A stretch of 27,230 nt of DNA from positions 1 to 27,230 of the IMG/VR virus record IMGVR_UViG_3300032093_000690; one strand, written 5' to 3'. The notes beneath the pieces were generated by a model, which worked only from the letters and a program-made list of their open reading frames with translations, searched no databases and was not told the DNA's origin. Of the stretch, positions 1 through 27,230 are shown in pieces; positions within the stretch are counted from its first letter, which is position 1; every line of letters starts with the position of its first letter. This stretch comes from a virus. The position numbers and the translations under genes were made by a program.

Positions 1-86
1 TGCCTTTCATAAAGGCTGATGCCGTTTGTTCAAACAAACAAAATCCAACCGACAGAACTTTGTTTACCTATACCTGTTTAAAACGG

Positions 87-386
87 ATGGCAGCTAATTA
101 TAAGCCAGTAAAGGTATATTACGCTACATATGATTCAGATAATAAGGAACAACTTACTCCGTGCGGAGAAGCTTCTTGCATATATTTGAGTAAAGAACAA
201 ATTGTAGCTAGATTAGAACTTGATACAAAGCTACCACAAGACATTCAGAAATATGTTTTGAACGCAAAAACATATTCTGCAAAAGGAGATTTTTACATCA
301 ATACAAGTTGTATTGTTGAAATCTCAAATGCAGAAATTAAAAGTTTTGTTTTGCGTCCAAAAGAAAAAGCTATTGTTTTTGAGTAG
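87..386 (+). CDS. hypothetical protein, 99 aa
   Basis: A small soluble protein with mixed strands and helices and no motif I recognise. An in-frame TTG at 60 would add nine residues, but the ATG at 87 (MAANYKPVKV) looks like the better start; neither has a clear Shine-Dalgarno. Composition (Lys, Glu, Tyr, Ile) is typical of the ordinary genes of this window. Its 3' end runs about 17 bases into the convergent HAD gene. No function can be given. Confidence 0.6.
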   Translation: MAANYKPVKVYYATYDSDNKEQLTPCGEASCIYLSKEQIVARLELDTKLPQDIQKYVLNAKTYSAKGDFYINTSCIVEISNAEIKSFVLRPKEKAIVFE

Positions 387-885
387 AGCCTAATTTTTTG
401 ATGAGCTTTTTCAATTGTAAAATGGTTTTGTTTGTGCGGGTATGGAGGATTCCATGCCCGCCATTTTTATTGAATTGACTGATGTTTCGTTTATAGTCAT
501 CAATCAATATTGATTTCGGACTTGCATATTTTTGTTTTTCTGTACTGCTCTTACTACAGAAAACTCTATCACTACTGAGTCCTAGATTCTTTTTGCACCA
601 CAATTTTTTCCCTAAGCAGCTTGCTTCATTGTTAGCGGATGCGGTCAATATGAGTGGTTGAAAATTTGTAACAAATTTCCATAATTTGTCACAATCTTTG
701 GTTTTTGGTAATTTAGACCAGAAGTCAACTAATTGTTTGGTATCAAGGTTTTTTAGATAGTTTTTGAGGATCGGCTCGAACTCATCCCTAGTGTGATTAT
801 TCAGGTCAATTTGTAAGATTGAGCCAAGACCGCCTTGCAGATCAACTAGAACACCATCTAAATCAACAAATATGATAGGTTGCAT
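370..885 (-). CDS. HAD-family 5'(3')-nucleotidase-like phosphatase
   Basis: 171 aa. Seen: an N-terminal HAD motif I DLDGVLVD (residues 7-14), a motif II-like LTAS near residue 79 and a motif III acidic ILIDDY near residue 127. The first Asp is the expected nucleophile and the second the acid/base of HAD phosphatases. Length and layout match the 5'-nucleotidase (NT5C-like) group found in many phages, which dephosphorylates (deoxy)nucleoside monophosphates or salvages nucleotides. The substrate is an inference. No clear RBS lies before the ATG; the gene is divergent from the operon starting at 964. Confidence 0.8.
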   Translation of the reverse strand: MQPIIFVDLDGVLVDLQGGLGSILQIDLNNHTRDEFEPILKNYLKNLDTKQLVDFWSKLPKTKDCDKLWKFVTNFQPLILTASANNEASCLGKKLWCKKNLGLSSDRVFCSKSSTEKQKYASPKSILIDDYKRNISQFNKNGGHGILHTRTNKTILQLKKLIKKLGSTQKQ

Positions 886-945
886 ATTTTATCTATGAAA
901 ATGCTAGTCCAAATACATCTAAGAATTTTAAGGAATCAAAGTGGC

Positions 946-951
946 TATAAT
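946..951 (+). promoter_or_regulatory. candidate -10 / late-type promoter element
   Basis: TATAAT followed by AAATAAA in the short divergent spacer before the gene at 964. It resembles a bacterial -10 box and, loosely, a T4 late promoter (TATAAATA). It lies only 12 bases before the ATG, so a transcript from it would be almost leaderless. No -35 box was recognised. Confidence 0.3.
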
Positions 952-963
952 AAATAAATTACT

Positions 964-1707
964 ATGAAAACTCTAGAGCAATACCTGTTAGAATTCCAAA
1001 CTACTTTGCAGTATCATGACGAATTAAATCCAAAGTTTTGGAACAACGATAAGATTAAAGCCGATGTGAGGAAAAGGCTTGTTGAAATTGGAAAATTTTG
1101 GGCAGAATTTGCACTTATCCCGGCAAAAGCAATAAAAGATATTTTATTGACAGGTGGAAATGCGAATTATAACTATACTGATTTCTCAGACCTAGATGTT
1201 CATATTCTAGTTGATAAAAAGAAAATAGCTGATTGCGACATTGAAATATTGGATGATTTTTTAAAAGATAAAAAAGCATTATGGACTTTAACACATGACA
1301 TAAAGATTTTCGGTGTACCTGTAGAGCTTTATGCACAGGATATCAATGAAAAAACATCGCCAAACCAAGGTGTCTTTTCCTTACTTAAAAATAAATGGAA
1401 TAAAAAACCTATTAAAGAAAAAGTAAATTTTGATGATCCTCTATTGCAAAAGAAGACAAAAAATTTAATTGATAAAATCGATTCTCTTGTAAAAGACAAG
1501 TCAGACAGCCTCGAATTGCTAAATGCTTTGAAGAAAAAACTTCGTGATATGCGTTCGGCTGGTGTAAGTAAGGGAGGAGAATATTCCTTAGAAAATCTTG
1601 TATTTAAAGAATTAAGAAACAAAGGTTACTTAGATAAATTGTCGAAGTACATTCTGAAAATAGAAGATGAATCGATGAGCATGACGATGAAAAGGAAGAA
1701 AAAATGA
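964..1707 (+). CDS. nucleotidyltransferase-fold protein with capsid-targeting-like N-terminus
   Basis: 247 aa. Residues 62-82 carry the Pol-beta nucleotidyltransferase signature: a GG pair (64-65) followed by SDLDVH (75-80), with the two Asp residues expected to bind metal. The C-terminal half is helical and Lys-rich. Such proteins transfer NMP to protein or RNA targets (for example MNT-type AMP transfer); the target here is unknown. The N-terminus MKTLEQYLLE resembles the T4 internal-protein capsid-targeting sequence (MKTYQEFIAEA), so the protein may be packaged and injected; that is an inference. First gene of a plus operon; its stop overlaps the next start (ATGA). Confidence 0.7.
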   Translation: MKTLEQYLLEFQTTLQYHDELNPKFWNNDKIKADVRKRLVEIGKFWAEFALIPAKAIKDILLTGGNANYNYTDFSDLDVHILVDKKKIADCDIEILDDFLKDKKALWTLTHDIKIFGVPVELYAQDINEKTSPNQGVFSLLKNKWNKKPIKEKVNFDDPLLQKKTKNLIDKIDSLVKDKSDSLELLNALKKKLRDMRSAGVSKGGEYSLENLVFKELRNKGYLDKLSKYILKIEDESMSMTMKRKKK

Positions 1708-1994
1708 CTGAACAAGACATTGAAAGAATTGTTAAGGACAAAGTCCAAAAGGGTTATGGGTTTGATCCTCTAACAATTATTGCTATTGTATCTGCTGCAA
1801 TACAAATTTATAAACTGATAAAAGCATGTCGTCAATCTGAATCATTACTCAAAGCTTCCGCAAAAAGAAAAGGATTGGCTTATCGGATTTTTGTTAGAAA
1901 TAACTTTCTTAATAAAGTCAAGGAACTCAATGTGCCTGAAGAGGTCGCAGAAGAGATTCTTGAGGAGCTAAGGCTAGAATTTATTAAGGAATAA
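1704..1994 (+). CDS. small helical protein with one possible membrane segment, 96 aa
   Basis: Starts in an ATGA overlap with the nucleotidyltransferase, so the two are translationally coupled. Residues about 20-42 (DPLTIIAIVSAAIQIYKLIK) are hydrophobic and could form one membrane helix; the rest is charged helix ending in an acidic stretch. No motif recognised. The tight coupling suggests it works with, or is packaged alongside, the upstream protein. Confidence 0.65.
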   Translation: MTEQDIERIVKDKVQKGYGFDPLTIIAIVSAAIQIYKLIKACRQSESLLKASAKRKGLAYRIFVRNNFLNKVKELNVPEEVAEEILEELRLEFIKE

Positions 1995-1995
1995 A

Positions 1996-3081
1996 ATGGC
2001 ATTTAATAACTCTGGTGATCCAAGAAGGCAAGAAGCTTTGCATAAACATTTTGGTAAACCGCAGCCTTTGAAGAATGAATCTTTGAATGCAGTTCCCAGA
2101 AGAAATAACATTTATGCTCTTAACAACAAAAGACCGAATCATTCTAACAAAGTAAAAAAGCCTGAAGTAACGCCTCATTATAGCAATCAACCAAGACCAG
2201 ATAAAAGCTTACTTACGAAAATTGCTGGTGAAGTTCACTCATTAAATTTACCGGAAAAGGGATCGTTTAACGCAGGTCTTGCTCCATATGGTGATGATAA
2301 ATATGTGATGGTATACAGGCCAGATGAAATGTCATTTGTTGGTTGTTTGCTTGATAGAAAATTCAAATTGATACCGAGCTATTTTCATAAATTTCCGATG
2401 CGTAATGTGGCTGATCCAAGAATTTTATGGATCAATGAGAAAAAGCTTTTAATGACTTATTCGGCTGTAGATAACTTTAAGGAATTCATAGGTGGCTCCG
2501 TCATCATGGACTTGGATAAGTCACCTGTATTTGTTGACAGCATGCAGTTTCGGATCAGCCCTAGTGATATCGAAGGGCGACAGAAAAACTGGATGCCTTT
2601 TGTGCATGAAGAAAAGGTTTATCTAATTGCTTCAGTTTGTCCACATATAATTTATGAACTTAGTTTCTATCCCAAGGTAACTTGCAAAAAGGTCTATGAA
2701 ACGCCTTGGACTTGTCCATGGCCAATTCAGATGGGATTGCGTGGAAATACCAATGCGATATTGCTTGATGATGGTAATTACTTAGCAACATTTCATACCT
2801 CGCAATACAACGGTAATGTGTGCCACTACGACAATGGTTGCTACATTTTCGAGGGCAAGCCTCCTTTCAAAGTTTTGAAATGTTCAAATCGCACTTACCT
2901 TCCAGCAGACGCAGCTGTACAGCCTTATTTTAGAAAAGCCGGAATCATTAAATGCGTTTTTCCTGTTGGATTAGTAAAGGAGGGGAAAAGAATAATAATC
3001 AGTTATGGAGACAACGATTCAATTGTGAAAATACTGGATACAAACCTCAATGAACTAACTAATTTAATGATCGAGGTTTAG
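1996..3081 (+). CDS. GH130/GH43-like five-bladed beta-propeller glycosidase or phosphorylase
   Basis: 361 aa; RBS AAGGA just before the ATG. About 75 N-terminal residues are basic, low-complexity and Asn/Pro-rich. The rest resembles the GH130-type propeller: NAGLAPYGDDKYVMVYRPD, then NVADPRILWINEKKLLMTYS, then RGNTNAILLDDGNYLATFH, then ISYGDNDSIVKILD at the end. In GH130 proteins the repeated Asp/Arg residues bind sugars and phosphate in the propeller centre. Followed by a GT2 glycosyltransferase and a methyltransferase, it probably belongs to a glycan-modifying set. The superfamily call is fairly secure; the reaction is not. Confidence 0.65.
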   Translation: MAFNNSGDPRRQEALHKHFGKPQPLKNESLNAVPRRNNIYALNNKRPNHSNKVKKPEVTPHYSNQPRPDKSLLTKIAGEVHSLNLPEKGSFNAGLAPYGDDKYVMVYRPDEMSFVGCLLDRKFKLIPSYFHKFPMRNVADPRILWINEKKLLMTYSAVDNFKEFIGGSVIMDLDKSPVFVDSMQFRISPSDIEGRQKNWMPFVHEEKVYLIASVCPHIIYELSFYPKVTCKKVYETPWTCPWPIQMGLRGNTNAILLDDGNYLATFHTSQYNGNVCHYDNGCYIFEGKPPFKVLKCSNRTYLPADAAVQPYFRKAGIIKCVFPVGLVKEGKRIIISYGDNDSIVKILDTNLNELTNLMIEV

Positions 3082-3083
3082 CG

Positions 3084-4151
3084 ATGCATTTTGTTCATAA
3101 AATTTCATTCATGATTCATACAGCATCTTGTGATTTCTTTTTAGAAAATCAGGGAATAAAAAGTTATTTTGAAAATCTTCTGAGGAATTTATCAAGACAA
3201 ACAATCAAAGAATTTGAATTTATATTTGTTGATACATTTTATGAAGAAAATAAAGAAAAATTTGACAGGTTGATGCCGGGACTTCCTTTTATTGTAAAAC
3301 ATGTGCCCGTTCATAAAAACCACCGTTATTGGTACGATAAAGGCCACACTTATATTTCAGCTGCTAAAAATACGGGTATTTTGCATGCAGATGGAGAATT
3401 ATTAATTACTTGCGATGATGCTGAATTTTTCCCGGATGATTTACTTGAAAGATATTGGAACCATTATAAGTCTGGGCATTACATGATTGCTATGCACAAT
3501 AGGCTTAAAAATATTAGAACTGAAGATGGATTTGTTGTGTTTCCAATTGCTGGAGAGGTTTACATAAATGACCATAGATTTTTACAAATGAAACAGGAAG
3601 TACAGAAGCACTCACATGGTAGTTGGGCATTTGCAGGAACCAGTTTTAGCTTACAAGATGCGTTGACTTTAAATGGATTCAATGAAAGAATGGATGGTTG
3701 CAAATCTCTTGAAGATTGTGATTTTGGCAACAGACTGACTATGCTCGGAAGAAAATTTATTTTAGATAAAAAGGGTGTCATTTTTATTTTAGATCATCAA
3801 TGTTACACTAATAATAATGTTCCTGTAAACTGGGAACCAAATCCTGATGACCAGTTGAATCAAGTCCCTTCCACCAAGATAGCAAGAAAGAATATTGAAA
3901 GCCTTATTGCTGTTGAAAATTATGGGATGTATATGTGTGGTGTTGAGCTTAAAGAGATTGTTGCAAACAAAAATGCATTAACACCCAAGCACATGGAAAT
4001 CATCAAAAGAGAAACATTAAAGTATCGTAAGTTTGATCCTTTTGCAGGAAGCAATAGTGAAAATCTAAATATTTGGATGAATGTTCCAACATTTGATCTA
4101 CAACAAGAAAGATTAGAACTAAGAAGTAGTTCTGAATGGAGATGGGGATGA
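3084..4151 (+). CDS. GT2-type (GT-A fold) glycosyltransferase
   Basis: 355 aa. Residues 35-50 (SRQTIKEFEFIFVD) match the opening of the GT-A nucleotide-binding domain, and SAAKNTGILHADGELLIT leads into the DDAEF (111-115) DXD-type metal/UDP-sugar site. LNGFNERMDGCKSLEDCDFGNRL supplies the downstream acceptor-site ED pair. The roughly 110-residue C-terminal tail is unassigned. No signal peptide, so probably cytosolic. It sits three bases after the propeller gene, and its stop overlaps the start of the methyltransferase (ATGA). Substrate unknown. Confidence 0.8.
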   Translation: MHFVHKISFMIHTASCDFFLENQGIKSYFENLLRNLSRQTIKEFEFIFVDTFYEENKEKFDRLMPGLPFIVKHVPVHKNHRYWYDKGHTYISAAKNTGILHADGELLITCDDAEFFPDDLLERYWNHYKSGHYMIAMHNRLKNIRTEDGFVVFPIAGEVYINDHRFLQMKQEVQKHSHGSWAFAGTSFSLQDALTLNGFNERMDGCKSLEDCDFGNRLTMLGRKFILDKKGVIFILDHQCYTNNNVPVNWEPNPDDQLNQVPSTKIARKNIESLIAVENYGMYMCGVELKEIVANKNALTPKHMEIIKRETLKYRKFDPFAGSNSENLNIWMNVPTFDLQQERLELRSSSEWRWG

Positions 4152-4771
4152 TTACTGCTCAGTTTTTTATTGAAAAATACTTATCCAAAGTTCCCGGCTG
4201 GTGTTCTAAAGACAAAGCTGAAAAGTTTGTTGAGTTGATTAATACGACAAATGCTCAGACATGTCTAGAAATAGGTGTTTTTGGTGGTTCTTCATTGTTC
4301 CCGCAAGCTTTGGCTATGAAAGACAAAGGGTCAGGTATTGTCATAGGAATTGATCCATGGACAAGGGATTCTGCCTTAGAGGACATGGTGAACAAAGCCA
4401 ATAAAGATTGGTGGGGCAGTTTAGACTTACAAAACATATATGAAATGTTTTTACAGAACATTCAGAATTATCAACTAGAGCAATTTGTTAATGTTGTTAG
4501 AAAGAAATCGTCAGAAGTTGTTGAACAGTTTGGGGAAAGTACAATTGACATTCTTCATATTGACGGAAATCATTGCGAGAGATTAGCATACGAAGATTGC
4601 GTAAACTTTTTGCCAAAAGTTAAATCTGGTGGTTATGTGTTTTTTGACGATACCACATGGGTTGAGCAGGGAAATGTAGCATCTACTCAAAAAGGTTATT
4701 CATATCTGAAGGAATATTGCGATGAAATTTGCATAGTCAGCAAAGACTGTGCTGTTCTACAGAAGCGTTAA
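4148..4771 (+). CDS. class I SAM-dependent methyltransferase (Methyltransf_24 type)
   Basis: 207 aa. SAM-binding motif I is CLEIGVFGGSS (39-49); the acidic strand-2 residue follows in VIGIDPW, and ILHIDGNHCERLAYED plus GGYVFFDDTTW match the Methyltransf_24 pattern typical of sugar or small-molecule O-methyltransferases in glycan clusters. I chose the ATG at 4148 because it makes an ATGA overlap with the glycosyltransferase stop and has GGAG upstream; ATGs at 4136 and 4142 are alternatives. It probably methylates the product of the preceding glycosyltransferase. Confidence 0.8.
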   Translation: MITAQFFIEKYLSKVPGWCSKDKAEKFVELINTTNAQTCLEIGVFGGSSLFPQALAMKDKGSGIVIGIDPWTRDSALEDMVNKANKDWWGSLDLQNIYEMFLQNIQNYQLEQFVNVVRKKSSEVVEQFGESTIDILHIDGNHCERLAYEDCVNFLPKVKSGGYVFFDDTTWVEQGNVASTQKGYSYLKEYCDEICIVSKDCAVLQKR

Positions 4772-5352
4772 TCGATCAATTTTTCAATAATTTTTTTAAT
4801 TAAATGTTTCTTCCTCACATTTTTGTTGGGGTCTTGAATAAACATTTGTATTAATTTATATGTATTTTTAGTTGATGCGTCTATTTTTTCCATTTCCTCT
4901 GACATATTTTTTACTATCTCTTCTGCGCTATATTTTAGTTTGTTAAAGAAAAAGTCAAGCAAGCTTAGCTTTTGTTTCTCAAGTGGTATCATTTTAATAA
5001 ATACAATCTTTTTTTGATAAGATATTGGAAGCGTAAATAAATCTGAGGTTATTTTATAAATTTCTTCTAGTATGTTGGTTTTCTTGGCTGTTCTTAACAT
5101 ATCAGAACACATGGCTAGAAATAGGTGATTGTCTAGATCGATATTCTGTCCTATTTTTTTCTCTAGGAACTTTGACTTGTTAGCATGATAGTAAGAAGAA
5201 ATTAATCCGTATGGCATGTTCTGATAATTATCTGAAAAATTGAACTCAAAAATATCATTCAGTTCGTGAATATTCTTTATGTGAGGAATGGTGTTGTTTA
5301 ATAACAACAAATAATCAGGTTTTAATTCATCAAGCTTGGTAGACTTTTTCAT
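4768..5352 (-). CDS. hypothetical helical protein, 194 aa
   Basis: Lys/Leu/Ile-rich, almost wholly helical by inspection, with no signal or membrane segment and no motif I recognise. It is the last gene of a minus operon that starts with the membrane protein at 6428 and passes through four tiny aromatic ORFs. AGGA lies directly before the ATG. Its stop shares the palindrome TTAA with the convergent methyltransferase gene, so no terminator separates the two. Confidence 0.7.
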   Translation of the reverse strand: MKKSTKLDELKPDYLLLLNNTIPHIKNIHELNDIFEFNFSDNYQNMPYGLISSYYHANKSKFLEKKIGQNIDLDNHLFLAMCSDMLRTAKKTNILEEIYKITSDLFTLPISYQKKIVFIKMIPLEKQKLSLLDFFFNKLKYSAEEIVKNMSEEMEKIDASTKNTYKLIQMFIQDPNKNVRKKHLIKKIIEKLID

Positions 5353-5378
5353 TCCTGTATTTTAAAAAAAATTTTCGA

Positions 5379-5567
5379 TTATGCAAGTTGATTTGCGTCT
5401 GAATTTAACAGCAGCCCGAATGCGCTTTCTTGCTTATTCAACTTAAAATTATTAGAACAAAAACTTCCAATATTAAATGGAAAATGAAAAGATTTTTGAG
5501 ATAAAAAGCTATAATTTATTTCATGATTCCAATGAAGTGAATACGCAATCGATTGTTTGAAAATCAT
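5379..5567 (-). CDS. tiny aromatic-rich ORF A3 (array 1), 62 aa
   Basis: Begins MIFKQSIAYS, matching the Met-Ile-Phe-Lys start seen across these arrays, five bases after the stop of ORF A2. An upstream in-frame ATG at 5585 lies inside A2 and is less likely. Rich in Ser, Phe and Asn. The C-terminus lacks the usual Cys-Trp ending, as might be expected for the last member before the ordinary gene at 5352. Function unknown. Confidence 0.55.
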   Translation of the reverse strand: MIFKQSIAYSLHWNHEINYSFLSQKSFHFPFNIGSFCSNNFKLNKQESAFGLLLNSDANQLA

Positions 5568-5572
5568 TTTGT

Positions 5573-5752
5573 TTACCAAGGCCATCTATAAATGCTGCCT
5601 TGACTTCCACAAAAACTGCTGGACCAATAAACATGTACATGAAAAAGTGGAGAAAAATAGCTTTGCCTTGCAAAAATAGGGCTCATACCTCTTCCACTAA
5701 ACCAGCTAGATCGATGTGGTTTTGTACATCTACAATTAATTTTATGTATCAT
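5573..5752 (-). CDS. tiny aromatic-rich ORF A2 (array 1), 59 aa
   Basis: Starts MIHKINCRCT in an ATGA overlap with the stop of ORF A. Contains the internal IFAR motif and ends in RWPW. Five Trp, several Cys and many Ser/Arg. The start is fixed by the overlap; an in-frame ATG at 5770 would lie inside A. Member of the same family by start pattern, size and composition. Confidence 0.6.
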   Translation of the reverse strand: MIHKINCRCTKPHRSSWFSGRGMSPIFARQSYFSPLFHVHVYWSSSFCGSQGSIYRWPW

Positions 5753-5937
5753 AGGTTTTTGCTCCAGCATCTTCCTCTAAAATTGTTTAGAGAAAAAACA
5801 GTATTCATCTGTTTTGATTGTTGGAAATGTTTAGTCCAATGATATGAAAAATCCATATCTCCTACATGTGCAAAGCTGAACATAAAGCCTTGTTCAAATA
5901 AGTAAATGGATGACCATGATGTGTTTCTGAAAATCAT
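5749..5937 (-). CDS. tiny aromatic-rich ORF A (array 1), 62 aa
   Basis: Starts MIFRNTSWSS, the ATG overlapping the stop of ORF B as TGATG. It aligns visibly with B: SWSS versus SWSA, then LF, then a Phe-rich middle, then a C-terminal RCWSKNL versus RNWSDGI. The pair is one of the clearer pieces of evidence that these ORFs are homologous proteins rather than chance ORFs. Confidence 0.65.
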   Translation of the reverse strand: MIFRNTSWSSIYLFEQGFMFSFAHVGDMDFSYHWTKHFQQSKQMNTVFSLNNFRGRCWSKNL

Positions 5938-6119
5938 CAAATTCCATCACTCCAATTTCTGCTGTCGTAATTAGCTCTGCTAAAGGCGTTTGATCTTTCT
6001 CTGCTTTCTTGTGCTGGAATTTTCCAAGAAAAACTATAACTCATATCAAAAAAAGATGCAGCAACAAATCTATTGCCGAACAAATTGGTAGCAGACCAAG
6101 AAATGTATTTCAAAATCAT
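5937..6119 (-). CDS. tiny aromatic-rich ORF B (array 1), 60 aa
   Basis: Begins MILKYISWSATN about ten bases after the membrane-protein stop and ends SRNWSDGI. Contains the internal NAFSR motif shared with other members. The stop forms TGATG with the next start. Composition (Ser, Phe, Trp, Arg, Asn) differs sharply from the ordinary genes around it. Confidence 0.65.
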   Translation of the reverse strand: MILKYISWSATNLFGNRFVAASFFDMSYSFSWKIPAQESRERSNAFSRANYDSRNWSDGI

Positions 6120-6128
6120 GATTGTATT

Positions 6129-6428
6129 TCAATTGGTGTCGTTAAACCACATGAATCCTATCACAGAAATTGCTTCAATCCAAGGCCAAAGCCCAAAACC
6201 AACGGCTAAGATAGGCATTTTAAAGTGATTTAAAACTGGTGGCAAAATTCCACATATGAAGCAGACTACAGGAAATGTTAGAAATATATAACACATGGCG
6301 ATTGCCAAAGGGTTGTTTTGTGCTTGTGGGCTATCTGCTCCCATAGCAGCACCCATGATACAAGGGAAGATACTTATCAAAGCAAGAAAAACATTTAAAA
6401 CACAGAAAATGTAAGCTAGAATACCCAT
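6129..6428 (-). CDS. small integral membrane protein, about 3 TM, 99 aa
   Basis: Three hydrophobic segments are visible: residues about 2-26 (MGILAYIFCVLNVF...), 41-63 (IAMCYIFLTFPVVCFICGIL) and 72-92 (PILAVGFGLWPWIEAISVIGF). An upstream GTG at 6437 is possible, but AGGTGA spaced six bases before the ATG at 6428 favours the latter. It leads the minus operon containing array 1. Could be a holin-like or envelope protein, but nothing in the sequence decides this. Confidence 0.7.
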   Translation of the reverse strand: MGILAYIFCVLNVFLALISIFPCIMGAAMGADSPQAQNNPLAIAMCYIFLTFPVVCFICGILPPVLNHFKMPILAVGFGLWPWIEAISVIGFMWFNDTN

Positions 6429-6564
6429 CGAATTCACCTATTAGCAAAGATATTAAAAATTTTTTCTGGCTGCATTAATGCCTATATTGACGATACATCA
6501 CCAAAATTTATATATAAATTATGTTTTCTATTAATAATATATAAAATTAACCAACGGAGGTATT

Positions 6565-6735
6565 ATGGAAATTCCAGCTAGTGTAACAAATTTATTGAAT
6601 AGTGAGATCGATCCGCTTTTAACCGAAGGTATGAGTGAGAAGGAAAAAGTTAATGTAGCAGAAGAAAAAGGGGATTTACTTGTTATTTGTTTGAAAATTG
6701 CATTAGAACAAAAACTCAAGTCTTTACAATCATAA
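6565..6735 (+). CDS. small acidic protein, 56 aa
   Basis: A strong GGAGG lies four bases before the ATG. The protein starts MEIPASVTNLLNSEID and reads as a helical, Glu/Leu-rich small protein with normal composition. It is followed at once by a strong bidirectional hairpin terminator and lies between a divergent membrane-protein gene and the convergent RCC1 gene, so it is a single-gene transcription unit. No function recognised. Confidence 0.7.
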   Translation: MEIPASVTNLLNSEIDPLLTEGMSEKEKVNVAEEKGDLLVICLKIALEQKLKSLQS

Positions 6736-6739
6736 ACTA

Positions 6740-6774
6740 AAACCGCCCCTTACAAAAATCGTAAGGGGCGGTTT
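6740..6774. terminator. bidirectional rho-independent terminator
   Basis: A perfect 14-bp inverted repeat (AAACCGCCCCTTAC / GTAAGGGGCGGTTT) with a 7-base loop, followed on the plus strand by CGTTTTT and on the minus strand by a T-rich run. It serves both the 56-aa gene (+) and the convergent RCC1 gene (-). Confidence 0.92.
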
Positions 6775-6779
6775 CGTTT

Positions 6780-8099
6780 TTAGTTTTCTACTATGAAGTA
6801 GTGGCCATTGTTTTGGAGATCAGTAAGCTTCTCTGGTTCATTAGTGATTGTGTCTCCATCCATAGCTTCATTTACTTTTCTAATTTGAATCCCGTCAGTA
6901 GTTTCTATGTAACCACTTCTTTGTATTGATTTTCCACCTACAATCCAATAATCCATGTAGCCTTCTGTGCCCTCGTTTCTGTTTGGTGGTGTAAGTTTTA
7001 TTTGATAATTATTATATGCGCTTCCCAATGCAGTAGTACCATGATATCCAGTTGAAACAAATGTCCAGCCATTGCCACCAGCTACAGTCTGGACTGGAGA
7101 AGAAATATCAATAGTGCTTTCGTTTCCTGCCTGTCCATCACCGTTTCTTCCCCAAACCCACAAGCTGCCGTCTGTCTTGAGTGCTGCTGTGAAGTCATAA
7201 CCGCATGATACCTGTGCCCAGTTGTTTCCTCCACAAATAGTCTGCACAGGGGATGAATAATCCTGTGTGTCTCCTGTTCCAAGTGCGCCATAACTATTTC
7301 CTCCCCACATCCAGAGGGTGCCATCCGTCTTGATTGCACCTGTAAAGTATCTTCCAACAGATACCTGCGCCCAATTATTTCCTCCACAAATGGTTTGCAC
7401 AGGAGATGAAACATTGACAGTATTTTCTGCCCCTAGCTGGCCCTCTGAATTACGCCCCCACAACCAGAGAGTCCCATCATTTTTTATAGCAGCGGTATTT
7501 CTTCTGCTACAAGATACTTGTGCCCAGTCGTTTCCACCAGCAATAGTTTGAACTGGAGAGGACTTTTGATCAATAGAATCATCACCAAGTTCCCCATAAG
7601 TGTTTCTTCCAAACATCCACAATGTGCCATCAGTTTTTATAGCGCCAGTATGGTTTGCAGAACAAGAGACGGATGCCCAGTCATTTCCTCCAGCAACCGT
7701 TTGAACTGGAGATGATTTATCATCAGAAGTATCATCTCCTAAATTTCCATAATTGTTGTAACCCCACAGCCAGAGCGACCCATCATTCTTAATTCCCGCA
7801 CATATGCCCCAGTACCAGTTTGAAGCATTTATAAACGCCCAGTCAGTATCAGTCCCTATTTGTGTAGGAGAAGAAAGGTCAACATTCTCTGTATTTTGTC
7901 CCAAGGCCCCATGGCTGTCAAACCCCCAAGACCAGACTGTTCCATCATTTTTTAAGGCAAGTGTCATGTCGTAGCCACCGGCTACCGCAACCCAATCACT
8001 ACCTCCAGCTATTGTTTGTATTGGAGATGACTTGTCATCTGTAGTATTGTCTCCAAGCTGTCCATAGTTATTTTGTCCCCATAACCATAATTGTGCCAT
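6780..8099 (-). CDS. RCC1-repeat seven-bladed beta-propeller with C-terminal virion-type domain
   Basis: 439 aa. Seven tandem repeats of about 50 residues carry the RCC1 pattern: Trp-Gly-x-Asn-x-x-Gly-x-Leu-Gly, then SSPVQT, GGN, W-A-x-V-S, then AIKTDGTLW. Together they would make one propeller. Blades 3-7 are very alike, pointing to recent internal duplication. Residues from about 362 on form a separate domain (YQIKLTP, GTEG, QRSGYIE, LTDL, FIV) that is also encoded alone at 23802-24047. In phages such proteins are probably exposed fibre or decoration proteins that bind the host or its glycans; that role is inferred. GGAG RBS before the ATG; single-gene unit. Confidence 0.88.
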   Translation of the reverse strand: MAQLWLWGQNNYGQLGDNTTDDKSSPIQTIAGGSDWVAVAGGYDMTLALKNDGTVWSWGFDSHGALGQNTENVDLSSPTQIGTDTDWAFINASNWYWGICAGIKNDGSLWLWGYNNYGNLGDDTSDDKSSPVQTVAGGNDWASVSCSANHTGAIKTDGTLWMFGRNTYGELGDDSIDQKSSPVQTIAGGNDWAQVSCSRRNTAAIKNDGTLWLWGRNSEGQLGAENTVNVSSPVQTICGGNNWAQVSVGRYFTGAIKTDGTLWMWGGNSYGALGTGDTQDYSSPVQTICGGNNWAQVSCGYDFTAALKTDGSLWVWGRNGDGQAGNESTIDISSPVQTVAGGNGWTFVSTGYHGTTALGSAYNNYQIKLTPPNRNEGTEGYMDYWIVGGKSIQRSGYIETTDGIQIRKVNEAMDGDTITNEPEKLTDLQNNGHYFIVEN

Positions 8100-8120
8100 A
8101 ATATAACTCCTAAATACAAA

Positions 8121-8128
8121 TATTTATC
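8121..8128 (-). promoter_or_regulatory. candidate T4-late-like promoter octamer for the RCC1 gene
   Basis: On the minus strand AGATAAATA lies about 21 bases before the RCC1 start codon, close to the T4 late consensus TATAAATA. It would give a leader of about 15 bases that includes the GGAG RBS. A similar CATAAATA precedes the homologous small gene at 24047. Confidence 0.3.
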
Positions 8129-8158
8129 TTACATAACTCATTAAATATATAGTTTATT

Positions 8159-8377
8159 ATGGAAAGTCTTGCTAGATTGGTTATTTTGATATTTTTATCA
8201 ATTTATTTCCTACTTCTAGGAATAGAATTGATTGCGTTGGTATTTGCAATTAAATATATTTTTCCTCAATACGGAGATTGGTGGTATTGTGCTTGGGTTC
8301 CTATTTTAATAGGAGCAAACTGGTGTCTGACTGTTTTGATATTAATTATCATGAGCAAAATTGGCTCCAAGAGCTAA
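8159..8377 (+). CDS. small membrane protein, 2 TM, 72 aa
   Basis: Two hydrophobic segments (residues about 5-33 and 43-66) joined by a short loop with WWYCAW, ending in a Lys/Ser tail; an alpha-helical hairpin in the membrane. No clear RBS. It is divergent from the RCC1 gene, and its 3' end overlaps tiny ORF H4 on the other strand by 36 bases. Holin-like in size, but nothing specific supports lysis. Confidence 0.6.
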   Translation: MESLARLVILIFLSIYFLLLGIELIALVFAIKYIFPQYGDWWYCAWVPILIGANWCLTVLILIIMSKIGSKS

Positions 8378-8518
8378 TCTGGCATAAATTCTTCTGAGTC
8401 TTGACTCAAAAAAACCGAATTCTGAAGACCTGTATTTTTCTCTTTGAAATTGAACTGAGTAATTACGATCTGAACCGAAAACTGAATTCTTACTTGACAA
8501 ACTATAGATCAATATCAT
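8342..8518 (-). CDS. tiny ORF H4 (array 2), 58 aa
   Basis: Begins MILIYSLSSK in an ATGA overlap with the stop of the 56-aa gene upstream. Ser/Arg/Phe-rich (VFGSDRNYS, SEFGFFESRLRR). It lacks Cys and Trp but shares the M-I-L start and coupling of the arrays. Its last 36 bases run antiparallel under the convergent membrane gene, which lowers confidence. Confidence 0.5.
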   Translation of the reverse strand: MILIYSLSSKNSVFGSDRNYSVQFQREKYRSSEFGFFESRLRRIYARLALGANFAHDN

Positions 8519-8685
8519 TTCGCAACCTTTTTATTTTTTAGAATCTCTAATTGTTTTTGTAATTTGGCAACTATTACATCATGTCTTTTCCAATATTGCT
8601 CTTTATTTCCATAATAATAACCCTCGTCCTTCATGGACTGTAAAGCGCCTAGTAAATGACTGATTTCAGACGATGTGAGTGTCAT
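8515..8685 (-). CDS. small helical protein, 56 aa
   Basis: Starts MTLTSSEISHLLGALQSMKD. The ATG at 8685 is chosen because it makes TGATG with the stop of ORF H3 and follows GGGGGG; an ATG at 8706 is inside H3. Two amphipathic helices with a Lys-rich end and ordinary composition. It is thus an ordinary gene embedded in the array and sharing its RBS/start junction. Confidence 0.65.
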   Translation of the reverse strand: MTLTSSEISHLLGALQSMKDEGYYYGNKEQYWKRHDVIVAKLQKQLEILKNKKVAK

Positions 8686-8831
8686 CAATCCCCCCAAATT
8701 TCGCATCTAGTCTTATCTAGTACGAATGCCCCTGAGTAGTATGTTATGCCAATAAAACATGATTTTGGATACATTCTGATGAAGCTACTGAGGCCACACC
8801 AATGGCTGAAAACTTTGATGCGATTTTCCAT
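8685..8831 (-). CDS. tiny aromatic-rich ORF H3 (array 2), 48 aa
   Basis: Starts MENRIKVFSHW with TAATG overlapping the stop of H2, and ends TRCEIWGD with the stop overlapping the next start as TGATG. The end of the gene reads TAGATGC..TGGGGGGAT, a variant of the junction motif found in the other arrays, here acting as the RBS of the ordinary 56-aa gene. Confidence 0.6.
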   Translation of the reverse strand: MENRIKVFSHWCGLSSFIRMYPKSCFIGITYYSGAFVLDKTRCEIWGD

Positions 8832-9010
8832 TACCACCTTCCAAAAAGTTTGCTGTAATTCCAACAGTCATGGTTATTACCAGCAAAGACTTCTGATCTT
8901 CCCATGCCATTTATCCGACAGCTTCCCCAAGCTGTATTCAACCAAGACATTTGTGACTGTGTTGCAAACACAGTTGATCTGCCTTTCAGAAATGGAATAT
9001 TAAGAGTCAA
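8831..9010 (-). CDS. tiny aromatic-rich ORF H2 (array 2), 59 aa
   Basis: Starts at a TTG (TTGA overlap with the stop of H1) and reads MTLNIPFLKGRS, then MSWLNTAWGSCRING and HDCWNYSKLFGRW. It carries Trp, Cys and Asn-rich stretches like the other array ORFs, and its stop overlaps the next start as TAATG. Confidence 0.55.
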   Translation of the reverse strand: MTLNIPFLKGRSTVFATQSQMSWLNTAWGSCRINGMGRSEVFAGNNHDCWNYSKLFGRW

Positions 9011-9192
9011 CTCCAGAATCCAAAATTAGATTGAGTCGATCCTTTAAAAACTCTGCTTACTGTAGGTCTGGAAAATGGATTTAAAAATATTACGAAACTG
9101 TTGCTATACGCTTCATCACCTGAAAAATTACCAGAAAAATGGCAATCATTCAAATCACTCAAAACATACTTGTGAAAATTGAATATGTGCAT
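9007..9192 (-). CDS. tiny aromatic-rich ORF H1 (array 2), 61 aa
   Basis: Starts MHIFNFHKYV 16 bases after the stop of the four-repeat gene, with a weak CAGG upstream. Phe/Ser/Asn-rich, with NPFSRPTVSR as the internal motif and NFGFWS at the end, which matches NFGFYSSDWV of ORF O in array 5. First of a coupled run of array genes. Confidence 0.6.
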   Translation of the reverse strand: MHIFNFHKYVLSDLNDCHFSGNFSGDEAYSNSFVIFLNPFSRPTVSRVFKGSTQSNFGFWS

Positions 9193-9208
9193 AGAAACCT
9201 GTTTTAAT

Positions 9209-9967
9209 TTAGCTTCGTGCTAGCTGTTTCTTAGCGTGATATGCAGCAATTACTTTTTTGTTATGTTCTGCTCTTTTTTTGTCAAACTCTTCAGGGGGTA
9301 GCCAAACCTCGTTGCCTAAAGCTGAGTATGTCCAGAATTTCCATTTGGTCAATGGATTGACATCTCCTCTGCTGAATTTTAAGTGTGGATTTTCCTTGCG
9401 TTGTTTTTGTTTTTCATGCCTAATTTGTTTGTATTTTTCAACAATTTCTTTGCCCTTTTTTTGCCTGTAAATAGTTGAAAGTAATTTAATTCTTTCTCTG
9501 CGCTTTTGCAGTTTTTCTACTGGTCCATACTTAACTTTATGGTTTTTGATTTCAACTACTACTAAATCTGGAATAGACGGATGCTTATCGCCTAAACAAA
9601 CATTTGGTGGGGGAATTTTACTTTTCCTTTTTTCATAGGCAATTCTTTGTTGTTCTCGTCTTTTTAGTTTGTATGCTTCGAGTTCTGCAAGAGTGCCAAA
9701 TTTAGGCGTTCCACTTGCATGCAAACAAATGAAGTACAAGCCAGTTTCTGGATTGTACTTGCCTTTAAAATTTCTTTGTTCAATTGGTAATTTTTCTTGA
9801 TTTTTTTTATATTTTTCAATTCTTCTTTTATAACTTGTGATTCTGGCTGATTCGTACTGGTCGAACTTTTCTTTAGTCAACCAGACTTGGTATTTCTTTT
9901 TATTTTTACTTGATTTATAGGACCAAAAAATCTTGCCATCATCTCGCACGAATCCTTTGCGAAACAT
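9209..9967 (-). CDS. phage four-repeat protein, 252 aa
   Basis: Highly basic, with four tandem units of about 50 residues at roughly 5-50, 66-115, 124-170 and 200-247. The best-kept units (1 and 4) read FWSY..QVWLTKEKFDQY and FWTY..EVWLPPEEFDKK; units 3 and 4 start GD-x-x-P, each followed by a Lys/Arg-rich helix. I recall similar repeats from hypothetical proteins of large phages and cyanobacteria; a link to DNA or RNA binding would be a guess from the charge. Preceded by the 47-aa gene and followed by array 2 in one minus operon. Confidence 0.65.
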   Translation of the reverse strand: MFRKGFVRDDGKIFWSYKSSKNKKKYQVWLTKEKFDQYESARITSYKRRIEKYKKNQEKLPIEQRNFKGKYNPETGLYFICLHASGTPKFGTLAELEAYKLKRREQQRIAYEKRKSKIPPPNVCLGDKHPSIPDLVVVEIKNHKVKYGPVEKLQKRRERIKLLSTIYRQKKGKEIVEKYKQIRHEKQKQRKENPHLKFSRGDVNPLTKWKFWTYSALGNEVWLPPEEFDKKRAEHNKKVIAAYHAKKQLARS

Positions 9968-9996
9968 ACCGCCTCCAGCTTTATGTGGACTACATA

Positions 9997-10140
9997 TTAA
10001 TTGTTTTTGGAACCTTTGACAAATTTTTTCATGAGAAATTCTTTCTCATTTTTGTCTTTAGGAATCTTTACTACTTTTTTAGTGCAGGTTACAATTTCAA
10101 CTTTTTTCTCAACCAGTAGCCATTCTTTAAATGTTTTCAT
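9997..10140 (-). CDS. small basic protein with capsid-targeting-like N-terminus, 47 aa
   Basis: Reads MKTFKEWLLVEKKVEIVTC and then a Lys-rich body. The first ten residues resemble the T4 capsid-targeting sequence MKTYQEFIAEA and the N-termini of the genes at 964 and 12787, with a possible protease site after LVE. TATAAATA lies four bases before the ATG, too close to serve this start by T4 spacing. Small, basic and possibly packaged with DNA; inferred only. Confidence 0.55.
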   Translation of the reverse strand: MKTFKEWLLVEKKVEIVTCTKKVVKIPKDKNEKEFLMKKFVKGSKNN

Positions 10141-10160
10141 ATGATATTTATACATTTTAT

Positions 10161-10382
10161 TCAAAATTCACCGATATAGACAGATATTGGTTCATATGTT
10201 TCTTCTCCAATTTTAATTTGACCAATAGCTTTGCCACCAGTCTCAAATGCCATACTGGAGTAAACACTAAGTCTTTGGTTTGAATTTACTTTTATTAGTT
10301 GGCTTTTGTCGAGGTCAGATAGAATCTCAATTAGTTTTCCAACTGAGATGTATTCTTCTTCTGGATATTCTGATGTAAACAT
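10161..10382 (-). CDS. hypothetical protein, 73 aa
   Basis: A good GGAGG precedes the ATG by five bases. Starts MFTSEYPEEEYISVGKLIEI; an acidic N-terminus is followed by a helix and a beta-rich end. Ordinary composition, no motif recognised. It lies between tiny ORF 10405-10587 and the 47-aa gene in one minus operon. Confidence 0.7.
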   Translation of the reverse strand: MFTSEYPEEEYISVGKLIEILSDLDKSQLIKVNSNQRLSVYSSMAFETGGKAIGQIKIGEETYEPISVYIGEF

Positions 10383-10404
10383 GATTCCTCCATAAATAAA
10401 TGAG

Positions 10405-10587
10405 TTAATTGTTTAAATCCTCGAACTTCCAACAATTACTGTTGTACCAATGTCCAAATCCTAACGCTTGGTGTATCCTAAACGCTGTGCTTTGAGGACA
10501 TAGGAATCCAAAAACTCTTCTCTTGAAAAAGAATGTTCCATTTGGGAATGCATTACCTTCAGGGATTGCTGCGTGTTTCAGGATCAT
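10405..10587 (-). CDS. tiny aromatic-rich ORF, lone array-family member, 60 aa
   Basis: Starts MILKHAAIPEGNAF, has FFFKRRVFGFLCPQ in the middle and ends NSNCWKFEDLNN, matching NSRCWGNRI of array 4. A GTG at 10599 would add four residues. First gene of the minus operon that later includes array 2, and the only family member here not next to another one. This shows the family also occurs as single genes. Confidence 0.6.
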   Translation of the reverse strand: MILKHAAIPEGNAFPNGTFFFKRRVFGFLCPQSTAFRIHQALGFGHWYNSNCWKFEDLNN

Positions 10588-10665
10588 TTTTTCTTTCACA
10601 ATTTCTTCAATATATATTCATATAACTTTAACATACTTTGCAACGCCAGCATGGTTAAATAAAGT

Positions 10666-11337
10666 ATGCTTGATGCGATTATTATCTCTGACATTCATCT
10701 AGGCTCCGATGTGTGCCAAGCAGAAGCCTTAGACAAATTCCTCAAGAAAATTGATAAACTACAGCCACAAAGACTCATAGTCAATGGCGATCTGTTCGAT
10801 TGCCTCAATTTCAACAAACTCCCAAAACACCATTGGCACATTCTCAAAGACCTCAGAAAATTATCTAAACACACAGAAGTTATCTGGATTAACGGTAATC
10901 ATGACGGACATTATGAATATGTTAGTAACCTCCTAGGACTTGAATTTTTCCAAGAATACACTTTTGAAAGTGATAATAAAAAAATAATTTGCCTGCACGG
11001 AGATAGATTCGATAGCTTTATTCAAAAGTATCCCATGTTCACCAAATGTGCCGATGCAATTTATTGGCTTATGCAAAAATTAGATAAAAGCCATTCCCTA
11101 GCCGTCTATGCCAAAAAGAACAGCAAGACATTCCTCAGAAATAGTGAAAGAATAAAGACTGAAGCGGTGAAATATGCGAAAGAAAACGGAGCAGATATTG
11201 TCCTGTGTGGTCATACTCATTTCCCAGAAACAACTTTAGTAAAAGGAATATGGTACGGCAATTCCGGTTGCTGGACTGACAAACAATGCTCCTACTTAAC
11301 CGTTTACCAAGGAGCAGTTACCCTGAATTATATATGA
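10666..11337 (+). CDS. calcineurin-like metallophosphoesterase, LpxH-like
   Basis: 223 aa with all five metallophosphoesterase blocks in order: SDIHLG (8-13), NGDLFD, NGNHD, LHGDRFD and GHTH, giving the Asp/His/Asn ligands of a two-metal site. Layout and length fit the UDP-2,3-diacylglucosamine diphosphatase (LpxH) branch, whose cellular role is lipid A synthesis, but also related phage phosphoesterases of unknown substrate. Its stop overlaps the GT4 start (ATGA), so the two probably act together on an envelope glycolipid. Family secure; substrate inferred. Confidence 0.85.
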   Translation: MLDAIIISDIHLGSDVCQAEALDKFLKKIDKLQPQRLIVNGDLFDCLNFNKLPKHHWHILKDLRKLSKHTEVIWINGNHDGHYEYVSNLLGLEFFQEYTFESDNKKIICLHGDRFDSFIQKYPMFTKCADAIYWLMQKLDKSHSLAVYAKKNSKTFLRNSERIKTEAVKYAKENGADIVLCGHTHFPETTLVKGIWYGNSGCWTDKQCSYLTVYQGAVTLNYI

Positions 11338-12335
11338 ACATACTAATAGCCACAGACGCTTGGGAACCACAAGTAAACGGCGTTGTCAAAACACTAAAAA
11401 ATACTATTCAAAAACTTGAAGAAATGGGACATATAGTAAAATTAATAACACCATCGGATTACTGGTGCTTCAAAGTTCCATTCACAAAAGATATACTTAC
11501 TCCATATTGGGTCAGAACCAAAACAATCAAAGATAAAATTGAATGGGCTGATTATATCCATATAAGCACAGAAGGAACTATAGGACTAGCCGTAAGAAAA
11601 TATTGCATCAAAAAGGGTTACCAATTCACCACAGCTTATCACACAGATATTCCCAACTTCTTCTATAAAACATTTGGTTTTGGCCTAAGATTATCCAAGA
11701 AATATCTAAGATGGTTTCATAACAAATCAGCCTGTGTCATGGCTACTACCGAACAGAATATACTTATTTTGAAGTCTTATGGGTTTACTGCACCAATAAA
11801 AATTTGGAGCAGAGGTGTCGATACTGATCTGTTTGTTCCTGTTGCAAAAGAAAAGTCAGATAGGATTCGTCTGGTCTATTGCGGCAGAGTTAGTCCAGAA
11901 AAAGGACTTAATGACTTCGTTCAACTGGATAACCTTTATGAAAAGACAATCATAGGCGATGGAATCTGTTTGGATTCTTATCAGTTTATTCATCCAGAGA
12001 TTAGATTCACAGGATTCTTACATGGCAAGGAATTAGCAAATGAATTGGCTTCCCATGACATTTTTGTATTCCCAAGTAAATTTGATACATTTGGACTGGT
12101 TAATATTGAAGCCATGAGTTGTGGGCTACCAGTAGCTTGTTATGATTGCAAAGGTGCTGGTGAAATAGTATCTGGTGGTAAAAGAATAGGATATGCTTCT
12201 CATGATTTGAATTTCGCTATTAAAGAATGCCATGATCTTATTTATAACAATAATTGCAGAGAACATGTTTTAAAAAATTACACTTGGAATAACGCTACTT
12301 CTCAATTCTTTGGAAATTTAGTTAGGAAAATATGA
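11334..12335 (+). CDS. GT4-family (GT-B) glycosyltransferase, MgtA-like
   Basis: 333 aa. The N-terminal domain opens MNILIATDAWEPQVNGVV, typical of GT4 lipid mannosyl/glucosyl-transferases; the C-terminal domain has LVYCGRVSPEKGLNDF and SKFDTFGLVNIEAMSCGLPV. The latter is the nucleotide-sugar site in its MgtA-type form (DTFG..EA). The ATG at 11334 makes an ATGA overlap with the phosphoesterase; an ATG at 11286 would lie inside that gene. Probably transfers a hexose to a lipid or glycan acceptor. Its own stop overlaps the EF-hand gene. Confidence 0.85.
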   Translation: MNILIATDAWEPQVNGVVKTLKNTIQKLEEMGHIVKLITPSDYWCFKVPFTKDILTPYWVRTKTIKDKIEWADYIHISTEGTIGLAVRKYCIKKGYQFTTAYHTDIPNFFYKTFGFGLRLSKKYLRWFHNKSACVMATTEQNILILKSYGFTAPIKIWSRGVDTDLFVPVAKEKSDRIRLVYCGRVSPEKGLNDFVQLDNLYEKTIIGDGICLDSYQFIHPEIRFTGFLHGKELANELASHDIFVFPSKFDTFGLVNIEAMSCGLPVACYDCKGAGEIVSGGKRIGYASHDLNFAIKECHDLIYNNNCREHVLKNYTWNNATSQFFGNLVRKI

Positions 12336-12577
12336 AATTTATAGATAGTATATTTGCGGGTTTGACCTGTATTATTTGTTCGTTTCTTGTAATGTCTCAA
12401 GAGAATAGTTTTCAAGATATGCTTGAACGATTTGATTGTAATTGCAATATGATGTTGGAGAAGCATGAATTACCAAAAAAGATATGGCATAAAGTTGGTA
12501 GTAGAGATTGGGACAAGAATGGATTGGTAGATAGAAAAGAATATGAAGGAATTATTGGTTGGTTCGGGAGGGAATGA
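12332..12577 (+). CDS. exported or membrane-anchored EF-hand calcium-binding protein, 81 aa
   Basis: Residues 1-22 form a hydrophobic signal peptide or anchor (IFAGLTCIICSFLVMS). Two EF-hand loops follow: D35-x-N-x-N-x-x-L-E-x-x-E46, and the textbook D59-x-D-x-N-G-x-V-D-x-x-E70. A paired EF-hand after an export signal suggests a periplasmic or outer-surface calcium binder. It is coupled to the GT4 gene by ATGA. EF-hands are uncommon in phages; dockerin-type loops are an alternative reading. Confidence 0.75.
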   Translation: MKFIDSIFAGLTCIICSFLVMSQENSFQDMLERFDCNCNMMLEKHELPKKIWHKVGSRDWDKNGLVDRKEYEGIIGWFGRE

Positions 12578-12734
12578 TCTCTAGGATTTTCTGCCCCAAC
12601 CTTTTGTACCCGTCTTTTACATCCTTGATTGCATCTTTAAGAGTGCCTCCAACTACCGTAGCAGTTCCCCATCTCTCTTCTTTAACCTTACCAATTTTGA
12701 AAATGAATCGGACTTTGAAATTGTGTTCGGTCAT
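12552..12734 (-). CDS. small basic beta-rich protein, 60 aa
   Basis: Starts MTEHNFKVRFIFKIGKVKEE with AAGG eight bases upstream; an upstream in-frame ATG at 12827 lies in the divergent Nudix gene and is rejected. Two strands around WGTATVVGGT and a C-terminal helix of Lys/Asp residues. It overlaps the 3' end of the EF-hand gene by 26 bases. No motif recognised; perhaps a modified-nucleotide or RNA-binding fold, but unsupported. Confidence 0.65.
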   Translation of the reverse strand: MTEHNFKVRFIFKIGKVKEERWGTATVVGGTLKDAIKDVKDGYKRLGQKILEIIPSRTNQ

Positions 12735-12786
12735 ATTATATACCTTTATGTTTGAAACTAGATTTATTTTATTATAAGGTTGATTT

Positions 12787-13539
12787 ATGAATTTTAAATT
12801 TTGGTTAGTTGAAGAAGAGTCTTCCAATAGGGAATATTGGGGTCCAATTAGTTATGCTACTAAAGAGGGTGATTATCTTAAAATTACAGCTGACATGCTT
12901 GATAAGCCACTTTATATTCCTTACAGCGATGAAGTTGCGTATGTCAACCAATATCCTAAAAATAAAACTTTAAATCCACCTTGGAATAAGTATTTCCGTT
13001 ATTCTGTTGCCCCAGATGGAAAATATGTTGTAAATTATGTTGAGAACAGGGCTGTTGACTGCCTTTGCTATTCACCAAAATACAATGCTGTCTATTTGAT
13101 TGATAGGAAAGCACCTCCTTTCGGCATAGCCATTCCCGGCGGTTTTTTCGATACGCATGACGGTATTAATGTGAACAATCCATCTGATCCACAGACTATT
13201 GGTGCGGTTACAGCTGCTAGAGAATTAGAGGAAGAAACTGGTGCAAAGGTAAGTGCTAGTGATCTTTCGTATATTGGTCGCTTCAGGACAGATGCGTCTG
13301 ATACAAGAGAAAAGAATTTTTATATCTGGGCTTACTTTTACATCGTTCCAGATGATATGATTCATGATTTCAAGTTTGGTGATGATGCTGGTCAGGCACC
13401 CGGAAGCCCATCTTTACAGCGAGAAGGATTAAATGGTTGGTATGAGGTTGATAATATTCCAAATTTAGTTTTCCCACATCATTATGATATTATAAAAACA
13501 GCAATGAATAATTTAGTCAATCAAAGGGAAAGTAAATGA
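12787..13539 (+). CDS. Nudix hydrolase, ADP-ribose pyrophosphatase (NUDT9-like)
   Basis: 250 aa. Residues 86-122 (ENRAVDCLCYSP..., IDRKAPPFGIAIPGGFFD) and the RELEEETG motif at 145-152 give the Nudix box, with Glu residues that bind metal. The gap between GG and RE is about 12 residues longer than the usual box, and the first Glu of the box is not obvious. The N-terminal 85 residues and the sequence around the box recall NUDT9-type ADP-ribose pyrophosphatases, which split ADP-ribose into AMP and ribose-5-phosphate. The start MNFKFWLVEEE resembles a capsid-targeting sequence. AAGG RBS. Confidence 0.82.
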   Translation: MNFKFWLVEEESSNREYWGPISYATKEGDYLKITADMLDKPLYIPYSDEVAYVNQYPKNKTLNPPWNKYFRYSVAPDGKYVVNYVENRAVDCLCYSPKYNAVYLIDRKAPPFGIAIPGGFFDTHDGINVNNPSDPQTIGAVTAARELEEETGAKVSASDLSYIGRFRTDASDTREKNFYIWAYFYIVPDDMIHDFKFGDDAGQAPGSPSLQREGLNGWYEVDNIPNLVFPHHYDIIKTAMNNLVNQRESK

Positions 13540-13569
13540 TGCTGGTTTTCAAATTGTAAAAATCTATTA

Positions 13570-13686
13570 TCAAATCCCAATTGTATAAAAGGCTGCAAAG
13601 AAATCGTTGCTGTACTTCCAATACAGGAAAGCCAAAGTTCCAGCCACAATGATTGCTGCAATAATCAATTTATTTTTTGTTTTCAT
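13570..13686 (-). CDS. single-pass small membrane protein, 38 aa
   Basis: MKTKN, then a hydrophobic run (LIIAAIIVAGTLAFLYW, residues 7-23), then a short tail. Coupled by ATGA to ORF M3; the GGGGGAA that codes for the end of M3 is its RBS. Last gene of array 3. Small membrane proteins also sit in or next to arrays 4 and 5. Confidence 0.6.
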   Translation of the reverse strand: MKTKNKLIIAAIIVAGTLAFLYWKYSNDFFAAFYTIGI

Positions 13687-13856
13687 ATACTTCCCCCAAA
13701 ATTATAACTGCAAGTAAAGTTGGAATTAAAAACCTGAGTGCGCCAACCTCTAGCTGTCCATTCTATATAGAGTGTCCTATTTTGCATCCAGTTATAACTC
13801 CTGTAATGACTAAAACGCCAAACTTCTACCATGCTGGGATTTGGAGATCGGAACAT
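13683..13856 (-). CDS. tiny aromatic-rich ORF M3 (array 3), 57 aa
   Basis: Starts MFRSPNPSMVEVWRFSHYRS with TGATG over the stop of M2 and ends CSYNFGGSI with ATGA into the membrane gene. Four Trp and many Arg/Tyr/Asn. Confidence 0.62.
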   Translation of the reverse strand: MFRSPNPSMVEVWRFSHYRSYNWMQNRTLYIEWTARGWRTQVFNSNFTCSYNFGGSI

Positions 13857-14008
13857 CAAAATTTTCTCTCAACAAAATTAAATGAATAAGCTAATCCAAC
13901 TGTAAAAGTCATACTGTATGAAATGCCTCTAAACATATCAGAATTGCTTCTAAAATGCTTCCAAATTAAAATATGACTAGGGGCAGTTTGTTTGTGGAAG
14001 GTTCTCAT
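13856..14008 (-). CDS. tiny aromatic-rich ORF M2 (array 3), 50 aa
   Basis: Starts MRTFHKQTAPSHILIW in an ATGA overlap with ORF M and stops in a TGATG overlap with M3. Phe/Ser/Arg-rich, including WKHFRSN and the C-terminal AYSFNFVERKF. Both start and stop are fixed by the couplings. Confidence 0.6.
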   Translation of the reverse strand: MRTFHKQTAPSHILIWKHFRSNSDMFRGISYSMTFTVGLAYSFNFVERKF

Positions 14009-14172
14009 ATGTTGTGTTCCCAGCATCTGCTTTTATAGTCTGGTGATACAAACAACCACGAAATACTTGTTTTATAAACAAGAGCTTCACCCCAATGTCT
14101 GCTGTAGCCTAGTGTATAAAATTTTGAATACTGACGATCTGTATTCCATGAATTGCTGGATGGGTGGGTCAT
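14005..14172 (-). CDS. tiny aromatic-rich ORF M (array 3), 55 aa
   Basis: Starts MTHPSSNSWNTD in an ATGA overlap with ORF N (an ATG at 14190 lies within N). Contains LGYSRHWGEA and ends KSRCWEHNI, the typical SRCW ending. Its stop forms ATGA with M2. Confidence 0.65.
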   Translation of the reverse strand: MTHPSSNSWNTDRQYSKFYTLGYSRHWGEALVYKTSISWLFVSPDYKSRCWEHNI

Positions 14173-14351
14173 CCTCTGAAACCCCAACAAATAGAATTGA
14201 AATATAAATCCCTTGCTCTGTTATGCCAATGCCTAGACCTCCCGCATCCATTCAAATAGGCTAAAGAGCTTTGATATATAAATCTAGAAAATGGGCTTGA
14301 TGTACCGAACAGAGTTATTTTCATGCCTTCGACTGTGTGGACTGAAATCAT
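14169..14351 (-). CDS. tiny aromatic-rich ORF N (array 3), 60 aa
   Basis: The ATG at 14351 (MISVHTVEGMK) follows GGGGGATTGAG, the RBS-like end of the preceding 113-aa gene, one base after that gene's stop. Contains SPFSRF and GRSRHWHNRARD, and ends NSICWGFRG. Its stop is in an ATGA overlap with M. Confidence 0.63.
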   Translation of the reverse strand: MISVHTVEGMKITLFGTSSPFSRFIYQSSLAYLNGCGRSRHWHNRARDLYFNSICWGFRG

Positions 14352-14352
14352 C

Positions 14353-14694
14353 TCAATCCCCCTTATGCCCACCCACCAAAATTACAACCCAATACGACTT
14401 TTTCTCCGATTCAATTTCCCTATTATATGCTTTAGCTCTTGTTACGAAATGCTCAAGATGTGGTTCTAAACTTTCTGTTAGTCTGAAACTGAAAGGCTTG
14501 CCAGACTTGAGTATAATTTCAAATAAACCAGCATAAAATCCAAATTGGAAATCTGTATCAGTAGATTTGTTGCCCCATTTGAATATATCTGCAAATTCCC
14601 AAAAGGGTGATCCAGTATCAAAAAATTCTCCACTAGGAACTGGTTCAAAACTGTCATCATTAGTGGGCAAGAGATCGTCTAAGGGTATCATCAT
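14353..14694 (-). CDS. hypothetical acidic protein embedded in array 3, 113 aa
   Basis: Ordinary composition, acidic N-terminal half (MMIPLDDLLPTNDDSFEPVP) and a helical second half ending KKSYWVVILVGGHKGD. The start overlaps the stop of ORF N0 (ATGA) and the stop lies one base before ORF N. It sits inside the array like the 190-aa gene of array 4. No motif recognised. Confidence 0.68.
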   Translation of the reverse strand: MMIPLDDLLPTNDDSFEPVPSGEFFDTGSPFWEFADIFKWGNKSTDTDFQFGFYAGLFEIILKSGKPFSFRLTESLEPHLEHFVTRAKAYNREIESEKKSYWVVILVGGHKGD

Positions 14695-14852
14695 TCAATC
14701 TCCGAAACATAATACGGCAAAGTGTCCCACGCTGACATGGTTCTCAACCCCACAAAATTCCAACTGTTATGAATTCCCCAGCTTAAAAAGGAAGTTTTAT
14801 AATCCCGATCCCAACCCCGACTTCTAGCACAATAGCTTATTTTGAAAATCAT
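14691..14852 (-). CDS. tiny aromatic-rich ORF N0 (array 3), 53 aa
   Basis: Starts MIFKISYCARSRGWDRDYK just after the terminator of the upstream operon and contains SFLSWGIHNSWNF and MSAWD. Stop in ATGA overlap with the 113-aa gene. First gene of its operon; only a weak GGAT precedes the ATG, and no promoter was recognised in the 14-base gap to the terminator. Confidence 0.62.
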   Translation of the reverse strand: MIFKISYCARSRGWDRDYKTSFLSWGIHNSWNFVGLRTMSAWDTLPYYVSEIE

Positions 14853-14865
14853 AAAACAATATCCA

Positions 14866-14899
14866 AAAAGAAAAAGCGCACAAGTTTTAGCCTGTGCGC
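14866..14899 (-). terminator. rho-independent terminator
   Basis: On the minus strand GCGCACAGG, a 6-base loop and CTTGTGCGC (one G-T pair) are followed by TTTTTCTTTTT. It ends the operon that runs from array 4 through the 113-aa gene at 14927-15268 and separates it from array 3. The plus-strand side lacks a clear T-run, so it acts mainly one way. Confidence 0.88.
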
Positions 14900-14926
14900 C
14901 TTAATATATCAAGTTTTATTGGAAAG

Positions 14927-15268
14927 TCAAGCGTTATTTTGCTGAGAATCCCACAATGCAACAACGCCAATTGCTGCATTCAAAGCAGCATTAACAACCT
15001 CTTCAGGAACATCTCTATGGCGAATATGTTTGATTTTTTCATCAACATCGGGAAGTACTGCGCCTACTTGCAAATCTGCCTTATTATCCCTGAATGAAAG
15101 ATATAACTTGTATCCATACTTCGCACTTTCACCATTAGGGCTGGCTGCTAGCACAACACCACCATATGGATCAGTATAAGCGCAAACTTCACTTGTCCAC
15201 ATTCCTTTGTATTTCTTTCCTTCAGAATCTTCCGTAATTCCTAAATGCTTAATATTTTCTTCAGACAT
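14927..15268 (-). CDS. hypothetical protein, 113 aa
   Basis: Starts MSEENIKHLGITEDSEGKKY with AAAGGAG six bases upstream; an ORF extension to 15331 has no RBS. Beta-rich middle (VVLAASPNGESAKYGYKLYL) and a helical end (VPEEVVNAALNAAIGVVAL). Ordinary composition, soluble. Last gene before the terminator; it has its own strong RBS instead of the coupling used by the array upstream. No function recognised. Confidence 0.75.
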   Translation of the reverse strand: MSEENIKHLGITEDSEGKKYKGMWTSEVCAYTDPYGGVVLAASPNGESAKYGYKLYLSFRDNKADLQVGAVLPDVDEKIKHIRHRDVPEEVVNAALNAAIGVVALWDSQQNNA

Positions 15269-15315
15269 GACTTCTCCTTTAAATAAACTACTACTAATTA
15301 TATAGTATTGAAAAT

Positions 15316-15501
15316 TTATTCCCCAGTCCAATTGTGTTTTCTTTCCAATTCTTCAATTCTATTCGCTAAAGAATGAAAGGTGTCAACAACAATATCTTGC
15401 ATTCTGCCATGATGTTCTTTATGAATTTTAAACATTTGCCAAGTGAACCAAGCGTTCAGTATGAGTGAGGCGATAAAAAGTCCTATAATTATAGGGAGCA
15501 T
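15316..15501 (-). CDS. small membrane-anchored coiled protein, 61 aa
   Basis: Residues 2-20 (LPIIIGLFIASLILNAWFTW) form one membrane helix, followed by a charged helix (IEELERKHNW). The ATG at 15501 makes TGATG with the stop of array ORF L, with GAGGCGG as RBS; an upstream ATG at 15537 lies in L. Layout resembles phage spanin- or holin-like small proteins, but no lysis gene is nearby. Confidence 0.68.
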   Translation of the reverse strand: MLPIIIGLFIASLILNAWFTWQMFKIHKEHHGRMQDIVVDTFHSLANRIEELERKHNWTGE

Positions 15502-15704
15502 CACCGCCTCACATTGAATCTGTTGAAAGTAAAACAATGTTCCCTACCGCCAAAACCCAATCCATGAGCAATACTGATCCAGAAGCTTTTGCGAACATAT
15601 TGCCCATATGATGAAAGTCCAAACAAACCTGTCATGTTATAACGAAATAACCCAAATGGGCTACAGTCCATATAGAATACTGCTTGTGGTTTAGGAAATT
15701 TCAT
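15501..15704 (-). CDS. tiny aromatic-rich ORF L (array 4), 67 aa
   Basis: Starts MKFPKPQAVFYMDCSPFG in an ATGA overlap with the short ORF L', and ends FTFNRFNVRR with TGATG into the membrane gene. Gly/Phe/Arg-rich; SYGQYVRKSFW aligns loosely with the KYGSALCF stretch of ORF I. Confidence 0.62.
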   Translation of the reverse strand: MKFPKPQAVFYMDCSPFGLFRYNMTGLFGLSSYGQYVRKSFWISIAHGLGFGGREHCFTFNRFNVRR

Positions 15705-15759
15705 ATCCTATTCCCCCAGCACCTGCTATTTTGGCTCATAGTCCAGTATCTGCCTTCAG
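15701..15759. repeat. direct repeat, copy 1 (flanks the 190-aa gene)
   Basis: About 59 bases, matching 16352-16410 with three mismatches by my count. It covers the shared end of ORFs L' and C plus the junction to the next start. The two copies are 651 bases apart. Confidence 0.85.
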
Positions 15760-15796
15760 AAAAACCGGAGGAAAAGAAATCGTCAGCTCCAATCAT
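15701..15796 (-). CDS. tiny ORF L' (array 4), shortened copy of ORF C, 31 aa
   Basis: Starts MIGADDFFSSGFSEG inside the end of the 190-aa gene and ends GRYWTMSQNSRCWGNRI, identical in protein to the end of ORF C. Four of the DNA differences from C in this stretch are silent in this frame (GAC/GAT, TTT/TTC, AGT/AGC, AGA/AGG), which supports translation in this frame. It looks like a family member that lost its middle. Confidence 0.55.
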   Translation of the reverse strand: MIGADDFFSSGFSEGRYWTMSQNSRCWGNRI

Positions 15797-16355
15797 AATC
15801 ATCATCATCATCTTCTTCTTCATAAATGGGGCCACAAAAGAATTCATTATCGAAATGCCGACAATCCTGAAATGGGAGTCCCCATACTATTCCACCGGGC
15901 CAGCCACCAAAGTTTTCATTCCATGTTATCTTCCAATAATGACCTCTAAAATAAGCAAAATCATGCCAGTTTTTATTTGTAGCCCAAGATTCATGAAAAA
16001 TCGTAGAAGAGGTTGAAAACAACCTAATTCTTTCTCCCCAAGGATTTTCATGCCCACTTTCAACAAGCATCCTCAATGTTGGATTTTCATGCGGAGAATT
16101 TTTTATTTTATAAATATCAAATATTACAGACCAATCCTCGCAAACATAAAAAAGTTCAATTTCATCATATCCACCTATATGTGGACTGAATCCAGCAGGT
16201 ATATCATATAAGCTTTTTCTTGGATAAGAAAGTTCTATGTCCAACCTTAGATGTTTATCTAAAGGTTGAACTGGATATTTTTCAAAATTATTTAAACGAA
16301 TATTTATCCATTCATCATAGCTAATTTCAGAAATTCCATTGCATTTAAGTATCAT
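15783..16355 (-). CDS. hypothetical protein in array 4, 190 aa, acidic tail
   Basis: Starts MILKCNGISEISYDEW, i.e. with the Met-Ile-Leu-Lys start of the tiny ORFs, in an ATGA overlap with ORF C. The second half is Trp/Phe-rich (SWATNKNWHDFAYFRGHYW, FGGWPGGIVWGL), resembling the SWSATN stretch of array 1, and the protein ends EEEDDDDDYDWS. It could be a long relative of the tiny family or a cassette placed in the array. Flanked by 59-base direct repeats. No known domain recognised. Confidence 0.7.
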   Translation of the reverse strand: MILKCNGISEISYDEWINIRLNNFEKYPVQPLDKHLRLDIELSYPRKSLYDIPAGFSPHIGGYDEIELFYVCEDWSVIFDIYKIKNSPHENPTLRMLVESGHENPWGERIRLFSTSSTIFHESWATNKNWHDFAYFRGHYWKITWNENFGGWPGGIVWGLPFQDCRHFDNEFFCGPIYEEEDDDDDYDWS

Positions 16356-16410
16356 ATCCTATTCCCCCAGCATCTACTATTTTGGCTCATAGTCCAGTAT
16401 CTGCCTTGAG
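16352..16410. repeat. direct repeat, copy 2 (end of ORF C)
   Basis: Partner of 15701-15759. Recombination between the two would remove exactly 651 bases (the 190-aa gene plus L') and join C directly to L with the ATGA junction intact. Confidence 0.85.
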
Positions 16411-16549
16411 AAAAAGTATAGGAAAAAAAGTCATAATGTTTGAATGTACTGAGAGAAAGCTCGACAAGAGTAGTGCCCCATGAAGTAGATGAGTTATGCC
16501 CTCTGCTGAACAGGCGCATGGAGGATAGGCTGTGGATGCGAAATATCAT
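16352..16549 (-). CDS. tiny aromatic-rich ORF C (array 4), 65 aa
   Basis: Starts MIFRIHSLSSMRLFSRG in an ATGA overlap with ORF D, with AAGGAG five bases upstream. Ends GRYWTMSQNSRCWGNRI; the bases for CWGNR (TGCTGGGGGAATAGG) precede the next ATG and can act as its RBS. Clear family member with both conserved ends and the internal LFSRG motif. Confidence 0.68.
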   Translation of the reverse strand: MIFRIHSLSSMRLFSRGHNSSTSWGTTLVELSLSTFKHYDFFSYTFSQGRYWTMSQNSRCWGNRI

Positions 16550-16716
16550 CTCCTTATCTCAATCCCTCTAGACAAAAAGAACACCTCATAGTCCACATGA
16601 TAGTAGATATTTCTAGTGAAGCAACTGCAATAAAATTTTCTTTGGAAAAAAGACCTAGATCTGCTATCCGACCAGCAATGTGCTAAATCTGTTGTTTTAT
16701 ACGATGGAATGAACAT
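16546..16716 (-). CDS. tiny aromatic-rich ORF D (array 4), 56 aa
   Basis: Starts MFIPSYKTTDLAHCW with TAATG over the stop of E. Ser/Arg/Phe/Tyr-rich (SDSRSRSFFQRKFYCSCFTR), ends SRGIEIRR; the end codons AGG AGA supply the RBS for ORF C. Stop in ATGA overlap. Confidence 0.62.
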   Translation of the reverse strand: MFIPSYKTTDLAHCWSDSRSRSFFQRKFYCSCFTRNIYYHVDYEVFFLSRGIEIRR

Positions 16717-16907
16717 TAAATTTTGCCTTTCCAGCATTCACTACGGTTGCTTACAGCACTCTGAATAAATCCAAATGCTTGACAGTAATCCCATTCCCTA
16801 CGACCAATCCAACTTGTCGGAAAATTAAATGGGAATATTTTGGAGCCAATAAATGATTCGTCCCAGAAGGGTTCGCAGTAGTTCCAGCTATGGATGCGCT
16901 GGATCAT
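16716..16907 (-). CDS. tiny aromatic-rich ORF E (array 4), 63 aa
   Basis: Starts MIQRIHSWNYCEPFW in an ATGA overlap with ORF F; five Trp residues. GRREWDYCQAFGF aligns with FRPNEYCCLAFGS of ORF P in array 5, one of the few internal matches between arrays. Ends SECWKGKI; stop in TAATG overlap with D. Confidence 0.66.
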   Translation of the reverse strand: MIQRIHSWNYCEPFWDESFIGSKIFPFNFPTSWIGRREWDYCQAFGFIQSAVSNRSECWKGKI

Positions 16908-17071
16908 ATATCCCTATTCCAATTAAAAGAAAAAGTTGAACAGCGGTGAAAGCACTTGGATTGCTGCTTTCTAGCTACACACTCTGACCAGCAAAGATTC
17001 CAGTTTAAAGAAAACCAATAAATGCCATTAAAAGATTCGACTCTAGAACGACTGACATTTTTGAGGTTCAT
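16904..17071 (-). CDS. tiny aromatic-rich ORF F (array 4), 55 aa
   Basis: Starts MNLKNVSRSRVESF with AAGGAG eight bases upstream; the frame is open further upstream to 17254, but those starts lie inside F'. The 46-base gap to the F' stop is the longest inside the array. Contains WNLCWSEC and ends SFNWNRDI; stop in ATGA overlap with E. Confidence 0.6.
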   Translation of the reverse strand: MNLKNVSRSRVESFNGIYWFSLNWNLCWSECVARKQQSKCFHRCSTFSFNWNRDI

Positions 17072-17117
17072 CTGAATAGCTCCTTGAATAGCTTTTTGCC
17101 TTAAAAACAAGCGAAAT

Positions 17118-17297
17118 TCAAAAAATCCAATAGTTTTGTGAATAGCCTTGTGAATACCCATAACTCCATATTGCCTTGACACCAAATGCCCTGCGCTTTG
17201 ACAATGTACTATATTTTGTGCCAATAAAGCAATAGCTTGTATCGCTGGCATCATTCCAGCACCAACATTCTTTGTAGGAGTTAATCAGATGGATCAT
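17118..17297 (-). CDS. tiny aromatic-rich ORF F' (array 4), 59 aa
   Basis: Starts MIHLINSYKECWCW in an ATGA overlap with ORF G. Trp, Cys and Tyr-rich, with AFGVKAIWSYGYSQGYSQ and the end NYWIF. An ATG at 17351 lies in G and is rejected. Confidence 0.62.
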   Translation of the reverse strand: MIHLINSYKECWCWNDASDTSYCFIGTKYSTLSKRRAFGVKAIWSYGYSQGYSQNYWIF

Positions 17298-17500
17298 ATC
17301 CCGCTCCCCCAGCAACTCGACCAAAATCCATAGCGCAATTTCGATCTGCATTGCCTTTCAAATATCACACTCCAAAAACCCATGCTTCTGCCTACTGTAT
17401 TCCTCAGAGTGCAATATTGGAAGCGTGGAAAGCAATGGCTAATGCTGTTATCGCCACTCCAGCATCCATTGTTTGAAATAGTGTTAATTCGGATAATCAA
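17294..17500 (-). CDS. tiny aromatic-rich ORF G (array 4), 68 aa
   Basis: Starts at a TTG (MIIRINTISNNGCW) in a TTGA overlap with ORF H and with AGGAG just upstream, which fixes this unusual start. Ends FWSSCWGSGI over the G-rich junction motif; stop in ATGA overlap with F'. Confidence 0.64.
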   Translation of the reverse strand: MIIRINTISNNGCWSGDNSISHCFPRFQYCTLRNTVGRSMGFWSVIFERQCRSKLRYGFWSSCWGSGI

Positions 17501-17637
17501 AGGCTCCTCACTCGCTCTCTGCTGAACATATAACTATAATATCCACCGTTTAAACGACTGCTTACAACATCATAAAAAATGAATTGATAATTGCCTTCTG
17601 ACCAACATTTGCTGCTTCTCATACGGCAGAACATCAT
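17497..17637 (-). CDS. tiny aromatic-rich ORF H (array 4), 46 aa
   Basis: Starts MMFCRMRSSKCWSEG with TAGGAG nine bases upstream, 11 bases after the stop of ORF I. Contains NYQFIFYDVVSSR and ends YMFSRERVRSL. The ATG at 17685 lies inside I and is rejected. Confidence 0.6.
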   Translation of the reverse strand: MMFCRMRSSKCWSEGNYQFIFYDVVSSRLNGGYYSYMFSRERVRSL

Positions 17638-17648
17638 TGGAAAGTCTC

Positions 17649-17855
17649 CTAAATTTGTGTCCTTAAAGCAAATGGTCTTCCGCATGTCATCTGTCCATCG
17701 TGAAATGCATTAGACATAAATGAATTTCCTTCAAAACAAAGTGCTGACCCATATTTTCCATGAAAAGAAACTGAAGTTCCAAAAGAATCAAACAGATAAG
17801 AAAATCTTCGTAGATGTAATGTATTCATGCCATTACAGTTTCTAGTGAATATCAT
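17649..17855 (-). CDS. tiny aromatic-rich ORF I (array 4), 68 aa
   Basis: Starts MIFTRNCNGMNTLHLRRFSY one base after the stop of J (TAGCATG), behind GGGGGTGGAGAG. Contains FSYLFDSFG, KYGSALCFEGN and TCGRPFALRTQI. A more Gly/Asn-rich middle than its neighbours. Confidence 0.63.
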   Translation of the reverse strand: MIFTRNCNGMNTLHLRRFSYLFDSFGTSVSFHGKYGSALCFEGNSFMSNAFHDGQMTCGRPFALRTQI

Positions 17856-17856
17856 G

Positions 17857-18045
17857 CTAATCTCTCCACCCCCAGCACTTACTGTAGTACGACCATCTGC
17901 TTGTTAATTGGGAGGTCTTACTCAACAATATGGAATACCGATCCCTTTTGCCCACAAAATTATCTCCCCATATTACGCCTCTGGTGCCATGATGCGACCA
18001 GATTTGCCAATGAAATGATCTGGAACTGCCGAACTTATAGAACAT
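17857..18045 (-). CDS. tiny aromatic-rich ORF J (array 4), 62 aa
   Basis: Starts MFYKFGSSRSFHWQIW with TAATG over the stop of K, behind TGGGGGA. Ends YYSKCWGWRD over a GCTGGGGGTGGAGA junction. Trp/Ser/Arg-rich. Confidence 0.64.
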   Translation of the reverse strand: MFYKFGSSRSFHWQIWSHHGTRGVIWGDNFVGKRDRYSILLSKTSQLTSRWSYYSKCWGWRD

Positions 18046-18239
18046 TAGTCTATCCCCCACAAAAAAGAATCATTCTTTTGGGAGCAAGTTATATTTTTAG
18101 ACCAACAATGGGAAAATGACAATGCTGCTCTGGCTGTCATAGCTCTAGTGTCACATAGACACCAATTATTTCTCCAATTGTGACTGCCAGAATATATTTG
18201 GCTGAAGATGGCGCAGTCATGCCCGTTGATGAAAAGCAT
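18045..18239 (-). CDS. tiny aromatic-rich ORF K (array 4, first), 64 aa
   Basis: Starts MLFINGHDCAIFSQI with AAGGC upstream, downstream of an AT-rich divergent spacer; it heads the longest array operon. Contains NWRNNWCLCDTRAM, LSFSHCWSKN and the end FLWGID. Stop in TAATG overlap with J. Confidence 0.62.
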   Translation of the reverse strand: MLFINGHDCAIFSQIYSGSHNWRNNWCLCDTRAMTARAALSFSHCWSKNITCSQKNDSFLWGID

Positions 18240-18344
18240 CTTGCCTTCTTTTTTTATTTTTTATGATAAATTTTCATTATATAATCAAAGTTCGAAAATA
18301 CAATAAAATTTTGCCATAGTAGTTGGTATGTCGTAAGGAATAAT

Positions 18345-18989
18345 ATGAATGAAATAAACCAAAAAATATATGAAAATTTAGAGTTGTGGCCTGAAGATAC
18401 AGATGGCTGGGGAGGAAATGATTCTATTTTTGAAGAAATGATATCTATGTCTTTGCCTTCAGTTGTAGTAGAAATAGGTTCTTGGAAAGGCCAATCAACT
18501 ATTAACATGGGCAAAATTTTAAAAAAACTAGGATTGAAACATACCAAGATATATGCCATTGACACATGGTTAGGAGCGACAGAATTTTGGACAACACACA
18601 AGGATACTCCAGAAAGAAATCTCCATCTTAAAAATGGTTATCCTCAAATATATTATCAGTTCTTGAGTAATGTTGTTCACAATAATTTACAAGATACGAT
18701 TATTCCAATAACAAATACATCAATTACAGGCTTAAAAATATTGAAACACCATGCGATAAAGCCAGAGCTTGTTTACATAGATGCATCTCATGAAGAGGAA
18801 GATGTTTACGCAGACTTGAAGTACTCATTTGATATGGTAGAAAAAGGAATTGTTTTTGGTCATGATTATGATTGGTGTGCAGGTGTAAAAAGTGCCGTAG
18901 ACAGATTTGCAAATGAGAACAGACTAAGGCTTGAATCTAAAGCAGCTTTTTGGTTTATAAAAAAGTTGAAATATCCACAAAAAAAATAA
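18345..18989 (+). CDS. class I SAM-dependent methyltransferase (Methyltransf_24 type)
   Basis: 214 aa. SAM motif VVEIGSWKGQS (41-51), strand 2 YAIDTWLGA and the later LVYIDASHEEEDVYADL and FGHDYDW match the same Methyltransf_24 group as the gene at 4148, but the two are divergent. TAAGGA is the RBS. It stands alone between two minus operons, separated from array 4 by an AT-rich divergent spacer. Members of this group methylate sugars or small metabolites; the target here is unknown. Confidence 0.82.
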   Translation: MNEINQKIYENLELWPEDTDGWGGNDSIFEEMISMSLPSVVVEIGSWKGQSTINMGKILKKLGLKHTKIYAIDTWLGATEFWTTHKDTPERNLHLKNGYPQIYYQFLSNVVHNNLQDTIIPITNTSITGLKILKHHAIKPELVYIDASHEEEDVYADLKYSFDMVEKGIVFGHDYDWCAGVKSAVDRFANENRLRLESKAAFWFIKKLKYPQKK

Positions 18990-19026
18990 TTTTTTTATGA
19001 TCTAAAAATTTGTAGACTTATCGTGG

Positions 19027-19191
19027 TTATTTCTGGAGAGCATTTTTATGTTTCCTTTTCTCTCTATACTGTCTAATTTTGTCTTGATTATTTGCTTCCC
19101 ATATTTTTCTTTGTTCACGAAGTTTTTCTTTATTCTTAATTCGCCATGCTAACCTTGCTTCTTCTCTTCTGATTCTACTTTTATATGGCAT
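19027..19191 (-). CDS. small very basic helical protein, 54 aa
   Basis: Starts MPYKSRIRREEARLAWRIKN with TAATG over the preceding stop and GGAG upstream. Almost entirely Lys/Arg/Glu helix (KEKLREQRKIW). Could bind nucleic acid, from charge only. Last gene of the long minus operon; the AT-rich spacer after it has no convincing terminator. Confidence 0.65.
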   Translation of the reverse strand: MPYKSRIRREEARLAWRIKNKEKLREQRKIWEANNQDKIRQYREKRKHKNALQK

Positions 19192-19307
19192 TACTTCTCC
19201 CTTCTTTTAATTTTTCCACAACTAATGTCACAACACAAGAAATAAAGCTGTGACATAACAAATGTCACAGCTACACCTGTCCAAAATCCATCCCAATAAC
19301 TAGACAT
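19191..19307 (-). CDS. small single-pass membrane protein, 38 aa
   Basis: Reads MSSYWDGFWTGVAVTFVMSQ with a hydrophobic segment to about residue 25, then Cys residues and a KIKRREK tail. Its ATG lies eight bases inside the preceding gene's end and its stop makes TAATG with the next start. It contains an 11-bp perfect hairpin. Supported mainly by the couplings. Confidence 0.5.
   Translation of the reverse strand: MSSYWDGFWTGVAVTFVMSQLYFLCCDISCGKIKRREK
19246..19272. promoter_or_regulatory. perfect 11-bp hairpin (AGCTGTGACAT)
   Basis: AGCTGTGACAT, five-base loop, ATGTCACAGCT; a third ATGTCACA lies at 19224-19231. On the minus strand it is followed by TTTATTTCTT, so it could be a leaky terminator, an RNA processing site or an operator. 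It lies inside the predicted 38-aa gene. Confidence 0.5.
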
Positions 19308-19458
19308 TACGGTCACTCACAGGATTGCATGCAATACTATTAAATATATTTTTCATTTCTGTTGTCATAGAATCATACCCTAAATTAGATAGATGCCGGT
19401 TTGAATGCAGGTGTTTTATAATGTCTTCCATAATTTTTTCTTCTAATGACTTGTCCAT
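19300..19458 (-). CDS. small helical protein, 52 aa
   Basis: GGAG seven bases before the ATG. Starts MDKSLEEKIMEDIIKHLHSN; acidic helical first half, then NLGYDSMTTEMKNIF. Ordinary composition and no motif recognised. It overlaps the next gene by eight bases. Confidence 0.65.
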   Translation of the reverse strand: MDKSLEEKIMEDIIKHLHSNRHLSNLGYDSMTTEMKNIFNSIACNPVSDRNV

Positions 19459-19500
19459 GTTCTACTCCAAATGCGAAAAAAACTATGAATCCAATTCGAA

Positions 19501-19692
19501 TTAAAGGTCGGAAGGCTTGCCAATTCCAGAAAAGTTGCTCATTCTTTTTGCAACTTCCGTAGCAATTGCATATTGGGGATGAGATTGTTCTTTTGTTTGG
19601 CAGGTGCCACAAATATAGTCTGAATTAAATTTGCTCATACAGCAGTCAGACATAGATTGACGACAACGGTCACATTTCGTTGGATACGGCAT
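19501..19692 (-). CDS. small zinc-ribbon protein, 63 aa
   Basis: Two CxxC knuckles (C7-D-R-C10 and C28-G-T-C31) plus C17-C18 form a likely treble-clef or zinc-ribbon site. AAGGAG six bases before the ATG at 19692; an ATG at 19773 would start inside array ORF O. The C-terminus (ATEVAKRMSNFSG) is helical. Such proteins often bind nucleic acids or partner proteins; no specific role can be named. Confidence 0.75.
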   Translation of the reverse strand: MPYPTKCDRCRQSMSDCCMSKFNSDYICGTCQTKEQSHPQYAIATEVAKRMSNFSGIGKPSDL

Positions 19693-19744
19693 AGAAACTC
19701 CTTTTAAAAAACACTTAGGCATAATACTATAAAAAATTACTGAA

Positions 19745-19930
19745 TCAAACCCAATCGCTGGAATAAAATCCAAAATTTTTAGATTGTTGAAGTCGTAGAT
19801 TAGTATTTCTGGCTGAAAAACTTTTCCAAAGATATGAATACGGCATAAAATGATGGAAGAAACAAGCTATATTGGAACTTGCTTTTTGATGCAATATCCA
19901 GCAGCATGATTCTGCATGTAACAACCTCAT
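19745..19930 (-). CDS. tiny aromatic-rich ORF O (array 5), 61 aa
   Basis: Starts MRLLHAESCCWILHQK in an ATGA overlap with ORF P. Contains YSYLWKSFSARNTN and ends FGFYSSDWV, the same SDWV ending as P. The bases for this ending (GCGATTGGGT.TGA) are the array-5 form of the junction motif. Last of its array. Confidence 0.62.
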   Translation of the reverse strand: MRLLHAESCCWILHQKASSNIACFFHHFMPYSYLWKSFSARNTNLRLQQSKNFGFYSSDWV

Positions 19931-20157
19931 ACCCAATCGCTCCAACTGTGCTGTTCTTCAAATGAAAATTCTTTCCATACTGTAGATTCGCAAGCACCAA
20001 ACACTTCACTCCAAGCTTGCCCTGTATTTCTACTAACTCTATTGAATCTACTTCCAAAAGCCAAACAACAATATTCATTAGGTCTGAATGTCACACCGAA
20101 TCTTTGATTTCGGGCGAATACAGAATAAGTGTGTCTGCATGTGTAATTGAAAATCAC
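19927..20157 (-). CDS. aromatic-rich ORF P (array 5), 76 aa
   Basis: Starts at a GTG (MIFNYTCRHTYSVFAR) in a GTGA overlap with ORF Q, with GGAG upstream; this restores the Met-Ile-Phe start. An ATG at 20184 lies inside Q. FRPNEYCCLAFGSRF aligns with ORF E; ends EQHSWSDWV. The longest of the tiny family members. Confidence 0.64.
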   Translation of the reverse strand: MIFNYTCRHTYSVFARNQRFGVTFRPNEYCCLAFGSRFNRVSRNTGQAWSEVFGACESTVWKEFSFEEQHSWSDWV

Positions 20158-20339
20158 GGGCTTCTCCACAACATATTGAAGCAATGACTGTCATAAATAA
20201 ACGGATGACTGAATAATTGGCTTTGAGTTCTGCCGTCAAAGCTAAGTGCTCTATAAAGTTCACTATTATTTATGTCTTTGAATGAGCAAGCGTTACCTGC
20301 TGAAAAAACATCACAATTAAAATTTAAAACCTTTAACAT
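20154..20339 (-). CDS. tiny aromatic-rich ORF Q (array 5), 61 aa
   Basis: Starts MLKVLNFNCDVFSAGN inside the last 23 bases of the 108-aa gene. Contains ELYRALSFDGRTQSQLF and ends NMLWRSP. Stop in GTGA overlap with P. The deeper upstream overlap makes the exact start less sure. Confidence 0.58.
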   Translation of the reverse strand: MLKVLNFNCDVFSAGNACSFKDINNSELYRALSFDGRTQSQLFSHPFIYDSHCFNMLWRSP

Positions 20340-20643
20340 GACTTTCGTTGAAAACCTTTGATTCAGTTATGCCTGAAGGCCACCATGATCTCGGTTCGGT
20401 TGTCCAGTTCAAACTTCTTTTGACTCTTTTATCACCATACTTTGACCAATAGTAAAGTATAGTGGATCGATCAGCGTTTGGAAACCTTTCTCTTTGTCTC
20501 CATGGTGATGAATACAGAGAAGTAATAAAAACATAACTTTTGTGACTTAGATCAACAGTTCTTTTTTGTTCATTCCAACTTGTATTTAATACTGGAGGCT
20601 TGTTAGTTGTAAAACCATATACTGAAAATGGAATTTCTGACAT
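20317..20643 (-). CDS. Trp-rich protein, possible long array-family member, 108 aa
   Basis: Starts MSEIPFSVYGFTTNKPP with TGATG over the stop of the 27-aa membrane peptide. Eight or so Trp (SWNEQ, SSPWRQRERF, YYWSKYG, NWTTEPRSWWPSG). KSYVFITSLY..W and PRSWW align loosely with EYCCLAFGS..W and HSWSD of ORF P. No known domain recognised. Confidence 0.65.
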   Translation of the reverse strand: MSEIPFSVYGFTTNKPPVLNTSWNEQKRTVDLSHKSYVFITSLYSSPWRQRERFPNADRSTILYYWSKYGDKRVKRSLNWTTEPRSWWPSGITESKVFNESHVKGFKF

Positions 20644-20726
20644 CACTCTCTCACTTTCTCTGCAACTATATATATCATACCCACTAGTACAGATACAGCG
20701 ACGAGAAAAGAAAGAGTATTAATCAT
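20643..20726 (-). CDS. membrane peptide, 27 aa
   Basis: AGGAG six bases before the ATG. MINTL, a hydrophobic run (SFLVAVSVLVGMIYIVA), then EKVRE; stop in TGATG overlap with the 108-aa gene. Very short, but RBS and coupling are both good. Confidence 0.5.
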   Translation of the reverse strand: MINTLSFLVAVSVLVGMIYIVAEKVRE

Positions 20727-20735
20727 GGTGATCTC

Positions 20736-20933
20736 CTAAATGTTGCCAGACCAATGTCCCCAGCTGCTATTTAAATTGAACTCATCTCCCCAAGTAAAAT
20801 GTCTGCTGAAAAAGTATTTGTTAGAAAAACACTCTGATTCTAATATAAAATCTCTTTCTGTCCAACAATCAGACCGATTCCAATTATTTTGGAATTGGCA
20901 AACATCACTTCGTTGGCCAACTTTAAACAACAT
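20736..20933 (-). CDS. tiny aromatic-rich ORF R (array 5), 65 aa
   Basis: Starts MLFKVGQRSDVCQF; a TTG at 20939 in a TTGA overlap with ORF S is an equally good start. Contains NNWNRSDCWTERD and YFFSRHFTWGDE, and ends SSWGHWSGNI. The stop codon TAG is part of the AGGAG RBS of the 27-aa peptide. Confidence 0.62.
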   Translation of the reverse strand: MLFKVGQRSDVCQFQNNWNRSDCWTERDFILESECFSNKYFFSRHFTWGDEFNLNSSWGHWSGNI

Positions 20934-20935
20934 TT

Positions 20936-21118
20936 TCAATTTCCAAAAGCAAAAGAACGAGAATTAAACTGTGAGAATAGGACGCTGCCAGTTCTTTCAA
21001 AAAAAGCTATTGAAAAACTACTATGGAATTTAAAACCATATGAGTATTTATATCTTGCTAACCGTGTGCCAGAATATCTTCTTTCAAATCTGAATGATTT
21101 GCTTTCTGGGAAGAACAT
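20936..21118 (-). CDS. tiny aromatic-rich ORF S (array 5), 60 aa
   Basis: Starts MFFPESKSFRFERRYSG within the last 60 bases of the upstream Cys-rich gene, in another frame. Phe/Ser/Arg-rich, with AFFERTGSVLFSQFNSRSFA. The long overlap is unlike the other junctions; either the upstream gene really ends inside S or one frame has been broken. Confidence 0.5.
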   Translation of the reverse strand: MFFPESKSFRFERRYSGTRLARYKYSYGFKFHSSFSIAFFERTGSVLFSQFNSRSFAFGN

Positions 21119-21324
21119 AGGCTCATGAACCTCTGGTATGGAATAAACTTCTGTTCAACGCCATGCCAAATTTCAATTTTGTCGAAGTTTTCTGCTCGGA
21201 TATTTTCTTTGCTGTCAATCCAGACTTGATTTGGACAGCAGCAGCCTTTGGTCACTCTACTTTTTACACCAATCCATGCATGAAATACAGAGTATGAGTT
21301 GCATTCTAAACATTTAACTACCAT
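21058..21324 (-). CDS. Cys-rich hypothetical protein, 88 aa
   Basis: Starts MVVKCLECNSYSVFHAW; C5/C8 and C28-C30 could bind zinc. The second half is charged (DSKENIRAENFDKIEIWHG). The ATG is preceded by GCAGAGATTGGGTG, very like the SDWV-coding junction of ORFs O and P, and by a 12-codon ORF (21362-21324) whose stop makes TGATG with this start. That tiny ORF may be the stump of another array member. Confidence 0.6.
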   Translation of the reverse strand: MVVKCLECNSYSVFHAWIGVKSRVTKGCCCPNQVWIDSKENIRAENFDKIEIWHGVEQKFIPYQRFMSLCSSQKANHSDLKEDILAHG

Positions 21325-21401
21325 CACCCAATCTCTGCTGCCCAAAATATTTCAAGACACATTAGGAAATGTGTTTACGAAAGTCAAATAATTACATGAC
21401 T

Positions 21402-21608
21402 TTATTTGGGTTTTGAATTTTCTTTTTGCCAAGCTTCAAAGGCAGCAGAAAGAGCAAGGGCTTCGTCATCAATTTTTTTCATCTGGAGTTTGTGATCCTC
21501 CAAAAGTTTTTTGAGTTCTGCGCTGGCTTTTTTCTTAGCCTCATGAAGTTGTGAAATTTTTTGGGAAAATTCAACAAACTTGTCAGATAGTAAAAGTTCT
21601 GGGTTCAT
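21402..21608 (-). CDS. coiled-coil protein, 68 aa
   Basis: Starts MNPELLLSDKFVEFSQKISQ two bases after the nuclease stop. Residues 15-60 are a Lys/Glu/Ala/Leu heptad-like helix (HEAKKKASAELKKLLEDHK). It probably forms a dimeric coil. Coupled to the upstream nuclease, it could be a partner; that is inferred. Confidence 0.72.
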   Translation of the reverse strand: MNPELLLSDKFVEFSQKISQLHEAKKKASAELKKLLEDHKLQMKKIDDEALALSAAFEAWQKENSKPK

Positions 21609-21612
21609 AATT

Positions 21613-22140
21613 TTAAATGAGTAAAGGTTGATATTTTTCTTTAAATTGAGAAAAATCGAGGAGATCACTATAAAGCATATTCCAGCAATCTGCTTTTACT
21701 ACGAAATTATTGCTGCCATCAACTTGTCCCTTTTTCAAGAATCTCGCTTCTTTCATATATTCTTTTTTGTCGTAGTATCCCATAATATAAACAGAAATAG
21801 GAAGCAACATATCTTGTGGCCAAAGTACTCTTGTAAAAACATAATATTTACAATTTTGTTTAGTATTGAAATTGGCAATACTTGCTTCATGGTATGACTG
21901 TGGAATGACAGATGTTTTCTTGGCTTTTACATCTAAAGATATACTATTGTATGTTATGTCATAGTTGTATGTGTTATTTCTTTGAGATTCGATTTTGAGA
22001 TACGATTTTACTGCCTCTTCTCCAACAAAGCCTGTAAAGTTGCCTTTACCTCTTAGGATAGAGTTTTTGCATTCTCCCAAAGATATGGAATCCTTGTAGG
22101 CACGAAGAACCATATCCTTGGTAAGCTTAATATTTATCAT
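21613..22140 (-). CDS. PD-(D/E)XK-like nuclease-fold protein
   Basis: 175 aa. GNFTGFVGEEAVKSYL (33-48) places E41 in the first helix; YNYDITYNSISLDVKAKKTS gives D70-x-K72 in the core strand pair, the pattern of PD-(D/E)XK nucleases such as Holliday-junction resolvases and some restriction or homing enzymes. The C-terminal half (KYYVFTRVLWPQ) has the next core strand. GAGG RBS. First gene of the long minus operon containing array 5. Could also be an inactive relative. Confidence 0.65.
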   Translation of the reverse strand: MINIKLTKDMVLRAYKDSISLGECKNSILRGKGNFTGFVGEEAVKSYLKIESQRNNTYNYDITYNSISLDVKAKKTSVIPQSYHEASIANFNTKQNCKYYVFTRVLWPQDMLLPISVYIMGYYDKKEYMKEARFLKKGQVDGSNNFVVKADCWNMLYSDLLDFSQFKEKYQPLLI

Positions 22141-22263
22141 ATTTTTCCTCTTTGTTACATTTTAACGGTAAAACCATTTGTAGCAAATTTATGGTTGTCG
22201 TTTTTTATTGTGTCCCGTATAAGATAAGGATGTAAATGGAGGATTGTACAAGGAGGAATCACC

Positions 22264-23472
22264 ATGAATCGCAACAAAATTCAAAAAAAGAAAGAAAGAG
22301 AAGAAAGGCTTCGTAAACAAAAGCACTTTGAATCAGTTAGAGGTTTATATCCTCAATTTTCATTTGTAAACGAACATATCTGTGATAGAGACTATGTAGA
22401 TATTGTTAAAAAAGCTGTAAAAGATATCAACTTTCAGACCTTCAAATTCCATGATGCACATGATGACATATATCACGAATTCTTGAAGAATATTGTCAAG
22501 TTTGGGTTCAAGCCAGCTTTTTTCATGGCAGCTGGGATAGAGGAATTTGCTCATAAAATTTCCCGAATGGATGTAAAAAAGGGCACTCAATTCTTAATGA
22601 GTGAGGAGCCTGAAGTTGTTGAATTCAATAAAAGGGCATCCAATTTCGCAAGCCAGCATGAAAAGTTGCTACTTGCTATTGGAGATAATATACTTTTTTC
22701 TAAAGGCAAGGATGGTCTTTTCAAGTATTGGCCAAATCAAGGTTTCAGACTGTGCTTTGTTGACAATAAAATTTGTTTTGTATTTCAAAGGATTAATAAA
22801 ATAGAGTCTGATGGTAGTACATGCTATCAGTATATGATACCCAATAAAATCAAATGGCACAGTAAAGAGTACGATATGGTTTTCACTCATCATGCCATGA
22901 GCCGGATTATTCAAAGATTTTCGAATAGGGGTAAAAGTTCATATTGTAGTTTCATCTTACTTTATGAATTCTTTAATAATTTGAAATACAATCTAGCATT
23001 TCATGCTGGAGGTCGGAGATTCATTCAATTTTATTTCCCAGTATTTAGCAAACTTTTACCAGTTGTGAAAAATATTGTAGAGAAAGAGCCTGAGTTGAAG
23101 TCGATTCATGGCAATGTTATTCCTAATACCGAAAAACGAGATGTGTATGTGAAATGCTTCTCTTCACCCATGGACTTCAAAGATAATATTGCAACCATCA
23201 TCACAGCATTATTGCCGGGATATCACCCCACTCCTGAATCTTACATGTATTCGTCTCCGGGCATCAAAAACATGAAGGAAAAAGACAGGTTTAGGCACCT
23301 CTATTTTTCAGAGGTTGATATTACATCTGATGATTATGTTGATGCTTTTCAGTTTTTCCACAATAATGGAATTCAACAAGTATTCGTTGAGAAATCAGTA
23401 AAAGAAACCAACCCGTTCAGAATTCGTAATTATTTCGATAACGAAAATATGATTTACGACAAATTAAATTAA
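22264..23472 (+). CDS. hypothetical protein, 402 aa
   Basis: Strong AAGGAGG before the ATG. A basic N-terminus (NKIQKKKEREERLRKQK), then a mixed alpha/beta body with the notable THHAMSRIIQRFSNRGK stretch near residue 210, whose His and Arg residues could be an active or RNA-binding site. No signal or membrane segment. I do not recognise the family; the full length and codon pattern leave no doubt that it is a real gene. Followed by the 70-aa gene and a terminator. Confidence 0.8.
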   Translation: MNRNKIQKKKEREERLRKQKHFESVRGLYPQFSFVNEHICDRDYVDIVKKAVKDINFQTFKFHDAHDDIYHEFLKNIVKFGFKPAFFMAAGIEEFAHKISRMDVKKGTQFLMSEEPEVVEFNKRASNFASQHEKLLLAIGDNILFSKGKDGLFKYWPNQGFRLCFVDNKICFVFQRINKIESDGSTCYQYMIPNKIKWHSKEYDMVFTHHAMSRIIQRFSNRGKSSYCSFILLYEFFNNLKYNLAFHAGGRRFIQFYFPVFSKLLPVVKNIVEKEPELKSIHGNVIPNTEKRDVYVKCFSSPMDFKDNIATIITALLPGYHPTPESYMYSSPGIKNMKEKDRFRHLYFSEVDITSDDYVDAFQFFHNNGIQQVFVEKSVKETNPFRIRNYFDNENMIYDKLN

Positions 23473-23532
23473 TTTTTTTGTTGTAAATATTGATTTTTCT
23501 TTTATGATTGCTTTCCCAACTGGAGGCAATAC

Positions 23533-23745
23533 ATGAATAATTCCAAAAATGGTCATGAAAAACTTTTCAAAGTTATCATGAATAGAAAAGTAATTTCAAA
23601 GTTTAATTATCAAGAACTCGAAGAGTTGAACTTTGCGTTAAGTGACAGAATATCTAAAGTCACAAAAAAATCAGATGATGTCAGATATGTCAAATTCATA
23701 AATAAGCTTTTGAGTAAAATACGCAAAAAGATTGAGTCGTATTAA
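23533..23745 (+). CDS. small basic helical protein, 70 aa
   Basis: GGAGG six bases before the ATG. MNNSKNGHEKLFKVIMNRKV begins a Lys-rich helical protein (ELEELNFALSDRISKV..LLSKIRKKIE). Follows the 402-aa gene by 60 bases and precedes a strong terminator. No motif recognised. Confidence 0.72.
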   Translation: MNNSKNGHEKLFKVIMNRKVISKFNYQELEELNFALSDRISKVTKKSDDVRYVKFINKLLSKIRKKIESY

Positions 23746-23746
23746 T

Positions 23747-23783
23747 AAAAAAAGGGGAAGGACAGTAGTCCTTCCCCTTTTTT
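23747..23783. terminator. bidirectional rho-independent terminator
   Basis: AAAAAAAGGGGAAGGAC, a four-base loop and GTCCTTCCCCTTTTTT: a 16-bp perfect stem with A/T runs on both sides. It ends the 402/70-aa unit (+) and the 81-aa virion-type gene (-). Confidence 0.93.
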
Positions 23784-23801
23784 AGATTGTGCCCTTAGCA
23801 A

Positions 23802-24047
23802 TCAGGGGGTTACGATGAATACACCACCTGCACCATTTGAAATGTCGGTGAGTGTTTGGAAACCATCGTTGAAAGTTGCGCCGTCATTGAGTTCCCAAAC
23901 CATGCGTTGTTGTAGGTCAGAAGTATTTACAACTTCGATATAACCTGTGCGCTGAGCGGAAACACCGTTGCTGACGCTTGTGTCTAGTGAGCCCTCTGTT
24001 CCTAGGTTGACTAGGCTAGGGGTCAATTTTAGTAAATAATTAGCCAT
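23802..24047 (-). CDS. small virion-type protein, free form of the RCC1 C-terminal domain, 81 aa
   Basis: Starts MANYLLKLTPSLVNLGTEGS with AAGGAG upstream. It aligns along its length with the last 78 residues of the RCC1 protein: KLTP, N-x-GTEG, QRTGYIE versus QRSGYIE, DGAT, LTDI versus LTDL, and a terminal FIV. The same domain alone and fused to a propeller suggests an attachment or oligomerisation domain of a fibre or decoration protein. Single-gene unit with a CATAAATA element (24092-24099) about 44 bases upstream. Role inferred. Confidence 0.75.
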   Translation of the reverse strand: MANYLLKLTPSLVNLGTEGSLDTSVSNGVSAQRTGYIEVVNTSDLQQRMVWELNDGATFNDGFQTLTDISNGAGGVFIVTP

Positions 24048-24116
24048 TAAATATCTCCTTGTATAAAGACATGCATGCCATTAGGCAACATTATTTATGC
24101 AGAAAACAATCATTTT

Positions 24117-24587
24117 TCAAAACTTACTAGTTAAAATAACAGTACAGTAATTGTTAAAAACCGCAACACCAATATAATAAAAGTTATCACTTAGTAGCGT
24201 ATTCCTTCCAATCGTATCAGAAAGAATGTTTCGTATTAAGTTTTCAGTATTACATTCATGATAAGAATGTGCTGGAATTAGGTACATATTCTTGCAAAAA
24301 ATGTTGTTTTTATGCAGTCTATAACTCAACTGCAATCCTTTCATATCATACATGATACGATTAGACTTGGCCATCTCAAAAGAATATTCAGTAGCAATTT
24401 TTTCAAGGCTGCTGTTGTGTATAAATGGTATTAAACTATTCTTATTTCTGAATATGTTTAGAGATTTCTCGATGTAAATGCTGCTTGATTTGTTATCTGG
24501 ATTTGGTATTATTTCTTTAGATGGACTGATAGATTTTTTTATAGCATTTAAAAAGTTAAGTATTAACATTTTAATTTTTTCTATCAT
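24117..24587 (-). CDS. CAP/SCP-domain (PR-1-like) protein, degenerate, 156 aa
   Basis: Residues 43-75 (LNIFRNKNSLIPFIHNSSLE, then IATEYSFEMAKSNR) match the first part of the CAP domain, where a helix carries 'HN..R...GL.PL....L...A..HS..M'. The later IGVAVFNNYCTVILTSKF matches the CAP end strand pair (IGVG..Y..Q.F). The first metal-binding His seems replaced. The N-terminal 20 residues are an amphipathic/hydrophobic helix. CAP proteins are usually secreted; a phage one might act on the host envelope. GGGGG RBS. Confidence 0.65.
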   Translation of the reverse strand: MIEKIKMLILNFLNAIKKSISPSKEIIPNPDNKSSSIYIEKSLNIFRNKNSLIPFIHNSSLEKIATEYSFEMAKSNRIMYDMKGLQLSYRLHKNNIFCKNMYLIPAHSYHECNTENLIRNILSDTIGRNTLLSDNFYYIGVAVFNNYCTVILTSKF

Positions 24588-24682
24588 TTTTGCCCCCTAA
24601 TTTTTTATTTAGTCCTCTGTAGTCGCAAATATTTTTTCCCGGTATATTGTCTCAGAGAACATTAAAAACTAGGAGGAACAAT

Positions 24683-25018
24683 ATGAGTGCAAGCAGCGCA
24701 ATTTTTGATGAGTTGGAATTTGGTTCGAAACCCTACAAAGAGATGTCTCTTGACATAAAAAAATGTGACTATCTAGAAAAGGCAAAGCTGGAGGTTAAAG
24801 CTTTTAAGCAGCAATTGATAAGAACTTTTGGTCAAGTTGAAAACACAAAATTTGTCATCAGAAAGTATAAAAAAAGTGGAGTAACATTTTATGGCGTATG
24901 TCTGGTCTATAGCGTCAATGATTGGGATGCTATGAATTTTGCTTTCGGAGTGGAAGATAGAATTCCAGATTTTTGGGACGATGAATCTTTGAAGAATTTG
25001 AAACTTAATGATTTTTAG
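24683..25018 (+). CDS. hypothetical protein, 111 aa
   Basis: AGGAGG seven bases before the ATG at 24683, which rules out the longer frame from 24647. Starts MSASSAIFDELEFGSKPYKE; an alpha/beta protein with VTFYGVCLVYSVNDWDAMNF in the middle and an acidic, Lys/Leu-rich end. No family recognised. It converges with the nuclease-like gene, sharing the four bases TTAG at the ends. Confidence 0.75.
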   Translation: MSASSAIFDELEFGSKPYKEMSLDIKKCDYLEKAKLEVKAFKQQLIRTFGQVENTKFVIRKYKKSGVTFYGVCLVYSVNDWDAMNFAFGVEDRIPDFWDDESLKNLKLNDF

Positions 25019-25614
25019 ATTTTTCTTACAAATTTGTTGTTGTCCCTGACATAGTGCAACACATTTTCGTAGGGAATTCTAACAAAATCTTCGATTGCAC
25101 TACCTTTGTTGATACCAGAGCAGCAGAATTTTCTTACTCTGTGACAACCATGCTCTGGCATCACGAAGTTAGCACTTGCTGGTACGCTACGATGGCCCAT
25201 GTATTCCTCACCACAAGATTCCATGGCCATTGAAGCGTATTTCATAGGAATCAATAAGAATTCGGATAAGTCTTCTTTCCCCATGAAGTAAAAGCCTTTA
25301 CCGCTAGTTATCTTCGCATACTTATATTTTCTAGCTGGTACATCTATTCCTTCATAAATGTAGTGCCAATGTTTATCGCTTTTTATTTCTGCTTCAACAA
25401 ATACAGTCATATCTCTATCAGAAAAATATACTCGCAAGTCTGGTTGCTGAAATAATCTTCTCCCCAACTCATCTAAATCATTGCACTCTACTTTAGCCCC
25501 TTGGCTGGAAAAATAAAGTGTTGCAAATCTTTTGCCTTTTTCATCAAAAACATCGTTTCTTTCACGATTGAATTTGCCTGAGATGATTCCATTCCTAAAA
25601 TATGTTGTCACCAT
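25015..25614 (-). CDS. nuclease-like hypothetical protein, 199 aa
   Basis: Residues 57-100 (PDLRVYFSDRDMTVFVEAEI, then K78, then IDVPARKYKYA) show an E74-x-E76-x-K78 set on a core strand followed by an RK pair, as in PD-(D/E)XK-like phage proteins. The second half has Cys/His residues (ESCGEEYMGHRSV, HGCHRVRKFCC) that might bind zinc. GGAG RBS. Family placement is tentative; it could be a non-catalytic DNA-binding relative. Confidence 0.6.
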   Translation of the reverse strand: MVTTYFRNGIISGKFNRERNDVFDEKGKRFATLYFSSQGAKVECNDLDELGRRLFQQPDLRVYFSDRDMTVFVEAEIKSDKHWHYIYEGIDVPARKYKYAKITSGKGFYFMGKEDLSEFLLIPMKYASMAMESCGEEYMGHRSVPASANFVMPEHGCHRVRKFCCSGINKGSAIEDFVRIPYENVLHYVRDNNKFVRKI

Positions 25615-25678
25615 TAATTCTCCAGACGATTTACTATTTTATTTCTAGCAGGCTCAAAATTCAAGAAAGGGGCACAAA

Positions 25679-25924
25679 ATGGCGAAGGGATTGAAAGGTA
25701 CGACAATCAAGGCTAAGAGAATTGCTGACATGCAATCAGTTGTAAATCAATTGAAGCATCCAGCAGCAGCTGCAAAATATAATCATGTTCGTATTCAACT
25801 TGAAGATGGAAAGGAGGTCCACTTGCTGTTTACTGATTCAGAGGTAAAAAGGGCTGTGGACCGTGCCAAGAAAAACCCGGAAGACTGCCCCAAGGCATCT
25901 CTCTTCCGTGATATATTTGATTGA
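25679..25924 (+). CDS. hypothetical protein, 81 aa
   Basis: AAAGGGG before the ATG. MAKGLKGTTIKAKRIADMQS begins a basic protein with a short beta hairpin (VRIQLEDGKEVHLLFTD) and a helical end. Followed by a rho-independent terminator. No motif recognised. Confidence 0.72.
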   Translation: MAKGLKGTTIKAKRIADMQSVVNQLKHPAAAAKYNHVRIQLEDGKEVHLLFTDSEVKRAVDRAKKNPEDCPKASLFRDIFD

Positions 25925-25948
25925 CCGAAAAGCAATTATTTGTACAAT

Positions 25949-25980
25949 AAAGCCGAAGGATGACTTCGGCTTTATTTTTT
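25949..25980 (+). terminator. rho-independent terminator
   Basis: AAAGCCGAAG, a five-base loop, CTTCGGCTTT (10-bp perfect stem), then ATTTTTTT. It lies between the 81-aa gene and the gene at 25993, whose GGAGG RBS begins a few bases later. Confidence 0.92.
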
Positions 25981-25992
25981 TATGGAGGACAA

Positions 25993-26283
25993 ATGACACG
26001 CACCTTGAAAAGAGGGGATATTACAGTTGATGTTGATTTAGGTTCTGCTTGGAAATTATACGACAACCACAATATCAATAAAAGTGTAGCTTTTTATTAC
26101 GGGCCTATTTTCAAGACTAAGGAGCGAGTTTTTTGGATGGAAACAGATAGAGGCGGTTTTGTAATCGATCCGTCAGCTGATTTAAAATGTATTTCAGAAG
26201 CTACTGGGCTTTCCGAGTATTCCTTAATAAACATTCTACAAGACCCTAAAGAGAAGTATCATAGATTGAAAATACAGAACTAA
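25993..26283 (+). CDS. hypothetical protein, 96 aa
   Basis: GGAGG five bases before the ATG at 25993; the longer frame from 25960 would start inside the terminator. MTRTLKRGDITVDVDLGSAW opens a beta-rich protein with VAFYYGPIF and FWMETDRGGFVIDPS, ending in a helix. No family recognised. Separated by 38 bases from the virion gene. Confidence 0.72.
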   Translation: MTRTLKRGDITVDVDLGSAWKLYDNHNINKSVAFYYGPIFKTKERVFWMETDRGGFVIDPSADLKCISEATGLSEYSLINILQDPKEKYHRLKIQN

Positions 26284-26321
26284 TAGACACTATATATCAA
26301 TAATTAATATGAGGTATGCCA

Positions 26322-27230
26322 ATGTCTGATAATGTCCGTCTCACAGATCATGACAAAGTTTTAGCTGCTGATGAAATAGGCAATGTAAAACATCTTAAGG
26401 TCAAACTTCAGTATGGTGGTGAAAATACTGCTGTTGATGTGAGTGAAAGTAACCCCCTGCCAGTCGGTACAACCGGAGGTAATAATCTTGCAATCACCCT
26501 TGGAGACTCTCCCGCAATAGATGCATTCGGCAGGCTTAGAGTTAGTAATCCTTCATATGTTTTTGAGAACCAGAACCAATATGATGCACAGCCATTAGTT
26601 TATAATACTGTAACTACAGGAGGTGGTGGGTCATCTCATATAGCATTAGAATCAACTGTGCAGTTATCGGTAGGGGGTACGCTCAACGATAAAGCAATTA
26701 GACAAACAAAACAATATTTTAGATATCAGCCCGGAAAGTCACATCTCATACTAGTCACAGGTGTATTAGGGGCATCTGCTTCAGGAGTTCGTAGAAGGAT
26801 CGGCTATTTCGATGATGCTGGTGGTATGTTTTTTGAGCAAATCCCAGCATCTGGAGGAAATACTGGAGTTAAAGTTGTAATCAGAACTAATTCAAGCGAT
26901 CAAGGAGTTGATCAATCTGCATGGAACATCGATAAGATGGATGGTTCTGGTGCGAGTGGGATCGATTTAGATTTTACCAAAGCACAAATATTTTTAATTG
27001 ATTTAGAATGGCTTGGTGTTGGTAGGGTTAGGTACGGTTTTGTAGTCAACGGCTTAATCTATTATTGCCATGAAGTCAATAATGCAAATGTTGTTACTGC
27101 TGCTTACACGACAACTGCCAATCTGCCTCTAAGATACGAGATAGAAAATACAGCGAACGGTGCTGCTGCAACTATGAAATGCATTTGCGGTGCTGTTGTT
27201 TCTGAAGGGGGATATGATAAAGTCGGCTAT
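26322..27230 (+). CDS. phage virion structural protein (tail/fibre type), partial, runs off the right edge
   Basis: 303 codons are visible with no stop. GAGG precedes the ATG. The sequence has marks of a structural protein family I recall from large phages: NPLPVGTTGG near the N-terminus, then DAFGRLRVSNPSYVFENQ, GVRRRIGYFDDAGGMFFEQ, WLGVGRVRYGFVVNGLIYY, LPLRYEIENT and CGAVVSEGGYDKVGY. These are beta-rich, Gly/Asn-rich sequences without signal peptides. Likely a tail, baseplate or fibre component; exact role not known. The 3' part is missing. Confidence 0.78.
   Translation, partial: MSDNVRLTDHDKVLAADEIGNVKHLKVKLQYGGENTAVDVSESNPLPVGTTGGNNLAITLGDSPAIDAFGRLRVSNPSYVFENQNQYDAQPLVYNTVTTGGGGSSHIALESTVQLSVGGTLNDKAIRQTKQYFRYQPGKSHLILVTGVLGASASGVRRRIGYFDDAGGMFFEQIPASGGNTGVKVVIRTNSSDQGVDQSAWNIDKMDGSGASGIDLDFTKAQIFLIDLEWLGVGRVRYGFVVNGLIYYCHEVNNANVVTAAYTTTANLPLRYEIENTANGAAATMKCICGAVVSEGGYDKVGY

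What the first reader, a model, noticed from the sequence alone, without database searches (positions are those of the whole stretch)
13683..14852. Array 3: five more coupled tiny ORFs, some missed by usual length cut-offs
N0, N, M, M2 and M3 (50-60 aa), plus a 113-aa protein and a 38-aa membrane protein, are linked by ATGA/TGATG junctions and one 1-base gap. M2 (14008-13856) and M3 (13856-13683) were found only by following each stop to the next overlapping ATG, and each again gave a full-length frame ending on a new overlap. That predictive success supports the chain model.
Basis: seen in the sequence. Interest (0 to 1): 0.85.

Follow-up and report, generated by a model that had tools for sequence, protein, structure and literature searches.

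The report
Coupled arrays of tiny phage genes
A large, contractile-tailed bacterial virus carries trains of tiny genes, each ending where the next begins; they encode real but very diverse, mostly related small proteins with no known relatives, in a stretch of the genome that gains, loses and swaps genes quickly.

Summary
Between 14852 and 13570 (- strand) seven ORFs of 53, 113, 60, 55, 50, 57 and 38 aa follow each other with 4-nt or 1-nt stop/start overlaps and a single 1-nt gap. In 2000 shuffles of this 1.3 kb the longest chain was 2. Following the junction opens another ORF of at least 40 aa in 55% of cases on this strand, 2% in shuffles and 0% on the other strand; a related virus gives 42% against 2%. 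The chain model holds.

The window belongs to a large-phage lineage. Several tiny genes from neighbouring arrays, and the 113-aa gene here, have orthologues in other viruses with dN/dS 0.06-0.32, so they encode selected proteins. Many are homologous to each other beyond composition, forming a divergent W/C/S/R/F-rich family absent from Pfam, PHROGs and the PDB. The five tiny genes of array 3 lack close orthologues, so their own selection was not measured. Junction DNA serves as upstream C-terminus, ribosome-binding region and next start codon.

The nearest known thing is the S-PM2 "ORFanage": same architecture, unrelated proteins. Best reading: an accessory, probably host-takeover, region of coupled mini-genes growing by duplication and recombination. 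Function is inferred only.

The parts
14903..14930 (-). promoter-like site TTGACT-16-TATATT with TG before the -10, directly upstream of the terminator
   Evidence: such sites are no more frequent than in shuffles (67 vs 67.0), so this is only a lead
14873..14902 (-). intrinsic-terminator-like hairpin (12 pairs, T-run) between the upstream 134-aa gene and the array head
   Evidence: 13 terminator-like sites found in the stretch, 10.2 expected; sequence
14691..14852 (-). N0, 53 aa, array head
   Evidence: family jackknife 0 of 200 shuffles as good (narrow margin)
14353..14694 (-). 113-aa protein, ATGA overlap with N0; orthologues in L025 (60%) and L030 (52%)
   Evidence: dN/dS about 0.20; AF2 pLDDT 66.7, C-terminal half about 80, no significant fold match
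14169..14351 (-). N, 60 aa, 1-nt gap after the 113-aa gene; ends ...CWGFRG
   Evidence: weakest family support (25 of 200 shuffles as good)
14005..14172 (-). M, 55 aa, 4-nt overlap; ends ...SRCWEHNI
   Evidence: blastp to window 5749-5937 (E 1e-4) and L025:4884 (E 7e-4)
13856..14008 (-). M2, 50 aa, 4-nt overlap (alternative upstream ATG at 14026)
   Evidence: 4 of 200 shuffles as good
13683..13856 (-). M3, 57 aa, TGATG overlap
   Evidence: blastp to L025:7083 (E 4e-5); 18 of 200 shuffles as good in the profile test
13570..13686 (-). 38-aa protein with one hydrophobic stretch (likely membrane), 4-nt overlap with M3
15501..18239 (-). neighbouring array of the same kind (chains 18239-17649, 17071-16352, 15704-15316)
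   Evidence: orthologues in L025, dN/dS well below 1
15696..16432 (-). 86-nt direct repeat (87% identical: 15696-15781 and 16347-16432) spanning a junction and flanking the 190-aa gene 15783-16355
5379..6119 (-). array of four family-like ORFs; two (5749-5937, 5573-5752) have orthologues in L024 and L025
8342..9192 (-). array; members 9007-9192, 8831-9010 and 8685-8831 have orthologues in L024
   Evidence: dN/dS 0.10 for 8685-8831
19191..21118 (-). array; 20317-20643, 20154-20339 and 19927-20157 have orthologues in L033; 336 bp of it absent from contig L034

Best explanation
This is part of a roughly 16-kb accessory region (window about 5.4-21 kb) of a large contractile-tailed phage lineage, built from trains of real, co-directional mini-genes. 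Shown: the genes are chained by stop/start overlaps far beyond chance; those with orthologues are under purifying selection in the chain frame; many belong to one highly divergent family of about 50-75 aa proteins rich in Trp, Cys, Ser, Arg and Phe with a typical ending [C/N/H]W[G/S]x[N/K/R]I-stop; the DNA of that ending also holds the G-rich sequence and the ATGA that starts the next gene; junction-spanning direct repeats, an allele swap and a 336-bp deletion between sister contigs show turnover. Inferred: ribosomes pass from one mini-gene to the next by termination-reinitiation, so one transcript yields a set of small proteins; because each gene brings the start site of its neighbour, duplicated or inserted genes stay expressed, which favours growth by tandem duplication and recombination at junctions. 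Inferred with less confidence: the products are early, host-facing accessory proteins (takeover, counter-defence or inhibitor-type peptides) diversified by selection.
For: Chain statistics in the window and a sister virus. Chain frame open and conserved, other frames stopped, in nearly all orthologue pairs. Orthologue dN/dS 0.08-0.32 where dS is finite and 0.06/0.22 for two members within a near-identical population. Family homology beyond composition: 27 of 65 members beat all 200 shuffles with relatives left out; an A1 profile found L024:5067-5255 at 1e-12. N0 - 113-aa gene - array order kept in L025 with the same ATGA junction between the first two. Junction anatomy: 25 of 65 ends ATGA, 13 TAATG/TGATG; SD-like 4-mers upstream of 25 starts against 10.1 expected. 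Junction repeats; allele block 17884-18417 differing while the next 3.8 kb is identical; 336-bp deletion. Major head and baseplate genes in the relative. -4 and -1 spacings are the commonest and most efficient for coupling (PMC12548453).
Against: No close orthologue for N0, N, M, M2 or M3, so selection on them is untested. About 40% of the 65 members have neither an ATGA nor a TAATG/TGATG end. Some members (for example 15501-15704, 5573-5752) show no profile-level kinship. No expression, translation or phenotype data; AF2 of the family is uninformative (pLDDT 48.5). Anti-defence function rests on analogy and location only; PADLOC, Pfam and PHROGs give nothing convincing.
Confidence: 0.72

Rival explanations
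1. An ordinary phage ORFan region: unrelated small genes closely packed, overlapping only because phage genomes are dense; no special family or modular junction.
For: S-PM2's ORFanage has the same packing with unrelated proteins; genome-wide continuation rates in G1 and G2 are also above shuffle (4-13% against 1.3-1.6%).
Against: Array continuation (42-55%) is several times the genome-wide rate; 27 of 65 members are significantly homologous beyond composition; C-terminal motif and start signal coincide.
Confidence: 0.17
2. Remnants of a larger gene read out of frame: the composition looks like the -1 frame of normal genes because these are decayed or frameshifted copies.
For: Amino-acid composition of the tiny proteins is closest to the virus's own large genes read in the -1 frame (KL 0.048 against 0.160 for the true frame).
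Against: The chain frame is the constrained one (dN/dS); the alternative frames hold many stops (196 and 368 in 65 members); no parent gene found in G1, G2, L025, L030 or L033 and no Pfam match for the shifted translations.
Confidence: 0.05
3. The stretch matters as DNA or RNA (repeats for recombination, a structured transcript) and the ORFs are incidental.
For: Junction-spanning direct repeats; a structured leader upstream of one array head in two relatives.
Against: Synonymous changes greatly exceed replacements in all orthologue pairs measured; the structured leader lies outside the ORFs.
Confidence: 0.03

Closest known systems
ORFanage region of Synechococcus phage S-PM2 (ORFs 017-050), PMC4503421, PMC2984593
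   Same: Contiguous run of co-directional small ORFan genes, many 48-70 aa with 4-nt overlaps, in a large T4-type myovirus; gene order rarely conserved; deletable.
   Different: Proteins are not related to this family (A6 profile best E 0.79) and are acidic (E 9.7%, D 8.5%) instead of W/C/S/R/F-rich.
Hyperplastic regions of T4-like phages and PeSL promoter-terminator cassettes (Arbiol 2010, Comeau 2014; cited in PMC4503421)
   Same: Variable small-gene regions thought to aid host adaptation; a promoter-like site next to a terminator-like hairpin lies before array 3 and a structured leader precedes one array in two relatives.
   Different: Here most gene borders have no hairpin; the exchange units suggested by repeats are the coding junctions themselves. 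The two PeSL papers could not be read here.
Translational coupling by termination-reinitiation at -4/-1 spacings (PMC12548453)
   Same: Same ATGA and TAATG/TGATG spacings, which are the commonest and most efficient.
   Different: Known examples are mostly gene pairs or operons of unlike genes; here long trains are made largely of divergent copies of one small family.

Membership tests
Phage ORFanage / hyperplastic region | contiguous co-directional small genes without database relatives | tested here: met
   no Pfam, PHROG, PDB or phage tblastn match for the tiny proteins
Phage ORFanage / hyperplastic region | located in a large T4-type (myovirus) genome | tested here: inconclusive
   relative G2 has a major head protein (phrog_138) and baseplate wedge (phrog_219), but the polymerase is DnaE-like, unlike T4
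Phage ORFanage / hyperplastic region | gene content variable between close relatives | tested here: met
   allele block, 336-bp deletion, orthologues scattered over different orders in L024, L025, L033
S-PM2 ORFanage protein families | sequence homology to S-PM2 ORFanage proteins | tested here: not met
PeSL cassette | early promoter followed by stem-loop, repeated between modules | tested here: inconclusive
   one promoter-like site and terminator-like hairpin at 14930-14873; neither class exceeds shuffles clearly in the region; not repeated between modules
Translational coupling | stop/start overlap or very short spacing | tested here: met
Translational coupling | translation of the downstream gene depends on the upstream one | not testable with these tools
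   needs reporter or ribosome-profiling experiment
Anti-defence / anti-CRISPR operon | inhibits a host defence system | not testable with these tools
   no homology evidence

The most novel reading that the evidence does not exclude
A self-extending mini-gene cassette: one family, possibly born by overprinting a normal gene in its -1 frame, whose conserved C-terminus is also the ribosome-binding and start signal of the next copy, so that every duplication is automatically expressed. The phage would thus carry a continuously diversifying library of small proteins.
Probability: 0.2. Interest if true: 0.78.

Novelty: new variant of a known kind. Interest (0 to 1): 0.52.

Why it matters
Phage genomes are full of tiny ORFans of unknown origin. 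Here many of them can be shown to be selected, mutually related and organised so that the end of one gene provides the start of the next. If coupling is confirmed, this gives a concrete route by which phages make and keep new small proteins, and a simple rule (follow the junction) to find genes that databases lack.

Tried and rejected
Pfam, PHROGs, PADLOC and PDB sequence searches of tiny proteins: nothing convincing. tblastn of 28 concatenated tiny proteins against 50,697 phage records, E up to 10: none. AF2 of the family with a 34-row alignment: pLDDT 48.5, not used. AF2 of the 113-aa protein: C-terminal alpha-beta part moderately confident, no fold match with E <= 0.001 in PDB or BFVD. 595-kb phage LR756511, the best polymerase match: no family member found. 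Search for a parent gene of the -1 frame: none. Rfam on the window and on the leaders in relatives: nothing above gathering score. Bacterial genomes for the 113-aa protein: none. S-PM2 ORFanage as homologue: rejected.

Full report
What was checked. The seven ORFs of the chain 14852-13570 are present at the stated coordinates, with junctions ATGA, 1-nt gap, ATGA, ATGA, TGATG, ATGA. In the related contig L025 the numbers are 17 of 41 against 1.8%, and 0 of 13 on the other strand. The longest chain in array 3 is 7; in 2000 shuffles it never exceeded 2. Whole-window chain counts point the same way.

Where it lies. The window is an IMG/VR virus record of 27,230 bp. It is identical over 12 kb with one locus of a 145-kb contig, and other loci of that contig match the rest. 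More distant relatives are a 181-kb contig (L003, L013-L021, L024; called G2), a 26.7-kb contig (L025), a 10.4-kb contig (L033) and, for the 113-aa gene only, an 87-kb contig (L030). The 145-kb contig has a DnaE-like polymerase in separate pieces, nearest at 40% to a 595-kb uncultured phage; the 181-kb contig has a major head protein and a baseplate wedge protein. It is therefore a large contractile-tailed phage lineage; the host is unknown.

The ORFs are genes. Orthologues of tiny array genes were read in three frames: the chain frame is open from start to stop and conserved, and the other frames contain stops in nearly all cases. Nei-Gojobori dN/dS is 0.08-0.32 for the pairs with finite dS; in four pairs dS was saturated. 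The 113-aa gene of this array has 0.20. A near-identical contig (L032) carries a divergent allele over 17884-18417, in which two array genes show dN/dS 0.22 and 0.06. For N0, N, M, M2 and M3 no close orthologue was found, so this test is missing for them.

They are largely one family. A profile built from 22 window proteins found L024:5067-5255 at 1e-12. A leave-out test on 65 proteins from four viruses, with all blastp-detectable relatives removed from the training set, put 27 above all 200 composition-matched shuffles; most of the rest were above the bulk of their shuffles, a few were not. Typical features are MI.[KR] at the start, S/W/C/R/F-rich middle, and [CNH]W[GS].[NKR]I at the end. Array 3: N0 0/200, M 1/200, M2 4/200, M3 18/200, N 25/200; M and M3 have blastp paralogues. 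One extra member sits alone at 26963-27190 of the 145-kb contig (E 1.4e-4).

Junction anatomy. 25 of 65 members end in ATGA and 13 in TAATG/TGATG. The usual ending, for example TGC TGG GGG AAT AGG ATA TGA, gives CWGNRI, a G-rich stretch 8-14 nt before the next start and the start codon itself. SD-like 4-mers stand upstream of 25 starts against 10.1 expected. According to a 2025 review the -4 and -1 spacings are the commonest and coupling is most efficient between -4 and +3 (PMC12548453). That coupling really occurs here is inferred.

Turnover. An 86-nt direct repeat (87%) spanning a junction flanks the 190-aa gene 15783-16355, and L025 has a 61-nt repeat (85%) spanning a junction and flanking one array gene. 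Contig L034 lacks 19309-19644 (336 bp, in frame) but is otherwise identical. The order N0-like gene, 113-aa gene, array is kept in L025 with the same ATGA at the first junction, while the following array differs. The 113-aa gene also occurs in L030 without any array. These facts fit growth by duplication and recombination at junctions; the mechanism is inference.

Composition. The proteins are rich in W (3.1x), C, S, R and F relative to the virus's large genes, and their composition is nearest to those genes read in the -1 frame (KL 0.048 against 0.160). No parent gene was found, so overprinting is only a possible origin.

Comparison with what is known. The S-PM2 ORFanage has the same architecture; its 33 ORFans could be lost in culture with faster plaque growth (PMC4503421). 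Its proteins are unrelated and acidic. PeSL cassettes of T4-type phages were considered; before array 3 there is a promoter-like site next to a terminator-like hairpin, but neither is statistically strong and no hairpin separates the modules. The case is filed as a new variant of a known kind: an ORFanage-type region built mainly from one new divergent family with dual-use junctions. Function as host-takeover or counter-defence proteins is the most likely guess (about 0.4), by analogy with phage accessory regions, and is not shown.

Noticed in passing
L024:4950-5056 and L025:9880-9990: A conserved, strongly folded leader (GGAATCC..GGGAAACC..TCCGAG, then a long hairpin; shuffle z -5.4 and -7.1) lies directly before the array head in two relatives, not in the window; no Rfam match, only two contigs in IMG/VR hold the core pattern.
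   Followed up: partly
window 19309-19644: Contig L034 lacks exactly 336 bp here and is otherwise identical; short AGACAT repeats lie near the ends and the chain frame is kept.
   Followed up: partly
window 17884-18417: In contig L032 this block is a divergent allele of two array genes, while the following 3.8 kb has no difference: a likely recombination event.
   Followed up: yes
window 6780-8099: 439-aa RCC1-repeat protein whose C-terminal part resembles the small protein 23802-24047 and the end of a 762-aa protein in the 181-kb contig (L013:5489-7777); perhaps a shared surface or attachment module.
   Followed up: no
145-kb contig G1: 31884-33605, 129557-132133, 135026-136366: DnaE-type DNA polymerase occurs as separate pieces, with an additional overlapping copy of one part.
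   Followed up: no
window 19800-20078 and L033:10001-10162: An overlapping second frame inside the array gene 19927-20157 is open and similar in both viruses (79% over 52 aa), a possible overlapping gene, or merely the shadow of 87% conservation in the main frame.
   Followed up: partly
window 964-4771 and 10666-12335: Glycan-type genes: glycosyltransferases, a GH130-like protein, methyltransferases and a calcineurin-like phosphoesterase.
   Followed up: no

Follow-up and report, generated by a model that had tools for sequence, protein, structure and literature searches.

The mobile regulatory cassettes of T4-type phages known as PeSLs consist of a promoter and a stem-loop. Cyanophage S-PM2 carries an 'ORFanage', a gene-exchange hotspot that is lost by deletion in culture and for which its authors propose mispackaging (PMC4503421); the term 'direct repeat' does not occur in that text. 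Start-Associated Sequences of cluster K mycobacteriophages are short conserved ribosome-binding-site sequences placed before the starts of several genes, and they sometimes hold the stop of the upstream gene (PMC3203893). Finally, in immunity arrays, new genes are described as being added beside retained pieces of old genes, and homology-facilitated illegitimate recombination has been proposed there (PMC5361080).

We analysed a phage locus in which a 190-aa gene, g190, lies between two copies of the 3′ end of a small gene. The stretch of DNA studied, hereafter the window, is a record of 27,230 bases from a bacterial virus that only metagenomes have revealed, in a sample series which we take to be of freshwater origin. 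It is matched over its whole length by G001 (IMGVR_UViG_3300008267_013251, 145,015 bp), in which the repeat is also present; between window 1-14217 and G001, the sole difference found is a 10-N scaffold gap opposite window 11506-11533. The genome is of phage type, with a virion structural protein of family phrog_1645, a DNA polymerase of family phrog_405, helicases, RCC1-repeat proteins and two Nol-like carbamoyltransferases. The polymerase is DnaE-like, its nearest relative in the phage collection (41% identity) being encoded by a 595-kb uncultured phage, and no near DNA match of window 3000-27230 was found in 50,697 phage records. Some other parts of this phage deserve mention. One RCC1-repeat protein of 439 aa (window 6780-8099) contains 153-base repeats, and another of 2166 aa is encoded elsewhere (L032, 651-7151). 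Two separate ORFs (L028, 11890-13602, and L033, 3560-6088) both match phrog_405, possibly a split or a second polymerase. Genes of window 964-4151 and 11286-12335 weakly resemble nucleotidyltransferases, glycoside hydrolase 130 and glycosyltransferases, a set of the sugar-modification kind.

The minigene chain and its repeated 3′ end

The features on which the analysis is based are the following; the minigene starts are our choice from the ORF list.

15501..18239, minus strand: chain of 11 minigenes plus g190, with overlaps of 1 or 4 bases at 7 of 11 junctions
16352..16549, minus strand: u16549, 65-aa minigene, the complete gene of which the repeat is a part, paralogous to u20939 without gaps
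16352..16432, minus strand: repeat copy A, covering the final 26 codons of u16549 with its stop; the g190 start site lies at its end
15783..16355, minus strand: g190, 190-aa ORF whose start overlaps the u16549 stop by 4 bases, no family match
15701..15781, minus strand: repeat copy B, orphan tail between the g190 stop and the u15704 start, carrying the u15704 ribosome-binding site and ATGA
15501..15704, minus strand: u15704, 67-aa minigene downstream of copy B
15701..15721, minus strand: junction motif TGCTGGGGGNNNRGGATATGA before u15704
16352..16372, minus strand: junction motif TGCTGGGGGNNNRGGATATGA before g190
17294..17314, minus strand: third exact copy of the junction motif TGCTGGGGGNNNRGGATATGA, before u17297
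17857..18239, minus strand: minigenes u18239 and u18060, present as a diverged allele in strain L004
19745..21118, minus strand: second group, five similar small ORFs and one of 108 aa
20736..20933, minus strand: u20939, 65-aa minigene aligning without gaps to u16549

An earlier note, made from the letters of this stretch, had reported direct repeats of 59 bases around the 190-aa gene, and an exact count bears it out: 15701-15759 and 16352-16410 differ at 3 of 59 bases, are offset by 651, and flank g190. The similarity between the copies extends to 81 bases with 9 differences (88.9%), or alternatively to 86 bases at 87%. It includes an exact run of 31 nt, the longest exact repeat in the window; in 20 random windows generated under a first-order Markov model, the longest measured 14-17 nt. 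Both copies end in TGCTGGGGGAATAGGATATGA, made of CWGNRI-stop, a G-rich ribosome-binding site and an ATGA overlapping the next start, and the start-site sequence of g190 is identical to that of u15704 (same 21 bases). Copy B follows directly on the g190 stop (15783-15785) and runs to the ATGA that starts u15704, so that the 78-base spacer between these genes is copy B alone. Since the homology spans the g190 stop to the u15704 ATGA, the repeated block is delimited, within a few bases, as a gene plus a tail. No trace of the first 39 u16549 codons was found in copy B. The frame of copy B is open upstream over the end of g190, where ATG codons occur in a GAT run and a 40-aa ORF is possible. As also proposed in the note, an in-register crossover between the copies would excise 651 bp and join u16549 to u15704 with the ATGA intact.

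The divergence of the two copies is biased towards silent changes. By codon position, A and B differ at 2/2/5 sites; over 26 codons, four codon differences are silent (D, F, S, R) and three change the residue (Y>S, T>G, Q>E). The four silent differences claimed earlier were therefore right, and so was the reading frame. With the small numbers available in 26 codons (5 silent changes over 13.3 silent sites, 4 non-silent changes), dS is about 0.52 and dN 0.06.

In the window and the G001 stretches examined, TGCTGGGGGNNNRGGATATGA has three exact sites, all in this chain, and no other site was found at up to 3 mismatches. The 21-base motif was also met in four other viral records (L023-L026), once each and inside other long frames, which we treated as chance.

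The minigenes encode proteins enriched in S, F, R, W and C. The alignment of u20939 with u16549 covers 65 codons without gaps, with a Z of 7.0 in frame 0 and of 1.7 and 2.3 in the other frames. This full-length match means that A belongs to a complete gene, and that B is a fragment. A second pair, u17500 and u17297, shares its first 32 codons (Z 6.4 in frame, 4.7 and 2.9 out of frame). Codon usage is a weak guide for minigenes, as several score as high or higher in another frame; u16549 itself scores −0.06 in its own frame and higher in another. The idea of one common minigene family was not borne out by leave-one-out profile ranks: among 1,690 frames, only u16549, u18239 and u17685 (3 of 16 small ORFs) came in the first ten, the ranks being 2, 4, 6, 29, 40, 49 and worse. 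From these alignments, the minigenes appear to comprise pairs of paralogues, and we claim no single family. A structure prediction from u16549 aligned with 13 other small ORFs was useless (pLDDT 43.7). We also considered whether the array was the remnant of a glycine-rich tail gene, now read in the wrong frame (AGGxGYD appears in the other one), and rejected this, as constraint acts in the minigene frame; the AGGxGYD motif was absent from frames of at least 150 residues in the phage stretches examined. A second match of u15704 (L020) was dropped, because by our reading it overlaps a long opposite-strand ORF of an unrelated phage. The 108-aa ORF (window 20317-20643) has a relative in the same phage, at L027 17393-17503, with 59% identity over 37 aa.

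g190 and the exchange of minigenes between strains

Searches with g190 gave no match in Pfam, PHROGs and NCBIfam and no credible one in PADLOC or among phages, plasmids and genome contigs, and no curated model of these four sets (Pfam, PHROGs, NCBIfam, PADLOC) identified it as a known defence or anti-defence protein. A PADLOC hit to Cmr5 (E 0.013 only) was treated as noise. A Sphingomonas plasmid match (E 0.04) was dropped, as the matched region carries no annotation and is either interrupted by stops or unlike the remainder of g190. Genome scans with g190 and with u18239 returned no relative, and the single-sequence structure prediction of g190 was unreliable (mean pLDDT 38.1). The codon-usage score of g190 is 0.33, like that of the ordinary genes of the phage, so it does not have the look of a newly arrived gene.

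The nearest diverged strain, L004 (IMGVR_UViG_3300008259_000532), shows exchange in the chain. It has 83 differences from the window in 17884-18305, against 34 in the 9,039 positions outside this patch. The patch takes in two adjacent minigenes, in which about 20% of positions differ under coding constraint. In u18239, 21 of 32 changes are synonymous where 8.4 are expected (0/5000 simulations), and in u18060, 20 of 42 where 9.9 are expected (p 0.0002); dS values are 1.21 and 0.97, respectively. Of six frames, the minigene frame alone lacks stops in both strains, and silent changes are most numerous there. Together with the two paralogous pairs described above, this speaks for the minigenes being real genes; the frame tests cover these two minigenes and the repeat. 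The comparison with L004 also shows that minigenes under protein-level constraint are swapped between strains of an otherwise near-identical phage.

The patch ends inside the last 27 bases of u18060, AGTAAGTGCTGGGGGTGGAGAGATTAG, which hold AGTAAGTGCTGGGGG; it breaks off, in other words, within the 3′ end of a minigene, where the TGCTGGGGG block of the g190 repeats recurs. Past the breakpoint, L004 is identical to the window from 17883 to 17770, that is for 114 bases, up to the contig end; L004 covers just these 114 bases beyond, and a single exchange breakpoint was seen. L004 thus provides one example of recombination that stops within a 3′ end built like those of the g190 repeats. The patch is an allele exchange and involves no gene gain. 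Mutagenesis by a DGR was rejected as its origin, since substitutions are of all kinds and A-sites are not favoured.

Several other differences between strains were recorded. Next to the patch, L004 is without any difference over about 3.8 kb (window 18418-22210), which makes a sharp mosaic border. Record L007 (IMGVR_UViG_3300008262_000089) is without window 19309-19644 (336 bases), with no obvious direct repeat at the ends, and L006 (IMGVR_UViG_3300021594_001038) without window 22821-22931, i.e. 111 bases or 37 codons inside a 402-aa ORF (22264-23472). All three of these near-identical records stop before reaching g190: L004 at window 17770, L007 at 18301 and L006 at 21153. When the viral collection was queried with g190, the downstream 113-aa gene, u15704, u16549 and the 20-base repeat core, G001 alone gave a true match, and no g190-less allele was found; nor did we find a record with a donor arrangement of the g190 block.

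Origin of the g190 block

In this chain, many junctions have the ribosome-binding site and the start codon of a gene within the 3′ end of the preceding one. A plain insertion would sever the downstream gene from its start site, since this site lies in the previous gene. Starting from the observed anatomy, motif, divergence, coding frame and sister-strain exchange of neighbouring minigenes, we infer an insertion event and its direction, with copy B imported from another lineage to act as an adapter. The explanation we favour, with a probability of roughly 0.55, is that g190 and the tail of a diverged u16549-like gene were inserted at the stop/start junction, where the tail copy restored the u15704 start site. 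The g190 ORF and the last 26 codons of that gene would have entered the u16549/u15704 junction as a block, by a recombination in which the common 3′ end was probably the guide for one side at least, the other side perhaps being joined without homology. Copy A, within u16549, would then supply the start site of g190, and that of u15704 would be retained in copy B. As it includes a 3′ end of its own, such a block would insert without disrupting translation of the chain. Copy B would have been kept as a translation adapter and not as a working gene, a role suggested by its position and its letters.

The note had hesitated between insertion and duplication, and had called the event recent. The answer to the former is probably both, a new gene with a duplicate-like tail. 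The latter is not supported: an A/B dS of about 0.5, set against a strain background of 34/9,039, means that B is no fresh copy of A in this population. Copy B would be either an old duplication or a segment that arrived already diverged, and the silent bias, on few changes, favours the latter; such a bias (small counts) is what B would show had it diverged within a functional gene. Several points speak against the favoured explanation: no record with an empty site or a donor arrangement was found, the single breakpoint seen belongs to an allele exchange, conservation of the 3′ end may stem from constraint on start sites and proteins alone, the codon-usage scores of the minigenes are weak, and their profile ranks show no common family.

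The same data can be read as a local tandem duplication, in which u16549 was doubled on the spot and the second copy afterwards had its first 39 codons replaced by g190, without any foreign tail. We hold this to be possible, if doubtful. A and B are indeed in-register paralogues 651 bases apart, and other neighbours, u17500 and u17297, are paralogous too; however, the silent-biased divergence suggests that B was long constrained as a full gene, the first 39 codons have left no trace, and the break falls directly after the g190 stop. Another, quite improbable reading is that the repeats form a cassette still being excised, the phage population being a mixture with and without g190. An exact run of 31 bases within 59 near-identical ones is enough homology for recombination, and the deletion would leave a complete u16549 and its ATGA, but g190 is present in both records that span the site and the viral collection yielded no empty one.

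An assembly artefact joining two strains comes to mind given the metagenomic origin and the contigs of related strains that end in or near the array. It is very hard to reconcile with the 9 of 81 sites that differ between the copies, which make a repeat artefact unlikely, with the ATGA junctions and frames that are intact on both sides, and with the agreement of two records, though possibly built from overlapping reads, across the whole window. We give as little credit to the proposal that copy B is kept for a product of its own, a putative 40-aa ORF starting in the GAT run at the end of g190 and translated in another frame. This frame stays open upstream across the end of g190 and contains several ATG codons, and B residues are conserved, yet the start-site role equally explains the conservation of the last bases.

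The insertion of gene plus tail can be extended to a broader, and so far unlikely, proposal: the conserved stop/start junction would be a general handle, by which genes accompanied by a copy of a minigene 3′ end are added, swapped or lost with start sites intact, the array being a self-repairing gene-loading dock without a recombinase of its own. Phages frequently acquire genes, but overlapping start sites should resist insertion, and this locus suggests a way round, in which the newcomer carries a copy of its neighbour's tail. If other records share this signature, a testable rule would follow for where overlapping phage operons accept new genes. Searches of the open-licence literature turned up no account of a tail duplicated together with a start site in this way.

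Comparison with described systems

Like the S-PM2 ORFanage, the locus strings together many small genes without assigned function, and the phage that carries it is large and aquatic (PMC4503421); from the coordinates, many junctions there also overlap by 4 bases. The small proteins of S-PM2 are however rich in D and E, compared to S, F, R, W and C here, and a tblastn of 17 concatenated small proteins against 50,697 phage records gave no match at E up to 10, S-PM2-type included. With PeSL cassettes, the locus shares repeated sequences between small genes, which there help shuffling (PMC4503421). Unlike them, it has no promoter or hairpin excess: sigma-70-type promoter-like sites number 22, against 23.8 in shuffles, and terminator-like sites 4, against 3.3. 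In an integron attC-type comparison, the g190 repeats showed no significant fold (RNA folding z −1.66 and −1.81).

As with Start-Associated Sequences, the same sequence precedes different genes (u17297, g190 and u15704, three exact sites). The differences are that their 13-base consensus GGGATAGGAGCCC shares, by eye, only part of its core with TGCTGGGGGAATAGGATATGA, that no extended inverted repeats are seen here, and that the present repeat is longer and encodes a protein tail. Immunity arrays are bacterial effector-immunity modules (PMC5361080), and the minigene chain gave no sign of such a function. By analogy, the insertion of the g190 block would be the kind of event proposed for these arrays.
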